The position numbers and the translations under genes are program-made. Below are positions 1-59,917 of a stretch of DNA of 59,917 bases, one piece after another; the first letter of the stretch is position 1; the number at the start of each line of letters is the position of its first letter. The stretch spans positions 1 through 59,917 of the forward strand of contig JAAZAP010000351.1 of NCBI GenBank assembly GCA_012514255.1, written 5' to 3'. The notes beneath the pieces were generated by a model. It had not been told where the DNA came from. It did no database searches and was given only the letters and a program-made list of their open reading frames with translations. This DNA is from Bacteroidales bacterium. Its GTDB lineage: Bacteria > Bacteroidota > Bacteroidia > Bacteroidales > VadinHA17.

Positions 1-461
1 GGATCAAGATTCTCAATGGTTACTTCCTCCCTGACTGTGCGTATATCCAACCTCTGACGGAAGTAACCGTCAGCAACCAGCAGTACCACCAGGATGAAGA
101 TTATGCTGCTGGCCAATCCGTTTCCCATGTGTCTCCTTTTCAGTGCTGCTGAAGAGAGTCTTATAATTACTGTAAGGAGAAGACATGCTGATGATGCTGT
201 CAGGAGCAGTATGCCGATTGCACCCATCTGTATCTGCCTGAAGGCATTTGCAGGATCGGCAAACTCACCTTTATATAGTGTGATTCTGAAGAAGAGATAG
301 ATGAACAGGGCAGAGACCACTGCCTTTAACGCCAGTATTGCCAGCCGGAGGATCTTGTTCCTCTCCTTCAGGTCCCGCAGGAGAATGAACCACAGCAACA
401 GATCAGCAAACAACAATGTGAGATAGTAAAACATTGTCAGGCTTTTGAGCAAAAGTAACAT
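1..461 (-). CDS. Membrane protein, 5'-partial; probable N-terminus of a membrane-anchored metallophosphoesterase
   Basis: An open frame enters from the left edge on the minus strand and starts at an ATG at 461 (an in-frame ATG at 434 is the alternative). The visible 153 residues hold three or four hydrophobic helices separated by basic loops, then a short region ending in TVREEVTIENL. Several hydrophobic helices ahead of a segment like this are typical of Bacteroidetes membrane-anchored calcineurin-like phosphoesterases, but the catalytic domain lies outside the window. The membrane assignment is therefore seen and the enzyme class is inferred. It diverges from the Nudix gene, with only 25 bp between the starts. 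Confidence 0.55.
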   Translation of the reverse strand, partial: MLLLLKSLTMFYYLTLLFADLLLWFILLRDLKERNKILRLAILALKAVVSALFIYLFFRITLYKGEFADPANAFRQIQMGAIGILLLTASSACLLLTVIIRLSSAALKRRHMGNGLASSIIFILVVLLVADGYFRQRLDIRTVREEVTIENLD

Positions 462-486
462 ATCATAAACAATAATATACCCGCTT

Positions 487-939
487 ATGTTTTTGGATTA
501 CTTTTATGCCATGGTCATGGTTGAACTGATACCGGGAGAGGAGGTCAAGGTAAAACTTTCATATGTTGTTATAGCTGCCCGCTATAACGGAGGCTGGCTC
601 TTTGTCAGGCACCGCAGAAGGGGAGGCTGGGAGATGCCGGCAGGTCATCCTGATGAGGGGGAAGACAGTGTGGAGGCGGCAGTAAGGGAACTTATAGAGG
701 AGACAGGTGCTATTGACTTCGTCATGGAACCGGTTTCGTACTACTCAGTAGATGCAGGAAAGGGGAAGCAATACGGAAGGTTGTTCCGTGCAGAGGTGGA
801 GAGGCTGGGTGATCTGACTGACCATGATGAGATAGAAAGGGTCAGGGTATTCCGGAGAAGGCCACGCAACCTCTCCCTTCCCGAGGTGATGTCATTCCTG
901 TTCAGGGAGGTCAGGAGGTCAGAAGGTTGGAAAGTCTAA
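487..939 (+). CDS. Nudix hydrolase
   Basis: This 150-residue protein has a complete Nudix box at about residues 53-75: G53, E59, R67-E68, E71-E72 and G74 fit GX5EX7REUXEEXGU. The family hydrolyses nucleoside diphosphates linked to another moiety using Mg2+ held by the box glutamates. The substrate cannot be read here; NTP clean-up of the MutT type is one option. The first nine or ten residues look unlike the family, so translation may begin at one of the internal Met codons near residues 9-11. It is a single gene, convergent with the SpoIIE phosphatase, with a GC-rich hairpin five bases after the stop. Confidence 0.85.
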   Translation: MFLDYFYAMVMVELIPGEEVKVKLSYVVIAARYNGGWLFVRHRRRGGWEMPAGHPDEGEDSVEAAVRELIEETGAIDFVMEPVSYYSVDAGKGKQYGRLFRAEVERLGDLTDHDEIERVRVFRRRPRNLSLPEVMSFLFREVRRSEGWKV

Positions 940-943
940 AGGT

Positions 944-960
944 TGTCCGCCTGGCGGACA
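944..960. terminator. GC-rich hairpin between convergent genes
   Basis: TGTCCGCC-T-GGCGGACA is a perfect inverted repeat just after the Nudix stop. No T-run follows on either strand, so a classical intrinsic terminator is not shown; it could also be a repeat remnant. A related hairpin (GCCGCC-ttc-GGCGGC) sits at 24733-24747. Confidence 0.4.
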
Positions 961-1039
961 TCTTGCGGCCGTGATGTGGTGCAGTCCTCTGTTCCGGCGG
1001 TTATGATTCTTTTACTGCAGGGCTACAAGACTTTCATTT

Positions 1040-2254
1040 TCAGATATAGTCAATACTTACCTGTTTCAGCCATTTGTCTTCCAGGATGCGGGCTATACGC
1101 TTCACCACCGTCCGGCGTATCTCCAGATCGACCGGCAGGCTGGGGTCCTGGTGAGCCACATTGATGCGTGTGCCCACCACAAAGTTGATCTCATCACTCT
1201 CCATGATCATTCTGACAATCTTGTCAGCCGGCCCCTTACCAAGCTTGACACTGCTCTTGTAGGTCTTCAACAACTCGCTGACTTTCTGCAGTGTAAGTAT
1301 CCCTTCAGTGACCAGGTCAATACCCTCCATGAAGCTCTCAGGCGGCAGGTCAGGATCCTCGAATATCAGCTCATCAACTATCTTGCGGTTAAGCTCGCGA
1401 GCCACAATATCAGCGGTTGTTCCTCCGCAGAGGATGACTTTTCCACTGTAACCGGTGACCATGGTGGCAAGCTCCTTATCCTTTTCCTCGTCATAGGGCG
1501 GTCCTGAGCAGATGAGCAGTTTGCGTGGCTCGCGGAAGTATAGGATGGCACATGAAATATCATCCTTTGCCTCGTAGTTGTCATATTTATAGGCCATGTT
1601 GACGATCTTGGCAGCCAATGATCCGGCAGAGATGGATGGCTCTCCCGCCACAAGCGAGACTGCGTATTGCAGCACGTTGTCACGTTCCCATCCCAGGGGC
1701 CAGGCCGCTGATCCCATGCCACTCTGTGCCACACCGTCAGAAAGAAGGATGATACGGTCCTCCTTGGCAGGATAGAAGGTGCACTTATGAAGCCGCTTGC
1801 CTGCATTCCTGCCTGTGTCAAGCACCACATCCTTCCATCCCGGCTCAAAGGGCTGGCTGCCCTTAAGGATAATGCAGCGCGGATTGTCATATTCCAGTAT
1901 GTTGATGCGGCCGTCGCTTTCAATGTCAACAATAGAGAAGGTGGCATAGCTGATCTTTCTCACCGAACAGACCGGCAGGGTATTCATGATGATCTCGGCA
2001 ATGTGGTCTGGCTCCTTGTGTTCCTTTGTGAAATTGAGAGCCATGGTGGATGTGAGCGTGGCCAGGATATTGGCCTTTACACCGTGTCCCATACCGTCAG
2101 AGAGTACTGTAATGATACGGTTTTCCTCCCGTACGTTCTCAGACAGGAAGACGTCGCCGCAGATACGCTCACCATGATGATTTCGCTGCTGGCTGTTCAC
2201 CTCTATGAAGAACTGCTTCTCCATTACGGCTGAAGGATTATTTTCCCGGTTCAT
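1040..2254 (-). CDS. SpoIIE-type (PP2C-like) protein phosphatase of the hydrogenase-sensor operon
   Basis: The first ~230 residues form a SpoIIE/PP2C phosphatase domain. The metal-binding aspartates are present in GDVF, LSDGMGHG, LLSDGV and DDISC, so it should be an active Mn/Mg serine-threonine phosphatase. About 170 further residues follow (with GKVILCGGT and a helical tail) that I do not recognise as a named domain. The start at 2254 (MNRENN) overlaps the 3' end of the upstream sensory hydrogenase gene by 17 bp, which suggests translational coupling; MEKQFF at 2224 is an alternative. SpoIIE phosphatases usually act on anti-anti-sigma-like partners, none of which is encoded here. Context suggests it is the output arm of the H-cluster/PAS sensor. 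Confidence 0.85.
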   Translation of the reverse strand: MNRENNPSAVMEKQFFIEVNSQQRNHHGERICGDVFLSENVREENRIITVLSDGMGHGVKANILATLTSTMALNFTKEHKEPDHIAEIIMNTLPVCSVRKISYATFSIVDIESDGRINILEYDNPRCIILKGSQPFEPGWKDVVLDTGRNAGKRLHKCTFYPAKEDRIILLSDGVAQSGMGSAAWPLGWERDNVLQYAVSLVAGEPSISAGSLAAKIVNMAYKYDNYEAKDDISCAILYFREPRKLLICSGPPYDEEKDKELATMVTGYSGKVILCGGTTADIVARELNRKIVDELIFEDPDLPPESFMEGIDLVTEGILTLQKVSELLKTYKSSVKLGKGPADKIVRMIMESDEINFVVGTRINVAHQDPSLPVDLEIRRTVVKRIARILEDKWLKQVSIDYI

Positions 2255-4115
2255 TCTTTTTCTGCCGGAATGATTCCACAATGGAGTTAAGCATCTTCTC
2301 CGTCTCGGAGGCACCCTCGCCGAGAAGGAATCCTATCTTCTGCACCATATCCAGGTTCTTGTCAATCACGTCCGAGACTCTGCTGATCACCTCCTCACGC
2401 TGCACCTCGGGCGAGAACAGGTCGCGTATAACTGCCCCGGCAATCCTGTTCTGGCGGATAGGAAAGATTGAGACGTTGAACATACGATCCTCAAGCTGTA
2501 CATCCCTGCTGATGACTGATTCATTCTCGCGCAGCACGAAGGAGAAGATATTGTAAACGTTGAACGGCATCAGTGTCTTCAGGTCGGCTCCCTTTAGCCC
2601 TGGAATGATCTCGGCAATGGATTTGGCATCCTCACCTATAATCTCAAGGAATCGCTCATTGGAGTGAAGAATCTTCAGCTCGTTGTCAACGATGACCACC
2701 CCGTTTGGCAGCTTGTTGAGCATGCTGTTCATGGTGTCAGAGGCATCCTGTGCCGCATCCTTCTCGCGCATGGCCTGCTCCTCCGATTCCTTCAGGGCCT
2801 TCTTGGTCTCTGAAAGCTTCCTGTTGGTCTGACGGAGTGTCTCGATGTACTCCTGCTTGTTTCTCAGGTTATAGGTATGACACATCTCCGGTACTGCAAG
2901 ACCCTTGGCCACCGTTGATGCAAACTCGCGGCACGAGCCGTAACCGCAGGCATTGCAGTTTAGCTCCTCTGACCGGTTATCCTTGCCTATTATCTTGAGC
3001 ACTTCGCCTATCGCTTCCTGCGTGGGTTCAGGTATACGCTGGTCATTGGTCCTGAAGGTGCGGGTCAGATCAAGCTTTGACCATTGGTCAATATCCTTCT
3101 GCCACTGTTTTTTGTCAAGTACCTCAACTCGTTTTTCAGCGTACTGTTTGACAAGTGACCGTCTCCGGTAGCGCTCATCATGCCTGATCATCCCCGGCCC
3201 CAGCATACAGCCCTGGCAGAAGAAGAGGTTGAAATGATGCCTGATGGTATCAATGTGGTGGTCAAAGTCGTTTATGGCCTCCTTTATATCCTCAACACCG
3301 GAGGCAGTGATCACCTGGCTCGAGACCAGGTCACGCTTGATGCCCGCTGCCTGAAGTATACCTGCAGGGTAGGGGTAGAGAGCTCCCCAGTTGCCGAAGG
3401 GAGGATCAAATTCAGACATCTTGACCGTCTTTTCCTGGATATTGTTTTCTTCAAAGAGCTGACGAATCTCAATGAAGGTCAGAACCCCCTCAACCAGATT
3501 CCTGTCACTGTAGAGGTCAGCTTCAGCCTTGATATCAATGCATGGCCCGATGTAGACATTGGCCACCTCTTCACCGTAGAGATCGCGGGTGACCATCGCC
3601 GTAGCCATTGTCGGGGAAACCAGCGGGGCCAGGTTGGGCACAAGGTGAGGGCGATACTTCTCTACCATCTCAACAATGGAGGGACAGTTGGCTGTAATGT
3701 AATATTTGCCGCTTGACTCCTCAAATAGCTTCTTGTAGGCAAAGGCTACCAGGTCAACACCAAATGAGACCTCATGGACATAGGTGAATCCCAGTTTGCG
3801 TATCATTGCCACAAACTTGCGATAGTCAGTGATGTCATCAAACTCTGATGCAATGCTGGGGGCCACCAGGGCCGCAGCAGGACGGCCCGATTGCAGTATC
3901 TCCTTTACCCGGCCCTTCGAATCCATGAACTCGATGGCCCCGGGTGAGCAGGCAAGGTAACAGAGCCCGCACCCAATGCACCTGTCTGCAATGATCACCG
4001 GGTGCGCCCTCTCAGGCTTAACCTCGATGGCATTAACAGGACATGCCCTGACACACGAATAAGAGTTGCGACACTTATCCTCATTAATGTATATTACCTG
4101 ATTGGGAATCTTCAT
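2238..4115 (-). CDS. Sensory-type [FeFe]-hydrogenase with C-terminal PAS domain (HydS-like, group C type)
   Basis: Domains in order: an N-terminal 2x[4Fe-4S] ferredoxin region, an H-cluster domain, a [4Fe-4S] domain with CX2CX4CX16C (NACGYGSC onward, about residues 385-410), a coiled segment and a PAS domain at about 465-570. The H-cluster loops have the divergent sensory form: NCPSIV for L1, GPCIDIK for L2 and CQGCMLGPGM for L3, without the TSCCP and MPC forms of fast catalytic enzymes. The first ferredoxin motif reads CRNSYSCVRACP, so the second cysteine of CX2CX2CX3C is serine. ATG at 4115 is preferred to the TTG two codons upstream. It lies between the small [2Fe-2S] protein and the SpoIIE phosphatase. 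The inferred role is sensing H2 or ferredoxin redox state and passing it to the phosphatase. Confidence 0.85.
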   Translation of the reverse strand: MKIPNQVIYINEDKCRNSYSCVRACPVNAIEVKPERAHPVIIADRCIGCGLCYLACSPGAIEFMDSKGRVKEILQSGRPAAALVAPSIASEFDDITDYRKFVAMIRKLGFTYVHEVSFGVDLVAFAYKKLFEESSGKYYITANCPSIVEMVEKYRPHLVPNLAPLVSPTMATAMVTRDLYGEEVANVYIGPCIDIKAEADLYSDRNLVEGVLTFIEIRQLFEENNIQEKTVKMSEFDPPFGNWGALYPYPAGILQAAGIKRDLVSSQVITASGVEDIKEAINDFDHHIDTIRHHFNLFFCQGCMLGPGMIRHDERYRRRSLVKQYAEKRVEVLDKKQWQKDIDQWSKLDLTRTFRTNDQRIPEPTQEAIGEVLKIIGKDNRSEELNCNACGYGSCREFASTVAKGLAVPEMCHTYNLRNKQEYIETLRQTNRKLSETKKALKESEEQAMREKDAAQDASDTMNSMLNKLPNGVVIVDNELKILHSNERFLEIIGEDAKSIAEIIPGLKGADLKTLMPFNVYNIFSFVLRENESVISRDVQLEDRMFNVSIFPIRQNRIAGAVIRDLFSPEVQREEVISRVSDVIDKNLDMVQKIGFLLGEGASETEKMLNSIVESFRQKKNEPGK

Positions 4116-4143
4116 AATCAATGCGTTGGTGTATCATGCCGGA

Positions 4144-4389
4144 TCAAACCAGCTCCTTCTCCAGTAACTTTTCAATATCCTGAATATCTATGCCGAAAAA
4201 AGTCTTTCCGTTAATAATGATGACCGGACCCTCACTGCAATGATTCATGCAACGGGCTCCCCGGAGCACCACCTTGTCATCCAGGTGATTCTTCCTGAGA
4301 TACTCCTTTATTATATGTACCACCTCCCTGTTTCCTCTTGAAAAACAGGAACTCCCAAGGCAGATCTCTATGTTGTGCGATTGTCCCAA
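4144..4389 (-). CDS. Small thioredoxin-like [2Fe-2S] ferredoxin
   Basis: An 81-residue protein with the thioredoxin-like [2Fe-2S] signature: CLGSSC (CX4C) near the N-terminus and CMNHC (CX3C) about 40 residues later, followed by SEGPVIIING. This matches the C-terminal half of NuoE/HydC as a free-standing protein. The frame has no usable ATG before the cluster motif: an upstream ATG is followed within two codons by a stop, so a TTG at 4389 is the likely start. It is the first gene of the leftward sensor operon, and its start is 170 bp from hydC. It probably shuttles electrons to or from the adjacent sensory hydrogenase; that role is inferred. Confidence 0.8.
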   Translation of the reverse strand: MGQSHNIEICLGSSCFSRGNREVVHIIKEYLRKNHLDDKVVLRGARCMNHCSEGPVIIINGKTFFGIDIQDIEKLLEKELV

Positions 4390-4417
4390 GAACCTGAATT
4401 TTTATTGCATCCTAACT

Positions 4418-4425
4418 CAAAAGTA
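4418..4425 (-). promoter_or_regulatory. -7 element of the leftward sensor operon
   Basis: TACTTTTG on the minus strand matches the Bacteroidetes -7 consensus TAnnTTTG and lies about 29 bp before the TTG start of the [2Fe-2S] gene. No good TTTG is seen at the expected -33 distance, so this is a half-supported promoter. Confidence 0.45.
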
Positions 4426-4474
4426 CAATAATTTTGATCGCTTACACCACTAAACCAAGAATTTCAGTCGTTAA

Positions 4475-4509
4475 TTGTTAATAAAATAACATTGTTTTTG
4501 AAATAACAA
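4475..4509 (+). promoter_or_regulatory. Two tandem Rex-like operators in the hyd promoter
   Basis: Two imperfect dyads lie end to end: TTGTTAA-TAAA-ATAACAT at 4475-4492 and TTGTTTT-TGAA-ATAACAA at 4492-4509. Both resemble the Rex operator TTGTTAA-N4-TTAACAA (12 of 14 and 11 of 14 arm positions). The second covers the -33 box of the hydC promoter. A rex gene lies in the operon this promoter would drive, so feedback control by the NADH/NAD+ ratio is the natural reading. Binding itself is inferred. Confidence 0.6.
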
Positions 4510-4527
4510 CAAAAAGAAGTAGTTTTG
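4497..4527 (+). promoter_or_regulatory. Promoter of the hydCBA operon
   Basis: TTTG at 4497-4500 and TAGTTTTG at 4520-4527 are separated by exactly 19 bp, a full match to the Bacteroidetes -33/-7 promoter. Transcription would start near 4533-4536, giving a leader of about 25 nt before the hydC ATG at 4559. Confidence 0.7.
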
Positions 4528-4558
4528 TATTTGTCCGGATTATCAGATCAAATTAGAA

Positions 4559-5026
4559 ATGAGCAAGATAGAGGAAATATTGAGCCGCTACAGGGAGGGG
4601 AGTCACGAAAACCTGATCCCGATCCTTCAGGACGTGCAGGAGTCTGAGGGATATCTCTCTGAGAATGCTATAGTCAGTATTGGAAGGTTCCTTCACATGT
4701 CAACTACCAAGATTTATGGGCTGGCTACCTTTTATGACCGTTTCAGGTTCATTCCCGAAGGCAGGATACATCTGCGTATATGTAACGGAACAACATGTTT
4801 CATAAATGGATCAGGGGGTGTGGTAACTGCCATAAAGGAGGATCTGGGTATTGAACCGGGGCAGACAACCCGCGACGGCAGGTTCAGTTATGAACTGACG
4901 GCGTGCCAGGGAGGGTGTAATGAGGGACCTGTCATCTATGTCAATGAAAAATACTTTACTCATATTCGTCCGGAGGATATTCCGGCGATGATTGCTAAAC
5001 TTAAAGCCCTGGCTGACCTGAAATGA
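4559..5026 (+). CDS. hydC: HydC, NuoE-like [2Fe-2S] subunit of the NAD-linked [FeFe]-hydrogenase
   Basis: 155 residues with a helical N-terminal half and a thioredoxin-like [2Fe-2S] half. The cluster ligands are CNGTTC (CX4C) and CQGGC (CX3C), the standard NuoE/HydC pattern, and the length fits the family. HydC forms the NADH-oxidising module with HydB in electron-bifurcating hydrogenases, which couple NADH and reduced ferredoxin to H2. It is first in the operon; its TGA overlaps the hydB ATG (ATGA), so translation is probably coupled. The protein itself shows no oddities, unlike HydB and HydA. Confidence 0.93.
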   Translation: MSKIEEILSRYREGSHENLIPILQDVQESEGYLSENAIVSIGRFLHMSTTKIYGLATFYDRFRFIPEGRIHLRICNGTTCFINGSGGVVTAIKEDLGIEPGQTTRDGRFSYELTACQGGCNEGPVIYVNEKYFTHIRPEDIPAMIAKLKALADLK

Positions 5027-6972
5027 AACAGAAAACAGAAACCGATTTGAAGGAGTTCCTTATCAGGGAGGTACTGCTCCATGCTTCTGATACCCTGCCG
5101 GCTGAGACGGAGAAGAGGCTCTCGGAGATACGTCGTGACAAACCTTCTGTGCCGGTCATCTATGTGGCTTCGGGATCGGCTGCAATCATTGCGGGCAGTA
5201 ATGTTTCGGCAGAGACTGCGAGGAAGTACCTGGAAGAGATGAAATTAAGGGGTGAGGTGGTGCTTACCGGTTGTCATGGCCCTGCTGCATTCGAACCGAT
5301 GATGTATGTTCACCTGCCGGGCAAGAACAAGCTTGTCTTCAGGAACATTACAGAGGATAAGGTAGAACCGCTTCTCAACGGGGTCTTCCACAATGACATG
5401 CCTGAGGAGGATCTCGTCGGCCAGTCAGGCAATCTCGGCTTCGAGGCCTGGCATGATATACCCTTCATTGATGAGATCCCTTTCTTCAGGCTGCAGAAGA
5501 GGATTGTGTTAGGCAACTGTGGCTGCTATGATCCGGAGAGCATTGAAGAGTACATTGCCCGCGGCGGCTACAGGACATTTCTCAAGACAATACGCAATTA
5601 TACTCATGAGGAGGTGTGTGATATTGTTGAACGCAGCGGACTGCGCGGACGCAGCGGCGGCGGCTTCATCACGGGCCTCAAGTGGAAGTATGCCCTGAAT
5701 TCGGCATCTGACAACCGCTACCTGATCTGCAACGCCAAGGAGAGTGATCCGGGATCATATGCTGACAGGTCTGTCCTTGAGGGCGATCCCCACCGACTCA
5801 TTGAAGGTATATGTATTGCGGCATACGCAATCGGGGCATCAAGTGCCATCATTTATCTCAAGGCAGGGTCGCCTCACCCGCTGGCCCGTCTTCGGAAGGC
5901 TCTTACCGCCGCCGCAAAGTATGGTATCACAGGCCACAACATCCTCTCCAGCGGCTTCAACCTGGAGATAGTCGTCCGTGAAGAGGCCGGAGCATTCGTG
6001 TGTGGTGAGGAGACAGCGCTGATAGCCAGCCTGGAAGGCAAACGTGGCATGCCTGAACTCAAACCGCCATATCCCACCAGCAGCGGCCTCTTTGGCAAGC
6101 CCACCGTCATCAACAACGTGGAGACCCTGATGAATGTGCCTCTCATCCTGTCTCACGGACCGGAGTGGTTCCGTGGAATGGGCACGGAGGGAAGCAAGGG
6201 TACCAAGCTCTTTTCCCTGGGAGGCAGGGGCCGACTCACGGGACTCATTGAGGTGGAGATGGGCACTACATTCAGAACCATCACAGAAGGCATTGCTGAT
6301 GGCATAAAGGATGGGAAAGCATTTAAAACGCTGCAGATAGGCGGTCCTTCGGGTACTTTTATCACTGAGAAGAACCTCGATCTGCCGGTCGATTATGATT
6401 TGCTCCGCGAAAACGGTATAGCCATGGGATCAGGAGGGCTCATAATAATTGACGAGACCACCTGCCTGGTTGACTTTGTAAGGTATTACATGGGATTCAT
6501 CCACAAGGAGAGCTGCGGCAAATGCATCCCCTGCCGCGAAGGCACGGGACGCATGCTGGAGATACTGGAAAACATAGTCAGGAAGCCTCACAGTGAGGAC
6601 TCCAACGCCACTCTCGAGAGGTTCAAAGGGGTGATGCAGCTTGAGACCATCGCTGCGGTGATGAAGGATACTTCGCTCTGCGGACTGGGACAGACGGCGC
6701 CGAACCCGTTCATCAGCGCCCTGGCCAACTACCGGGAGGAGTTTGAGGAGCATATCTTTGACAGACGTTGCCGTGCAAACGTGTGTCGCGGACTGAGAAC
6801 ATTCAGCATTGATGTGGAGAAATGCACCGGTTGTACCGTCTGTGCCGCCAAATGTCCGGTAAATGCCATCTACGGCACCAGGCTCCAGCCTTTCTTCATT
6901 GTTGAGGACAAGTGCATCGGATGTGGAATATGTTATGATGTATGCAAGTTCAGCGCTGTTACAGTTAAATAA
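5023..6972 (+). CDS. hydB: HydB, NuoF-like FMN/NAD(H) subunit of the [FeFe]-hydrogenase
   Basis: 649 residues. The NuoF core shows the FMN/NADH site (GRSGGGFITGLKW near 209-221, CGEETAL, SLEGKRGMP), a [4Fe-4S] site in ESCGKCIPCREG near 495 and two C-terminal [4Fe-4S] motifs (CTGCTVCAAKCP and CIGCGICYDVCK) from about 600. Two features are unusual. The N-terminal thioredoxin-like domain keeps its shape but has lost three of four [2Fe-2S] cysteines: A49 and A54 replace the CX4C pair, C84 remains, and A88 replaces its partner. In the FMN-site motif usually written N-x-D-E, the aspartate is K239 (NAKESDPG). It should still be the flavin subunit, but with one cluster fewer and a changed pocket. Confidence 0.93.
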   Translation: MKQKTETDLKEFLIREVLLHASDTLPAETEKRLSEIRRDKPSVPVIYVASGSAAIIAGSNVSAETARKYLEEMKLRGEVVLTGCHGPAAFEPMMYVHLPGKNKLVFRNITEDKVEPLLNGVFHNDMPEEDLVGQSGNLGFEAWHDIPFIDEIPFFRLQKRIVLGNCGCYDPESIEEYIARGGYRTFLKTIRNYTHEEVCDIVERSGLRGRSGGGFITGLKWKYALNSASDNRYLICNAKESDPGSYADRSVLEGDPHRLIEGICIAAYAIGASSAIIYLKAGSPHPLARLRKALTAAAKYGITGHNILSSGFNLEIVVREEAGAFVCGEETALIASLEGKRGMPELKPPYPTSSGLFGKPTVINNVETLMNVPLILSHGPEWFRGMGTEGSKGTKLFSLGGRGRLTGLIEVEMGTTFRTITEGIADGIKDGKAFKTLQIGGPSGTFITEKNLDLPVDYDLLRENGIAMGSGGLIIIDETTCLVDFVRYYMGFIHKESCGKCIPCREGTGRMLEILENIVRKPHSEDSNATLERFKGVMQLETIAAVMKDTSLCGLGQTAPNPFISALANYREEFEEHIFDRRCRANVCRGLRTFSIDVEKCTGCTVCAAKCPVNAIYGTRLQPFFIVEDKCIGCGICYDVCKFSAVTVK

Positions 6973-6975
6973 GCC

Positions 6976-8691
6976 ATGCAGTTCACAATTGAAGTAAACA
7001 ACAAAAGCATCAGGGCGGAGAAGGGTGAGACCATCCTTTCAGCCCTTAATCGCAACGGCATAATCATTCCCACCCTCTGCCGGATGGCAGAGTTCACCCC
7101 TACCGGTGCGTGCCGCATGTGCGTGGTTGAGGTGGAGGGACGCGACAGGCTCGTTACCGCCTGCTCGGCCCCGGTGGAGGAGTGGATGAAGATAAAAACA
7201 CACTCGCCGAGGGTCATCAGGGCACGCAAGACTATTGTTGAGCTGCTGCTCTCAAATCATCCTGATGACTGTCTTTATTGTGAGCGCAATCTCGATTGTG
7301 AGCTGCAGCGCCTCTCTGATGAGATGCAGGTGAGAGAACGGCGCATTCGCGGCAACAAAATCAAACCCCGTCGCGACCAGTCGAGCCCCGCCATAGTGCG
7401 CGAACTCTCCAAATGCATTCTTTGTGGCCGTTGCCTCAGGGTATGCGAGGAGGTGGTAACAGCCACATCAATAGATTTCATTGGCAGGGGACGGTATACC
7501 CATGTGGGGCCGGCCATGGACCGCGATTTCAACTTCTCAAGCTGCATACACTGCGGTCAGTGCGTGCTGGTTTGTCCCACGGGAGCACTCCATGAAAAGC
7601 ATTACCTCTCAGAAGTGCAGGAGCAGCTGAGCAGGACAGATGTAACACGGGTGATACAGTATTCGCCGCTGGTGCCCTATGCATTGGCGGAGGAGCTGGG
7701 GATAAAGTATAATCGTGACTTTGACAGGTTGCTGAATGCAGCATTGAGAAAGGCCGGTTTTGACAGGGTGTTCCTCTCCGGAGCAGGCACCGATATATTG
7801 ATAACCGAGCTTACTGATGCTGTCATCAGCGCGGAGAATCAGGAGGAAAAGAAGCCGCTGATAGTCTCGGCATGCCCCGCCTGGGTCAAATATTGCGAGC
7901 AGTTCACGCCTGAACTGCTGCCCCTGCTCTCAACCCTCAAGACACCACAGCAGATATCAGGATCTATAATTAAATCAGTTGTTCCGGTAACCGATGAAAA
8001 ACCACGGGTCTACACTGTATCAGTTACTCCCTGTACGGCAATGAAATTCGAGGCCCGTAGAGACAGCATGACCAGGAAGGGAATAAGTGATATTGATACG
8101 GTATTGACTGTCAGGGAATTGGCAAGGCTGATCGTACTTTACGGCATTGACATCACGAACATCGATCCCGAGCCGGCAGACGAGCCTATGCCGTTGCGCA
8201 GCTCAGCATCGCTCCTTGCTGAATCGGCCGGGGGAATCACTGAATCGGTACTGCGGTCGCTGGCAACAAGAAAGGGAGAGAAAGAGGCGGAAAAACCAGC
8301 ACTGAAGAAGCTGAGGAACACCGGTGTCTTCCGGGAGACCATGGTGACCATCGGCGGGAGGAGTTACTCTGTAGCCGTGGTTGACGGCCTGAAGGGATTG
8401 GAAAAGATCAGGCAGATGGTTGATGCCGGCACTAAATATGACCTCGTGGAGGTAATGGCCTGTCCCGGCGGCTGTGTCAACGGCGGCGGCATGCTGCCCG
8501 CCGGATCAAGAGAGGCAGTAAGACAGCGCTCAAGGTTCATATGGCAGACTGATGACCAGGAGGCAGTGCGCGGACCCGAGCAGTCTGCCTCGGTGGCCGA
8601 ACTGTATGGCAGGGTATTTGAACAGTGTTCCGAGCTTGCTGATAAAGAGGTATTTCATACACATTTCAGCAAGAGAGATGTTTTGCTTTAA
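6976..8691 (+). CDS. hydA: HydA, catalytic [FeFe]-hydrogenase subunit (NuoG-like N-terminus)
   Basis: 571 residues: an N-terminal [2Fe-2S] site (C35, C46, C49, C63), a His-Cys [4Fe-4S] site (H95, C99, C102, C108), two [4Fe-4S] sites (C147-C157 and C190-C200), then the H-cluster domain. L3 is canonical (EVMACPGGCVNGGG, C496 and C500). L1 is VSACPAW, so the proton-relay cysteine of TSCCP is A299. L2 is TPCTAMK, with T351 in place of the usual methionine and M356 in place of the lysine that contacts a cyanide ligand. The C-terminus ends at the usual HTHF segment with no extra [2Fe-2S] domain, unlike Thermotoga HydA. It is probably the H2-producing or H2-oxidising subunit, but with an atypical active-site pocket. 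Confidence 0.92.
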   Translation: MQFTIEVNNKSIRAEKGETILSALNRNGIIIPTLCRMAEFTPTGACRMCVVEVEGRDRLVTACSAPVEEWMKIKTHSPRVIRARKTIVELLLSNHPDDCLYCERNLDCELQRLSDEMQVRERRIRGNKIKPRRDQSSPAIVRELSKCILCGRCLRVCEEVVTATSIDFIGRGRYTHVGPAMDRDFNFSSCIHCGQCVLVCPTGALHEKHYLSEVQEQLSRTDVTRVIQYSPLVPYALAEELGIKYNRDFDRLLNAALRKAGFDRVFLSGAGTDILITELTDAVISAENQEEKKPLIVSACPAWVKYCEQFTPELLPLLSTLKTPQQISGSIIKSVVPVTDEKPRVYTVSVTPCTAMKFEARRDSMTRKGISDIDTVLTVRELARLIVLYGIDITNIDPEPADEPMPLRSSASLLAESAGGITESVLRSLATRKGEKEAEKPALKKLRNTGVFRETMVTIGGRSYSVAVVDGLKGLEKIRQMVDAGTKYDLVEVMACPGGCVNGGGMLPAGSREAVRQRSRFIWQTDDQEAVRGPEQSASVAELYGRVFEQCSELADKEVFHTHFSKRDVLL

Positions 8692-8703
8692 CAGGATAAG
8701 AGT

Positions 8704-10668
8704 ATGCTTGTATATACAATAAAAGAGCTTTGCCGTACATGCTACACCTGCGTCAGGGAATGCCCTGCCCGGGCCATACGGATAGTTGGTGGACAGGCGG
8801 AGGTGATAACCGAGAGGTGCATTGCCTGCGGAAACTGCACCAAGGTATGCAGCCAGGGAGCAAAGGTCTTTGTCAATACCACGGACCTTGTGAGGAAAGT
8901 GCTCGCCAGGCCGGTAAGGAAGGCTGCTATCATCGCTCCCAGCTTCCCTGCTGAGTTCTATGAAGGAACCGATTACCGGAAGGTGGTGGGCATGGTCAGG
9001 TCATTGGGCTTTGACTATGTGTCAGAGGTCTCCTTCGGGGCTGACCTGGTGGCACACCGATACCGCGATCTGATCAACAAGGCCGGAAAACAGAACTATG
9101 TCTCATCTGATTGCCCGGCCATAGTGTCGTTTATCAGGTTTTATCATCCTGACCTGACGGAGAACCTTGTGCCGGTGGTGTCACCCATGGTGGCAATGAC
9201 CAGGGTCATGAGGAAGAGATACGGAGATGACCTCTCCGTGGTCTTTATCGGTCCCTGTGTGGCCAAGAAAGCGGAGAACGCGGAGGTGGATGTAGCTATA
9301 ACATTCATTGAGCTTCGTGAGATGCTCCAGACAGCCGGCATCACTCCTGACTCGGTTGAACCCTCGGAGTTCGACCCGCCGCTGGGAGGGAGAGGAGCCA
9401 TCTTCCCGGTAACCAGGGGATTGCTCCAGACGGCCGGGGTCAATGATGATGCCATAACAGGAAATATTATTGCTGCAGAAGGAAGAACAGATTTCCAGGA
9501 GGCAATAAAAGAGTTTGAGCAGGGAATGATAGGAGGGCAGCATCTTGAACTGCTCTGTTGTGAGGGATGCATCATGGGTCCCGGCATGAGCAAGGGCGGC
9601 AAACAGTACAACAGGAGAGCCCTGGTAAGTACCTATGCGCAGAACAAGATGGTCACTCTTGATATTGAGGAGTGGAAGAAAAACGTGGAGTTATATGACA
9701 AGCTAGACCTCTCTGTCCGTTACCGTTCGGAGGATAAGCGCCAGATGTCAGCTGCCAGTGAGGAGGTAAAAGAGGTTCTCGCCTCCATGGGCAAACTGAC
9801 GGAGAAGGATCATCTTAACTGCGGCGCATGCGGCTATGAGACATGCTATGACCATGCCATTGCAATCATCAAGGGACTGGCCGAGGAGGAGATGTGCCTT
9901 CCGTATACTATTGAGAAACTGCACAGGTCAGTACAGGATCTGGCCCTCTCAAACGCCAAACTCACCACCATGCAGAATGCCCTCAAGCAGTCAGAGAAGC
10001 TTGCACATATGGGACAGCTGTCGGCTGGTATTGCCCATGAGCTGAATAATCCGCTTGGCGTAGTCATTATGTACAGCAACATTCTGCTTGACGAGTGCAC
10101 CCCTGAGGACCCTGTCCGCGAAGACCTCCAGCTCATTGTGGAACAGGCAGCACGATGCAAGAAGATTGTGGGAGGCCTGCTTAATTTTGCCCGCAAGAAC
10201 CAGGTGAATCACCAGTCCATTGATATCAGGAAGCTTACCGAAAACAGTGTGGCAGGGGTAGTCTTCCCTGACAATATTAAGGCTGTTATAGAGGACCGCA
10301 CCACCAGTCCTGATGCGTCTATCGATTCCGAACAGATGACCCAGGTGCTTACCAACCTCTTCCGGAATGCCATTGATGCAATGCCGGAGGGAGGGACACT
10401 GACAGTCGCCCTCGAGGATACACCGGCCGATGTGATAATCATCGTTTCGGATACGGGCAGCGGGATAAGGGATGAGGATAAACCAAAGATCTTCGAACCA
10501 TTTTTTACCACCAAGGGTCTTGGAAAGGGGACGGGCCTCGGGCTGGCAACCACCTATGGAATAGTCAAGATGCATAAGGGACAGATAACCGTTGAGGCAA
10601 ACAGTGATCCGGCCAGAGGAGCTACAGGCACCACCTTCAAAATAATCCTCCCAAGGAGACCTGAATAA
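8704..10668 (+). CDS. Sensory-type [FeFe]-hydrogenase fused to a histidine kinase
   Basis: 654 residues. The front half parallels the PAS-type sensor encoded at 2238-4115: two [4Fe-4S] motifs ([12 protein letters not shown] intact here, [11 protein letters not shown]), divergent H-cluster loops ([24 protein letters not shown]) and the CX2CX4CX16C domain (CGACGYETC onward). Instead of PAS it carries a full histidine kinase: H-box in [12 protein letters not shown] near residue 445, N-box [11 protein letters not shown]1 DTGSGI, F-box FEPFFTTK and G2 GTGLGLAT. No membrane segment is seen, so it should be cytosolic. It sits directly between hydA and two receiver genes. The likely role is autophosphorylation controlled by H2 or ferredoxin state; the signal is inferred. 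Confidence 0.88.
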
Positions 10669-10715
10669 CAATGAATGTGAATGAATGATAATTAGTATAA
10701 AAACAAATAGTTATA

Positions 10716-11108
10716 ATGAATAAAGTATATACAGTCCTGCTGGTTGATGATGACCCCGATTATCTTTTCCAGGTCGCCTTTTACCTCCGTAAGGCGGGTT
10801 TTGAGGTTATTGCCGTGGAGAGCCAGGCTGAAGCGGAGCAGGTCATTGCAAAAATGAAACCGGATATAGCTATCTTTGATCTTATGATGGAGAGTGATGA
10901 CAGCGGCTTCATTCTCTGTTACAAGCTCAAGAGGAGGTATCCCGAAGTACCGGTGATACTGGCTACTGCAGTCTCACGTGAGACCGGAATCACCTTCGGA
11001 CTGAGCGGGGAGCAGGACCGCGACTGGATCAGGGCTGACCTCTACCTCGAGAAAGGAGTCAGACCCGAGCAACTTGAACAGGAGGTAAGAAAGCTCTTAA
11101 AGATCTGA
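10716..11108 (+). CDS. Single-domain response regulator (CheY-like)
   Basis: 130 residues forming one receiver domain: the acidic pair in LVDDDPD, the phospho-acceptor Asp in IFDLMME, the conserved hydroxyl residue in LATA and the Lys in LEKGV. There is no output domain. It lies 47 bp after the hydrogenase-kinase gene and two bases before the next gene, so it is a likely first phosphate acceptor in a relay. The family usually works by protein contact or as a phosphotransfer step. Confidence 0.88.
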   Translation: MNKVYTVLLVDDDPDYLFQVAFYLRKAGFEVIAVESQAEAEQVIAKMKPDIAIFDLMMESDDSGFILCYKLKRRYPEVPVILATAVSRETGITFGLSGEQDRDWIRADLYLEKGVRPEQLEQEVRKLLKI

Positions 11109-11110
11109 CA

Positions 11111-12259
11111 ATGGCACAGTTGAAGATTTTGGTTGTAGATGACGAACCCGGTATCCGCTCTGGCGTGTCAAGGATACTGGGCAATTTTCATGTAACCTAT
11201 CCTTTTATGGATGAGGATTATACGTTTCAGATACTGGAAGCAGCCACAGGTGAGGAGGGAATAGAGATAATTGACCGGGAGATGCCTGATATCCTGCTTC
11301 TTGACAACAAGCTACCGGGTATACAGGGGGTTGAGGTTCTGGAATATGTCAGGAAAAAGAACTATGACATTGTTGTGGCTATGATCACGTCATATGCCTC
11401 AATTGATGTGGCCGTAAAAGCGCACAGTGACGGAGCCATCGATTTTATCCCCAAGCCGTTCACACCGCAGGAGCTGAAGTCTTCAATTGAGCAGATCACC
11501 AAACAGCAGTACCTGCGCAGGATAACCCATAAGCTTAAGGTTGAAGGCAGGAAGGTACGGTTCCAGTTCCTCTCTGTGCTGTCGCACGAGCTGAAGGCAC
11601 CGCTGAATGCAGTGGAAGGGTATCTCAAGATGATGCAGGAGAGACAGATGGGAGACTCCCTCGACGAATATGCTTCTGCCATAGAGAGATCACTTCAGCG
11701 CATTGACAGCATGAGGCACCTGATCATGGACCTGCTCGACTTCACAAAGGTGAGTTTTGAGAGACAGATGGAAAAGATGCAGAACATTGACCTGCGCGAA
11801 CTGGCCTCCATGGCAGTGGTGACCGTTAGTCCGTATGCCATACACAAGGACATACGGTTTGTTACCGAGGTCAATGGATGTGAGACCATCTGGGCCGATC
11901 CCAATGATTTCGAGATAATCATGAATAATCTCGTTTCCAATGCTGTCAAATACAATAGCCAGGGAGGAACGGTAACAATAACCCTTGATTGCAATGAGAA
12001 CGAATTCTCCCTTTCGGTGGCTGACACAGGCATAGGAATGAACAGTGAAGAGCGCGAAATGCTTTTTGAAGAGTTCTCAAGGATACGCAATGACAAGACC
12101 CGCAACATCAGCGGGAGCGGTCTGGGCCTCTCAATAGTCAAAAAGGTAGTCGATCTGTATCATGGCGTGATAAACGTGGAAAGTGCCCCCGACAAAGGAT
12201 CAGTCTTCACGGTGATAATACCCAGGTCACAGGTTTCTAATCTAAAGACCGGAATATGA
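11111..12259 (+). CDS. Receiver-histidine kinase hybrid protein
   Basis: 382 residues: an N-terminal receiver (VVDDEPG, acceptor Asp in LLLDNKLPG, Lys in PKPFTP), a helical linker, a HisKA domain with H-box VLSHELKAPLN near residue 160, and an HATPase domain (NNLVSNAVKY, DTGIGM, GSGLGLSI). The receiver-first order fits a kinase whose activity is set by an upstream kinase, here probably the hydrogenase-kinase two genes before. No membrane segment or DNA-binding domain is present. Its TGA overlaps the rex ATG (ATGA), tying its synthesis to that repressor. Confidence 0.88.
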   Translation: MAQLKILVVDDEPGIRSGVSRILGNFHVTYPFMDEDYTFQILEAATGEEGIEIIDREMPDILLLDNKLPGIQGVEVLEYVRKKNYDIVVAMITSYASIDVAVKAHSDGAIDFIPKPFTPQELKSSIEQITKQQYLRRITHKLKVEGRKVRFQFLSVLSHELKAPLNAVEGYLKMMQERQMGDSLDEYASAIERSLQRIDSMRHLIMDLLDFTKVSFERQMEKMQNIDLRELASMAVVTVSPYAIHKDIRFVTEVNGCETIWADPNDFEIIMNNLVSNAVKYNSQGGTVTITLDCNENEFSLSVADTGIGMNSEEREMLFEEFSRIRNDKTRNISGSGLGLSIVKKVVDLYHGVINVESAPDKGSVFTVIIPRSQVSNLKTGI

Positions 12260-12891
12260 AAACACTCCCCGGAAAGACTGTTGAACGTCTCAGCCAGTAC
12301 AGGAGAGCCCTTGCCGCTACCCTGGCTGCCAATCGCAGTTATGTTTTCTCGCATGAGCTTGCTTCTATGTTGCATATCACAGCCGTACAGGTGCGGCGTG
12401 ATCTGATGCTCATAGGCTACGGCAGCGTGATGCGAAAGGGCTATGACGTGAGAGAACTGATAAAAACAATCGGTTTGATAATTGATGCACCCAGCGGACT
12501 TAATGTGGCAATCATCGGTATGGGTAACCTGGGAAGAGCCATCACAGGTTACTTTAAGGGCAGGCGTACCAATATGAATGTGGTGGCTGCTTTTGATGTT
12601 GATCCTCAGAAAGTTGATAAAGTAGTAGCCGGGGTCAGATGTCATAACATTAATCAGTTAAGGAGCCTGAGAGAGGAACTTGACATCTCTGTTGCAGTTA
12701 TGGCCGTCCCCGCTGATCAGGCGGTATCTGTTGCCTCCATGCTGGTCAGTAGCGGAATACGAGGCATAATGAACTTCACAACTGTTCCGCTGAATGTACC
12801 TGATACCGTTTATCTTGAGGAGTTTGATATGATAACCTCAATAGAGAAAGTGGCATACTTTGTCAAAGAAAACCAGCAGCCTGCAGGGTAA
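12256..12891 (+). CDS. rex: Rex, NADH/NAD+-sensing transcriptional repressor
   Basis: 211 residues with an N-terminal winged helix (SHELASMLHITAVQVRRDL) and a Rossmann domain (VAIIGMGNLGRAI), the standard Rex layout; the domain-swapped C-terminal helix region (IEKVAYFVKEN) is also present. Rex leaves DNA when NADH is high and so derepresses fermentative redox genes. It overlaps the upstream kinase gene by four bases and the downstream ribF-like start by one (TAATG). Two Rex-like dyads lie at the promoter of this operon (4475-4509), pointing to feedback control of the hydrogenase together with its own repressor. Confidence 0.93.
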   Translation: MKTLPGKTVERLSQYRRALAATLAANRSYVFSHELASMLHITAVQVRRDLMLIGYGSVMRKGYDVRELIKTIGLIIDAPSGLNVAIIGMGNLGRAITGYFKGRRTNMNVVAAFDVDPQKVDKVVAGVRCHNINQLRSLREELDISVAVMAVPADQAVSVASMLVSSGIRGIMNFTTVPLNVPDTVYLEEFDMITSIEKVAYFVKENQQPAG

Positions 12892-13802
12892 TGAGAATTT
12901 TCAGGAGCTTTGAGGAGGCATCGGTAATTCAATCACCCGTGGTGACCACTGGTACTTTTGACGGCGTTCACATCGGCCACAGGACAATCATCAAAAGGCT
13001 GAAAAAACTTGCCTCCGAACATAACGGCGAGAGCGTACTCATAACATTTCATCCCCATCCCAGGGTGGTCCTCTATCCTGAGACAGCCGGCAAGGGACTT
13101 AAGCTCATCTGCTCACAGGAGGAGAAGATAGAGCTGCTGCGCAAGGCGGGCCTGGACAATATCATCATTATTGAGTTTACACGCGATTTTTCGCATATCA
13201 CAAGTAAGGAATTCGTGAGAGATATTCTCTGTGGTACCCTTGGGGCAAAGGTGATAGTGGTGGGTCATAATCATCACTTCGGATTCAACCAGCAGGGAGA
13301 CTACCATACGCTGTGGGCGTGGAGGGAGGAGTACGGCTTTGAAGCTGAAGAGATACCAATGCAGGAGGTACAGAATGAGACAGTCAGCTCAACACGTATA
13401 AGGCAGGCACTGACAGAGGGATACATCCAGCGTGCCAATGCCTATCTTGACCATTTCTATCTTGTCATTGGCACTGCAGTAAAAGAGGATCCGGCCATAA
13501 GTCCCCAGGTACCGATGATACGCATTCCCATAACTGATGTTACCAAACTCCTGCCAGCGCCAGGTCTGTACGCTGTATCATGCGCAGCAGAGACATTTTA
13601 CTCAAGGGGGATGGTGTTTATCCCTGGCAATGGCTCGCCATTACCTGACCTGTTCCTCCACCTGGAGAACTATGAGAGTGATATCCCGGGAAAGAGGATG
13701 ACACTCTTCTTTCATAAACGACTGGATGCGAGTCGACTTGTGGCTGCTCCGGCAAAAGCACTTGTTGCCGGAGCAGGGGAAATGGAGGAGCTGATCTTCT
13801 GA
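12891..13802 (+). CDS. ribF: RibF-like protein: FAD synthetase domain with an eroded riboflavin kinase domain
   Basis: 303 residues. The N-terminal nucleotidyltransferase domain is intact: GTFDGVHIGH, the HPHPRVVL region, VVGHNHHFG and SSTRIR near 180. The C-terminal part has the size of a riboflavin kinase domain, but the PTAN motif that binds ATP and Mg2+ is missing: VPMIRIPI stands where GFPTANI is expected, and the later catalytic-Glu segment is not clear. It may therefore only adenylylate FMN, or it may be a divergent full enzyme. A flavin gene here is sensible because HydB needs FMN. A second, normal ribF elsewhere in the genome would be expected. Confidence 0.75.
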   Translation: MRIFRSFEEASVIQSPVVTTGTFDGVHIGHRTIIKRLKKLASEHNGESVLITFHPHPRVVLYPETAGKGLKLICSQEEKIELLRKAGLDNIIIIEFTRDFSHITSKEFVRDILCGTLGAKVIVVGHNHHFGFNQQGDYHTLWAWREEYGFEAEEIPMQEVQNETVSSTRIRQALTEGYIQRANAYLDHFYLVIGTAVKEDPAISPQVPMIRIPITDVTKLLPAPGLYAVSCAAETFYSRGMVFIPGNGSPLPDLFLHLENYESDIPGKRMTLFFHKRLDASRLVAAPAKALVAGAGEMEELIF

Positions 13803-13883
13803 TAAGCTGAACCACAGTTGGCTTTTTGCCGTATTTTTGCGTGTTAATTTCCTGGTGGGGGGAGAGAACAAAAAAGTAGCGAA

Positions 13884-15305
13884 ATGAAATTTGATCCTGA
13901 AAAATGTAGCATTCCCGACCGTCGGATGGAACCGTTCATCGATCCTGCCGAGCTGTGGTCATTCCTGAATAACAATAAGGCTGACAGGGTGAGAGTAAGG
14001 GAACTGATTGCAAAGTCGCTCTCGAAGGAGCGCCTCACCCTTGCGGATACAGCTGTCCTGATCAATGCCGAAGGTGATCTGGTGGAGGAGATAAAGGCAG
14101 GAGCCCGCGAGCTTAAGAAAAAGGTCTATGGTAACAGGATAGTGCTGTTCGCACCTCTCTACATAGGTAACAAGTGCACCAACAACTGCCAGTACTGCGG
14201 CTTCAGGGTCACCAACAAGGATGCAAAGCGTAAAACCCTCTCCGATGCCGAGATAACAGCAGAGGTTGAAGCTTTAGAGGATAATGGGCAGAAGAGACTG
14301 ATACTTGTTTACGGAGAACATCCGGAATATGGCCCGGAGTATATTGCACATACTGTGCGCCTGGTCTATGATATCAAGAAAGACCGTGGTGAGATACGCA
14401 GGGTGAACATCAATGCTGCTCCCCTGGATATAGACGGCTTCCGAACGGTTGGCAGGGCTGGCATAGGCACCTACCAGATCTTCCAGGAGACCTATGACCC
14501 GGAGGCCTACACATGGTATCACCTGGGAGGCAAAAAGAAAGACTACAAATGGCGGCTGACAGCTCTCGACAGGGCCCAGGAGGCAGGTATTGATGATGTA
14601 GGCATTGGCGCTCTCTTCGGCCTGTATGACTGGAGGTTCGAGGTGATGGGCCTGGTCAGGCATACCAACCACCTGGAGGCCTGCTATAATGTTGGCCCGC
14701 ATACAATATCCTTCCCAAGGATAAAGGATGCACTGGCGCTGAACCTGAATCCGAAGTACTATGTCAATGATGACGATTTTAAGAAGCTGATAGCAATCCT
14801 TCGCCTTGCGGTGCCATATACCGGACTCATCCTGACCGCCAGGGAGGCCCCGGCAGTGCGCTCCGAAGCAATGGCCTTTGGTGTCTCACAGATAGACGGC
14901 GGAACAAAACTGGAACTGGGTGGTTACGCAGCATCGAAGAATGCCGAGCAGAACCTCAACCGCGAACAGTTCAAGATCAATGATGAAAGGTCATTGGCCG
15001 ACGTCATCAATGAACTGATAGACAACGACTATATTCCATCATTCTGCACCGCATGCTACCGACTCGGCCGCACAGGTGAACATTTCATGGAGTTTTCGGT
15101 ACCGGGCTTCATCAAGCGTTACTGTACCCCCAACGCCATACTGACCCTTTCGGAGTATATCGTTGACTACGCCTCGCCTGAGCTGGCCGTGAAGGGATGG
15201 AAGGCCATTGAAAAGAACATGGCAGATCTCGATGAGGGAATGAAGCAGAGTATCAGGAAGAAGATTGAACGTATCAGGAATGGGGAGAGAGACCTTTACT
15301 ATTAA
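13884..15305 (+). CDS. hydG: HydG, radical SAM maturase of the [FeFe]-hydrogenase H-cluster
   Basis: 473 residues. The radical SAM cluster motif CTNNCQYCG (CX3CX2C) lies near residue 97. The C-terminal second cluster is marked by CTACYR and a cysteine in KRYCTP, in the CX2CX22C arrangement near 387-413 that separates HydG from ThiH. HydG cleaves tyrosine to give the CO and CN ligands of the diiron subcluster. It follows the ribF-like gene after 81 bp and precedes the TM1266-like gene by 11 bp. Length and motifs are normal. Confidence 0.95.
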   Translation: MKFDPEKCSIPDRRMEPFIDPAELWSFLNNNKADRVRVRELIAKSLSKERLTLADTAVLINAEGDLVEEIKAGARELKKKVYGNRIVLFAPLYIGNKCTNNCQYCGFRVTNKDAKRKTLSDAEITAEVEALEDNGQKRLILVYGEHPEYGPEYIAHTVRLVYDIKKDRGEIRRVNINAAPLDIDGFRTVGRAGIGTYQIFQETYDPEAYTWYHLGGKKKDYKWRLTALDRAQEAGIDDVGIGALFGLYDWRFEVMGLVRHTNHLEACYNVGPHTISFPRIKDALALNLNPKYYVNDDDFKKLIAILRLAVPYTGLILTAREAPAVRSEAMAFGVSQIDGGTKLELGGYAASKNAEQNLNREQFKINDERSLADVINELIDNDYIPSFCTACYRLGRTGEHFMEFSVPGFIKRYCTPNAILTLSEYIVDYASPELAVKGWKAIEKNMADLDEGMKQSIRKKIERIRNGERDLYY

Positions 15306-15316
15306 AACTGGAAATT

Positions 15317-15841
15317 ATGGTCAGATTATTGGGCATTAAGATTACTGACAGGATCAAGGAGGCAGGACTGGTCCAGAAAGCACTCTCGGAACATGCTGCC
15401 GTGGTCAGTACGAGACTTGGATTTCACGAGCTGAACCCTGAGGTGTGCGGCCGTGAAGGTTTCATGGTTATCCACATTGCAGGTCAGGCTGACGACTGTG
15501 AGGATCTGGTTGCAAAGCTGAAGAGTATTGAGGGGCTGTTCGTTAAGGAGATGGTGTTCTCGCATGGTCTGGCTGATGCTCCCATGGAGTGCGAAGGCAC
15601 TACCATACTTGGGATTATGGTACCGAAACGTGATGACCTGGGGCCGGCGGTGCAGGCACTGCTTACCACCTACGGGTGTGTTATCCGCACCAGACTGGGA
15701 GTCAATGAGATATATTTCGGTGAGCCGGCCGGGCTGATCATCCTTGAACTGGCAGGCGACAGGGGCCAGTATGCCTCCCTGGAGCGCTCACTGCGCGAGA
15801 TAGAGGAGATAGCCATTGGCCGTATCTGCTTTCCTGCCTGA
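15317..15841 (+). CDS. Duplicated TM1266-like iron-only hydrogenase system regulator
   Basis: 174 residues made of two ~80-residue repeats. Repeat 1 runs about 1-83 (LLGIKITDR...VVSTRLGFHE...GFMVIHIAG) and repeat 2 about 94-174 (ILGIMVPKR...VIRTRLGVNE...GLIILELAG). Each resembles the small ACT/NikR-fold TM1266 family that accompanies hydrogenase maturases and is usually a single ~80-residue unit. The molecular role of the family is not established. It is the last gene of the hyd operon. Its 3' end contains the first copy of a ~75-bp repeat that continues into the spacer. Confidence 0.8.
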   Translation: MVRLLGIKITDRIKEAGLVQKALSEHAAVVSTRLGFHELNPEVCGREGFMVIHIAGQADDCEDLVAKLKSIEGLFVKEMVFSHGLADAPMECEGTTILGIMVPKRDDLGPAVQALLTTYGCVIRTRLGVNEIYFGEPAGLIILELAGDRGQYASLERSLREIEEIAIGRICFPA

Positions 15842-15990
15842 GGGAAAAACTGACGCTGTTTCTGCATTCACTCCTCAGGGGAGACCAATAATATCCGTAT
15901 CTGCTCTCCGGCCTGACCACGGGGAATGAGTTTATCTGTTATACTTCACTGAGGGATAGTGCTAATATCCGTACCTGCCTTCCGGCCTTA
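15816..15990. repeat. Degenerate ~75-bp tandem repeat across the hyd operon / M14 gene junction
   Basis: CCGTATCTGC-like cores occur at 15820, 15895 and 15969 (spacing 75 and 74 bp), each followed by TTTCC/CTCCGG/TTCCGG and GCCTGA or GCCTTA. Copy 1 encodes the end of the TM1266-like protein, copy 2 is intergenic, and copy 3 encodes the last residues of the M14 peptidase on the other strand. The regions between the cores are only weakly alike. Confidence 0.6.
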
Positions 15991-18613
15991 GTGTCTGCCC
16001 GAAGAACACGGCGTTCATAAACAGCTTCGATGTGCCGTACCAGATAGCCCTGAAGTTGGTATCGTCATATATTGATATAATCCTTCCCGCACCCGGATGA
16101 ACCGCTACAACGGCACTGCCGGCAATCCTCTGAATGTTTTCTCCTGAGCAGTACCCGCTGAGCAGCGGGTCGGATGTGTATTTCACTGGCGTGTTCCAGC
16201 TGCTGCCTGAAACCTTCACGGCTGATGCATTGGTCTTGAATACAGGCAGATATGGCTGGGTGTAGCCGTAACAGAGGGGATGAGTGATATCAACCGTAGT
16301 CCTGAAAATGGTTCCCGGCACTGACTGTAAGGCCCTGTCAACACTTCTCCCGGAGTAGTTGCGCTCCTTTCCCGGAACAACCGGCGCCGCTTCAATGTAG
16401 CTGATATCCGCAAAACCGTTTGCCGCCAGCCAGCGGTTTCCTCCCCTGTAACCTATAAGTGTGCCCCCGGAGCGTGACCAGTTGCGCAGACGATCAACCG
16501 TTGCAGGAGACAATGACGGATTCCCCGCAATGATTATCACATTGTATTTGCCAGGTGATACTGATGCCATCCTTGACGGCGTGACCAGGGTGACAGGCAT
16601 GCCGTAACGCACATCGAGGAGGTGCCAGATCGCACCTGCATCATCTGAAGGTGTGCCATCCTCAATAACCAGCATCACCGACGGCCTGGTCAGTACCACG
16701 AATCCTCCGCTGCCAAGGTCTATGCCTGCCGGCGTCAACCCGGTTGTGACCCCGTGAACCGTTATGCCACACTCTTCAGCCACTTTGCTGAGGATAGTGA
16801 TGATCTCATCGGCAGGGAAGGAGTTCTCACCTCGTTTTACCATGATTGTGCCGTAACTGAAGGTCTTTTTCTTGCCGTCATTCGTGATGGCAGTGAAAGG
16901 TGCGGTTGCAACCCTCGCTGTCAGGCCGGCCGACTGGATCATGTACAGTGCCCTGGGTGCATATGTATCATGCCATTCAAAGAGCCATGCATAATCACTT
17001 TGCGTGTTGTTGACTGACCCGGCAGGAAATGGCGGTGACTTCACCCGCTCCCCGGTCATGCCGGTTGTCTCAGTGCTCCCCAGGGGAGTGTAGCTGAGGT
17101 TGAAGGCCATAGGCATGGTCCAGGTTGAGATGTCATAGAAGACAGTGTCTGAAAATGACTTTACTGTTTCAAACAGGATTCTGACGAAACGGTACTCCTT
17201 CTGCCTGGCAGGAACAAAATAACTGTCGCCCGGGCTGTAGGTGACTCCGCCTTTGGTTAGCTGACGGCCACACCTGTATACCTCTATCCTGTGCCTGAGA
17301 AGGTTCTCTATGAAGCGTGCACAGCCCCCGCGGTCGGTACCGGCGCTGAACAGGTAGCCTTTCACCGGCGAGGCATCTGCCTCCCTGAGTGCCGAGAGGT
17401 AGAACTCCCGTTGCATATCCAGCAGCCTGACCCTCATGTTCATCCCTGCCTCGATAGTGGAGAGGGAGACTGTAAACTGGTTACGTATTGCAAAGGGGAA
17501 CGAGAGCACTCCGCCCGGCACCTCGCGAAGGTGCCCCTTGGTACCTGCCTGCTCAAAGAGTATCCCTATGGAGCCGTGGGCATCAGGATACGACGAGCCT
17601 TTGCCCAGGTAATAGTCGTCAAAACTCTCTTCAGTGTAATAGAGGCTGCCAATGGAATCAAGATACTTTGCATGGTAACTGCCTATCTCCGCTGTAAGTG
17701 CCTGGTTATCCGGCGGGACAACAGGGTTGTTGCGCGACTGCACGCCGGGCTGGAAGAAGAAGGTGGAGTTGGCGCCCATCTCATGATGGTCAGTGTTTAT
17801 GTTGGGCATCCAGCGGTAGAATGCATCAACGCGGCCTACGCTCTCAGGGTGCTGCAGCATGAGATAGTCGCGGTTGAGATCAAACCAGTAGTGGTTGGTG
17901 CGGCCTCCCGGCCATGCTTCATTGAACTCGCGGCCTGAAGGGTCGGTGGCAAGGGTCATACCCCGGTGCATGTTGACCCATGTTGAGTGACGCTGCAGCC
18001 CGTCGGGATTGAGTGCCGGGTCAATAAGAATTATGCACCTGTCAAGTATTTCATCAATTCCGGTCCCCTGACCGGCAACAAGATGATAGGCAGTAAGGAG
18101 TGATGCATTCTGGGCACTAGACTCGTTTCCGTGCACACCGTAACCAAGCTTGATGATCAGCGGCATATCAGCCGTGCTGACACCTCCTGAAACAGCCGGA
18201 TCAGACAGCTTGAGATGTTCCAGCCTTATCTCCTCAAGCCGGGCCATGTTCTCTTCAGAGGTGATGATCAACTGCCCCAGGAGTCTCCCTTCCCAGCTTT
18301 TACCATATTCTTCCCATTTCGCCCTGTCTGAGACTGCGTCAAGAAGCTTCATATAACCAACCAGTTTGTCATGGGTGACATGCCATTCCCCGACCTCATG
18401 ACCAATGGAGGCAGAGGGAACTGGTATATCGATGTTGTATGATATTCCTGCTGGCAGATAATAACTGAGGCCAGGCTCATTGATGATTATTCCGGACATA
18501 CCCGGACCCGTGAAGCCGTAAACCGGTTCCTGCTTGCCGGATGGTGTGCCGGCCTGACCGAAACTCACCAGTGATGCCAGAAGAATCACTGATGAAAGGA
18601 GCATTCTTTTCAT
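15962..18613 (-). CDS. Secreted M14-family zinc carboxypeptidase
   Basis: 883 residues from ATG 18613 (MKRMLLSSVILLASL...), chosen over an ATG nine codons upstream because it begins a clean signal peptide. The M14 metal-site residues HGNESS (HXXE), the DLNRDY segment, a histidine in NTDHHEMG and a catalytic-type glutamate in FEQAGTKGH are visible in the first ~400 residues. The remaining half is a long C-terminal region with a glutamine-amidotransferase-like segment (VIIIAGNPSLSP, RNWSRSGGTLIGYRGG). It likely degrades peptides in the periplasm or outside the cell. It is the last gene of the C69-hydE-M14 operon and is convergent with the hyd operon. Confidence 0.85.
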   Translation of the reverse strand: MKRMLLSSVILLASLVSFGQAGTPSGKQEPVYGFTGPGMSGIIINEPGLSYYLPAGISYNIDIPVPSASIGHEVGEWHVTHDKLVGYMKLLDAVSDRAKWEEYGKSWEGRLLGQLIITSEENMARLEEIRLEHLKLSDPAVSGGVSTADMPLIIKLGYGVHGNESSAQNASLLTAYHLVAGQGTGIDEILDRCIILIDPALNPDGLQRHSTWVNMHRGMTLATDPSGREFNEAWPGGRTNHYWFDLNRDYLMLQHPESVGRVDAFYRWMPNINTDHHEMGANSTFFFQPGVQSRNNPVVPPDNQALTAEIGSYHAKYLDSIGSLYYTEESFDDYYLGKGSSYPDAHGSIGILFEQAGTKGHLREVPGGVLSFPFAIRNQFTVSLSTIEAGMNMRVRLLDMQREFYLSALREADASPVKGYLFSAGTDRGGCARFIENLLRHRIEVYRCGRQLTKGGVTYSPGDSYFVPARQKEYRFVRILFETVKSFSDTVFYDISTWTMPMAFNLSYTPLGSTETTGMTGERVKSPPFPAGSVNNTQSDYAWLFEWHDTYAPRALYMIQSAGLTARVATAPFTAITNDGKKKTFSYGTIMVKRGENSFPADEIITILSKVAEECGITVHGVTTGLTPAGIDLGSGGFVVLTRPSVMLVIEDGTPSDDAGAIWHLLDVRYGMPVTLVTPSRMASVSPGKYNVIIIAGNPSLSPATVDRLRNWSRSGGTLIGYRGGNRWLAANGFADISYIEAAPVVPGKERNYSGRSVDRALQSVPGTIFRTTVDITHPLCYGYTQPYLPVFKTNASAVKVSGSSWNTPVKYTSDPLLSGYCSGENIQRIAGSAVVAVHPGAGRIISIYDDTNFRAIWYGTSKLFMNAVFFGQTLRPEGRYGY

Positions 18614-18739
18614 CACATCAGGTTTAAGTACAGTGAGCAATTTCGGAAAAAAGAGGATTGGTTGTTACAGGTATAGTTTGTTCTGCAGCATAATCATCTT
18701 TTAGCAAGCCCCACGGCGTGAAATGCCTGCTGCCGTCAT

Positions 18740-18822
18740 ACCCGGCTCTTCAGCGGGGTAGCACCGGTTGATACCCTTGGCAAAACCTGTTCTTCAGCGA
18801 GGTCAGTGCAGGCTGATACGTC
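18740..18822. repeat. Two ~30-bp direct repeats at the 3' end of hydE
   Basis: TCTTCAGCGGGGT...GGTTGATAC begins at 18747 and TCTTCAGCGAGGT...GGCTGATAC at 18791, a 44-bp step. The second copy contains the hydE stop codon and its last codons; the first is in the spacer toward the M14 gene. The rest of this spacer (18614-18802) shows no gene. Confidence 0.5.
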
Positions 18823-19891
18823 TGGCGAAGTGGGGTGTGTCGCCCCAGGAACCCAGACCGATTATGACATCCGGAATCAGGTCGAGATTCAGGCCGCTTA
18901 CATTGGATTCATCTGCCTCCCGGTATCCGGGTTTGCCTTCATAAATCAGGTAGCCTGACCTGTACCTGGCAGGGGTGAGGTTGGGCATCACCACGTTGGC
19001 ACCGCATGATATCGCCTTTTCGCGCCCGGCAGGATCAATTGTCTGCATGGCCGTTGAAGCTACTATATTGATATCTTTCATGATGATCCTCAATATTGCT
19101 ATCATCCTGAGTGTCAGATTAAAACGTTCATTAAGGAAAAGATTGTCAATTCCTCTTTTTCCCAGCGGTGTATCCGAATGCTCGATAAAGGGGCCCATGC
19201 CACACATATCAATGTTAAAGTCGCGCATGAAGATTATATCATCGGCAAGATCGCCCATTGTCTGGAATGGCAGGCCGACCATCACCCCTGTGCCGGTCTG
19301 GTATCCCGTTTCCTGTATTGCTTTCAGACACTCGAGTCTCCTGTAATACCTGTGCATGTCATCGTTGGGGTGCACCCTGCGGTAGAGAGCTTCGCTCGAA
19401 GCCTCTATCCTAAGCAGGTAGCGGTGAGCACCGGCGTCAAACCACCGTTTATATGTCTCCCTGCTCTGCTCGCCGAGTGAAAGGGTGATGCCCAGCTTTC
19501 CGTCAGTCAGCTGACGGATGGTGGTTACCAGCTCTTCGATTGTATCAACAAAGACTTTTGAGGAGTTCTCTCCCGACTGGATGGCAATAGACCCGAGATT
19601 GAGCCTAAAGGCTGTCAGGGCAGCTTCCAGTACCTCCTCCCGTGACATAGTGTACCTTTCAATCTTCACGTTGTCACGCCTGACGCCACAATAAAGACAG
19701 TTCTTTCCACAAATATTAGAGTATTCAATCAGTCCGCGAAGGTAGACATGGTTCCCTACATACCGATCCCTGACGGCTGCTGCCCTGCGGTATAGCAGGG
19801 GGGCCTCCTCCTCACTGGTATGCAACATGGCAAGTATGTCTGACCTGTCAAGGACTTTTTTCTCAAGAATTGAGGCTATGCCCGAACCCAT
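18803..19891 (-). CDS. hydE: HydE, radical SAM maturase of the [FeFe]-hydrogenase H-cluster
   Basis: 362 residues from ATG 19891 (MGSGIASILEKK), which matches the usual HydE start; a longer frame reaching 20056 would overlap the upstream gene and add residues the family lacks. The radical SAM motif CGKNCLYCG (CX3CX2C) follows the RGLIEYSN segment, then the HydE-typical IQSGE, LSLGE and VMPNLTP motifs. HydE helps build the azadithiolate bridge of the diiron subcluster. It lies 113 bp after the C69 dipeptidase gene, opposite in direction to hydG, so the maturases are split between two operons. hydF is not seen in the window. Confidence 0.95.
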   Translation of the reverse strand: MGSGIASILEKKVLDRSDILAMLHTSEEEAPLLYRRAAAVRDRYVGNHVYLRGLIEYSNICGKNCLYCGVRRDNVKIERYTMSREEVLEAALTAFRLNLGSIAIQSGENSSKVFVDTIEELVTTIRQLTDGKLGITLSLGEQSRETYKRWFDAGAHRYLLRIEASSEALYRRVHPNDDMHRYYRRLECLKAIQETGYQTGTGVMVGLPFQTMGDLADDIIFMRDFNIDMCGMGPFIEHSDTPLGKRGIDNLFLNERFNLTLRMIAILRIIMKDINIVASTAMQTIDPAGREKAISCGANVVMPNLTPARYRSGYLIYEGKPGYREADESNVSGLNLDLIPDVIIGLGSWGDTPHFARRISLH

Positions 19892-20004
19892 TGTTTGCGT
19901 GAATCGTTTAACATTAACAAGCCGGATACTGATAAGTTCAGCCCGGAAATGATTAATATAGTTGAAGCTGCTACCTTCAAGTAAGGAGTGCTCCCTGGCT
20001 ATTA

Positions 20005-21627
20005 TCAGAATCCCCTGCCGAACATCTGCCAGAGTTCTGCCTTCAGCTCCTGCCATCTGCTCATGGTGCCATGAGCAAATGCGTTGGTATATTCCGTTAC
20101 GGCTTTCCTGGCCTCTTCGTTTTTGCCATCCTTAACAAGTCCTTTCACTCTCTCTTCCAGTGCAGGCAGTTCGGCAAGCGCTTTCTGCTCCATTTTGGCA
20201 ACAGCGGGTTCCAGCAGTTTACGACCGCGGTCCCAGTTCACCGTTGAGAGCCTGTTGGCTTCGCGGAATGCCCAGATGGCTGCGTCTTCGCGATAGCGGT
20301 GCTGCCCGCATATGCGGAAGCTCTGCGGCAACGCCATTGTGCCTGAGAAAATGGGTACGCGCGGACTCTGGCCCGGGTTGTCAAACGAGAACCATGCCAC
20401 GGCACCCACCTCGTCGGGCAGCCATGAGCGGCACTGTATCACGTGCGAATAGGAGCATCCTGCGATGGCAATAGTACGCTGCCTCTCAATGGTACCAGGC
20501 CTGAGCGCATTGACAAGATTGCGCATATCAGCGCTCATCCAGTTGGAGACAATGGGCGACTTGACTGTATCTGTCACCTGGTTGCCCGCTTCGTCTCTGC
20601 GGGTGACACTGACCATAAGGTTTTTCGTCATGTCATACGGTGTACCCTCGTAGGTCTCGCGGAAGAGAGCCATCACGTCACTGACTGAAAGCTTCTTTTC
20701 CGGCTTCACCGAAAAGGGAAGCTCCTCCATCTCCATCGTCAGGTTCAGCCCGGGTGCGAGAGTGCTGAGCACAAAGAAATCCCGGATGGCGTAGGGTTTC
20801 CCGGTGCCTATCACCTTGTAGAATTTGAACGGTTCCTTCCCGTCCCAGTAACCAAGATCCTTTGCCTTCTTGCGCAGATCGGTGGAGGTCATGAAGTGAT
20901 CGGTGTCCTTGAAATTGACATCGGAGATTCTCGGGATGTTGGCTGCAATACCAACATGGTCATCCGGTATTCTCTGCGCCACCCACAAAGACGAGGGTTT
21001 GCCAGGGCCTGAGCCTGCTATCTCGAGCTGCCATACCTCTTTAGGGTCAGCTATCGTGATGCATTCGGCCATGTCACCATAACCGTACTGCTCTGCAAGC
21101 GAGCCTATGAGGGCTATTGCCTGGCGTGCCGTGGTGCAGCGCTGCAGCGCAATCCTCTCAAGCTCCTCAATAAGAAAAAGCCCATCGTGGTTCATCAGCT
21201 CTCTCTTGCCATATATGGTGGTCTCACCGATGGCGAGTTGCTTCTCGTTCAGGCAGGGGTATGCCGTGTTGAGGTATGCGTATGTATCCTTCACCTCTGG
21301 AATTTCCCCTTTGCGTGTCACGTTGATCATGTCCCATGCCTCTTCGGTGTGCATCGTGCCCCAGTATACGGGATGGACCGTGTCCCGCTCGAACTTCATT
21401 GCCGGTACCACCTCAAGCCAGGTACGGTATCTTCCATCGCAGGTGTGGGAGGTCATCACCGAACCGTCAGTGGAGGCCAGTCTGCCCACCATAATACTGG
21501 TACAGTTTTCGGCGTATCCCGGGCCGTCAGGATCTGTATCCTTTTCTGGTTGTGAATAGGAAATCAGGGTAAAATTTAGCAACAGGACCGTCAGGATGGT
21601 GGAGAAGAATCCAAGGGTTGGTTTCAT
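20005..21627 (-). CDS. Secreted C69-family dipeptidase (PepD-like)
   Basis: 540 residues with an N-terminal signal peptide (hydrophobic stretch ending near YSQPEK), then AENCTSIMVG, where the cysteine is the expected Ntn-type nucleophile of family C69. SDGSVMTSHTCDGRYR-like spacing, GETTIYGKRE and the GDMAECITIADP segment are typical of the family. These enzymes split dipeptides, often with broad specificity. It is the first gene of an operon with hydE and the M14 peptidase. Pairing peptide breakdown with hydrogenase maturation suggests amino acids are the fuel for H2 formation. Confidence 0.88.
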   Translation of the reverse strand: MKPTLGFFSTILTVLLLNFTLISYSQPEKDTDPDGPGYAENCTSIMVGRLASTDGSVMTSHTCDGRYRTWLEVVPAMKFERDTVHPVYWGTMHTEEAWDMINVTRKGEIPEVKDTYAYLNTAYPCLNEKQLAIGETTIYGKRELMNHDGLFLIEELERIALQRCTTARQAIALIGSLAEQYGYGDMAECITIADPKEVWQLEIAGSGPGKPSSLWVAQRIPDDHVGIAANIPRISDVNFKDTDHFMTSTDLRKKAKDLGYWDGKEPFKFYKVIGTGKPYAIRDFFVLSTLAPGLNLTMEMEELPFSVKPEKKLSVSDVMALFRETYEGTPYDMTKNLMVSVTRRDEAGNQVTDTVKSPIVSNWMSADMRNLVNALRPGTIERQRTIAIAGCSYSHVIQCRSWLPDEVGAVAWFSFDNPGQSPRVPIFSGTMALPQSFRICGQHRYREDAAIWAFREANRLSTVNWDRGRKLLEPAVAKMEQKALAELPALEERVKGLVKDGKNEEARKAVTEYTNAFAHGTMSRWQELKAELWQMFGRGF

Positions 21628-21651
21628 ATTAAAAGCATTTCAGTTCAGCAA

Positions 21652-21659
21652 CAAAAATA
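21652..21659 (-). promoter_or_regulatory. -7 element upstream of the C69-hydE-M14 operon
   Basis: TATTTTTG on the minus strand fits TAnnTTTG, about 25 bp before the ATG at 21627. No TTTG stands at the usual -33 distance. Confidence 0.4.
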
Positions 21660-21749
21660 ATCGGACTGTCCAATACTGCCCGCTCAAAGATAATATTCTA
21701 CAACATACCGCTGACCTGAACCGAATAGTACAACATGTTTAACATATCA

Positions 21750-21780
21750 TTTGGTAAGTTTTAAAATGTTTTTACCTTTC
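21750..21780 (+). promoter_or_regulatory. Promoter of the acyl-CoA synthetase gene
   Basis: TTTG at 21750-21753, a 19-bp spacer and TACCTTTC at 21773-21780 (7 of 8 to TAnnTTTG). The leader to the ATG at 21801 would be short, about 14 nt. Confidence 0.6.
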
Positions 21781-21800
21781 CGGCAATAGAGACCCTGATT

Positions 21801-23909
21801 ATGATCAGTGCTAAATTATTGAATCCTAAAAATATAGTCGTTGTTGGCGGATCAGACGACGTCACCAAGGCCGGAGGCAAGGTGCTAAAGAATCTGCTTA
21901 ACGGCGGTTTTGGTGGTGATATATACGTGGTTAACACCAAGACCCCGGTTGTTCAAGGCCTGAGAGCCTATGCCGATGTGTCACTGCTGCCCCGCACTGA
22001 CCTGGCCGTGATTGCCGTTGCTGCCCGTTACTGCCCGGGCATAGTCAGGACACTGGCAACAGAGAAGGGTACGGGCGGATTCATTATTCTCTCTGCCGGA
22101 TTCAGCGAGGAGAATGAGGAGGGTGCTGCCCTGGAAAAGGAGATAGTTGATATTATTGACAGAACCGGAGGCACGCTTATCGGTCCGAACTGCATTGGCT
22201 ACCTTAACAATAACTATCACGGCATTTTCACTGAACCCATCCCCCGGCTGTCACATAAGGGAATTGACTTTATTTCGGGCTCCGGGGCTACGGCAGTCTT
22301 TATCCTTGAGACCGCTATCACCGGCGGGCTGCCGTTCTCCAGCGTCTGGTCGGTAGGGAACAGCGCCCAGATCGGCGTTGAGGATGTGCTGGAACATCTT
22401 GACAATACATTTGATCCGTTGACCAGCTCACGGATCAAGCTTCTGTATATTGAAAATATTGCCGATCCGCAACGGTTCCTCAGATATTCATCATCACTTA
22501 TCAGGAAGGGTTGCAGGATAGCTGCCATCAAGGCCGGATCATCAGAGGCAGGATCCAGGGCCGCTTCATCACACACGGGAGCAATGGCATCGCCCGATAC
22601 GGCAGTGGATGCCCTTTTACGCAAGGCAGGTATCGTCAGGTGCTACAGCCGTACTGACTTGGCCACCGTGGCTGCCCTGTTTACATATAAACCGCTCAAA
22701 GGCAAAAGAATAGCTATAGTAACCCACGCCGGAGGCCCCGCTGTGATGCTGACCGATGTCCTCAGCGAAGGCAGGATGGAGATACCCCGTCTGTCTGGAC
22801 CGGCAGCAGAGCAGTTGCTGCAAAAACTCTTTCCGGGATCATCAGTGGCAAATCCGATAGATTTCCTGGCCACAGGAACCGCTGAACAGCTCGGACATAT
22901 AATCGATGCCTGCGAGAACGATTTTGACGAGATTGATGCCATTGCGGTCATCTTCGGCAGCCCGGGACTCTTTCCGGTGGATGATGTCTATAACCTGCTC
23001 CACGAAAAGATTCGCAGCTGCAAAAAACCGGTTTATCCTGTCATGCCGTCAGTCATCAACGTGAAGAGGGAGATAGCCGATTTCATTGCCAGGGGCAATG
23101 CCATCTTCACTGACGAGGTGCTCTTCGGAAGGGCTCTCTGCAGAGTCAATGCAACTCTCCCCCCGGCAGTGCCTGAGAAAAGGGAAGATGTCTCTGCCGG
23201 ATCGTCTGATATGAATAACGGATCATCACGAACCGACATCAGGACGATCCGGGAGGTGATTGATGGCGCCGGAGAGGGTTACCTGTCACCCGGGAAAGTA
23301 GGTATTCTGTTAAGGGCTGCCGGCATCGAGACAGTCCCGGAGAGTGTTGTCACCTCCGCCGAAGCGGCCGTCAGGACTGCTGCCTCAATGGGTTACCCGG
23401 TGGTGATGAAGGTGGTGGGTCCGGTGCATAAATCGGATATCGGCGGTGTGGCACTGAATATCAGCAATGAAGAGAGGGTCAGGGAAGAATTTGCCAGGAT
23501 GATGGCACTGCCTGAAGTGACAGGTATACTGATACAGAAGATGATCAGCGGGCGCGAGCTCTTCTGCGGCGCTACCCGAGAGGGCCACTTCGGCCATCTT
23601 GTGATGGCCGGCATGGGAGGGATCTTTATTGAGGTCTTCAAGGATGTAGCCACCGCCCTGGTGCCTGTTTCTGATCAGGAGGCCAGATCCATGATACGGT
23701 CACTCAAGGCATATAAGATTATCAAGGGGGTCCGCGGTGCCGATGGCGTCAACGAGGAAGCTTTTGTCAGGGTGATCATCTCCATCTCTGATCTGCTTGC
23801 TGCCGCCCCGGAGATAGAGGAGATGGACATTAATCCGCTGTTGGGCACTCCTGATAAGATAGTTGCGGTGGACGCCAGGATAAGAGTCAGCAGTCGGCAG
23901 TCCCAGTAG
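21801..23909 (+). CDS. ADP-forming acyl-CoA synthetase (acetate-CoA ligase family, alpha-beta fusion)
   Basis: 702 residues: a CoA-binding Rossmann domain (VVVGGSDDVTKAGGKVLKNL), a ligase domain with the phospho-histidine in SSHTGAMA near residue 258, then an ATP-grasp domain from about 490 (PVVMKVVGPVHKSDIGGV, MDINPLLG). The enzyme converts acyl-CoA plus ADP and phosphate to acid plus ATP, the energy step of amino-acid fermentation. Neighbouring aminotransferase and 2-oxoacid oxidoreductase genes supply its likely substrates. The last six or so codons (SSRQSQ) are formed by a 7-bp intergenic repeat running into the frame, so the original stop was probably displaced. Confidence 0.9.
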   Translation: MISAKLLNPKNIVVVGGSDDVTKAGGKVLKNLLNGGFGGDIYVVNTKTPVVQGLRAYADVSLLPRTDLAVIAVAARYCPGIVRTLATEKGTGGFIILSAGFSEENEEGAALEKEIVDIIDRTGGTLIGPNCIGYLNNNYHGIFTEPIPRLSHKGIDFISGSGATAVFILETAITGGLPFSSVWSVGNSAQIGVEDVLEHLDNTFDPLTSSRIKLLYIENIADPQRFLRYSSSLIRKGCRIAAIKAGSSEAGSRAASSHTGAMASPDTAVDALLRKAGIVRCYSRTDLATVAALFTYKPLKGKRIAIVTHAGGPAVMLTDVLSEGRMEIPRLSGPAAEQLLQKLFPGSSVANPIDFLATGTAEQLGHIIDACENDFDEIDAIAVIFGSPGLFPVDDVYNLLHEKIRSCKKPVYPVMPSVINVKREIADFIARGNAIFTDEVLFGRALCRVNATLPPAVPEKREDVSAGSSDMNNGSSRTDIRTIREVIDGAGEGYLSPGKVGILLRAAGIETVPESVVTSAEAAVRTAASMGYPVVMKVVGPVHKSDIGGVALNISNEERVREEFARMMALPEVTGILIQKMISGRELFCGATREGHFGHLVMAGMGGIFIEVFKDVATALVPVSDQEARSMIRSLKAYKIIKGVRGADGVNEEAFVRVIISISDLLAAAPEIEEMDINPLLGTPDKIVAVDARIRVSSRQSQ

Positions 23910-23960
23910 GCAGTCAGACAAGGCAGTAGGCAGTCGGCAGTAGGCAGTAGGCAGTAGTGA
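23885..23960. repeat. Heptanucleotide repeat, unit AGTAGGC/AGTCGGC
   Basis: About nine 7-bp units (AGTCAGC, AGTCGGC, AGTAGGC and variants) with a few irregular steps. The acyl-CoA synthetase stop codon (23907-23909) is within the repeat. Confidence 0.75.
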
Positions 23961-23972
23961 AGTCTGAAGGTC

Positions 23973-24000
23973 AATCGCAAATCGCAAATCGAAAATCCCC
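23973..24000. repeat. Heptanucleotide repeat, unit AATCGCA
   Basis: Four 7-bp units AATCGCA, AATCGCA, AATCGAA, AATCCCC end immediately before the ATG at 24001, so they occupy the place of the ribosome-binding region. A related array occurs at 29014-29076. Confidence 0.7.
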
Positions 24001-24690
24001 ATGAAGCGTTCGGATATATTTTTCATAACCGTTTTTGTCGGAATTTTTGTTCCGTTTTTCCTTTCTGACAAGCTGTATGATTTTTTTGTCTGGTTCAGCA
24101 CTGACTGGGCATTTACTGCAAGCTTCATAAAGTTTGCAATCCTTGCCACAATGGGCGAGATGCTCGGCAGCAGGATCAGGACAGGAATCTACCTGCCGGA
24201 GGGTTTTGCACTGGTGTACAGGGCTGTCGTCTGGGGATTCCTCGGTATGACCGTCAAGGCTGCTTTTATGATCTTCGGCGGGGGCACACCGGTTATAATG
24301 CAACACCTGGGGATGGAGAATGCCACAGCAGTCATGGCTGGCCCGCTGACCGGCGCCAGGGTGCTGCTTGCGTTCGCCATCAGCACTTTCCTGAATATAT
24401 TCTATGCCCCGGTACTTATGGTGACCCACAGAGTCAGTGACCTCCACCTGGCCGCAGCAGCAGGTAACCGGCGCAAACTTCTTACTGTACCCGATGTGAG
24501 AGGGTTGCTGGCATCAATAGACTGGAACAGCATGTGGGGCATCGTGCTGAAAAAGAGTATACCATTCTTCTGGATACCGGCACAGACGGTCAACTTCCTC
24601 CTGCCCGATGAGTTCAGGATGCTTGTTGCCGCCCTGTACAGTACTGTGCTCGGGGTGATACTTGCGCTGGCAGCCGGGAAGAAAGTCTGA
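24001..24690 (+). CDS. Mpv17/PMP22-like integral membrane protein
   Basis: 229 residues with five or so hydrophobic segments (the first at residues 7-25, the last at about 208-225). The C-terminal part reads PFFWIPAQTVNFLLPDEFR followed by a hydrophobic helix, close to the Mpv17/PMP22 signature W-x-P-x2-x2-NF-x-x-VP-x-x-R. That eukaryote-named family also occurs in Bacteroidetes; its function in bacteria is not established. It lies between the acyl-CoA synthetase and an aminotransferase, possibly in one transcript. The region just before its start is a heptanucleotide repeat, with no visible Shine-Dalgarno sequence. Confidence 0.65.
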   Translation: MKRSDIFFITVFVGIFVPFFLSDKLYDFFVWFSTDWAFTASFIKFAILATMGEMLGSRIRTGIYLPEGFALVYRAVVWGFLGMTVKAAFMIFGGGTPVIMQHLGMENATAVMAGPLTGARVLLAFAISTFLNIFYAPVLMVTHRVSDLHLAAAAGNRRKLLTVPDVRGLLASIDWNSMWGIVLKKSIPFFWIPAQTVNFLLPDEFRMLVAALYSTVLGVILALAAGKKV

Positions 24691-24941
24691 ACCGCCAACC
24701 GGAGGAAGAGAGTCTGAGAGTCTGTTGGTCTGGCCGCCTTCGGCGGCTGTCTTTCAATCCCTGGGAAAAACAGACGGACAGACGGACAACATGACCGCAC
24801 GGCGTCGTTAAGCGACAGACTTTATGACCTTCCGCCCTTTGAGACCTTTCTACCCTTTTGAAATATGACAAATAGCAGCAAACGTTCTCTTAATAAATTT
24901 TTATCTTAGGGCCACATATGAGGGCACTAAATGGAAAATTT
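24691..24941. other. Spacer with AGTCTG-type short repeats and a GC hairpin
   Basis: No gene is seen. It holds AGTCTGA-like runs near 24710-24730, the hairpin GCCGCC-ttc-GGCGGC at 24733-24747, and CAGACGGA twice near 24770. The last 60 bp are AT-rich and probably include the aminotransferase promoter, though no full -33/-7 pair was found. Confidence 0.5.
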
Positions 24942-26264
24942 ATGAAAAATACCCCCATTAATCGTCAAACAGTAAGCAACGCCATAGGATCCAGCGGTAT
25001 CACGGACCTGGGCCGCGCAAGCATCAGGGAGATAGTCAAGCTGGTGAATGTACTTCGTCGTGAGACAGGAGTGGAGTTCATAAGAATGGAGATGGGTGTT
25101 CCCGGCCTCCCATCGGCAGAGGTAGGAGTGAGAGCAGAGATTGAAGCACTGAGGAAAGGAGTCGCATCAGACTACCCTGACATCGAAGGCCTGCCGGAAA
25201 TGAAAACAGAAGCATCAAAATTCGTGAAGAATTTCCTCGATGTGGATGTGAAGCCTGAATGCTGCGTCCCCACCGGCGGAGCCATGATGGGAGGGATGGC
25301 AAGCTTCATGGTGGCCAATCGCAATGACCACACAAAAGAGGGAACCCTCTTCATTGACCCCGGCTTCCCCGTACAGAAAACGCAGACACGTATCCTCGGC
25401 CAGGATTTAAGGTCTTTTGACGTGTACAATTACCGCGGAGAGAAGCTCGGCCCAAAACTGGAGTCAGTCCTTGAGTGCGGAAAGGTTTCAACCATCCTCT
25501 ATTCAAATCCCAACAATCCGTCATGGATCTGTTTTACTGACGACGAACTGCGTACAATCGGCACCCTCGCCAAAAAATATGACGCTATTGTCATTGAGGA
25601 CCTGGCCTATTTTGGGATGGATTTCCGCCAGAACTATTCCATTCCCGGACAACCTCCCTTCCAGCCTACTGTGGCAAAATACTGCGATGACTACATACTC
25701 CTGATATCCAGCTCAAAAATATTCAGTTATGCAGGACAGAGAATAGGCCTGCTGATCATGTCTGACCATCTCTACAACAGACGTTACCCGGATCTTCTAA
25801 GGTATTATTCATCTGAAATCTTCGGCAGGGCTATGATCTTCGGGGCACTTTATGCTCTCTCTTCAGGGGTAAGCCACTCGGCTCAGTACGGTTTTACTGC
25901 CATACTCAAGGCAGTGAATGAGGGTCTCTATAACTTTGTAGAAAATACCAGGGTCTATGGCGAGAAGGCTGCAAAAATGAAGGAGATGTTCACAAGGAAC
26001 GGTTTCAGGATCGTTTATGATATGGACATTGACAGGCCTGTGGCTGACGGCTTCTATTTTACAATCTCCTATCCGGGTATGACCGGCGGAGAGCTCCTGC
26101 AGGAACTACTCGCTTATGGCATAGCAGCCATCACGCTCAATATCTGCGGCAGTGAGAGACATGAGGGACTCAGAGCATGCGTTTCGCAGGTAAGAGGGAG
26201 TCAGCTTCCGTTGCTGGAAGAACGACTCGCGCTATTCAGTGAAAATAATCCGATAGGAAAATAA
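24942..26264 (+). CDS. PLP-dependent aminotransferase (class I/II fold)
   Basis: 440 residues from ATG 24942 (MKNTPINRQTV); an ATG eight codons upstream is possible. Fold type I aminotransferase motifs are present: MEMGVPGLP at the start, SDYPDIEGLPEM, YSNPNNPSW, EDLAYFGMD and the PLP lysine in SSSKIFSYAGQR. It would pass the amino group of an amino acid to a 2-oxoacid. Being just upstream of the 2-oxoacid:ferredoxin oxidoreductase genes, it is the likely entry step for branched-chain or similar amino acids. Substrate preference cannot be read from sequence. Confidence 0.85.
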   Translation: MKNTPINRQTVSNAIGSSGITDLGRASIREIVKLVNVLRRETGVEFIRMEMGVPGLPSAEVGVRAEIEALRKGVASDYPDIEGLPEMKTEASKFVKNFLDVDVKPECCVPTGGAMMGGMASFMVANRNDHTKEGTLFIDPGFPVQKTQTRILGQDLRSFDVYNYRGEKLGPKLESVLECGKVSTILYSNPNNPSWICFTDDELRTIGTLAKKYDAIVIEDLAYFGMDFRQNYSIPGQPPFQPTVAKYCDDYILLISSSKIFSYAGQRIGLLIMSDHLYNRRYPDLLRYYSSEIFGRAMIFGALYALSSGVSHSAQYGFTAILKAVNEGLYNFVENTRVYGEKAAKMKEMFTRNGFRIVYDMDIDRPVADGFYFTISYPGMTGGELLQELLAYGIAAITLNICGSERHEGLRACVSQVRGSQLPLLEERLALFSENNPIGK

Positions 26265-26300
26265 ATCATACTTTTAAACTGCAGTAAATTCAAAAAAGAT

Positions 26301-26528
26301 ATGGCAAAGATAAAAGGAGCAGTTGTTGTTGACCGTGAGCGGTGCAAGGGTTGTGAGGTGTGCGTGGTTACATGCCCTACCGAAACACTGGCATTGGCAA
26401 AGGAGGTAAACTCCAAAGGCTATCATTACTGTTATGCGGCTAATCCGGATACGTGTATCGGCTGCGCAAACTGTGCTGTAGTCTGCCCTGACGGCGTGAT
26501 AACAGTTTACAAAGTAAAGGTTGGATAA
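26301..26528 (+). CDS. Ferredoxin-like delta subunit of 2-oxoacid:ferredoxin oxidoreductase
   Basis: 75 residues with two [4Fe-4S] motifs, CKGCEVCVVTCP and CIGCANCAVVCP. It is the electron outlet of the four-subunit VOR/KOR complex and is first of the four genes (order delta, alpha, beta, gamma). It follows the aminotransferase after 36 bp and precedes the alpha subunit by 20 bp. Length and motif spacing are typical of a separate delta subunit. Confidence 0.9.
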   Translation: MAKIKGAVVVDRERCKGCEVCVVTCPTETLALAKEVNSKGYHYCYAANPDTCIGCANCAVVCPDGVITVYKVKVG

Positions 26529-26548
26529 AGAAGAAACACTATACATTA

Positions 26549-27616
26549 ATGGAAAAAGAACTGAGACTGATGAAAGGCAACGAAGCTATCGCCGAAGCGG
26601 TGATACGCGCCGGTGTCGACGGTTATTTCGGGTATCCCATTACTCCGCAGAGCGAGGTACTTGAATATCTCATGGAGGCCAATCCTCAGAAAACCACCGG
26701 GATGGTTGTGCTTCAGGCGGAGAGCGAGGTGGCTGCCATCAACATGGTTTACGGTGGCGCCGCATGTGGCAAGAAGGTGATGACATCATCATCCTCACCC
26801 GGCATAAGCCTCAAACAGGAGGGCATAACCTACATCGCGGGTGCCGAGCTGCCCTGCCTGATAGTGAACGTGGTTCGCGGCGGTCCGGGACTGGGAACCA
26901 TACAGCCGGCGCAGAGCGACTACTTCCAGGCTACCAAGGGTGGCGGTCACGGCGACTATCACCTGATTGTCCTCGCCCCGGCATCAGTTCAGGAAATGGC
27001 TGACTTCGTGGAACTGGCCTTCGATCTTGCATTTAAATACAGGAATCCTGCCATGATTCTCTCTGACGGCGCGATAGGGCAGATGATGGAGAAGGTATGG
27101 CTCAAGCCGCAGAAGAAGAGATCTGAAGAGATACTGCCGTGGGCTACCACCGGCAAGCCTGCCACCCGTGAACGCAATATCATCACGTCGCTTGACCTCG
27201 ATCCGGAGCGCCAGGAGAAGTTCAACCTGAAGCTTATAGCAAAGTATCGCGAAATGGAGGAAAAGGAGGTTCGCTTCGAGGAATTCATGACAGAAGATGC
27301 GGAGTATCTCTTCGTGGCATACGGTACAAGCGCAAGGCTGTGCCAGAAGGCACTCCAGCTGGCCAGGGCCGAAGGCATCAAAGCCGGACTGCTGAGGCCG
27401 ATAACCCTTTACCCCTACCCGAAAAAGAGGCTCAACGAGCTTGCTGACAGGGTAAAAGGGATGCTGGCCGTGGAGATGAGCGCCGGCCAGATGGTAGAGG
27501 ACGTCTTGCTCTCTGTTAACGGCAAGACAAGGGTAAGCCACTACGGCCGAATGGGAGGTATGATCCCGACACCTGAAGAGGTTGTTGAAAACCTGAAATC
27601 ATTCATTAAAGGATAA
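26549..27616 (+). CDS. 2-oxoacid:ferredoxin oxidoreductase alpha subunit (VorB/KorA type)
   Basis: 355 residues, the pyruvate:ferredoxin oxidoreductase alpha family: KGNEAIAEAVIRAGVDGYFGYPITPQ-like start (motif GYPITPQSE), SSSPGISL, the conserved LAPASVQEM segment, and a C-terminal domain with LLRPITLYPYP. The complex turns a 2-oxoacid plus CoA into acyl-CoA, CO2 and reduced ferredoxin. Proteins of this type in Bacteroidetes are labelled either 3-methyl-2-oxobutanoate (VOR) or 2-oxoglutarate (KOR) oxidoreductase; the aminotransferase and acyl-CoA synthetase neighbours favour amino-acid-derived oxoacids. The beta subunit starts five bases after its stop. Confidence 0.9.
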   Translation: MEKELRLMKGNEAIAEAVIRAGVDGYFGYPITPQSEVLEYLMEANPQKTTGMVVLQAESEVAAINMVYGGAACGKKVMTSSSSPGISLKQEGITYIAGAELPCLIVNVVRGGPGLGTIQPAQSDYFQATKGGGHGDYHLIVLAPASVQEMADFVELAFDLAFKYRNPAMILSDGAIGQMMEKVWLKPQKKRSEEILPWATTGKPATRERNIITSLDLDPERQEKFNLKLIAKYREMEEKEVRFEEFMTEDAEYLFVAYGTSARLCQKALQLARAEGIKAGLLRPITLYPYPKKRLNELADRVKGMLAVEMSAGQMVEDVLLSVNGKTRVSHYGRMGGMIPTPEEVVENLKSFIKG

Positions 27617-27621
27617 CTGAC

Positions 27622-28398
27622 ATGGCAGACATAACATTCAATGATATAATAAAGCCTGAAAACCTGGCATATAAGAGGTCAAAGCTGATGACAGATAATG
27701 TCATGCACTACTGCCCGGGCTGCGGACACGGAACTGCACATCAGGTGCTGGCAGAGGTGCTGGAGGAGGAAAACCTCCAGGAAAGGACCGTTGGGATTAC
27801 CCCGGTCGGATGCTCAGTGCTGATGTACAACTATATAGATGTCGACTTCCAGGAAGCGGCCCATGGAAGGGCACCTGCCCTTGCTACCGCTGTCAAGAGA
27901 CTGATGCCTGACAAATTCGTCTTCACCTACCAGGGCGACGGTGACCTGGCTGCTATCGGCACAGCCGAGACAATACATACCTGCAACAGGGGAGAGAATA
28001 TCCTGATCATCTTCATCAACAACGGCATTTACGGTATGACAGGAGGCCAGATGGCTCCGACAACCCTGCCCGGAATGAAATCGTCAACCTCTCCCTACGG
28101 CCGTGATGTCTCAATGATGGGCTCACCCATAAAGATGGCAGATATTGTGGCAATGCTGCCCGGCACATGCTATGTTACCAGACAAAGCGTCAGCACAGCT
28201 GGTGGGGTAAGGAAATTCAAGAGGGCTCTTAAGAAAGCGGTACAATACCAGAACGAAAAGAGGGGCACGTGTTTCATCGAGGTTGTCTCAAACTGCCCTT
28301 CGGGCTGGAAGATGACACCGGTAGAATCAAACAAGTGGATGGAGGAAAACATGTTCCCGTATTATCCCCTTGGGGATATCAAGGTGCCGGCTGAATAA
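27622..28398 (+). CDS. 2-oxoacid:ferredoxin oxidoreductase beta subunit (TPP-binding)
   Basis: 258 residues with the thiamine pyrophosphate site: YCPGCGHGTAHQVL near the start, GDGDLAAIGTAETIH (metal-binding GDGD) and NNGIYGMTGGQMAPTT. It provides the cofactor for decarboxylation in the four-subunit complex. No ferredoxin domain is fused, consistent with the separate delta subunit. It sits in the standard order between alpha and gamma. Confidence 0.92.
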   Translation: MADITFNDIIKPENLAYKRSKLMTDNVMHYCPGCGHGTAHQVLAEVLEEENLQERTVGITPVGCSVLMYNYIDVDFQEAAHGRAPALATAVKRLMPDKFVFTYQGDGDLAAIGTAETIHTCNRGENILIIFINNGIYGMTGGQMAPTTLPGMKSSTSPYGRDVSMMGSPIKMADIVAMLPGTCYVTRQSVSTAGGVRKFKRALKKAVQYQNEKRGTCFIEVVSNCPSGWKMTPVESNKWMEENMFPYYPLGDIKVPAE

Positions 28399-28469
28399 AG
28401 CTGTTCCACGGTAATGGATCTCATTACCCGGGAGGCAAAAGTTAATATGATGATTTAATCAAGCAGACC

Positions 28470-29015
28470 ATGACAGAAGAAATTATAATAGCAGGTTTTG
28501 GCGGACAGGGAGTGCTCTCTATGGGAAAGATAATGGCCTATTCAGCCATGATGCAGGACATGGAGGTGAGCTGGATGCCCTCGTACGGTCCCGAGATGAG
28601 GGGCGGAACCGCCAACGTCAATGTGATACTCAGCGAGGAGCGCATCAGCTCCCCGATACTCAGGAGCTTTGACACGGCCATCATCCTCAACCAGCAGAGC
28701 CTTGACAAGTTTGAGAAGTCGGTCAAGCCGGGAGGAACCCTAATCTATGACGGCAACGGCATTACCAGGCATCCCGAAAGAAAGGACATAACCATTTATC
28801 GGATTGACGCGGCCGAGGAGGCATCGAAACTGAAGATGCAGAAGATGTTCAACATGTTCGTCCTCGGGGGATTCATGAAGGTAAAACCGATCCTGAAGAC
28901 TGAAAATGTTCTCAAGGGACTTAAGAAATCACTCCCCGAACGATACCATAATCTCATCCCCCTGAATGAGAAGGCAATTGAGAGGGGGATGGAGATAATT
29001 AACAGGATTTCGTGA
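28470..29015 (+). CDS. 2-oxoacid:ferredoxin oxidoreductase gamma subunit
   Basis: 181 residues of the pyruvate:ferredoxin oxidoreductase gamma family: AGFGGQGVLSMGKIMAYSA at the N-terminus, SYGPEMRGGTANVNVI and the later FVLGGFMKV segment. It completes the complex and helps bind CoA. A 71-bp gap separates it from the beta gene. The stop codon overlaps the beginning of a 7-bp repeat array. Confidence 0.92.
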   Translation: MTEEIIIAGFGGQGVLSMGKIMAYSAMMQDMEVSWMPSYGPEMRGGTANVNVILSEERISSPILRSFDTAIILNQQSLDKFEKSVKPGGTLIYDGNGITRHPERKDITIYRIDAAEEASKLKMQKMFNMFVLGGFMKVKPILKTENVLKGLKKSLPERYHNLIPLNEKAIERGMEIINRIS

Positions 29016-29076
29016 TTTGCGATTTCCGATTTGAGATTTCCTGATTAAATATCAATTCGCAAATCGCACATCGAAA
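29014..29076. repeat. Heptanucleotide repeat pair with inverted arms between convergent genes
   Basis: Units GATTTGC, GATTTCC, GATTTGA, GATTTCC (29014-29041) face TTCGCAA, ATCGCAC, ATCGAAA (29056-29076). GATTTGCGA at 29014-29022 can pair with TCGCAAATC at 29057-29065. It lies between the gamma-subunit gene and nadD and might act as a weak two-way terminator. Confidence 0.7.
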
Positions 29077-29083
29077 GTACTAT

Positions 29084-29677
29084 CTATTCATAAAAGTGCA
29101 TCTCCCTGATATACTTCCATACGGCAGGGGGGACAAACCATGATACATCCTTTCCCTCACTGATGGCACTGCGGATGAAGGTGCCGGAGATCTCCATTAT
29201 GGGGGCGTCAATCTCCTGTACTGAAGCCATGACCAGTATCTCCTGCAACCTCTTGCTGCTGCGCCTGCCCGGGTAGAGCCTGGGATAGACCACAATAGGG
29301 CATTGTTTTACCAGCGTCTCAGCGTTCTTCCACTTATGCAGTGTGGTAAGATTGTCTTCCCCCATTATTAGGGTGAACCGCCGGGATGGATACTTCTCTG
29401 TCAGATAGGCCAGGGTGTCAATGGTGTAGGAGGGTCTGGGCAGGGTGAACTCGATGTCCGATGCCCTGAACCGCTGATCGTCCCCTATGGCCAGTTGGGT
29501 CATGTAGAGCCGGTCTCGTTCGCTGAGAAGCGACTCCTTTACCTTGAGCGGGTTGTGCGGACTGACAATAAACCATACCTCCTTCAGCGGGGAGTATTCG
29601 GTGATATAGTTGGCAATGGCCATGTGACCTATATGCACCGGGTTGAAGGATCCGAAAAAGAGTCCTGTCTCAGTCAT
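29084..29677 (-). CDS. nadD: Nicotinate-nucleotide adenylyltransferase
   Basis: 197 residues with FGSFNPVHIGH at the N-terminus (the nucleotidyltransferase HXGH motif), HNPLK, RPSYTIDTL and ISGTFIRS near the C-terminus, all diagnostic for NadD. It makes deamido-NAD from nicotinate mononucleotide and ATP in NAD synthesis. Its ATG overlaps the gmk stop (ATGA), so it is last in the yicC-gmk-nadD cluster. Confidence 0.95.
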   Translation of the reverse strand: MTETGLFFGSFNPVHIGHMAIANYITEYSPLKEVWFIVSPHNPLKVKESLLSERDRLYMTQLAIGDDQRFRASDIEFTLPRPSYTIDTLAYLTEKYPSRRFTLIMGEDNLTTLHKWKNAETLVKQCPIVVYPRLYPGRRSSKRLQEILVMASVQEIDAPIMEISGTFIRSAISEGKDVSWFVPPAVWKYIREMHFYE

Positions 29678-30255
29678 GGCCTGTCCATAAATTCCCTGAC
29701 AGCGTTGGTAATTGCAATACAGGCTTTCTCCAGGTCATCATTGATAATGATGGTGTCAAAGTGTTCTGCCAGAAGTATCTCCGAGGTTGCTTTTTCCACT
29801 CTCATCGCAATTTTTCCGCGTGAATCTGTGCCGCGAAGTATCAGTCTCCTGCGCAGTTCTTCCAGCGAGGGGGGCATGATGAATATTGACAGTGCATTGT
29901 CACCGAAGATCTTCTTCAGGTTAATGCCTCCCTGAACGTCAACGTCAAACAGGGGTATCCTGCCTTCATGGCGTATGCGGTCTATCTCATTCCGAAGTGT
30001 ACCGTAGTAGTGATTCCTGTAGACCTCCTGCCACTCTATGAACTCATCTCTTTTGATTCTCCTGCGGAACTCGCCGGCGGTGATAAAGTAGTATTCCCTG
30101 CCGTCAACCTCTTTGCCGCGAGGTTTTCTGCTTGTTGCCGAGACAGAAAAGAGGAGGGGCAGGCCTGAACTGAGCAGGTGACTGACGAGAGTTGATTTTC
30201 CTGCTCCTGAAGGTGCGGAGATAATAAGTACTTTTTTGTTGTCAGTCCGCCTCAT
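29674..30255 (-). CDS. gmk: Guanylate kinase
   Basis: 193 residues with the P-loop ISAPSGAGKSTL, the GMP-binding SRKPRGKEVDGREYYF segment and DVQGG. It phosphorylates GMP to GDP. It sits four bases after yicC and overlaps nadD, a gene order common in Bacteroidetes. Normal length. Confidence 0.96.
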   Translation of the reverse strand: MRRTDNKKVLIISAPSGAGKSTLVSHLLSSGLPLLFSVSATSRKPRGKEVDGREYYFITAGEFRRRIKRDEFIEWQEVYRNHYYGTLRNEIDRIRHEGRIPLFDVDVQGGINLKKIFGDNALSIFIMPPSLEELRRRLILRGTDSRGKIAMRVEKATSEILLAEHFDTIIINDDLEKACIAITNAVREFMDRP

Positions 30256-30259
30256 CTGC

Positions 30260-31135
30260 CTAAAGAATATTGAGTGTCAGTTCCTTGATCTTCTCCAGCT
30301 CATCCTTCATCATCACCACCAGCTTCTGCATGGCGGCATCATTGGCCTTGGAACCAATTGTATTGATCTCGCGGCCCATCTCCTGAGAGATAAAGTTAAG
30401 CATCTTGCCATGGGTGCCTTCAGAACTCATTGTCTCCAGAAAGTAGTCGCAGTGCTTCTTCAGTCTGACTTTTTCCTCATTGATATCGAACTTCTCAAGG
30501 TAAAAAATCAGCTCCTGCTCAAAGCGGTTCCTGTCAATGTTTTCCGATCCCACGGCCTCACTAAGGGTGGCTGTCAGCTTTTCGCGCATGCGCGAGATAC
30601 GGTCGCCCTCAACAGCGCCCAGGTTATCAAGATAGCTGAGTATTGAGGTAACCGATTTTGAAAGGTCTTTCTCCATTGCCTTACCCTCCTCAAGCCGGTA
30701 CAGATCGGTCATGGCAAGGGCCTCTTCGGTCAGGCCGGATATTCTCTGCCACTCCTCATCGGTCAGTTCGGGCTTCTCTGTGCGGAGTGTCTCAGGCAGT
30801 CTCATCACCATGGCCAGCAGTCCGGCGTCATCATTGACGCCCAGCTCACTGCTTATCTCCTTCAGCTGATTAAAATAGCTGCGGACAATATTTTTATTGA
30901 CTACCGGCGCCTGCTCGCCGTCCATGGTATCAAAACCAATTGAGAGATCAATTTTGCCTCTCTCAAGTTTCCTGATGACCATGTTGCGTATATCCAGCTC
31001 CTTCTCCTTGCATATCCACGGAAGCCTGGTGTTGATGTCGGCCTGCTTGCTGTTGAGCGATTTAATCTCAACGGTGATCTTTCTCTGAGGTGTCTCCAGC
31101 ATGGCTTTGCCATAGCCGGTCATCGATCTTATCAT
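30260..31135 (-). CDS. yicC: YicC/YloC-family endoribonuclease
   Basis: 291 residues with the family start IRSMTGYGKA and the conserved C-terminal block EMGREINTIGSKANDAAM followed by a charged helix. Proteins of this family are RNA endonucleases with roles in RNA turnover. It lies 41 bp after tnaA on the same strand and just before gmk. Nothing unusual was seen. Confidence 0.92.
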   Translation of the reverse strand: MIRSMTGYGKAMLETPQRKITVEIKSLNSKQADINTRLPWICKEKELDIRNMVIRKLERGKIDLSIGFDTMDGEQAPVVNKNIVRSYFNQLKEISSELGVNDDAGLLAMVMRLPETLRTEKPELTDEEWQRISGLTEEALAMTDLYRLEEGKAMEKDLSKSVTSILSYLDNLGAVEGDRISRMREKLTATLSEAVGSENIDRNRFEQELIFYLEKFDINEEKVRLKKHCDYFLETMSSEGTHGKMLNFISQEMGREINTIGSKANDAAMQKLVVMMKDELEKIKELTLNIL

Positions 31136-31176
31136 CGTGTAATGGTTAATCCGGTGATAAAGATAGGTTTTTTCTC

Positions 31177-32556
31177 TCAGCCAAGGAGGTCAAGTTCCAC
31201 GGTGAAGTGCCTCATGATGGGTGCTTCCCACCGTATGGTCAGTCCTCTTTTTACTGTTTCCCTTCTCTCCCAGACGTTCTGCACTGCCGCTGCCACGTAG
31301 TCCATGTGGTTGTCAGTATATACCCTCCGGGGTATGGCCAGCCTGACGAGCTCCAGCTCAGGGTGCCTGTTCTCGCGGGTGACAGGGTCACGGTCAGCCA
31401 TCAGGGTGCCTATCTCGGTGCCGCGTATACCTCCCTCGAGATAAATTTCAACCCCCAGCCTCTGGGCGGGGAATTCAGAAGCGGGGATCTGCGGGTAGAT
31501 TTTGCCGGCGTCAATGAATATGGCGTGGCCGCCGATGGGCATCTGCACAGGTATGCCGGCGGCATGAAGCTTTTCACCCAGGCGTGTTACCTGGCCGATG
31601 CGTGCCCCGAGGTATTCAGACTCGGTGCCTTCGTAGAGACCCTGCGCCAGAGCGTTCATGTCACGTCCTGACATCCCGCCGTAGGTTATATAGCCCTCGA
31701 ACATGATGTTGAAGGTCGATGCTTTCCGGAAGAGCTCGCGGTCCTTCATGCCGATGAATCCGCCTATGTTGACAATGGCATCCTTCTTTGAGCTCATTGT
31801 CATGGCATCGGCAAAGGAGAACATCTCGCGGGTAATATCCCGGATGCTTTTATTCTCATAGCCCTTCTCACGGGCCTTGATGAACCAGGCGTTCTCGGCA
31901 AAACGGGCCGAGTCAATGACGAGGAGAACGCCGTATTTGTCAGCCAGCTCCCTCACTCCGCGCAGGTTGGCCATGCTCACCGGCTGTCCTCCGGCAGTAT
32001 TGTTGGTGACGGTCATCACTATGCATCCAAGCTTCTCCCGGGGAGTCTCCTTAAGCACCTTTTCCAGAAGTCCCAGATCGGCATTGCCCTTGAAGGGATC
32101 ATTGTTGGCAATATCCCTTGCCCATGGAACGGTGCAGTCAACAGCCTTCGCCCTGCGAAACTCTATATGTCCCTTGGTGGTATCAAAGTGCGCGTTGCCC
32201 GGAATGACGTCGCCTTCCTTCACCAGCACGGAGAAGAGAACATTTTCTGCTGCCCTGCCCTGGTGGGTGGGGAGAAAGTATTCAAAGCATGTGATGTCCC
32301 GGATGGCCTCTTTCAGCCTGTAATATGACGAGGCCCCGGCGTAGCTTTCATCGCCGGTCATGATGGCGCCCCACTGTTTATCACTCATGGCGCCGGTGCC
32401 GGAGTCGGTCAGCAGGTCAATGAATACCTGTTCTGACCTGAGGTTGAACATGTTGTATGAGGCATGTCTCATCCACTCCTCCCGCTCCTGGCGGGTGCTC
32501 TGACGGATAGTCTCAACTGTCTTTATCTTGTATGGTTCACAATATGGTAAGTTCAT
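31177..32556 (-). CDS. tnaA: Tryptophanase (tryptophan indole-lyase)
   Basis: 459 residues of the beta-eliminating lyase family. Signature segments are DLLTDSGTGAMS, PTHQGRAAEN, the PLP lysine in SSKKDAIVN and IPRRVYTDNHMD. The close relative tyrosine phenol-lyase was considered, but three specificity positions read like tryptophanase: FDTTKGH (Asp where TPL has Thr), GTEIG (no TPL-type arginine) and RHFT near the C-terminus (His where TPL has Phe). It would turn tryptophan into indole, pyruvate and ammonia. It precedes yicC on the same strand; no clear promoter was found. Confidence 0.88.
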   Translation of the reverse strand: MNLPYCEPYKIKTVETIRQSTRQEREEWMRHASYNMFNLRSEQVFIDLLTDSGTGAMSDKQWGAIMTGDESYAGASSYYRLKEAIRDITCFEYFLPTHQGRAAENVLFSVLVKEGDVIPGNAHFDTTKGHIEFRRAKAVDCTVPWARDIANNDPFKGNADLGLLEKVLKETPREKLGCIVMTVTNNTAGGQPVSMANLRGVRELADKYGVLLVIDSARFAENAWFIKAREKGYENKSIRDITREMFSFADAMTMSSKKDAIVNIGGFIGMKDRELFRKASTFNIMFEGYITYGGMSGRDMNALAQGLYEGTESEYLGARIGQVTRLGEKLHAAGIPVQMPIGGHAIFIDAGKIYPQIPASEFPAQRLGVEIYLEGGIRGTEIGTLMADRDPVTRENRHPELELVRLAIPRRVYTDNHMDYVAAAVQNVWERRETVKRGLTIRWEAPIMRHFTVELDLLG

Positions 32557-32591
32557 TGAATTGGCTTTTTACAACACTTTAACCGCTACGC

Positions 32592-32619
32592 GGTACTGCA
32601 GACTGCAGACTGCAGACTC
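32592..32619. repeat. Heptanucleotide repeat, unit ACTGCAG
   Basis: Three exact copies of ACTGCAG and a fourth variant ACTCAGG, in the 280-bp divergent spacer between tnaA and the DUF3078 gene. The spacer holds no other gene that I can support. Confidence 0.7.
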
Positions 32620-32795
32620 AGGTCACGTATTAAGATTATTTAACAAATGCAGGCAGTTCGGTGCACAGCAGCGTGCAACCATGGGGATCAGAATGCGTCC
32701 CTGTTCTTGATGTTGCGGAAGATCAGCTTCCGGTTTGTTGTCCTGTAATGCCGTGAATTCATGGAAATCGGCTATTTTTGCAAATATAACCATTT

Positions 32796-32803
32796 TACGT
32801 TTG
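32796..32803 (+). promoter_or_regulatory. -7 element before the DUF3078 gene
   Basis: TACGTTTG fits TAnnTTTG, 33 bp before the ATG at 32837. A second match, TATTTTTG, is at 32773-32780. Neither has TTTG at 19 bp upstream. Confidence 0.35.
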
Positions 32804-32836
32804 GGGTACAATCCGGAATTGTTTAAACATTTTGAA

Positions 32837-34750
32837 ATGAGACTGAGAACCATTAAGATTCTTTTATTATTGCTTTACCTTACGGGCACCACTGCACTTT
32901 ACGGGCAGGGTGTGGATGCACCCGTGGTGCCGCCTGTGGCTGAACCTGTTGCCGATACCCTGAAGGTTACTCCGAGCCTTTTGAGAAAGGTAAAGGCTGC
33001 TCCCGTACCCGGCATCAACGGTCCGCAGGACGTACACCTGGGCAAAGATGAGTCGCTCAGGTATCTTGAGCGTTTCTATGCCACACCGGCACTGTGGAAA
33101 AAGAACAATGACCCGTTGCGTGAAGCTATCAGGAACCTTATATGGCTTGCATCCAAACCGCCGCAGGACACGGTGATCAGCTACCTTTCAGCCTATCAGT
33201 TTGAGCATATACGCATCCCCGCAGAAAGGTACTATGTGTTTGATACTGTCAGGATAATTCTGCCGATTGTTGAGCCTGACTCGTTGCAGGCTGACAGTAC
33301 GGCAACAAGTTCCAGAGCAGATGAGATGTTCATCAGAGCCGGAACCAAAACAGAAAAAGTAAGACTCACGCCTGACTCAAAGCCAATGTTAAGGAATGAT
33401 ACCCTCAGGCTGAATGATTCTGTATATATCCTGATGAGGGATTTTATCCCTGCCCGGCTTCCCCACACCACCAATGACACAATAGTGCTGGTAATTACCG
33501 ACACCCTCCCGGAAGTTTCACTTGCAAACACAGATTTACCCTTCAGGTACCTCAAGAATCCATACATGGCCGATTCACTGCAGGCAGCGGTCGGTTCACT
33601 CATCAGCTATCTCGAGAAGCGCGATTCAACCGTTGTACGCCTGACGAGCGAATCGGGCAGAGGTGCAGATGTGTGGCTTAACGGCCTGTCAGACAATCTT
33701 GTCCGTTTCTGGCTTCCTGACGGCGAGAACGACTCGGTTACCGTATGGATAGGAAGTCCTGCACGCAATACTCTTTCTCTCAGGGCTGAGGAGGGCGTGC
33801 TCTTCAGAAAACAGGTATGGCATGACAGATACGTTGACACCCGTGTCAACGTCATCACGGCACAGGAGGAGGACCTGAGAAGGGTGGCACTGACCAGGAT
33901 CAAGCCTGACCTGTGGAAATTCAAAACGGACCTCTCATACCTGCTCTCGCAGGGTGTGGTCTCAAACTGGGCAAAGGGAGGTGAGAATAATATCTCCTCT
34001 GTCCTGGATGTCACCTCGGCACTCACTTACAACAATAAGGTGACAAAGGTGAACTCGGCCACCTCGGCAAGGTTCGCGCTGGGGCTTCAGGCCTCAGGCA
34101 AATACGGGGGTATACGGAAAAACCTGGATATCCTGGAGATAAACTCCAAGATAAATCATAAGGCCTTTGGCAAGTTTGACCTCTCGGGCCTGTTCCAGTT
34201 CAAATCGCAGTTCCTTCCGGGATACACCTATCCCAATGACACAACATCAGTCAGGGTCTCGAAGTTCTTCAATCCGGCTACTGTCATCCTCGGCTATGGC
34301 CTTGAATACAAACCGAACAAGAACACATCAATCAGCTTCTCACCGGTATCATATAAAGGCACTTTTGTTCCTGACACTGCCAGTATCAACCAGACGAAAT
34401 ATGGAATTGCAGCCGACAGGCGGTCTAAGAATGAGCTGGGGGCATACATGACACTGAACAGCAAACTGGTTCTTTTTGAGAAGGTTAATATGACCAACAG
34501 GCTGCAGCTCTTTTCAAACTTCCTGTCGAAGCCGCAGAATATAGATGTTGACTGGGAGATGGTTGCCACCATGCCTCTCAACTGGTTCACCGATCTGAGG
34601 ATGAATGTTCACCTTATCTATGATGACAACACCCTTCTCCCGGTATATGACGGGGGAGAGCCGGTGCTTGACACTGACGGCAAGCAGAAGAAGTCTCCCA
34701 TGGTGCAGTTCAAGGAGCTTCTGGGAGTCTCATTTGTGTTCAAGTTCTAG
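32837..34750 (+). CDS. DUF3078 outer-membrane beta-barrel-like protein
   Basis: 637 residues from ATG 32837 (MRLRTIKILLLLLYLTGT), which begins a signal peptide; the longer frame adds 34 unsuitable residues. The middle (about 60-370) is a region of unknown type, and the last ~280 residues match DUF3078: SQGVVSNWAKGGENN, then alternating beta strands ending in FVFKF, a terminal aromatic typical of outer-membrane barrels. The family is confined mainly to Bacteroidetes; function unknown. Its stop overlaps the stop of the converging ubiA-like gene by sharing CTAG. Confidence 0.8.
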   Translation: MRLRTIKILLLLLYLTGTTALYGQGVDAPVVPPVAEPVADTLKVTPSLLRKVKAAPVPGINGPQDVHLGKDESLRYLERFYATPALWKKNNDPLREAIRNLIWLASKPPQDTVISYLSAYQFEHIRIPAERYYVFDTVRIILPIVEPDSLQADSTATSSRADEMFIRAGTKTEKVRLTPDSKPMLRNDTLRLNDSVYILMRDFIPARLPHTTNDTIVLVITDTLPEVSLANTDLPFRYLKNPYMADSLQAAVGSLISYLEKRDSTVVRLTSESGRGADVWLNGLSDNLVRFWLPDGENDSVTVWIGSPARNTLSLRAEEGVLFRKQVWHDRYVDTRVNVITAQEEDLRRVALTRIKPDLWKFKTDLSYLLSQGVVSNWAKGGENNISSVLDVTSALTYNNKVTKVNSATSARFALGLQASGKYGGIRKNLDILEINSKINHKAFGKFDLSGLFQFKSQFLPGYTYPNDTTSVRVSKFFNPATVILGYGLEYKPNKNTSISFSPVSYKGTFVPDTASINQTKYGIAADRRSKNELGAYMTLNSKLVLFEKVNMTNRLQLFSNFLSKPQNIDVDWEMVATMPLNWFTDLRMNVHLIYDDNTLLPVYDGGEPVLDTDGKQKKSPMVQFKELLGVSFVFKF

Positions 34751-35619
34751 AGAAGAAGCAGGTCAAGCACTACTGCCAGTCCGTAGATGACGCCGGCGAT
34801 ACCGTTTGTTGTACCGAAGGCCATGTCAACCCTGCTGAGATCATCCGGTTTGACTATGATATGCTGGTAGATCAGCATGGCGGTAAATATTGCCGCGCCC
34901 GTCCAGTAGATGAATCCTGCACTGCCTGTGATGCCGGCTACCACCACAAGGGTGAACGTGACAGCATGCAGCGCAATTGATACGGCCAGTGCTTTTCCTC
35001 TGGACATCATGGCAGGGATTGAGTAGAGTCCCGTATCACGGTCAAACTGGTCATCCTGGAGAGAGTAGATGATATCAAATCCGCTGACCCATGTAAGCAC
35101 GATAAAAGAATAGATAACAGGCAGGAGTGCAAATGATCCGGTGACGGCAATATATGCCCCTGTAGGTGCAAGGCTGAGGCCCAGACCCAGCACCAGGTGA
35201 CAGAGCGGGGTGAAGCGCTTGGTGTAGCTGTATCCAAGCACCACCAGCAGCGCCACGGGTGAGAGTATGAGCGTCAGCCTGTTGAGGAAGGCTGCTGAGA
35301 TGATAAATAGCAATGAGCTGGCAATAACGAATATGAGTGCCTGACTCCGCGAAATCTTTCCTGAAGGGATCTCACGCACCACCGTACGCGGATTCATTGC
35401 ATCAAAACGATAATCAGCCCACCGGTTAAAGGCCATGGCTGCGCTGCGCGCGAAGACCATGCATGCCAGTACCAACAGGAAAGTCCTTAGTGAGAATCCA
35501 TAACCGGGCTCCGTGGCGCCGATGAAATAGCCTGCAAGGGCAAAAGGCATGGCGAAGACAGTGTGGCTGAACCTGACCAGTGAAAGATAATCATGTGTCC
35601 TGCCAAGCAACTTCTTCAT
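34747..35619 (-). CDS. mqnP: UbiA-family prenyltransferase, probably MqnP of menaquinone synthesis
   Basis: 290 residues, with about eight membrane helices. The two aspartate-rich sites are NRWADYRFDAMNPRT near residue 66 and QDDQFDRDTG near 190. The family attaches prenyl chains to aromatic acids in the membrane. Because mqnA (futalosine pathway) is also in this window, MqnP is more likely than ubiquinone UbiA. Its ATG overlaps the pheT stop (ATGA). Specificity is inferred. Confidence 0.8.
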   Translation of the reverse strand: MKKLLGRTHDYLSLVRFSHTVFAMPFALAGYFIGATEPGYGFSLRTFLLVLACMVFARSAAMAFNRWADYRFDAMNPRTVVREIPSGKISRSQALIFVIASSLLFIISAAFLNRLTLILSPVALLVVLGYSYTKRFTPLCHLVLGLGLSLAPTGAYIAVTGSFALLPVIYSFIVLTWVSGFDIIYSLQDDQFDRDTGLYSIPAMMSRGKALAVSIALHAVTFTLVVVAGITGSAGFIYWTGAAIFTAMLIYQHIIVKPDDLSRVDMAFGTTNGIAGVIYGLAVVLDLLLL

Positions 35620-38066
35620 CGCAGAGTGGCTCCGAATTCGCGCTCGAAGGCTTTGACCAGAGCACCCATCGTCTTCTCAATATTCCTTTCGGTAAGAGTC
35701 TGCCTCTCATCACGGAGGATGAAGCTGACAGCATACGATTTCTTATCCTTTCCTATGGTCTTACTCTCATAAACGTCAAAGAGATCAACCTCATGCAGGA
35801 TGTTACGCTCAGTCCTGAAGGCAAGGTCACGTATCTGGCTGAATTTCACTGATCTGTCAATAAGCAGGGCCAGGTCGCGACGGACCCACGGGTATCGTGG
35901 CAGCTCGCTGAACCGGATAGACCTGGTGCCGGCGAGCCTGATAACGTTCTCCCACTCTATCTCGCCGTAGAAAACATCCTGCCTGATGTCAAACATTGAC
36001 AGGTACTTCCTTGACACCTGCCCGAAAGAGGCCACCTCAAGACTTCCTGCAGTGTATTGAATGCCTTCGGCGAACCATCCCCGCTGTATCTCAGTGGCCA
36101 CGATCTCATGCCGGGTGATTCCGAAACGTGCCAGTACCATCTCTGCATAACCCTTGAGGTGGAAGAATCCCGAGGGCGTTTCAGGTGCATTCCAGCGCTT
36201 CTCATTCATGTTCCCGGTCAGGGCCATGGACAGCACCTGCTTCTCGGCAAAATTATCGGTTATCTCGAGGGTGTTTTTGCCTTCTTTCCGACGATAGATG
36301 TACCCTAGCTCAAACAGCCTCAGGTTGCTGTTCTGCCTGTTGATGTTCCAGGCAATTGAATTCAGCAATCCCGGCAGCAGCGAGAGACGCATGACATTGA
36401 GGTCACTGCTGAGTGGATTGGCCAGCCTGACCATGTCTTTAACTTCATAGTCGCCAGTGGTTTCAAACCATGCGGCAGGAGAGAGGGAGTTGCACATTAT
36501 CTCTACGAAGCCGTTGGCAGCAAGCATCCCGGAAAAGTTGGCGGCCATCTTTTCACGGTCAGGCTTGTCAGTGTGTGACAGCATCGTGTGCATCTCGTTG
36601 CTGATGCCAATATTGTCATAACCGTATATCCGCAGCACCTCCTCGGTAACGTCAGCCTCACGCGTGACATCAACACGATAGGGTGGTATCTCAAGTGTCA
36701 GTATTCCCTCCTCCTCGGCCGTGATATTTATGTCGAGACTGTACAGGATAGTCTTTAGAGTCTCAATGGGTATCTCTTTTCCTATCAGCCGGGTCATCCG
36801 TTCAACGGAATACCTGACCACGGCTTTCCTTACCGGAGCAGGGTAGACGTCAATAATATCACCGGTGACAGTGCCGCCTGCCAGCTCCTTAACAAGCACT
36901 GCAGCCCTGTTTAGCGCGTAGATGGTCATCTCCGGATCGGTTCCTCTCTCGAACCTGTATGAGGCGTCGGTGCGCAGATCATGCCTCCTTGAGGTACGCC
37001 GTACTGATACCGGGCTGAAGGTAGCGCTCTCAAGGAACAGGTCTGTGGTTGTTTCGGTGACACCTGAATGCAGACCGCCAAACACACCCGCAATGCACAT
37101 GCCCTCCTCCTGGTTGCATATCATCAGGTCAGAGGATGAGAGGGTGCGTTCCACACCGTCAAGGGTAACGAATTTAGTTTTGTCAGGGAGGTGTCTTACG
37201 CGTACGGTTCCTCCTTTTATTGCAGCCACATCAAAGGCATGCAGCGGTTGCCCCGTCTCATGAAGGACGAAGTTGGTGATATCAACCACGTTATTTATGG
37301 GATGGAGACCGATAGCCCTGAGCCTGGTCTGCAGCCATGCCGGGGAGGGGCCCACCTTTATGCCCCTGATTGTCAGTCCCGAGTAACGAATGCATGCCTG
37401 CGGAGCTTCCACACTGATGCTGATGGCGCCGCTGTTGCTCTCCTTGCTGATGCCGGTTATCTGTGGCAGCCTGGCCCTGACGGGTTTCTGCAGGTTGAAA
37501 TATGCTGCCAGGTCGCGTGCCACACCGAAGTGAGAGCTGCAGTCAATCATGTTTGGCGTCAGTCCTATCTCATACACCGTGTCAGTGGTTACCCCGAAAT
37601 ATTCAGCAGCGGGCATGCCCACCCTGGCACTGCTGTCGAGAACCATTATGCCCTCATGATCATCTCCTATGCCCAGCTCATCCTCGGCACAGATCATCCC
37701 TTCCGAGAGTTGACCGCGAATCTTTGATCTTTTGATCTCAAACTGCTCATTACCATGATAAACCATGGTGCCCGGCAGGGCTACAGGCACCAGCTGACCG
37801 GCAGCCACATTGGGCGCCCCACAGACAATATGCAGAGGATCAGGCCCCCCTGCATCAACGGTGGTGACACTAAGCCTGTCAGCATCAGGGTGCCTCTCAC
37901 AGGTAAGGACCTTTCCCACAATAACACCTTTCATGCCTCCCCTGACAGAGACCCACTCTTCCATGCCTTCCACCTCCAGTCCTAGAGAAGTAAGTATTAC
38001 TGAGAGCTCCTCCGGTCCGGCATCAAAATCAAGATACTCCCTGAGCCAGTTGTAAGAAATCTTCAT
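35616..38066 (-). CDS. pheT: Phenylalanine-tRNA ligase beta subunit
   Basis: 816 residues, the bacterial PheT length. Seen in order: MKISYNWLREYLDF, an N-terminal tRNA-binding domain (VICGAPNV-like HIVCGAPNVAAGQLVPVALPG), the B3/B4 editing region, B5, the synthetase-like core with ELGYIY, and a C-terminal anticodon-binding domain (ELPRYPWVRRDLALLID). It charges tRNA-Phe together with PheS, which is not adjacent here. It is transcribed with the downstream prenyltransferase. Confidence 0.96.
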   Translation of the reverse strand: MKISYNWLREYLDFDAGPEELSVILTSLGLEVEGMEEWVSVRGGMKGVIVGKVLTCERHPDADRLSVTTVDAGGPDPLHIVCGAPNVAAGQLVPVALPGTMVYHGNEQFEIKRSKIRGQLSEGMICAEDELGIGDDHEGIMVLDSSARVGMPAAEYFGVTTDTVYEIGLTPNMIDCSSHFGVARDLAAYFNLQKPVRARLPQITGISKESNSGAISISVEAPQACIRYSGLTIRGIKVGPSPAWLQTRLRAIGLHPINNVVDITNFVLHETGQPLHAFDVAAIKGGTVRVRHLPDKTKFVTLDGVERTLSSSDLMICNQEEGMCIAGVFGGLHSGVTETTTDLFLESATFSPVSVRRTSRRHDLRTDASYRFERGTDPEMTIYALNRAAVLVKELAGGTVTGDIIDVYPAPVRKAVVRYSVERMTRLIGKEIPIETLKTILYSLDINITAEEEGILTLEIPPYRVDVTREADVTEEVLRIYGYDNIGISNEMHTMLSHTDKPDREKMAANFSGMLAANGFVEIMCNSLSPAAWFETTGDYEVKDMVRLANPLSSDLNVMRLSLLPGLLNSIAWNINRQNSNLRLFELGYIYRRKEGKNTLEITDNFAEKQVLSMALTGNMNEKRWNAPETPSGFFHLKGYAEMVLARFGITRHEIVATEIQRGWFAEGIQYTAGSLEVASFGQVSRKYLSMFDIRQDVFYGEIEWENVIRLAGTRSIRFSELPRYPWVRRDLALLIDRSVKFSQIRDLAFRTERNILHEVDLFDVYESKTIGKDKKSYAVSFILRDERQTLTERNIEKTMGALVKAFEREFGATLR

Positions 38067-38095
38067 TACGGTACTATTATCTGTTTTTTAAGATG

Positions 38096-38128
38096 CAAAA
38101 GTAAGGAAAAAAGGTTTGCAGCATCAAA
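38096..38128 (-). promoter_or_regulatory. Promoter of pheT
   Basis: On the minus strand TTTG (38128-38125) and TACTTTTG (38103-38096) are 21 bp apart, slightly more than the usual 19. The leader to the ATG at 38066 is about 25 nt. Confidence 0.45.
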
Positions 38129-38160
38129 CGCTCCGCTACTAAAAGCAACGTCATTATCAT

Positions 38161-38168
38161 TATATTTG
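38161..38168 (+). promoter_or_regulatory. -7 element of surE
   Basis: TATATTTG fits TAnnTTTG, 19 bp before the surE ATG at 38188. No TTTG at -33. Confidence 0.4.
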
Positions 38169-38187
38169 CACCTCAACAGGAATCCAG

Positions 38188-38964
38188 ATGAAAATAGAAG
38201 AAAACGATAAACTGATTCTCATTACAAATGATGACGGACTGTATGCAGGAGGCTTGAGAACCCTTATCAGCATCATGGAGGATTTTGGCAAGCTGGTGGT
38301 CATCTCCACTACAGACAGCCGCAGTGCCATGTCACAGGCCCTGACAGTCAAACAACCTATCAGGGTCAAGCTGCTGGAGGAAGATGATCATAAACGCATT
38401 TTTGCCTGCAGCGGCACTCCTGCTGACGGCATCAAGCTGGCAGTGAACCAGTTGCTTGAACGCAAGCCTGATCTGATAGTATCCGGCATCAACCATGGCT
38501 CAAACGCTTCTGCCAGCATACTTTATTCCGGCACTATGGCAGCCGCCCTGGAGGGATGCCTTTACAACATCACCTCGGTGGGTTTCTCGCTCAATAGCTA
38601 CTCATCCTCGGCTGACTTTTCCGGATGTGATAAGTACATCAGGAAGATATGTTCCATGCTCCTAAGTGAACCGCTGCCGCCGGGGATATGCCTCAATGTC
38701 AACTTTCCTGCCCTGCCGGCATCAGAGATCAGGGGAATGGTTGTGGCACGGCAGGCCTCAGGTAACTGGCAGGAGGAGTTTGAGAAGAGAAAGGATCCGG
38801 CAGGAAAGACATACTACTGGCTGACAGGCAGCTTTATCAATCATGAACCGGAGGCATTGGATACTGACGACTGGGCAATACAGAATGGCTATGTATCTGT
38901 TATGCCTGTAACAACTGATATGACTGCCTACAGCTACATGGAAACACTTAAATCACGACTCTGA
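38188..38964 (+). CDS. surE: 5'/3'-nucleotidase SurE
   Basis: 258 residues with the metal-binding ITNDDG at the N-terminus and SGINHGSNAS near residue 98, both hallmark SurE motifs. It removes phosphate from nucleoside monophosphates and helps in stationary phase. First of a rightward cluster with a small membrane protein and lpxB. Confidence 0.95.
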   Translation: MKIEENDKLILITNDDGLYAGGLRTLISIMEDFGKLVVISTTDSRSAMSQALTVKQPIRVKLLEEDDHKRIFACSGTPADGIKLAVNQLLERKPDLIVSGINHGSNASASILYSGTMAAALEGCLYNITSVGFSLNSYSSSADFSGCDKYIRKICSMLLSEPLPPGICLNVNFPALPASEIRGMVVARQASGNWQEEFEKRKDPAGKTYYWLTGSFINHEPEALDTDDWAIQNGYVSVMPVTTDMTAYSYMETLKSRL

Positions 38965-38965
38965 T

Positions 38966-39262
38966 ATGCAGTTCAGGCAAAGGTTCAATAATGTTCTCAC
39001 GGGAGTTCTCGCCGGCCTGATACTGCCGGTGATCGCCTTCCTGGTTTTCTTTTTGCTCACCCGCAATGGTCTCTCAATGCCTGATTATTACATGAAGATT
39101 CTGGATGCAGGCAATATTACCAGCATAATGAGTGTGGCAATCTTTGCAAATATCATCATCTTTCTTCTCTTTAACCGGCTTGACATGCTCAGGGCACTGA
39201 AAGGAGTGCTTGGTATAACCATAGTCTGGGCTTTTGTCGTTTTCGGGATAAAGCTTTTTTGA
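38966..39262 (+). CDS. Small membrane protein, unknown function
   Basis: 98 residues with three hydrophobic helices (about 10-31, 52-68 and 80-97) and few charged loops. I recognise no family. It starts one base after the surE stop and ends one base before lpxB, so it belongs to that operon, and the position between surE and lpxB hints at a cell-envelope role. Confidence 0.7.
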   Translation: MQFRQRFNNVLTGVLAGLILPVIAFLVFFLLTRNGLSMPDYYMKILDAGNITSIMSVAIFANIIIFLLFNRLDMLRALKGVLGITIVWAFVVFGIKLF

Positions 39263-39263
39263 A

Positions 39264-40391
39264 ATGAGGTACTTCATCATAGCAGGGGAACCATCCGGCG
39301 ACCTCCACGGCTCCAGCCTCGTGAAGAACTTGCTTCAGGCTGATCCGGATGCAGACATTGCCTGCTGGGGAGGTGAACTGATGAAGAGTGCCGGAGCGCG
39401 GCTCCTGAAGCATTACAATGAGACTGCCTTTATGGGCGTATGGGAGGTGCTTGTAAATATCCGAAAAGTCAGATCCAACTTCACGGAGTGCCGCCGTCAG
39501 TTGACAGAGATGAAGCCTGATGTGCTGATATTGATTGATTATCCGGGTTTTAACCTGCGGATGGCCCGCTATGCAAAGGAGTCGGGCATACGTGTCTTCT
39601 ATTACATCTCTCCCAAATTCTGGGCATGGCGTGAAGGAAGGGTAAAGAAGGTAAAACGGTATGTTGACAGGCTATATATCATCTTCCCGTTTGAAAAGGA
39701 GTTTTACAGGCGTCATGACTTTCCTGCCATATTCCTTGGTAACCCGCTGGCAGATCATATTGAAGGGTGGCGCAGCAAAGCGCCCGCCCGGCAGGAGATA
39801 AGGGATTCACTGGGTCTCGATGCCCGGCCGGTGATTGCCCTTCTCGCAGGCAGCAGACTACAGGAGGTGAGCAGGATACTGCCTCTCATGGCTTCCGTAG
39901 CTCCATCTTTCCCCGGCTGTCAGTTCGTGGTGGCGGCAATGGATCATCTGCCGCATACACTCTACAGAAGATGCATTGACGAGTACCCGGTGAAGATCAT
40001 CACCGGCATGACCTACGAGATACTGGCTCTCTCGTCAGCAGCCCTGGTGACATCAGGCACAGCCACCCTGGAGGCTGCTCTTTTCAATGTGCCACAGGTG
40101 GTATGTTATTCAACCAGCCCGATGACCTACCACCTGGCAAAATGGTTCATTAAGGTGAGATTCATCTCCCTGGTGAACCTGATCATGGAGCGGGAGGTGG
40201 TCAGGGAACTTATCCAGGGTGATCTGAACCATGAGAGGCTTCAGAAGGAGCTGGCTGATATACTGCCTGAAGGTTGCAGGCATGAGACCCTGAGAAAGGA
40301 TTATGAGGAGCTGCAAACTGTTCTCGGTGGAAGTGGCGCTTCGGTCAGGGTGGCGAAGGATATGGTTGCCAATCTTGATACACAAGCATGA
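39264..40391 (+). CDS. lpxB: Lipid-A-disaccharide synthase
   Basis: 375 residues of glycosyltransferase family 19: GEPSGDLHGSSLV at the start, LIDYPGFNLR, YYISPKFWAW and the donor-site TSGTATLEAAL near residue 270. It joins UDP-diacylglucosamine and lipid X in lipid A synthesis, confirming a Gram-negative envelope. Its stop overlaps the next gene's ATG. Confidence 0.95.
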   Translation: MRYFIIAGEPSGDLHGSSLVKNLLQADPDADIACWGGELMKSAGARLLKHYNETAFMGVWEVLVNIRKVRSNFTECRRQLTEMKPDVLILIDYPGFNLRMARYAKESGIRVFYYISPKFWAWREGRVKKVKRYVDRLYIIFPFEKEFYRRHDFPAIFLGNPLADHIEGWRSKAPARQEIRDSLGLDARPVIALLAGSRLQEVSRILPLMASVAPSFPGCQFVVAAMDHLPHTLYRRCIDEYPVKIITGMTYEILALSSAALVTSGTATLEAALFNVPQVVCYSTSPMTYHLAKWFIKVRFISLVNLIMEREVVRELIQGDLNHERLQKELADILPEGCRHETLRKDYEELQTVLGGSGASVRVAKDMVANLDTQA

Positions 40392-41545
40392 AGATGAGCA
40401 GGAAAACCATACTGGTAATCATCATGCTGCTGACCTCCCTGGCAGGTTTTTCACAGATATCCATACGTATTTTTGCCCGCACACGCCCTTCTGCCTTCTT
40501 CCTGACAGTAGACAGGGGAGTATGCCTGCTTCATGATGACGCTGCAGGCGAGGTCAGGATAACTACCGGTGAGATTGTGGCTGTCAGCCTGCATGACGGC
40601 CGGGTCATTTACAGGACCCTGTCAGGCATCATGGGTGCTGCTGACTCCCTGGCCTTCACGCCTGTATCTGCCGGAACACTCGTTACCCTTCGCGCTCCCG
40701 ACAGTGATGAGCCGGAGAAGACCCTTGAGGGAACACTTAAGGTCAAACCTTTCCCCGGGTCACTTCTCATACTTAATATCACTGCAGTGGAGGCCTGCCT
40801 GCCAGGGATTGTCCGCGCTGAAGCAGGCAAATACGGACCATCAGACTATTACAAGGCCCAGGCCGTGGTGGCACGGACCTATATCTACAGGAACATTGAC
40901 AGACATCAGCTTGACGGATATAACATGTGCGATGATATTCACTGCCAGGTCTATCCAGGCGTGGTGACTGACAGTGTCATTGTCAATGCCTGCCGCTCCA
41001 CTGCCGGGAGGGTCATTACTGACCGCGACAGCCTGCTCATAGAGGCAGCTTTTCATGGTAACTGCGGTGGTGAGACAGCCTCATCCGCCGAAGTGTGGCT
41101 GGCAGGATATCCCTACCTGGTGAGGGTGAAAGATCCATGGTGCAGCTACTCTGCATCATACAGATGGAGAAAGAATATTGCACGGACAGATTGGGACAGC
41201 TTCCTCAAATCAAAGGGAATAACGCCGGGAAGTGAGGGAGCCATCTATAGCCCACAGGAGCCGGAGAGGGGAAGACGGGCCACACGTACGGTGCAGGGAA
41301 AAACGGTCACCAGTGAGGAGATGAGGATCCGCTTCGGGCTACGGTCAGCTTTTTTCGCTATCACACCTGCCGGTGACAGCATAACCTTTAACGGAAGAGG
41401 CTACGGTCACGGGGTCGGTCTCTGCCAGGACGGCGCAAAGCACATGGCAGAAAAGAGGATGACCTATGACCAGATAACCGGGTTCTATTACCCGGGGACA
41501 ATGATTATTGATATCAAAAATGCCCGCATGCCTCCGAGACCATGA
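40388..41545 (+). CDS. SpoIID/LytB-domain protein (putative peptidoglycan lytic enzyme)
   Basis: 385 residues with a signal peptide (residues 1-21). The SpoIID domain follows: GIVRAEAGKYG with the putative catalytic Glu, KAQAVVARTYIYRN, HGNCGGETASS and the C-terminal GYGHGVGLCQDGAKHMAEK. In sporulating bacteria SpoIID trims denuded glycan strands; in Bacteroidetes the role is likely general cell-wall remodelling. It overlaps lpxB by four bases. Confidence 0.85.
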   Translation: MKMSRKTILVIIMLLTSLAGFSQISIRIFARTRPSAFFLTVDRGVCLLHDDAAGEVRITTGEIVAVSLHDGRVIYRTLSGIMGAADSLAFTPVSAGTLVTLRAPDSDEPEKTLEGTLKVKPFPGSLLILNITAVEACLPGIVRAEAGKYGPSDYYKAQAVVARTYIYRNIDRHQLDGYNMCDDIHCQVYPGVVTDSVIVNACRSTAGRVITDRDSLLIEAAFHGNCGGETASSAEVWLAGYPYLVRVKDPWCSYSASYRWRKNIARTDWDSFLKSKGITPGSEGAIYSPQEPERGRRATRTVQGKTVTSEEMRIRFGLRSAFFAITPAGDSITFNGRGYGHGVGLCQDGAKHMAEKRMTYDQITGFYYPGTMIIDIKNARMPPRP

Positions 41546-41579
41546 AAGTTTTGGATATTTTTGCACCAAACCCGAAGAT

Positions 41580-43982
41580 ATGTTCACTCTCTTCAGAAAG
41601 GAGATAGCAGGTTTTTTCAGCTCACTGACAGGATATATTGTCATGATAGTCTTCCTGCTGGCCAACAGCCTGATCATGTGGATCATGCCAGGCCAGTGGA
41701 ACCTGCTTGACAGCGGTTATGCAGGGCTTGACACACTCTTTGTGCTTTCTCCATGGCTCTTTCTCTTTCTGGTCCCCGCAGTCACCATGAGACTGTTCTC
41801 CGAGGAGAAAAAGACAGGAACAATTGAACTGCTCTGGTCGAGACCCGTCACTGACGGTGCGGTGATATATGGTAAATTCCTGGCCTCGCTCTTTCTTGTA
41901 CTCATGGCATTGCTACCCGCAATCATCTTTGTCATCTCCGTCTGGATACTGGGAGAAACACCGGGTAACCTTGACAGGGGAGGGAGCGCCGGATCGTTCA
42001 TCGGACTCCTTATGCTGGCAGCTGTCTATTCAGCAATAGGCCTGTTCGCCTCATCACTGACCTCAAACCAGGTCGTTGCCTTCATCATTGCCGCCGTGCT
42101 CTCATTCATTATGTTCAGGGGCTTTGATTCCCTCTCACTGTTGCCCGGTCTGTCAGTTATCGGTGAGGAGGTAGCCGCCATGGGCATTAATGAACACTAC
42201 AGATCCATAAGCAGAGGCGTGCTTGACATGAGAGATGTCGCCTACTTTATTTTTGTCACTGCTCTATTCTGTGAAGCAGCAAGGATCATGCTTCGCCGAA
42301 GCAAATGGACCAAAGCAGTGCTTATCACCGCTGCCACGGGGGCTGCCTGTATCCTTCTGTCACTGATACATATCCGCGTTGACCTGACTGAAGACAGACG
42401 ATTCACTCTCGCGGAACCAACCAAAGAGATATTGAAAGGGCTGCAGAGCGATGTCACAGTGAATGTCTACCTCGACGGAGAACTGCCGGTTGCCTTCAGG
42501 AAACTAAGGCGAAGCGTGGAACAATACCTGGATGAGTTTCGCATCACATCAGGCAGGAAGATAAAATATGATTTTATCAATCCTTCCAGATCACCTGACA
42601 GGGCTGAACGTGATCGCTTTCACAGTGATCTGATGAACAGGGGCCTGAACCCGGTCAATGTCATGGCCTCCGATGGTGAAGGAGGAAGAACCCAGAAACG
42701 GATCTTTCCATCGCTTACAGTCACCAGCGGCGAAACAGTTATTCCGGTCAACTTCCTGAGAAACAATCCCACTCTTCCTCCAGAAACCAATCTGCTCCAC
42801 TCAGCGGAGGGACTTGAGTACGAGATTATCCGAGCCATTGCCACTGCCACTGCCGATACGGTTCATACTGTGGCCTTCATTGAGGGACACGCCGAACTGG
42901 ATGAGATACAGGTTGCCGACCTCACCCTGGAACTGGCCAAATTCTACAATATCGACAGGGGTGTGATAGGAGGCAGGAGAGGTATAATAGACAGGTACGC
43001 TGCAATAATCATTGCTGCTCCCCGGACGGAGATTGATGAGAAGGACAAGTTCATCATTGACCAGTATATAATGAATGGCGGCAGGGTGCTGTGGCTTGCC
43101 GAGGAGGTGACTGTTAACGCTGACAGCCTTGCTGCCGGTGCAACGGTTGCTCTCTATAAACCGCTGACCATCAGTGACATGCTCTTCAGGTACGGGGTCA
43201 GGATCAATCCCGTCATAGTACAGGATGCCGATTGCATGCTGATACCCCTGAAGGTGTCCAACCCGGGTGGCGATGCGCAATATGTGCCAACACCATGGGT
43301 CTATTACCCGCTGTTGCGTCCCTCGCATCAGCATCCCGTAACAAGGAACCTCAACAGGATAAAGGCGGAGTTCGCGGGCACCGTTGATACGGTGGGCCGT
43401 GATACGGACATAAAAAAGAGTATCCTGCTGACTACCTCACCCGAAGCACGTACAGTGATGCCTCCCGTGCTTATCTCGCTGGAGGAGGCTGCGGAAATGA
43501 TACCTGATGCAATGTTTAATGCCGGCCCCCTGCCTGTGGCAGTGCTTCTCGAAGGAACATTCCGCTCTGCCTTCGCAAACAGAATGGTGGCCAGTATAAT
43601 GGGTGAAGAGGCGCTGGCAGCGGTCACCGAGAGCAAAGCAACAAAGATGATTGTGATTGCCGACGGAGATATAATCAGGAACGATGTGTCATGGTCAGGA
43701 GGTGTCCCCGAACCACTCACCCTGGGACTTGACAGGTACACCATGCAGACCTTCGGGAACAAGGACTTCCTGGTTAACTGCATCAACTACCTGGTCAATG
43801 ACAACGGACTCATAGAGATGCGTTCCAGGGAGCTTAAGCCTCGACTGCTTGACCAGGCAAGGATAAAGCAGGAGAGAAGCCTCTGGCAGGCGGTGAATAC
43901 ACTGCTCCCGGTAATAATCATAATCCTTGCGGGATTGGTCTATAACCTCCTGAGACGCAGGCGTTATCTTTCGGTTAAATAA
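41580..43982 (+). CDS. GldF-GldG fusion (ABC transporter permease plus substrate-binding-like domain)
   Basis: 800 residues from ATG 41580 (MFTLFRKEIAGFF), chosen over an upstream ATG inside the previous gene. Residues 1 to ~240 form a GldF-like permease with about six membrane helices. After another helix near 260-280, a large exported GldG-like region follows (VDLTEDRRFTLAEPTKEIL, YDFINPSR), ending with a C-terminal anchor helix and a basic tail. In gliding Flavobacteria GldF and GldG are separate and work with the ATPase GldA, which is not near here. Similar fused forms are probably ordinary ABC exporters in non-gliding species, so motility should not be assumed. Confidence 0.82.
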   Translation: MFTLFRKEIAGFFSSLTGYIVMIVFLLANSLIMWIMPGQWNLLDSGYAGLDTLFVLSPWLFLFLVPAVTMRLFSEEKKTGTIELLWSRPVTDGAVIYGKFLASLFLVLMALLPAIIFVISVWILGETPGNLDRGGSAGSFIGLLMLAAVYSAIGLFASSLTSNQVVAFIIAAVLSFIMFRGFDSLSLLPGLSVIGEEVAAMGINEHYRSISRGVLDMRDVAYFIFVTALFCEAARIMLRRSKWTKAVLITAATGAACILLSLIHIRVDLTEDRRFTLAEPTKEILKGLQSDVTVNVYLDGELPVAFRKLRRSVEQYLDEFRITSGRKIKYDFINPSRSPDRAERDRFHSDLMNRGLNPVNVMASDGEGGRTQKRIFPSLTVTSGETVIPVNFLRNNPTLPPETNLLHSAEGLEYEIIRAIATATADTVHTVAFIEGHAELDEIQVADLTLELAKFYNIDRGVIGGRRGIIDRYAAIIIAAPRTEIDEKDKFIIDQYIMNGGRVLWLAEEVTVNADSLAAGATVALYKPLTISDMLFRYGVRINPVIVQDADCMLIPLKVSNPGGDAQYVPTPWVYYPLLRPSHQHPVTRNLNRIKAEFAGTVDTVGRDTDIKKSILLTTSPEARTVMPPVLISLEEAAEMIPDAMFNAGPLPVAVLLEGTFRSAFANRMVASIMGEEALAAVTESKATKMIVIADGDIIRNDVSWSGGVPEPLTLGLDRYTMQTFGNKDFLVNCINYLVNDNGLIEMRSRELKPRLLDQARIKQERSLWQAVNTLLPVIIIILAGLVYNLLRRRRYLSVK

Positions 43983-43987
43983 AATTG

Positions 43988-44018
43988 TTTGAGTGAAAGA
44001 TATTTTTTTGTAATATTG
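43988..44018 (+). promoter_or_regulatory. Promoter of dnaN
   Basis: TTTG at 43988-43991, 19 bp, TAATATTG at 44011-44018 (7 of 8 to TAnnTTTG). The leader to the dnaN ATG would be about 85 nt. Confidence 0.55.
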
Positions 44019-44109
44019 ATAAACAGGTTCTTAAAGCAGACGAGTCTTATAATCAATTAGTTACCGGTATGCCGGGATCATTTTTCGGAAAACTTAAATG
44101 AATGACAAT

Positions 44110-45240
44110 ATGAAATTTGTTGTATCAAGTACAGAACTTCTGGGACACCTTCAGGCAATAAGCAGGGTAATCAGTTCAAAGAACACCCTTCCCATCCTTG
44201 ATAATTTTCTATTCAATATCAGTGGCAATGATCTGGAGATCACGGCTTCAGACCTGGAGTCGACTCTTATCACACGCATGCACCTTGATAATATTACGGG
44301 AAGCGGGACGGTAGCGCTGCCTGCAAGGATACTGCTTGATACTCTCAAGGAATTTTCCGAGCAGCCCCTGACCTTTGATATCAATCCTGATACACTGGCT
44401 GCAGTCATCAACTCGGAGAACGGCCGGTTCAGCATAGTGGGTCAGAACGGCATAGACTTTCCTGTGCTGCCCGTTATAAAGACCGAGAAGCGTTTTGGCT
44501 TCACACTGCCCGCCGAGGTTCTTCTGGCAGGCATCTCACGTACTCTCTTTGCCACGGCCGATGATGAGCTCCGTCCGGTCATGGGAGGCATACTGGTTGA
44601 AGCAGCCACCACCGGCCTTACCTTTGTTGCCTCCGATGCACACAAGCTCGTGAGATATCAGAGGAGTGACGCCAGGGCCGATGACAACGCTTCATTCATC
44701 CTGCCGAAGAAGCCTGCTTCGCTTCTCAGGAATATCCTTCCCAAAGAGGAGGGCGTGGTATCGGTGGAGTTTGATGACCGCAACGCCTTCTTTAACCTCT
44801 CAGACTACAAGGTGGTGTGCCGGCTTGTTGAGGGTAACTACCCGAACTACAACTCTGTCATCCCGAAAAATAACCCGAGAAAAGTGAGGATTGACAGACT
44901 TGAGTTTTATAATATCCTGCGAAGGGTCTCAGTCTTCTCAAACCAGGCAAGCAACCTGGTGAAGCTACAGTTCACCCCGGACCAGATAACAGTTTCGGCA
45001 CAGGATGTAGACTTCTCAATATCAGCCTATGAGCGCCATAAGTGTCTCTATGAAGGTGACGATATGGAGATAGGATTCAAGTCGGTCTTTCTTATTGAGA
45101 TACTTTCAAATATAGGATCACAGGACGTTATCATTGAGCTGGCCGATCCGACCAGGGCGGGGCTCTTTCTGCCCGCGGAGACAGCCAATGAGAATGAGGA
45201 TCTTCTCATGCTCCTCATGCCCATGATGATCAACGCCTGA
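44110..45240 (+). CDS. dnaN: DNA polymerase III beta sliding clamp
   Basis: 376 residues. The start at 44110 (MKFVVSSTELLGHLQ) is the conserved DnaN beginning; an ATG four codons upstream is less likely. Three repeated clamp domains fit the length, with KNTLPILDNFLF, GGILVEA and the C-terminal LMPMMI that replaces the usual MPM(R/K)L. It tethers the polymerase to DNA. It is followed 13 bp later by the exonuclease gene. Confidence 0.95.
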   Translation: MKFVVSSTELLGHLQAISRVISSKNTLPILDNFLFNISGNDLEITASDLESTLITRMHLDNITGSGTVALPARILLDTLKEFSEQPLTFDINPDTLAAVINSENGRFSIVGQNGIDFPVLPVIKTEKRFGFTLPAEVLLAGISRTLFATADDELRPVMGGILVEAATTGLTFVASDAHKLVRYQRSDARADDNASFILPKKPASLLRNILPKEEGVVSVEFDDRNAFFNLSDYKVVCRLVEGNYPNYNSVIPKNNPRKVRIDRLEFYNILRRVSVFSNQASNLVKLQFTPDQITVSAQDVDFSISAYERHKCLYEGDDMEIGFKSVFLIEILSNIGSQDVIIELADPTRAGLFLPAETANENEDLLMLLMPMMINA

Positions 45241-45253
45241 GAAAAAACCAGAC

Positions 45254-46024
45254 ATGGAACTTAACCTTAAAAAGCCCCTGGTCGTCCTTGATCTGGAGAC
45301 CACCGGGGTCAACATCGCTACTGACCGTATTGTAGAGTTCTCAGCACTTAAAGTCTCCCCCGGAGGCAATGAGGAGTGGCTGACGCTCAGGATCAATCCA
45401 GGCATGCCCATATCTCCTGAGGCTACGCGCGTGCACGGCATCACTGATGCTGATGTGGCCGGTGAACCTCAGTTCAGGGAGGTGGCCAGGAGAATAGCCT
45501 CCTTCGTGGAGGGATGTGATCTTGCCGGATTCAACTCTATGAAGTTTGACATCCCCATCCTGTGCGAGGAGTTCCTCAGGGTTAATGTCGATTTTAATCC
45601 TGCCCGTCACCGGTATGTTGACGTGCAGGTGATCTTCCATAAGAAGGAACAGAGAACACTCAGCGCAGCCTATAAGTTCTACTGTGACAGGGAGCTGGAG
45701 AACGCTCACAGTGCACAGGCAGACACCGCAGCCACCTATGAGATACTCAAGGCACAGCTTGACAGATACCCTGACCTGGAGAATGATATTGACAAACTCT
45801 CAGCATACAGTGCCTTCAATAACAATGCTGACCTGGCCGGAAGAATAATCTTCAACGAGCAGGGACAGGAAGTGTTCAACTTCGGCAAGCATAAGGGCAA
45901 GCCTGTGGAGCTGGTATTCAGGGAAGAACCGTCATACTACTCGTGGATGATGAACGGCGACTTCCCCCAGAACACCAAGCAGGTTATTACAGCCATCAAG
46001 CTGCGCTCATTCGGTAAGGCCTGA
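45254..46024 (+). CDS. DEDDh 3'-5' exonuclease (DnaQ-like)
   Basis: 256 residues. Exonuclease motifs: LDLETTG (D and E), GFNSMKFDIPIL (D) and HSAQADTAAT (H and D), the complete DEDDh set. After residue ~195 a small domain with FGKHKGKP and YYSWMM resembles the C-terminal domain of exonuclease X. Neighbouring dnaN suggests a repair or proofreading role. Confidence 0.88.
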   Translation: MELNLKKPLVVLDLETTGVNIATDRIVEFSALKVSPGGNEEWLTLRINPGMPISPEATRVHGITDADVAGEPQFREVARRIASFVEGCDLAGFNSMKFDIPILCEEFLRVNVDFNPARHRYVDVQVIFHKKEQRTLSAAYKFYCDRELENAHSAQADTAATYEILKAQLDRYPDLENDIDKLSAYSAFNNNADLAGRIIFNEQGQEVFNFGKHKGKPVELVFREEPSYYSWMMNGDFPQNTKQVITAIKLRSFGKA

Positions 46025-46109
46025 TAAGGAGTCTCTGTGATGCAACACTACGTGTTTAACGGCTCAGAAACAACCTGACTGACCCTGCCGGCTCCAAAAA
46101 AACCTGTCT

Positions 46110-46721
46110 ATGAAAATAATATGTGTTGGCCTGAATTACCGTAAGCATGCGGCGGAGATGGGCCGTCCGCTGCCCCCTGAGCCGATGATCTTCCTGAAGC
46201 CTGATTCGGCCCTGCTCAAGAAGAACAAACCCTTCTTTATCCCCGATTTTTCCACCAATATGCAGTACGAGGCCGAGATGGTACTGCGTATCTCAAAGCT
46301 TGGCAAAGGCATTGCAACCAAATATGCCCACCGGTACTATGATGCACTGACGGTGGGTATAGATTTCACAGCTCGTGACCTGCAGCACCGGTTCTCACAG
46401 GCAGGTCATCCATGGGAGCTATCCAAGACCTTTGACGGTTCGGCACCCATAGGGTCATTTATTCCGGCAGACAGTTTCGGGAATCATTCAGATATCAGCT
46501 TCTCACTTGAGGTTAACGGTGAGACGAGACAGGAGGGGAACACTTCGGATCTGATCTTCAGTTTCGCTGATATCATTGAATATGTCTCAAAATTTTATAC
46601 CCTCAAAACCGGCGACCTCATCTTCACAGGTACACCGTCAGGTGTGGGGCCCGTGAAGAGGGGAGACAACCTGGTTGCCCGGCTGGCAGGCGAGACCGTG
46701 CTCAACTTCTATGTCAGGTGA
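46110..46721 (+). CDS. Fumarylacetoacetate hydrolase (FAH) family protein
   Basis: 203 residues with FAH-fold metal ligands in YEAEMVLRI and GIDFTARDLQ, and the family end motif TGTPSGVGPVKRGD. The family includes hydrolases, isomerases and decarboxylases of acylpyruvates, so the substrate is not assigned. It converges with the PLP decarboxylase gene and overlaps its 3' end by eight bases. Confidence 0.85.
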   Translation: MKIICVGLNYRKHAAEMGRPLPPEPMIFLKPDSALLKKNKPFFIPDFSTNMQYEAEMVLRISKLGKGIATKYAHRYYDALTVGIDFTARDLQHRFSQAGHPWELSKTFDGSAPIGSFIPADSFGNHSDISFSLEVNGETRQEGNTSDLIFSFADIIEYVSKFYTLKTGDLIFTGTPSGVGPVKRGDNLVARLAGETVLNFYVR

Positions 46722-48171
46722 GCCGGCCGGTCAGCTTCGCCCCGTATTTTTTTACGCTACGTATCAGCCTCTCAAGGTCGCTCTCATCAGTCATGGCATT
46801 CATCAGTGCGGTGCGCAGCCAGATAACTCCCTCCAGCTCGGTCTGTACAAGATAGAATTCACCGCTCCTGATCAGTTCTTTCCTGATCATCCGATTGAGC
46901 TCATTCAGCTGTTCCCTGCCGTGTCCGGCAGGTGCATACCTGAAACAGACTATATTTGATTCCGGGGTGATGGCCAGCTCCATGCTGCTTTCCCGTTTGA
47001 CAGCTTCGCCAAATCGTGCCGCCAGATCATAACGACTCTCAACATAGTTGCCCAGGACTTCATGGCCGTAGTACCTGATGACGGCCCATGCTACTATCCC
47101 CAGGGCACTTTTGGTGCACTCAAGTGTCCTCCTGGCTCCATTATACCACTCCTGTGTATCATGCTCCTCAAACAGGTACCCGGCTTTCTGCGCAAAGGTC
47201 TCGTATGATCTCCGGCCATCACGGAAGAGCACCATGGTGTTGAGCCCCGGAGTGAGCAGCATCTTGTGGAAATCAACCACTACAGAGTCAGCATGCTCCA
47301 GTCCCTTTACTAGGTGGCGGTAACGGTCAGTGAAGAGCACTCCCAGGCCATGCGCTCCGTCAACATGGAACCATAGCCCGTGCTCATGGCAGAAGAGCGC
47401 TGTCTCTTCCAGGTTATCATAGGTTCCGGTAGCTGTGGAACAGGCATTGGCTGCAACGCAGATGACCCTTATGCCCTGGTCTTCAGCTCTCTGCATTGTC
47501 TCGCCAAGCAGGTCGGTCCGCATAGCAAAACGACTGTCATAGGGTATGCGGATGACTGATCCGCCACCGAGGCCTATCACCTTCGCATTACGGGAGATGC
47601 TGTAGTGCGACTGGTCTGATACAATAATCCCTACTGGCCTGTCGTGTCTCACACCATCCTCCCAGATATTATAGTCACTCATAGCCTGGCGAGCCGCTAG
47701 AAGAGCCGTCAGGTTGCCTGCACTGCCACCGTGGGTGAAGATGCCGTCAGCTTCGCTGCCGAAGCCGATCTTTTTTGCAAAATATCTTATGACATTGCGC
47801 TCCGCTGCCATTGAGGCCGGTCCCATCTCATATACAGCCACGCCGTTGTTGAGCAGGGTGGTGAACATCTGTGCAATCACTCCTGCCGTCAGGGGAGGGG
47901 TATTCTGATGACCTACGAAACGCGGATGATGAAGATGATTCATTCCTGCTATCACCTTATGAATGAACCTGTCAAGAGGGAGGTCCAGGTTGGCCGGGTT
48001 GTCCAGATCGAACTCTCTGACAAGGTCATCGGGCTCCCTGTAATCAAGAACCGGCATATCACTGCGTGAGGTCGCCTCCCGGAGATAGTCGGCAAGTATA
48101 TCTATCATTTTGTGTCCATGCCTGCGAAACTCCTCGCTGTCATAGACCTGGCTCATCCTGTTGTCTTCCAT
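46714..48171 (-). CDS. PLP-dependent decarboxylase (group II, aromatic amino acid decarboxylase-like)
   Basis: 485 residues; ATG 48156 (MSQVYDSEEF) is an alternative start. Group II features: HPRFVGHQNTPP, THGGSAGNLTALLAAR, HVDGAHG and the PLP lysine in VVDFHKMLLTPG. Related enzymes decarboxylate tyrosine, DOPA, tryptophan, glutamate or diaminobutyrate; I cannot choose among them. It is the last gene of a leftward run and lies six bases after the M14 peptidase gene's end. Confidence 0.85.
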   Translation of the reverse strand: MEDNRMSQVYDSEEFRRHGHKMIDILADYLREATSRSDMPVLDYREPDDLVREFDLDNPANLDLPLDRFIHKVIAGMNHLHHPRFVGHQNTPPLTAGVIAQMFTTLLNNGVAVYEMGPASMAAERNVIRYFAKKIGFGSEADGIFTHGGSAGNLTALLAARQAMSDYNIWEDGVRHDRPVGIIVSDQSHYSISRNAKVIGLGGGSVIRIPYDSRFAMRTDLLGETMQRAEDQGIRVICVAANACSTATGTYDNLEETALFCHEHGLWFHVDGAHGLGVLFTDRYRHLVKGLEHADSVVVDFHKMLLTPGLNTMVLFRDGRRSYETFAQKAGYLFEEHDTQEWYNGARRTLECTKSALGIVAWAVIRYYGHEVLGNYVESRYDLAARFGEAVKRESSMELAITPESNIVCFRYAPAGHGREQLNELNRMIRKELIRSGEFYLVQTELEGVIWLRTALMNAMTDESDLERLIRSVKKYGAKLTGRLT

Positions 48172-48177
48172 GCAAAT

Positions 48178-49959
48178 CTATTTACCAGTGTTCAACAGTT
48201 GCCCGGCGTTCATCAACCTGCCGACAGGGTAAAGCCTGGTTCTCTTTTCCAGTTCAGAAGCAGGTGTGTTCTGGTAGAGCCATTGCAGCTGCGCAACAGG
48301 GTCCGAGGCTACCTTTGCATCTTCCTGCTTTGCCTTTTCAAAAGCCTCACGAAGCACAGGGTCACTGTCAAGCAGCTCCTTCAGGTGACTCTCAAATCCC
48401 CATACGGAATACCAGTCCTGCCCCTCAAGAAATGAGTCAAAGAAGTTCCACGCAAAGAAGCCTGAACTACTCTGGGGCTCAAGCATGGTCACAATGTACT
48501 TTTTCGATCTCTGGTTAACGGGTACCACGTAATCGCCCTTGAAGAAATCAACCTCCTGCGAGACTGTCCGCATCTTCACATTACTGTTGAAGTAGTGTCC
48601 CTGGGTGGCTCTGCGTGACGGCTCGTAGCCGTCAATGTAATATGTCTCAACCATGAGGGTGGTGTCATTCTGTAACTGCTTCATCTCTGCGCCGTTAATA
48701 GCCAGACGCTCAATTACTTCCTCCCACGCGAAGGGAACAATGTAGGCTTCCGGTACGGTGACAGTGATAGCGGGATTGAAATAATTATAATACCTGATTG
48801 TGTCAGTATAAGGTTTATCATGGTTGTAGAAGCCCGATCTTCTTCCTGTTAGCGGAGTTGTTCTCTCCTCGTACCTGTAGCCGTGATACTCTATCAGGTC
48901 CCACCGTGTGGAATCCTGCTCCCAGTCAATAACAAACTCTTTTGCCTCAAGGGTGTGGCGATTTGCTTCGGCGCGAAGCCGGAGTACCTCCTTGTTATTC
49001 AGTGATGCAAATCTTACCAGCTCGGTGATGAACTGGTATGTTCCCATCACTCTCTCTGGGTATGGTTTGTAGACCAGCGTTTCGGTCATGAATCCAAATG
49101 AGTTGAAGAGAGCTGAGTAGCCTGTAGAATAGTAGGCGTCTTCTTCAAACCCGATAATTGCTTTTATCTCACCTCTATCGGTATACTGGACATATGGAAC
49201 CATTTCATTTTTATGGGTTTTTTTCATTCTGTCGTAGAGCTCCTTAAGCATCTTCTCCCTGAAGAAATGTTCCATCTCCGGGTGCATCTTCTCAGGCTGT
49301 GTGGCAATGAGGGTGACCGTAAACTGGTGATCAGAGCCGTTGGTGGTATGTGTGTCAAGGAAGAGATCAGGGTCAAGGAAGCGGTATATCTCCGCAAAGG
49401 TCCTGGCGTCACGTGAGTCCTGCTTGACAAAGTCGCGGTTCAGGTCGAGGAACCGTGTGTTTCGCCTTGCGCCCTTTTCTTCCGGCCCGTTCTGGTTAAT
49501 GCGCCAGTAACGGCTTCGTGTCAGTGCTCCGCCTATATTATAAACAGGAATAATTGCCACCGAGCAGTTGCGGAGGTATTTTTTCATCCTGTTTTTGTTG
49601 GCGAGCAGGTCTGCCGCAAAGCGGGCGCTGGCGTCAATGCCTTCGGGCTCGCCGGGGTGTATGCCGTTATTGATAAGTACAATTGCCTTGCCTTCTCTGT
49701 GTATAGCCTCGGGGTCACTCTCACCATCCTCTGAGATGATGAAAAGATGGAGGGGTCGGCCCGCATCGGTCATGCCCATCTCCAGCAGCGTTGCCTCACC
49801 GTATCTCTCGTCAAGGTCACTGTAGAAGGCTATTGCCTCCTCCCATGTCAGGCTCTGGTTCACGTCATATCTCAGTTGGGGCGATTCACTGTGCTGCTGC
49901 GCTGCCAGCCCGGCGGTCAGCATGATCGATAGCAGGATGGTGATGACTTCTTTTTTCAT
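48178..49959 (-). CDS. Secreted M14-family zinc carboxypeptidase
   Basis: 593 residues with a signal peptide (MKKEVITILLSIMLTAGLAA) and M14 ligands: NNGIHPGEPEG (HXXE), LDLNRDFVKQ and DTHTTNG with the third histidine. A catalytic-type Glu lies in FMTETLVYKP. The region after ~320 is an extra domain of unknown type. Its ATG overlaps the upstream HD-domain stop (ATGA). It is a second secreted carboxypeptidase besides the one at 15962, fitting a peptide-eating lifestyle. Confidence 0.87.
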   Translation of the reverse strand: MKKEVITILLSIMLTAGLAAQQHSESPQLRYDVNQSLTWEEAIAFYSDLDERYGEATLLEMGMTDAGRPLHLFIISEDGESDPEAIHREGKAIVLINNGIHPGEPEGIDASARFAADLLANKNRMKKYLRNCSVAIIPVYNIGGALTRSRYWRINQNGPEEKGARRNTRFLDLNRDFVKQDSRDARTFAEIYRFLDPDLFLDTHTTNGSDHQFTVTLIATQPEKMHPEMEHFFREKMLKELYDRMKKTHKNEMVPYVQYTDRGEIKAIIGFEEDAYYSTGYSALFNSFGFMTETLVYKPYPERVMGTYQFITELVRFASLNNKEVLRLRAEANRHTLEAKEFVIDWEQDSTRWDLIEYHGYRYEERTTPLTGRRSGFYNHDKPYTDTIRYYNYFNPAITVTVPEAYIVPFAWEEVIERLAINGAEMKQLQNDTTLMVETYYIDGYEPSRRATQGHYFNSNVKMRTVSQEVDFFKGDYVVPVNQRSKKYIVTMLEPQSSSGFFAWNFFDSFLEGQDWYSVWGFESHLKELLDSDPVLREAFEKAKQEDAKVASDPVAQLQWLYQNTPASELEKRTRLYPVGRLMNAGQLLNTGK

Positions 49960-50594
49960 CTGGCTTTATTGTTAAAATGGTTGATTACTGTCTCAGCCCC
50001 TGCCTGCATCTCTCTTACGAGGTCAGGGAACATATTGTATGTTGATTCGAGATGTCTGAAGCGTGATCGTACGTTGGGGATGATCAATCCCGGCATCTCA
50101 CTGGCCGGAATACCTCTCATGGTATAGATTTCCTCATACCTTGCAATCCCTGCCTGGCCAAAGGCATCCATGTCATCGGCAACGGAGAGGATGGCTGCAA
50201 GGGAGGAGGGATCAGAGCGCCCCTTATAATCCTTGTTGTCATGCATCTCAACAGCATCAAGTATCTCCTGGCGATCAGACCCTGTGATTCCTGCAGTTTG
50301 AAGGAAGGCACGGCAGAACTGCCTGCTCTGCCTGCCATGGTCGGGACCCGGGTTGACGGTCAGACCGGTATCATGAAAGAAAGCAGCAATAATAGCTTTC
50401 TCTGCCAGCACCGGATCATTCACAATTCCGGTATCATATAGCCTCCCGAGAAGGAGGGCGGCGTTTTCCCACACCCTTTCATGGTGCAGGTGGTCATGTG
50501 AGGGCATATTCATTCCCGAGAAGATGCGTTTGCATTCACCCTTGAGAAGCTCCCTGTACTTTTGCTCCGCCTGAGTAATGAACTGATGGGCCAT
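49956..50594 (-). CDS. HD-domain phosphohydrolase
   Basis: 212 residues from ATG 50594 (MAHQF); the longer frame begins with TTG. The HD signature is H-x-H near DHLHHERVW, then AAFFHDTG, and a late ADDMDAFG aspartate. Such domains hydrolyse phosphoesters of nucleotides; the substrate is unknown. It is first of the pair with the M14 peptidase and is separated from the upstream gene by a hairpin terminator. Confidence 0.82.
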   Translation of the reverse strand: MAHQFITQAEQKYRELLKGECKRIFSGMNMPSHDHLHHERVWENAALLLGRLYDTGIVNDPVLAEKAIIAAFFHDTGLTVNPGPDHGRQSRQFCRAFLQTAGITGSDRQEILDAVEMHDNKDYKGRSDPSSLAAILSVADDMDAFGQAGIARYEEIYTMRGIPASEMPGLIIPNVRSRFRHLESTYNMFPDLVREMQAGAETVINHFNNKAR

Positions 50595-50604
50595 GTCTGA
50601 AAAC

Positions 50605-50636
50605 AAAAAAGCAAAAGTAGGAACTTTTGCTTTTTT
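50605..50636 (-). terminator. Intrinsic terminator after the helix-turn-helix gene
   Basis: GCAAAAGT-AGGA-ACTTTTGC (50611-50630) is a perfect 8-bp stem followed by a T-run on both strands, so it can work in either direction. On the minus strand it ends the transcript of the small helix-turn-helix gene; the arm TACTTTTG also fits a -7 box for the HD gene. Confidence 0.65.
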
Positions 50637-50657
50637 GGCTCCCTGTTATTGTAAGAA

Positions 50658-50903
50658 TTAGCGGGCAAGCATACTCTCTGCAAGATCAAGAATTGTAGTG
50701 TCTTCTATAGTGACTATGCCCCCTTCGGGTCCTTTTTCAATGTGGATCCCGGCACTCTGCCCGCGATCAAAGTTCCAGCCTCCGAAATAGTTCCTGACGG
50801 TCTCCTCTTCCATGTCAAGCTTCTCAGCTATCTTTCTTATGCTCCCGTCAGGAAGCCGGTCCTTGATCTTCCTCAACTGTGAAAATGTCAGTGTTCGTGC
50901 CAT
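50658..50903 (-). CDS. Small helix-turn-helix DNA-binding protein
   Basis: 81 residues from ATG 50903 (MARTLTFSQLRKIKDRLP). The segment SIRKIAEKLDMEEETVRNYF reads as a helix-turn-helix; a short beta-rich tail follows (GGIVTIEDTTILDLAESML). Similar small proteins occur across Bacteroidetes but I know no assigned function. It lies between a GNAT gene and the terminator before the HD gene. Confidence 0.7.
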   Translation of the reverse strand: MARTLTFSQLRKIKDRLPDGSIRKIAEKLDMEEETVRNYFGGWNFDRGQSAGIHIEKGPEGGIVTIEDTTILDLAESMLAR

Positions 50904-50991
50904 GATGTATAATGGATAGGTTTTGTTCAAATATACTAAAAATATGTTGCAGGGAGAAATTTAAACAGGGCTTTAAAGTTATTTTAACATT

Positions 50992-51459
50992 TTAAAATTC
51001 AAGAGATTGGATATTGCGGATAATATATACGTCGTAATCACCAAGATACTCAAAACCTGCCTTTTTGTAAAGCCTGACAGCAGCCTCATTGGTTCTGTGG
51101 ACTTCAAGCTTGATCTGGTATCCCTTTTCTTTCGCAATGCGAAGTGATTCCCTGAGAAGGCTTACTGCAAAACCCTTTCCCTGGTGTTCCGGGATTATCC
51201 CGAAGTGGTGAAGGTAGAGCCTTCGACCGTCGAAGGTGAGCCATGAAGTGCCTGTTATCTTTTTCTCTTCCACATCCTCCCTGTACATCACCAGCATTGC
51301 TCCTCCCATGGCTATGCTTCGTTCTACGGTACTCTCATCATCGCCTCTCTCAGGCCTGCTCAGCCCTGTAGCACTCCATACCTCCATTATGCCGGGGAAA
51401 TCACCCTTACGGTACTCTCTTATTTTCATTCCTGCCTGCTCAACCAAAGTTACGGTCAT
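50992..51459 (-). CDS. GNAT-family N-acetyltransferase
   Basis: 155 residues; the domain proper begins at MKIREYRKGD (ATG 51429), so the start is uncertain. The acetyl-CoA site is IIPEHQGKGFAVSLL (Q-x-x-G-x-G/A form), and RTNEAAVRLYKKAGFEYLG is the usual last strand-helix. The acceptor is unknown. It starts 27 bp after the NfeD-like gene ends. Confidence 0.85.
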   Translation of the reverse strand: MTVTLVEQAGMKIREYRKGDFPGIMEVWSATGLSRPERGDDESTVERSIAMGGAMLVMYREDVEEKKITGTSWLTFDGRRLYLHHFGIIPEHQGKGFAVSLLRESLRIAKEKGYQIKLEVHRTNEAAVRLYKKAGFEYLGDYDVYIIRNIQSLEF

Positions 51460-51485
51460 TCAATCTGTAGGGAGGTCAGTATTTC

Positions 51486-52925
51486 TTATGCCTGTTCATC
51501 AGCAACCACATACAGCTGACCCTGCTCTTCCCTTCTCACGATGATCATAGCGCCTCTCGGGATGAAGCCTGTCTCCGCCACGGCGGGGAAGACCTCGTCA
51601 CCTATCATAACTTTTCCTGAAGGGCGCAGCACGGTATGCGCCGTACCCTTCTGTCCGACCACCGACTGGAGCTTGCCGGTATCAAAGCTGACAAATCCGT
51701 CAGCCTGGTTGACCGAGGTCTCGAGCGCAAGGCTCCCGAAGAGCCTGTTGGGTGCAAAGAGCTTGCGTGAGAGCCAGAGCGAAAGAATGAAAGCCAGCAC
51801 AGCGGCAAAAAGCACAATGGCAAAGGCACCGACAATCTCCCTGACACCGTCAATGGAGTGGCCGAACCTGAAAACCAACTTGTCAATCATGACCAGTGCC
51901 AGCCCGGTAACTATTCCTATTACTCCCAGGACGCCTGTCACCCCGAAGCCGGGTACGGCGAAGATCTCTACCAGGAGAAGTATTATTCCTGCGACAAATA
52001 TTACGAAGTGCCAGTTGGCTGCAACGCCTTCAAGATAGAGCGGGGCGAAGTAAAGAACAGCAGCGAAGATGGCTGCTGCCAGCGGGAACCCCACTCCAGG
52101 GCTCTGCAGCTCGAAGTAGATGCCCCCTATTATCAGCATGACCAGCAGGCCGGAGACAACAGGATTGACCAGCAGCATGATTATCCTGTCAACCAATGTG
52201 AGCTTCAGCTCTTTGATTACATACTCCTTAATTCCTGCGCTTTTCATGACCTCATCCACCGTCTCGGCTTCGCCCTCGCAAAAACCATATTTGATGGCTT
52301 CCAGTGCGGTCAGCGTCAGTACCTGGCCGGTATCCACTATACCCTTCAGCACTATTGAGGGGTCAACCATTGCCTGGGCTATCTCAGGGTTACGGTGCCA
52401 CACCCATGTGGTATCACCGTTATCCGTCACAGGCTTCTTGCCATGGGCCTCGGCGGTGGCTCTCATCATGCCCCGCATGAACGACTGGTACTTATCAGGC
52501 ATCTTCTGGCCGGTCTGGTCAACCACGGTGGCGGCACCGATGCTTGCCCCGGAGCGCATATATATGCTGTCAGCCGAGATGGCTATCAGGGCACCCGCCG
52601 AGATGGCCTGGTTATCTATGAAGACCAGTACAGGTATGTCATAGTTGAGAATAAGTGTTCGCATGGAGTCTGCTATGTCAACCTGCCCGCCGTAGGTGTT
52701 CATGTGTATCAACATGAAGTCGGCACCATTTGAGTCAGCCTCCGCAAAACTCTTCTTCACGCTGCGCCAGAGAGGTGCGGCAATATTCTTTTTAATGTCA
52801 CATTTGTATACCACGGCTGTGGTGTCCGGCCCGGTCTGGGTTGCAGCATAGCCCGGCAATGATGACAGCATGGCTGCCGCAACTATGGCAAGCAGTACGC
52901 TCAGTCTGACAATTGGTCTTTTCAT
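51486..52925 (-). CDS. NfeD-like membrane serine protease (ClpP-class, long form)
   Basis: 479 residues: signal peptide, a ClpP-like protease domain to ~230 with the catalytic Ser in QAISAGALIAISAD and a Lys in MPDKYQSF, then four or five membrane helices (about 235-370) and a C-terminal NfeD OB-like domain (GQKGTAHTVLRPSGKVMIG). The family partners stomatin-like proteins and cuts their C-termini. No stomatin gene is adjacent. Its ATG overlaps the mqnA stop. Confidence 0.88.
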   Translation of the reverse strand: MKRPIVRLSVLLAIVAAAMLSSLPGYAATQTGPDTTAVVYKCDIKKNIAAPLWRSVKKSFAEADSNGADFMLIHMNTYGGQVDIADSMRTLILNYDIPVLVFIDNQAISAGALIAISADSIYMRSGASIGAATVVDQTGQKMPDKYQSFMRGMMRATAEAHGKKPVTDNGDTTWVWHRNPEIAQAMVDPSIVLKGIVDTGQVLTLTALEAIKYGFCEGEAETVDEVMKSAGIKEYVIKELKLTLVDRIIMLLVNPVVSGLLVMLIIGGIYFELQSPGVGFPLAAAIFAAVLYFAPLYLEGVAANWHFVIFVAGIILLLVEIFAVPGFGVTGVLGVIGIVTGLALVMIDKLVFRFGHSIDGVREIVGAFAIVLFAAVLAFILSLWLSRKLFAPNRLFGSLALETSVNQADGFVSFDTGKLQSVVGQKGTAHTVLRPSGKVMIGDEVFPAVAETGFIPRGAMIIVRREEQGQLYVVADEQA

Positions 52926-53689
52926 GGGATTATCTTTAGTTCCTTAATGTAATCAATGAAGCAAGCAAGGGCTTCCCGCTTTCTGTCATCCAGCCGGTAG
53001 TCCATATTATGGTTAAGATAGAATATGACCTCTTCGGGAGTAGCCGCCGTGCCCTCTTTCAGCAGGGTCACTGACTCGTTCCTCCTTGCCAGCCCTTCGC
53101 CCAGAGCCTTGTTGAAGAGGGTGATGAACTGCTCCGGCAACTGCCTGGCAGAGACCCAACAGGCAAAGACAAAGGGCAGACCGGTGAACCTCTTCCACTC
53201 CAGTCCCAGGTCAAGACGGTATCTGAAATGGCGGGCGTATTCAAAACAGCGGTCGCCTATCATTACGGCAGCCTCACCGTGACGCATGGCGGTGATATCA
53301 AACTCTTCGGGAGCCGGGAGCCACCTGTATTCCCGCTTCCATGCCTTCGCTGCCAGGATGCGGCACAGGGTCACTGAACTGCGCGACCGGTAATCGAGAT
53401 AAATGGTCCTTATCTCCTCAAAGGCGGTGTTGCTTACCAGTAGTACCGTTCGCACCTCGCCGTTGGTGCTCAGACAGTATTCGCCCACGAGATGATACTC
53501 ATCCATGGCAGCAATCATTGCCACCGGGATAAGCCCCAGGTCACTCATGCCTGCAATAAGCCTGTCAGCACATTCAGAGGGATGGCATACCTCAAGGTCA
53601 ATCATGCCGGCCACCTCACCGTCACGAAGACCTATCATAAATGGATAGCTGTTGATATACTTGACTGCAGAAACCCTTATCTTTTCCAT
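52922..53689 (-). CDS. mqnA: MqnA, menaquinone biosynthesis (chorismate dehydratase)
   Basis: 255 residues beginning RVSAVKYINSYPF, the family hallmark, with a periplasmic-binding-protein-like fold: SDLGLIPVAMI, AVMIGDRCFEYA and PFVFACWVS. MqnA opens the futalosine route to menaquinone by dehydrating chorismate. With the UbiA-family gene at 34747 it implies that this organism makes menaquinone by that route. It is first of the leftward run through nfeD. Confidence 0.9.
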   Translation of the reverse strand: MEKIRVSAVKYINSYPFMIGLRDGEVAGMIDLEVCHPSECADRLIAGMSDLGLIPVAMIAAMDEYHLVGEYCLSTNGEVRTVLLVSNTAFEEIRTIYLDYRSRSSVTLCRILAAKAWKREYRWLPAPEEFDITAMRHGEAAVMIGDRCFEYARHFRYRLDLGLEWKRFTGLPFVFACWVSARQLPEQFITLFNKALGEGLARRNESVTLLKEGTAATPEEVIFYLNHNMDYRLDDRKREALACFIDYIKELKIIP

Positions 53690-53716
53690 CTCAATATTTC
53701 ATTCCCCGGATAAATG

Positions 53717-53747
53717 CAAAGGTTCAATTTTTTTAGACCAGTACAAA
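53717..53747 (-). promoter_or_regulatory. Promoter of mqnA
   Basis: On the minus strand TTTG (53747-53744), a 19-bp spacer, then AACCTTTG (53724-53717), 7 of 8 to TAnnTTTG. Leader to the ATG about 20 nt. Confidence 0.5.
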
Positions 53748-53759
53748 ATACTATTTTTG
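53729..53759 (+). promoter_or_regulatory. Promoter of purB
   Basis: TATTTTTG at 53752-53759 is a full -7 match; TTTT stands 19 bp upstream in place of TTTG. It overlaps the mqnA promoter on the other strand, so the two may compete. Confidence 0.45.
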
Positions 53760-53802
53760 ATTTTTGATTCACAGGTAAAACCGCGGTGAGGAAAGGGACA
53801 AA

Positions 53803-55140
53803 ATGGACCGTTTAATGGCAATTTCACCGGTCGACGGCCGCTACGGGGAGAGGATCAGGGAGCTGATACCCTTCTTTTCGGAGTTCGGGCTGATGCGCTA
53901 TCGCGTGATGGTGGAGACAGAATACTTCATTGCGCTGTCAAAGGCGCAGCTGCTACAGTTTGATGGATTCCCTGCGGAGGGGGAGAGTCAGCTGCGGGCA
54001 CTGTGCTGCTCCTTTGCACCCGCTGACGCTGAATACATCAAACAGAAAGAGGATGTTACCAACCATGATGTAAAGGCGGTTGAATATTTTGTTAAGGAAA
54101 AGGTGGTTGCCATGGGCCTCGGACGGTGGTCGGAATTCGTCCATTTCGGCCTGACCTCACAGGATATAAATAATACTGCCATTCCTATGGCCATTCGTGA
54201 TTCAGTGAGGGAGGTGCTCAATCCCATGCTGGTCACTCTTCGTGATGCGCTTAAAGCCATGGCTGCCGAATGGGCTGATATACCCATGCTGGCGCGTACC
54301 CATGGCCAGCCTGCCACCCCTACCAGGCTTGGCAAGGAGATGGCTGTCTTCAGCGAAAGGCTTCACAATGAGCTCATAACTCTTGACAGCATGAAATACA
54401 GCGGCAAGTTTGGGGGCGCTACCGGGAACTTCAACGCACACAGGGTGGCATACCCGCAGATCAACTGGCCGGCTTTCGCAGATAAATTGCTCAATGAGCA
54501 GCTGGGGCTGGAGAGACAGCAGACCACTACCCAGATAGAACACTATGACGGTCTGGCTGCATTATTTAACTGTATCAGCCGTATCAATACCATCATTACT
54601 GACCTCTGCAGGGACATGTGGAGCTATATCTCACTTGATTACTTCAAGCAGACCATTGTCATGGGTGAGGTGGGGTCTTCGGCCATGCCTCACAAGGTGA
54701 ACCCGATAGACTTTGAGAACGCCGAGGGCAACCTGGGAGTGGCCAATGCTCTCCTGGGACACCTCGCGGCCAAGCTGCCTGTGTCACGGTTGCAGCGTGA
54801 CCTGACTGACTCTACCGTCATAAGGAATACGGGTGTTGCCATGGCTCACTCACTCATAGCATGGAAGTCGGCAAAAAAAGGACTTTCGAAGCTGAAAGTC
54901 AATCATGAAAAGATACGGAGTGACCTGGAGGCGAGCTGGGTTGTTGTTGCAGAGGCACTGCAGACCATTCTGCGCCGGGAGGGTTACCCGCAGCCCTATG
55001 AGACACTGATGGCCCTGACAAGAACCAACGAGGAGATCACCGGAGAGGTTTTCGGGAGATTCATTGACACTCTTGATGTCAGTGATGCCGTCAAGGAGGA
55101 GATGAAGGCTGTCACACCGTTCAATTACACCGGTTTCTGA
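53803..55140 (+). CDS. purB: Adenylosuccinate lyase
   Basis: 445 residues with the fumarase/aspartase superfamily signature GSSAMPHKVNPIDFEN near residue 292 and THGQPATPT near 168. It acts twice in purine synthesis, releasing fumarate from SAICAR and adenylosuccinate. The MSPVDGRY-like start (AISPVDGRYGERI) is typical. Six bases separate it from the ABC exporter gene. Confidence 0.96.
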   Translation: MDRLMAISPVDGRYGERIRELIPFFSEFGLMRYRVMVETEYFIALSKAQLLQFDGFPAEGESQLRALCCSFAPADAEYIKQKEDVTNHDVKAVEYFVKEKVVAMGLGRWSEFVHFGLTSQDINNTAIPMAIRDSVREVLNPMLVTLRDALKAMAAEWADIPMLARTHGQPATPTRLGKEMAVFSERLHNELITLDSMKYSGKFGGATGNFNAHRVAYPQINWPAFADKLLNEQLGLERQQTTTQIEHYDGLAALFNCISRINTIITDLCRDMWSYISLDYFKQTIVMGEVGSSAMPHKVNPIDFENAEGNLGVANALLGHLAAKLPVSRLQRDLTDSTVIRNTGVAMAHSLIAWKSAKKGLSKLKVNHEKIRSDLEASWVVVAEALQTILRREGYPQPYETLMALTRTNEEITGEVFGRFIDTLDVSDAVKEEMKAVTPFNYTGF

Positions 55141-55146
55141 CCCGAG

Positions 55147-56970
55147 ATGAAGAGTATCAGGATCCTGCTGCAGTACCTCAGGCCCTACAAATGGCTTGCA
55201 GTACAGAATATGGGATTTAACATCCTCAGTGCATTCTTTGCCCTGTTCACCTATACATTGATAGTCCCGTTCCTTCAGATCCTGTTCAACAGGGTGGATG
55301 TCGTTCCGGACCCTGGCCCTTTTACATTCTCTGCATCATATATCAAGGACTGGGCAAACTGGTACTTCTCATCATCCATAGAGCGTTACGGCGAGATGAG
55401 AACCCTGCTTGTTGTGGTCATTGTCTTTGCTGCAGCCAGCTTCATCAAGAACCTGCTTATATTCCTTGCCAATAACTGTATGGCCAGCCTGCGGGCAGGT
55501 ACCGTCAGGGATGTCAGGAACCGTGTCTACAACAAGATATTGAAACTGCCCCTCTCATACTTCTCCGAGGCACGCAAGGGCGACCTGATGACCAGGGTGT
55601 CAAATGACGTTCAGGAGATAGAGGTGTCAGTGATGTCATCGCTCTCCATGCTCTTCCGTGATCCTTTTACCATTATTATCTTTGTTACCTATCTCATTGT
55701 CACCAGCCCCCAGCTGACTCTCTTCGCATTGCTTTTGCTCCCGCTCAGCGGATGGGCCATCGCACGTATCAGCCGCAGCCTCAAGAGTGCATCATTCATC
55801 GGGCAACAGGCACTGGGAAGGCTGCTGTCAGTGCTGGAGGAGACACTCACGGGACTGCGAATAATAAAGGGATTCAATGCCGAAGAAAAGATGACACGCC
55901 AGTTTGGCGTTGCCAACGAGAAATTCACAAAGACCTTCAGGCGGGTGGCGAGGAAAGCCTATCTTGCACACCCTGTCAGCGAGTTCCTCTCCACCATCGT
56001 GCTGCTTATTGTCATCTATTATGGGGGCTACCTGGCATTGAAGGGGACAGGCAACATGTCACCCGACAGGCTGATCGCCTTCGTGGTGGTATTCTCCCAG
56101 ATCATCCAGCCTGCCAAAGCTATTTCCAGCGCATGGTTCAGCATCCAGAAGGGGATGGCATCAATTGACCGTATCAATGAGGTGATGAATGCCGGGGAGA
56201 CCATAACCGAGAAGCCTGATGCAATAAGGCTCTCAGGTTTCAGGGAGAGCATTGAGTTCAGGAACGTGTGGTTTGCATATAACCATGAGCCGGTGCTGAA
56301 AGATGTCTCGCTCACCATCAGGAAGGGGCAGACGGTGGCGGTGGTGGGTCGCTCCGGCGGAGGGAAGTCGACCCTGGCAGACCTGATACCCCGTTTCATT
56401 GATCCCGACAGGGGGGCTGTCTATATCGACGGAGTTGACCTGCGCGACGTGAACATCAGGGACCTGCGACACCTGATGGGCATTGTGAGCCAGCAGGCCA
56501 TTCTCTTCAATGATACCTTTTATAATAACATATCCTTTGCCCTGGACGGCGATGCAGGCCTGGATAGCGTGGTCAGGGCAGCAACGATAGCCAATGCGCA
56601 TGCGTTTATCACAGAGACGCCTGAAGGGTATCAGAACACTGTGGGTGAGGGCGGCAACAAGCTTAGCGGCGGCCAGAGGCAGAGAATAAGCATTGCCAGA
56701 GCTATCATGGCCAATCCCCCTGTGCTGATCCTCGATGAGGCTACCTCGGCACTCGATACCGAGTCGGAACGGCTTGTTCAGGATGCCATGCTGAAACTTT
56801 TGGAGAACCGCACATCGGTAGTCATAGCCCACAGGCTTTCCACCATACAGCATGCTGACCTGATAGTGGTTGTGGAGGAGGGTCGCATTGCGGAACAGGG
56901 GACCCATGAGGAGCTTATCAGGAACCCCTTGGGGATCTACAGGAAGCTGTATGAGATGCAGACGTTTTAG
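55147..56970 (+). CDS. MsbA-like ABC exporter (fused permease-ATPase)
   Basis: 607 residues: six membrane helices in residues 1 to ~330, then an ATPase domain with Walker A GRSGGGKST near 402, signature KLSGGQRQR, Walker B VLILDEATSALD and H-loop VIAHRLST. This half-transporter layout fits lipid or drug exporters of the MsbA class; lipid A flipping is plausible but not shown. A 7-bp repeat array begins directly after the stop. Confidence 0.9.
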   Translation: MKSIRILLQYLRPYKWLAVQNMGFNILSAFFALFTYTLIVPFLQILFNRVDVVPDPGPFTFSASYIKDWANWYFSSSIERYGEMRTLLVVVIVFAAASFIKNLLIFLANNCMASLRAGTVRDVRNRVYNKILKLPLSYFSEARKGDLMTRVSNDVQEIEVSVMSSLSMLFRDPFTIIIFVTYLIVTSPQLTLFALLLLPLSGWAIARISRSLKSASFIGQQALGRLLSVLEETLTGLRIIKGFNAEEKMTRQFGVANEKFTKTFRRVARKAYLAHPVSEFLSTIVLLIVIYYGGYLALKGTGNMSPDRLIAFVVVFSQIIQPAKAISSAWFSIQKGMASIDRINEVMNAGETITEKPDAIRLSGFRESIEFRNVWFAYNHEPVLKDVSLTIRKGQTVAVVGRSGGGKSTLADLIPRFIDPDRGAVYIDGVDLRDVNIRDLRHLMGIVSQQAILFNDTFYNNISFALDGDAGLDSVVRAATIANAHAFITETPEGYQNTVGEGGNKLSGGQRQRISIARAIMANPPVLILDEATSALDTESERLVQDAMLKLLENRTSVVIAHRLSTIQHADLIVVVEEGRIAEQGTHEELIRNPLGIYRKLYEMQTF

Positions 56971-57040
56971 GATTGCCGATTGCCGATTGTCGATTGCCGA
57001 TTGTCGATTGCCGATTGTCGATTGCCGATTGTCGATTATG
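56971..57040. repeat. Heptanucleotide repeat, unit GATTGCC/GATTGTC
   Basis: Nine 7-bp units at 56971-57033, mostly alternating GATTGCC and GATTGTC, then a degenerate GATTATG. It starts at the first base after the ABC exporter stop codon; a single further unit is near 57111-57120. Confidence 0.8.
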
Positions 57041-57102
57041 GTCGTAGACCATAAAGAATTGTAGACCGGAGCGTAACACGGAATTCAATGGTCGTAGACC
57101 AT
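57038..57102. repeat. Twin palindromes ATGGTC-GTA-GACCAT
   Basis: The 15-bp inverted repeat occurs at 57038-57052 and again at 57088-57102, exactly 50 bp apart, and both copies are followed by A/C-AGAATTGT. Between them lies a partial third arm (GTAGACCGGAGCGT). The rest of the spacer to 57264 shows nothing I can name. Confidence 0.65.
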
Positions 57103-57264
57103 TCAGAATTGTCGATTGCCGGCATCTTCGTGGAGGATAATAAATATAATACAATCTTCCCTGTAGATGATGAAGAATGTATATCGGTCTCGTCGAACAG
57201 AGTACATTCTGTCACCGCAATGTGAAACAAAATTTCCATGAATTTGTTACCTTCGTGATTATGC

Positions 57265-57789
57265 ATGAACAAATCAACAACTATGGATACAAAAACCGCC
57301 ACTGACATTCTCAAGGAAGCCATCCTCCTGGAACATAGGGGCAGGGTCTTCTACTCTGACGTTGCGGCCCGGACATACAACGAGGCCGTAAAGCGGATCT
57401 TTACCATCATAGCTGATGAGGAGCAGGAGCATATACGCTTCCTTTCTGATCAGTTCAGGTATTACCAGAAGCACCATGTATTCATGGAGGTGGATACTCA
57501 GCACGGTGCGGTTTCCGATGAGGTTGCCCTGAAGGTGCTTACTGAAGAGATAAAGGGACAGATCAACGCTGCAGGCTATGAGGCAGCGGCTATAGGTGCT
57601 GCCATGAATTTCGAGGCCAAAGCTGTAGCTCTTTATTCATCACGTGCTGAGGCATCTGATGATGCCAACGAAAAAGCTCTCTACACAATGCTTGCAGACT
57701 GGGAAAGGGGCCACCACCAGTGGCTGGCACGAATTGATAAGGAGCTGAGGGAGCAGGTGTGGTACGACAATAATTTCTGGCCGTTCTAG
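57265..57789 (+). CDS. Ferritin-like/rubrerythrin-type di-iron protein
   Basis: 174 residues; ATG 57283 (MDTKTATDIL) is an alternative start. It forms a four-helix di-iron carboxylate domain: glutamates in ILLEHRG, ADEEQEHIRF (EXXH), NFEAKAVALY and ADWERGHHQW (EXXH). There is no rubredoxin domain, so electron supply would come from elsewhere. In anaerobes such proteins usually deal with peroxide or iron. It is monocistronic as far as can be seen. Confidence 0.82.
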   Translation: MNKSTTMDTKTATDILKEAILLEHRGRVFYSDVAARTYNEAVKRIFTIIADEEQEHIRFLSDQFRYYQKHHVFMEVDTQHGAVSDEVALKVLTEEIKGQINAAGYEAAAIGAAMNFEAKAVALYSSRAEASDDANEKALYTMLADWERGHHQWLARIDKELREQVWYDNNFWPF

Positions 57790-57838
57790 ACTGTAAAGCT
57801 GATCCGGCGGCGGTACTTTTCCCATCCCGGCCGGGCAG

Positions 57839-58708
57839 TTAAACCATACGCCGGAATTTGGCAGGTACTCCTGATTCGAAACGCATCTCCCGGCCGGTGA
57901 CAGGGTGGATGAATGCCAGTAAGCTCGCATGCAGACCAAGCCTTCCTATCGGACTTGACGTTGCCCCATACTTTTTGTCTCCGGCGATGCTGTGACCCAT
58001 CTCCTGCATGTGGAGTCTTATCTGGTTTTTCTTGCCTGTATCGAGGGTGATCTCCAGGAGGGAGTACTCTTTGCCGCTCTTAATAAGGCTGAACCGTGTG
58101 ACCGCAAGGTCACCCCGTTTCGGGTCTCGGGTTGAATGCATCACCAGCGCCTTGCTTTCATAGACATATGACTTTATTACCCCTTCCGGTTCGGTAACCT
58201 CTCCCTCTACAAGTGCCACATAGGTGCGTGCCGTTACGTTCCGCTTCCAGTCGCGCTGCAGGAGACTCTGCACCTTTTCGCTCCTGGCAAAGACCATCAG
58301 TCCTGATGTGTCACGATCAAGCCGGTGGACGATGAAGATTTTGTTCGACGGCTTCTGGCTCTTGACATAGGTGCTGAGAATATTATAGGCGGTCAGGTAC
58401 TTCTCATTGTCCGATGCCATTGAAAGGAGTCCGGCATTCTTGTCAATGACTATGAGGTGCTCATCCTCGTAAACCAGTCGCATGTTGCGCGCCATCAGTC
58501 CGCCTGTGTGTCTTACCGGTGAGATGACTATCGTGTCACCCGGCTGCAGCTCATGGTTGAACTGTGTCACCGGCTCACCGTTGACCATTACCTGCCTGTT
58601 ACGGAGGAGTGATTTCACATTGTCACGGCTCTTGTTTGTAAGTGAGCTGAGGAGGAAGGGCATCAGGATTGCCGGTTCAGTTATTGTGAGGGATATCTCC
58701 TTTATCAT
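57839..58708 (-). CDS. RluA-family pseudouridine synthase
   Basis: 289 residues: an N-terminal S4-like RNA-binding domain (LRNRQVMVNGEPVTQFNHELQPGD) and the catalytic domain with HRLDRDTSGLMVFAR, where the Asp is the nucleophile. The later LHASLLAFIHPVTG block is also typical. It modifies uridines in rRNA or tRNA; the site is not predictable. A TATCTTTG -7 box lies at 58732-58725, with a very short leader. Confidence 0.9.
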   Translation of the reverse strand: MIKEISLTITEPAILMPFLLSSLTNKSRDNVKSLLRNRQVMVNGEPVTQFNHELQPGDTIVISPVRHTGGLMARNMRLVYEDEHLIVIDKNAGLLSMASDNEKYLTAYNILSTYVKSQKPSNKIFIVHRLDRDTSGLMVFARSEKVQSLLQRDWKRNVTARTYVALVEGEVTEPEGVIKSYVYESKALVMHSTRDPKRGDLAVTRFSLIKSGKEYSLLEITLDTGKKNQIRLHMQEMGHSIAGDKKYGATSSPIGRLGLHASLLAFIHPVTGREMRFESGVPAKFRRMV

Positions 58709-58741
58709 GTTCGGGTTGTTGTTGCAAAGATAGGATAGATT

Positions 58742-59090
58742 GCGGGATTACCTGTGGTGATCAGGTCTTGACTGGTTGCAACTTTCAATAAAGGCGTGGG
58801 TTAATGGTATCATGGATTACCTGCGGTAATCTCTTGCGGGGGAGCCTGCAGCAGACATTGCAGGTACGCATGGCTAAGGCCAGGGATTGCTCGCTCAATT
58901 CATTTGCGGGTGATCCCTTCCGGTGGGTGAACATATCAGATCAGGGCATTCAGTCATGAACCAGGGATTACACGCTTATTTCATTCGCGTGTGATCCCTT
59001 GCGGGGGAGAACTCATCAGATCAGGGCAGTTAGTCATGTGTCAGGGATTACACGCTTATTTCATTCGCGTGTGATCCCTTGCGGGGGAGC
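58742..59090. repeat. Array of five stem-loop repeats, period about 70-81 bp
   Basis: Units begin near 58742, 58811, 58881, 58962 and 59042. The last two are nearly identical and hold GGGATTACACGC and GCGTGTGATCCC, which pair into a 12-bp stem with one G-T pair and an 11-nt loop; the flank TTGCGGGGGAG recurs in units 2, 4 and 5, and ATCAGATCAGGGCA in the stretches between units 3-4 and 4-5. The first two units are shorter. No convincing ORF covers the array. This accounts for most of the 525-bp gap between the pseudouridine synthase and the tRNA. Confidence 0.75.
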
Positions 59091-59107
59091 CTGCAGACCA
59101 CAGCACT

Positions 59108-59145
59108 CACTCATGCACCCCGGTGCATGAGTGTCTTTTTATTTT
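59108..59145 (+). terminator. Strong intrinsic terminator on the plus strand
   Basis: CACTCATGCACC and GGTGCATGAGTG form a perfect 12-bp stem with a CC loop, followed by TCTTTTTATTTT. No plus-strand gene precedes it within 1.3 kb, so it may end a transcript of the repeat array. Confidence 0.75.
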
Positions 59146-59182
59146 CCGTCATCCCTCACCCGGGCAAGCCCGGTTCGGTATG

Positions 59183-59220
59183 CCGTAAAATAAAAATCCC
59201 TTCCGCTTTAGGTGGAAGGG
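59183..59220 (-). terminator. Terminator of the tRNA-Ser transcript
   Basis: On the minus strand CCCTTCC (59220-59214) and GGAAGGG (59204-59198) flank a 9-nt loop and are followed by ATTTTTATTTT. It lies 15 bp beyond the tRNA 3' end. Confidence 0.7.
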
Positions 59221-59234
59221 AGTGCTGTGGTTTG

Positions 59235-59321
59235 CGGAGAAAGAGGGATTCGAACCCCCGGTCCAGTCGCCCGGACAACGGTTTTCAAGACCGCCGCAAT
59301 CGACCACTCTGCCATTTCTCC
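59235..59321 (-). tRNA. tRNA-Ser (UGA)
   Basis: 87 nt. The acceptor arms GGAGAAA and TTTCTCC pair fully, the T-loop reads GGTTCGAATCC, and the long variable arm of a class II tRNA is present. The anticodon TGA (plus-strand 59285-59287, TCA) sits in the loop CTTGAAA. The discriminator base is G and no CCA is encoded. A -7 box TATATTTG lies at 59371-59364. Confidence 0.93.
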
Positions 59322-59568
59322 CTGCGAAACGCTGAAGAATTTCTACTAAAGGTTCAGCGGGTGCAAATATAATCTTTTTTTGCTTTTCTCCCCGGGATGA
59401 GAAAATCTAAGGCTAGGTAACCGCTCAGACCAGTCTCTGATCCCCCTTAAATGGGGGTGTGACATGTTTCCGGAGGCCCCTGACGCCACCAGGCAGCGGT
59501 TTTTTGACCTAAAAAGCTCTCATTTGTAATAAAAATCGGCGTTTCAGGCATAAAAAAGGGCCCAAAAA
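59322..59568. other. Spacer between tRNA-Ser and the HU gene
   Basis: No gene is seen. It holds the tRNA -7 box at 59364-59371 (minus strand) and a short CCCCC-TTAAAT-GGGGG hairpin at 59442-59457. The remainder shows nothing I recognise. Confidence 0.5.
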
Positions 59569-59599
59569 CTTGCTTTTGAATAAGAATGGAATAAATTTG
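59569..59599 (+). promoter_or_regulatory. Promoter of the HU gene
   Basis: CTTG at 59569-59572, a 19-bp spacer and TAAATTTG at 59592-59599, a perfect -7 match. The leader to the ATG at 59644 is about 38 nt. Confidence 0.6.
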
Positions 59600-59643
59600 T
59601 AGACAATTAGAGAATTTGGTCTAACCCTAAAATTGAATTGATT

Positions 59644-59916
59644 ATGACAAAAAAGGAATTAGTAAGCAGCATTGCAAAAAAAGCAGGACTTTCACTTAAA
59701 GATGCCAACATCGCTCTGAACGCTTTTGTAGGCGCATTTGGTGATGCCATGAAAAAAGGCCAGAGGATCCAGCTACCCTCAATGGGTACATTCAAAGTTG
59801 AGAAGAGAAGTGCAAGAGTTGTCCGTAACCCGCGCACCGGAGCCAAACTGAATGTCCCGGCTAAGAAAGTCGTTAAGTTCAAAGCTGCACCGGCTCTTAC
59901 AAAAGGCCTGAAGTAA
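59644..59916 (+). CDS. HU-family histone-like DNA-binding protein
   Basis: 90 residues from ATG 59644 (MTKKELVSSIAKKAGLSLKDA); a TTG two codons upstream is not needed. The DNA-binding arm signature GTFKVEKRSARVVRNPRTG is present, followed by the C-terminal helix FKAAPALTKGL. It bends and compacts DNA. The stop codon is one base before the window's end. Confidence 0.95.
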   Translation: MTKKELVSSIAKKAGLSLKDANIALNAFVGAFGDAMKKGQRIQLPSMGTFKVEKRSARVVRNPRTGAKLNVPAKKVVKFKAAPALTKGLK

Positions 59917-59917
59917 A

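Follow-up and report, generated by a model that had tools for sequence, protein, structure and literature searches.

Why would a bacterium keep an NADH-linked [FeFe] hydrogenase, HydABC, between two hydrogenase-like sensors when several residues around its own active site have been replaced? This question is raised by a locus in the Bacteroidales contig JAAZAP010000351.1, a stretch of 59,917 nucleotides called the window. The locus is made up of a divergent operon pair, with a SpoIIE phosphatase, HydS-PAS and a small [2Fe-2S] protein on one side and HydC, HydB, HydA, a HydS/kinase fusion, a receiver, a receiver/kinase and Rex on the other (Table 1). All ten genes listed in a preliminary description were found, roughly at the coordinates claimed and with the claimed domains, and domain matches bear out its reading of a SpoIIE phosphatase beside one sensor and of a kinase fusion with receivers and Rex at the other. 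Its lone [2Fe-2S] ferredoxin is indeed a small [2Fe-2S] protein with four cysteines, but a thioredoxin-like one: it is a piece of the NuoE/HydC family, resembling the C-terminal half, and not a plant-type ferredoxin. The phosphatase reading frame opens with GTG, and its homologous part places the likely true start about 20 codons inside. HydCBA (4559..8691, forward strand) has the architecture of group A3, namely an M3 HydA, a flavin/NADH-binding HydB with a C-terminal Fe-S pair, and HydC.

Table 1 Features of the two-armed hydrogenase locus and its surroundings, in window coordinates
Feature	Position	Strand	Evidence
Serine phosphatase of the SpoIIE/PP2C type, C-terminally extended; output of the PAS arm	1040..2314	-	PF07228, E 1.3e-11
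HydS-PAS: two Fer4, H-domain (Asn299), Cx2Cx4Cx16C FeS domain, PAS	2238..4121	-	PF02906, E 1.4e-36; PF04060
81-aa thioredoxin-like [2Fe-2S] protein, four Cys	4144..4389	-	PF01257, E 7.9e-11
Rex-like operator TTGTTAATAAAATAACAT at the hydC promoter	4475..4492	+	two mismatches to the presumed consensus TTGTTAANNNNTTAACAA
TAGTTTTG, candidate Bacteroidetes -7 box for the hydCBA operon	4520..4527	+	similar boxes in relatives
HydC, thioredoxin-like [2Fe-2S] subunit, four Cys retained	4559..5026	+	domain match, sequence
HydB, FMN/NADH and Fe-S subunit	5023..6972	+	domain match, alignment
HydA, M3 architecture, eroded H-cluster surroundings	6976..8691	+	domain match, alignments
HydS fused to histidine kinase; Asp299, Lys358 retained	8704..10668	+	H-domain, E 6.3e-45
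Stand-alone receiver domain	10716..11108	+	PF00072, E 2.7e-16
Receiver-HisKA-HATPase kinase	11111..12259	+	domain matches
Rex-type NAD(H) sensor repressor	12256..12891	+	PF06971 and PF02629
Divergent RibF-like FAD synthetase, syntenic neighbour	12891..13802	+	PF06574, E 8.1e-45; under NCBIfam equivalog cut-offs
HydG H-cluster maturase	13884..15305	+	TIGR03955, 476.5 bits (cut-off 312)
TM1266/CPF_0552-like putative hydrogenase-system regulator	15317..15841	+	NF052672, 129.7 bits (cut-off 85)
HydE H-cluster maturase	18803..20056	-	TIGR03956, 317.6 bits (cut-off 254.6)

Both HydS proteins carry the features of group C sensors: an H-domain with its cysteine motifs, kept in the readable window-type copies, and a C-terminal Cx2Cx4Cx16C FeS domain, read directly in both and matched by PF04060. 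This motif marks the C-terminal FeS domain of sensory hydrogenases, according to the relevant part of PMC6984386. Signalling domains are present in both, as testified by strong matches in HydS-kinase (HisKA, and HATPase_c at E 2.9e-24) and a weak one in HydS-PAS (PAS_8, E 9e-4, under Pfam's cut-off). C299 is replaced in both sensors of the window type, by Asp in 59/59 readable HydS-kinase sequences and by Asn in 46/46 HydS-PAS sequences, and HydS-PAS adjoins the serine phosphatase, as in hfs-type pairs. To our knowledge, neither the ligand sensed by sensory [FeFe] hydrogenases nor the way out of the signal has been established, and they are therefore called putative.

The arrangement is widely shared by relatives of the window. 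The whole divergent arm of three genes is present in 41 of the 52 loci with sufficient upstream DNA, and the complete two-armed set in 38 of the 47 loci having both flanks; the co-occurrence of both arms, which had been proposed as a check, is thus not a random scatter. The gene order recurs across dozens of genomes, and HydA, compared between the window and three relatives, has a dN of about 0.05 and a dS of 1.2–1.8, indicative of purifying selection; because of this recurrence and of the selection on the genes, the order cannot be put down to chance. L073–L080 were left out as kinase-only matches. Genome searches took 45 of 72 loci, and their counts describe relatives of the window rather than its own genome: the SpoIIE phosphatase was found in 33/33 two-armed genomes searched. 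A wider Bacteroidales sample comprised 60 of 69 matching genomes, and one further genome search covered 22 of the 23 among them in which the arm lies at the locus. In the wider loci the PAS arm and a downstream rex co-occur (20/1 versus 5/13, Fisher p 2e-5). Two loci (L149 and L188) retain the PAS arm and lack the kinase arm; at a third, L145, neither arm adjoins the eroded HydA, and the same genome holds three SpoIIE copies. Where hydG is missing, a tryptophanase-like gene was found, which turned out to be a regular part of the conserved gene neighbourhood.

The placing of HydABC between two HydS-type sensors, with conserved domains and order, holds; that a working catalytic enzyme lies between them, as the preliminary description had assumed, is not supported by the active site. 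At CpI positions C299, E279 and K358, the window HydA carries A, L and M, with all four H-cluster cysteines kept; residue by residue, it has Leu279, Ala282, Ala286, Ala299, Thr351 (M353) and Met356 (K358), and retains Cys300, Cys353, Cys496, Cys500 and Ser319. The canonical wire E279-E282-R286-C299-S319 of group A3 reads L, A, A, A, S. Among the 57 HydA of the window lineage (window included), A299 and M358 are found in 57/57 and an acid at 279 in 0/57, and M353 is replaced by Thr or Ser in 57/57, so that both A3 residues adjoining the [2Fe] subcluster, K358 and M353, are lost throughout; E282 is lost in 50/57 and R286 in 37/57, with Lys in 20 of those 37. The ligands C300 and C355 are kept in 57/57 and C499 and C503 in 56/56 readable sequences, and S319, M497 and the HydA Fe-S wires are also conserved. 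Two loci (L037 and L065) have A299/M358 by alignment, and among the best 120 of 8000 protein matches to HydA, A299 occurs in 116, M358 in 118 and E279 in none. HMMER against the CpI chain inserts one compensating gap around 279, and anchoring on E278 and on the ELVxR stretch of intermediates favours the ungapped reading, with E278 kept and E279 replaced.

HydB has changed as well. The window protein has lost two N-terminal cysteines (53 and 88) and its NAD-site motif reads CNAKESDPG for CNADEGDPG; in window-type copies Cys53 is present in 0/53 and Cys88 in 0/52, against 2/2 and 7/7 in relatives. The N-terminal [2Fe-2S] ligands typical of A3 enzymes are thus missing; they probably belong to the cluster named B5 in PMC11406978, the role of which is disputed according to the passage of that paper dealing with it.

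The wider sample links the erosion to the phosphatase arm. E279 and/or C299 is lost in 28/28 genomes with the PAS/SpoIIE arm (at the locus in 23, elsewhere in the genome in 5) versus 1/32 arm-less ones, while the H-cluster cysteines are retained in 29/29 disrupted HydA. Two exceptions are G208, with an eroded HydA, and, beyond the 1/32, G036, with E279V and S319A; SpoIIE was found in neither genome. The loss of E279 extends to nearly all arm-bearing genomes, and that of C299, K358 and M353 to several lineages with differing replacements: C299 is still present in 16 of the 28 and K358 in 18, Asp299 occurs in 4, and the residues replacing C299 include A, S, D, N and H. On the tree, about 3 changes are required for E279, 7 for C299 (at least 3) and 6 for K358 (at least 3). 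Since E279 loss and arm presence are both clustered, with 3 changes each, the 28 genomes represent far fewer independent instances of their association. The branch that connects the eroded lineage to the point where it meets the others measures 0.61 as drawn (0.87 in all) for HydA, 0.60 (0.62) for HydB and 0.33 for HydS-kinase; the corresponding values for the sister stem L049/L052 are 0.25, 0.45 and 0.64. A joint origin of the two-armed state and of the fully eroded HydA (A299/M358) was rejected: C299 is kept in 11/21 two-armed wider loci, and in G038 the arm adjoins hydC (L127), yet HydA (L060, E279V) keeps C299 and K358. Nor is the eroded HydA a general Bacteroidales form, as 31 of the 32 genomes without the arm have the canonical residue at each of the eight positions examined.

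Each of the 33 two-armed genomes encodes, elsewhere, at least one H-domain protein scoring higher than the eroded HydA. The latter reaches about 210–233 bits for PF02906 in the 32 genomes where it is listed; further matches above 290 bits number two or more in 30/33 genomes and one in 3. The other HydA that were read keep E279, E282, R286, C299, S319 and K358 (25/25 from these genomes in one set and 14/14 in another). HydG and HydF are retained in 27/33 two-armed genomes, some in pieces, and HydE, HydF and HydG are all lost in 6/33, with the locus retained.

The operator at the hydC promoter was called Rex-like by comparison with TTGTTAANNNNTTAACAA, which we take to be the Rex consensus; it is the sole match in the window at two mismatches or fewer, 0.11 being expected by chance. 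At this threshold a box is present in 44/47 window-type loci, window included, and in 17/28 wider loci with rex versus 1/19 without; weak boxes with 4–5 mismatches occur in 6/28 rex-bearing wider loci. The Rex domains of the repressor are accompanied by a conserved predicted Rex box at the operon promoter. The candidate -7 box resembles TAnnTTTG, presumably the Bacteroidetes form of this element.

Taken together, the sequences suggest that the central HydABC helps to sense the redox state of the cell instead of making hydrogen. We see about an even chance that the locus serves Bacteroidales as a conserved module of redox/H2 regulation, and that its HydABC, released from H2 turnover, was retained as an electron-collecting complex for sensing or gating. 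Other HydABC enzymes would take over H2 turnover, thereby freeing that of the locus; the HydB flavin would be the entry point for NADH and the Fe-S domains that for ferredoxin. Kinase and phosphatase output would be set jointly by the HydABC H-domain, through its redox or H2-bound state, and by the two neighbouring HydS. At low NADH, Rex would repress the hydCBA operon. In a tentative elaboration, HydABC of two-armed loci could have left H2 metabolism altogether and be a third, NADH/ferredoxin-fed H-cluster sensor, its H-domain reading H2 or redox state in concert with HydS-PAS/SpoIIE and HydS-kinase/Rex; the conversion would have accompanied the arrival of the phosphatase arm at the cluster, and the catalytic residues would have eroded repeatedly afterwards.

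It is unlikely, in our view, that HydABC is still a working hydrogenase, slow or one-directional and supplied with protons by another path, which the two HydS simply regulate. The retained H-cluster cysteines, S319, M497 and Fe-S wires fit such an enzyme, as do C299 in more than half of the arm-bearing genomes and the hydG gene within the locus. An enzyme that has lost the wire need not have lost catalysis: slow H2 turnover persists in sensory hydrogenases without C299, and the group D enzyme TamHydS, devoid of the group A proton wire, keeps some activity by another path (as described in parts of PMC10407848); residual activity of group C and D enzymes without C299 is covered in parts of PMC10407848 and PMC10055695, the latter allowing that Asp at 299 may relay protons. 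Against a working hydrogenase stand the loss of E279, C299, M353 and K358 from every window-lineage HydA, together with that of E282 and R286 from most, the intact-wire HydABC elsewhere in the genomes read, and the variety of residues at 299, which looks like relaxed constraint and not like one designed path. A switch of HydABC to H2-free chemistry, such as NADH:ferredoxin exchange, with only a [4Fe-4S] cluster in the H-domain, appears quite improbable. K358, which helps to hold the [2Fe] part in canonical enzymes, is Met throughout the lineage and the six genomes devoid of HydE, HydF and HydG point the same way, but C503, carrying the [2Fe] subcluster, is invariant where readable, most two-armed genomes keep HydG and HydF, and normal electron flow through HydB is doubtful because its N-terminal ligands and NAD-site motif have changed. 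That operon structure alone holds the eroded HydABC in place as a passenger in decay, as the repeated loss of catalytic residues might indicate, is very improbable given the strong purifying selection and the near invariance of the cysteines over long times.

Should the eroded HydABC prove to be a sensor, an NADH-linked hydrogenase complex would have been turned into a signalling device, and the counting of A3 'bifurcating hydrogenase' genes as H2 producers in metagenomes would change. Nature offers a comparison across many genomes, the HydABC-HydS-kinase operon occurring with and without the PAS/SpoIIE arm and with an intact or a dismantled wire; cultivated Bacteroidota also have two-sensor clusters, as reported in part of PMC11406978.

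The double arrangement, thought at first to be undescribed, is already in print: Zheng & Huang 2024 (PMC11406978), in the portion concerned, report two sensor genes per BfuABC cluster in three Bacteroidota isolates, Perlabentimonas gracilis, Tenuifilum thalassicum and Williamwhitmania taraxaci, and leave their meaning 'unclear'. As in the window, one group C3 sensor lies upstream of bfuC and another downstream of bfuA, and the sensors are of PAS and His-kinase types. The main text mentions neither SpoIIE, phosphatase, response regulator, Rex nor proton transfer, and its sections 7 and 8 cover BfuA motif variation (Cys or Ser as the fifth residue of P1) and not C299 loss or sensor-arm coupling. 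A coupling of HydA erosion to HydS arms appears in no title or abstract found in our literature search. The pairing of HydS-PAS with a serine phosphatase is itself a known arrangement, that of hfsABCD in Thermoanaerobacterium and of the HydS/HydA2 locus in Ruminococcus albus, where, unlike in the window, the partner is a ferredoxin-type hydrogenase (HfsD/HydA2) and neither a kinase arm nor an eroded HydABC is reported in the relevant portions of PMC5707799, PMC11837493 and PMC6776011; the same portions describe a regulatory effect of hfsB mutants on fermentation. The HydS of Thermotoga maritima, with a PAS domain, Ala at C299, altered M353/M497 positions and low activity, is a proposed H2 sensor (PMC10055695, in the section devoted to it), and alignment shows the canonical motifs TSCC and PCTAKK intact in the T. 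maritima HydA, unlike in that of the window. TamHydS is likewise a HydS, whereas the eroded protein of the window is the HydA of an NADH-linked HydABC. The best PDB matches of this window HydA, the A3 HydABC structures 8a6t, 7q4v and 7p5h, share the subunits and Fe-S architecture of the window complex, and their chains keep by alignment C299, E279, K358 and M353, all replaced in the window HydA.

The arrangement in which two H-cluster sensor proteins flank a HydABC set is real, conserved, and partly known. The ten genes named in the preliminary description are all present, on two divergent strands, and past them come a RibF-like gene of divergent sequence, HydG, and a putative regulator resembling TM1266. 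The divergent SpoIIE phosphatase, HydS-PAS, and small [2Fe-2S] genes make up the PAS/SpoIIE arm; HydS-kinase, receiver, receiver-kinase, and Rex make up the kinase arm, and loci in which both arms flank HydABC are termed two-armed. Both HydS proteins carry, as read in the sequence, a Cx2Cx4Cx16C FeS domain (motif from PMC6984386) between the H-domain and the output domain. Rex is followed by the RibF-like FAD synthetase in nearly all window-type loci (those resembling the lineage of the window) where the DNA extends that far; the synthetase scores under the RibF equivalog cut-offs and may supply flavin to HydB.

Genes of the two-armed hydrogenase locus and its surroundings in the window
Gene	Position	Strand
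SpoIIE phosphatase	1040-2314	minus
HydS-PAS	2238-4121	minus
Thioredoxin-like [2Fe-2S] protein, 81 aa	4144-4389	minus
HydC	4559-5026	plus
HydB	5023-6972	plus
HydA	6976-8691	plus
HydS-histidine kinase	8704-10668	plus
Receiver	10716-11108	plus
Receiver-kinase	11111-12259	plus
Rex	12256-12891	plus
RibF-like FAD synthetase	12891-13802	
HydE	18803-20056	minus

The central HydA is, as judged by alignment to solved chains, non-canonical at its active site. At the positions of the canonical proton wire E279-E282-R286-C299-S319 (CpI numbering; for C299 and its partners see PMC10407848 and PMC10055695), the window protein has Leu279, Ala282, Ala286, Ala299, and Ser319. Thr replaces M353, Met replaces K358, and the H-cluster cysteines C300, C355, C499, and C503 are all kept. 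Among the 57 window-type HydA proteins (window included), Ala299, Met358, and Thr or Ser at 353 are each found in 57/57 and an acid at 279 in none; E282 survives in seven sequences and R286 in 20, with Lys in place of R286 in a further 20. Every sequence has C300 and C355 (57/57), and C499 and C503 are present in 56/56 readable copies. In the best 120 listed of 8000 protein-database matches, position 299 is Ala in 116, Ser in two, and Val in two, Met358 occurs in 118, Glu279 in none, C355 in 120, and C300 in 119. The 12 HydA proteins from other loci of the scan described below all retain C299, K358, and M353, E279 being gone in two (L049 and L060). HydS-kinase has Asp299 in 59/59 readable window-type copies, C-to-D at this position being the sole exchange reported not to abolish activity (PMC10055695).

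HydB is altered as well: Cys53 is found in 0/53 and Cys88 in 0/52 window-type copies, versus 2/2 and 7/7 in the others, and the missing N-terminal ligands are probably those of cluster B5, the role of which is disputed (PMC11406978). The motif CNADEGDPG becomes CNAKESDPG or a near form in window-type copies; at its NAD-site D, Lys stands in 52 and Arg in one of the 53 copies listed. This position is D, E, G, A, or Q in other two-armed loci, and the G-to-S change is common to them. Window-type HydA forms a single clade (support 100/100, stem 0.66). In matched 12-taxon trees, the branch leading to this clade has a drawn length of 0.61 for HydA, or 0.87 when measured as far as the node that joins it to all others; the two figures are 0.60 and 0.62 for HydB, and the length for HydS-kinase is 0.33. 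The corresponding values for the sister stem L049/L052 are 0.25, 0.45, and 0.64. Inside the window lineage HydA is under purifying selection, with dN about 0.05 and dS 1.2-1.8.

A HydS-kinase scan of one-per-species genomes gave 80 loci, 72 of which were retained after eight kinase-only matches (L073-L080) were dropped. Where the DNA upstream of the HydS-kinase gene extends for 8.4 kb or more (52 loci), all three genes of the divergent arm are present in 41; where 2.4 kb or more is available downstream (61 loci), 53 have the receiver, receiver-kinase, and Rex. The complete set occurs in 38 of the 47 having both flanks. The 11 upstream exceptions belong to deep-branching Bacteroidales (L049, L051, L052, and L060) and to other or unnamed phyla (seven loci, L061 and L066-L071). 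Two of the four deep-branching genomes carry the arm on other contig stretches: G038 (L060) on the separate contig L127, where SpoIIE, HydS-PAS, and the [2Fe-2S] gene on the minus strand are followed by HydC and HydB on the plus strand, and G034 (L049) at the contig end L125, with SpoIIE and HydS-PAS. G035 (L051) has SpoIIE elsewhere in the genome, and a genome search of G036 (L052) for SpoIIE found none. At L049, an ABC transporter set (PBP_like_2 binding protein, two permeases, and ATPase) and a 23S-IVP-type protein lie between HydA and HydS-kinase (4471-8921).

In the order to which the relative G001 belongs, a HydA match with an E-value of 1e-140 or lower was found in 70 of 198 genomes, with 41-51% identity except for G001 itself, and the surroundings of HydA were fetched for 60 of the 69 non-G001 genomes. 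In this wider sample, the PAS and SpoIIE arm is found in 20/41 loci with at least 3.5 kb upstream and HydS-kinase in 52/59 with at least 1.5 kb downstream; L149 and L188 carry the PAS arm but lack the kinase, and L145 has neither arm. The arms are therefore not scattered among hydrogenase-free loci in these relatives, an outcome that would have counted against the preliminary description. A second divergent set of HydS, SpoIIE, and [2Fe-2S] genes was seen in G012 (L133, 3704-6941), its HydS having Cys299 and a PCVAKK motif, with no HydABC within the 15 kb read.

Twelve HydA positions were read in the 60 wider-sample genomes. The two-armed loci (n = 21) retain E279 in two cases, C299 in 11, K358 in 11, M353 in 13, and the four H-cluster cysteines in 21, and the kinase-only loci with at least 3.5 kb upstream (n = 20) retain E279 in 19 and the other positions in 20. 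A genome-wide search for the phosphatase in the 37 genomes without a visible arm found it in five (G151, G093, G065, G202, and G133), each of which has a disturbed HydA; of these 37, the 31 whose HydA is intact gave no match. E279 and/or C299 are lost in 28/28 arm-bearing genomes (23 with the arm at the locus, five elsewhere) versus 1/32 others (G208), with a naive Fisher p of 3e-16 that ignores kinship. On a 77-row tree, a quick method requires about three changes for the arm, about three for E279 loss, seven for C299 loss (at least three on well-supported branches), and six for K358 loss (at least three). The phosphatase is present and E279 changed in G034, G035, and G038; G036, outside the 60-genome sample, is a further exception, having E279V and S319A without a phosphatase match. 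The replacements vary by lineage, with A, S, D, N, or H at 299 and M, R, or A at 358. These patterns suggest that E279 was lost first, along with the arm, and C299, K358, and M353 later in some lineages. Erosion of the central hydrogenase in step with the phosphatase arm is the new part of the finding.

Further PF02906 proteins above 290 bits number two or more in 30/33 two-armed genomes and one in three (G021, G030, and G032); the score of the eroded HydA is about 210-233 bits wherever it is listed (32 two-armed genomes), and the G011 copy is frame-broken. The other HydA proteins keep E279, E282, R286, C299, S319, and K358 in 25/25 of one set from two-armed genomes and in 14/14 of a second set from six genomes. 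Of 14 stretches read in six genomes, 12 have HydA next to a HydB and HydC of its own, and in the remaining two it is solitary. These proteins are not canonical throughout: position 300, an H-cluster ligand position in CpI, is Ser in 28/30 rows of the first set (L081-L110) and 6/14 of the second (L111-L124), and also, by alignment, in the A. woodii chain 7q4v. Most Hydrogenedentota sub-types likewise have Ser there (PMC11406978). In the wider sample, 22 of the 23 genomes with the arm at the locus were searched, and each encodes one or more additional H-domain proteins scoring over 315 bits.

A search for HydE, HydF, and HydG of family rank found all three absent from six of the 33 two-armed genomes, G010 (L012), G012 (L014), G013 (L016), G022 (L036), G028 (L047), and G031 (L057); each of the remaining 27 has HydG and HydF (some fragmented), and 26 of them have HydE. 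In these six genomes, either H-domain proteins are matured by another route or they function with the [2Fe] part missing; gaps in the assemblies are a less favored explanation. The six encode five to eight H-domain proteins each, and canonical motifs were read in G010, G013, G028, and G031. L012 and L047 show a clean gap, the RibF gene being followed directly by a tryptophanase-like gene, which stands beyond hydG in L028, L037, and L056. Downstream of the RibF gene in L021, L024, L025, L027, L048, and L056, hydG is encoded in the reverse orientation and matches the window HydG at just 414-429 bits, compared with about 830-880 for its counterparts in related loci. It may have been acquired from elsewhere in place of the original gene.

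The window contains one Rex-like palindrome with at most two mismatches, at 4475-4492 (0.11 expected by chance), just upstream of the TAGTTTTG box at 4520 and of hydC. A match of this quality is found in 44/47 window-type intergenic regions (window included) versus 1.5% of shuffles and, in the wider sample, in 17/28 loci with rex downstream versus 1/19 without it. Downstream rex is present in 20 and absent from one of the loci with the PAS arm, and present in five and absent from 13 of those without (n = 39). Rex reads NADH/NAD+ (PMC6391272).

What the sequences show directly is the architecture, its conservation, the residue losses, and the Rex-like box. HydABC would keep the NADH and ferredoxin entry points and the H-cluster site, canonical proton delivery being gone. 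As a result, instead of turning over it would remain in a state determined by NADH, ferredoxin, and H2, and would pass this state to one or both HydS proteins from the same locus. Such a state-holding complex signaling to HydS is, we infer, the most likely working. Its rivals are a slow enzyme using another proton path and an H2-free exchange of electrons.

Sensors of group C3 that bear PAS or kinase domains have been described adjoining BfuABC, with two sensor genes per cluster in three Bacteroidota isolates, from Tenuifilum, Perlabentimonas, and Williamwhitmania, the implications being called unclear (PMC11406978). The pairing itself is therefore already in print; the preliminary description had known of no account of it. 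The words SpoIIE, phosphatase, response regulator, Rex, and proton transfer are absent from the main text of that study, and in the portion of the open-licence literature covered, no report was found of the conserved gene set, the Rex-like box, or the coupling of PAS arm and wire loss. In Thermoanaerobacterium, the control of fermentation genes is affected by a HydS-PAS whose gene accompanies that of a serine phosphatase (PMC5707799, PMC11837493), and the same role has been proposed for such a pair in R. albus (PMC6776011). The novelty lies above all in a PAS arm coupled to loss of the HydA proton wire.
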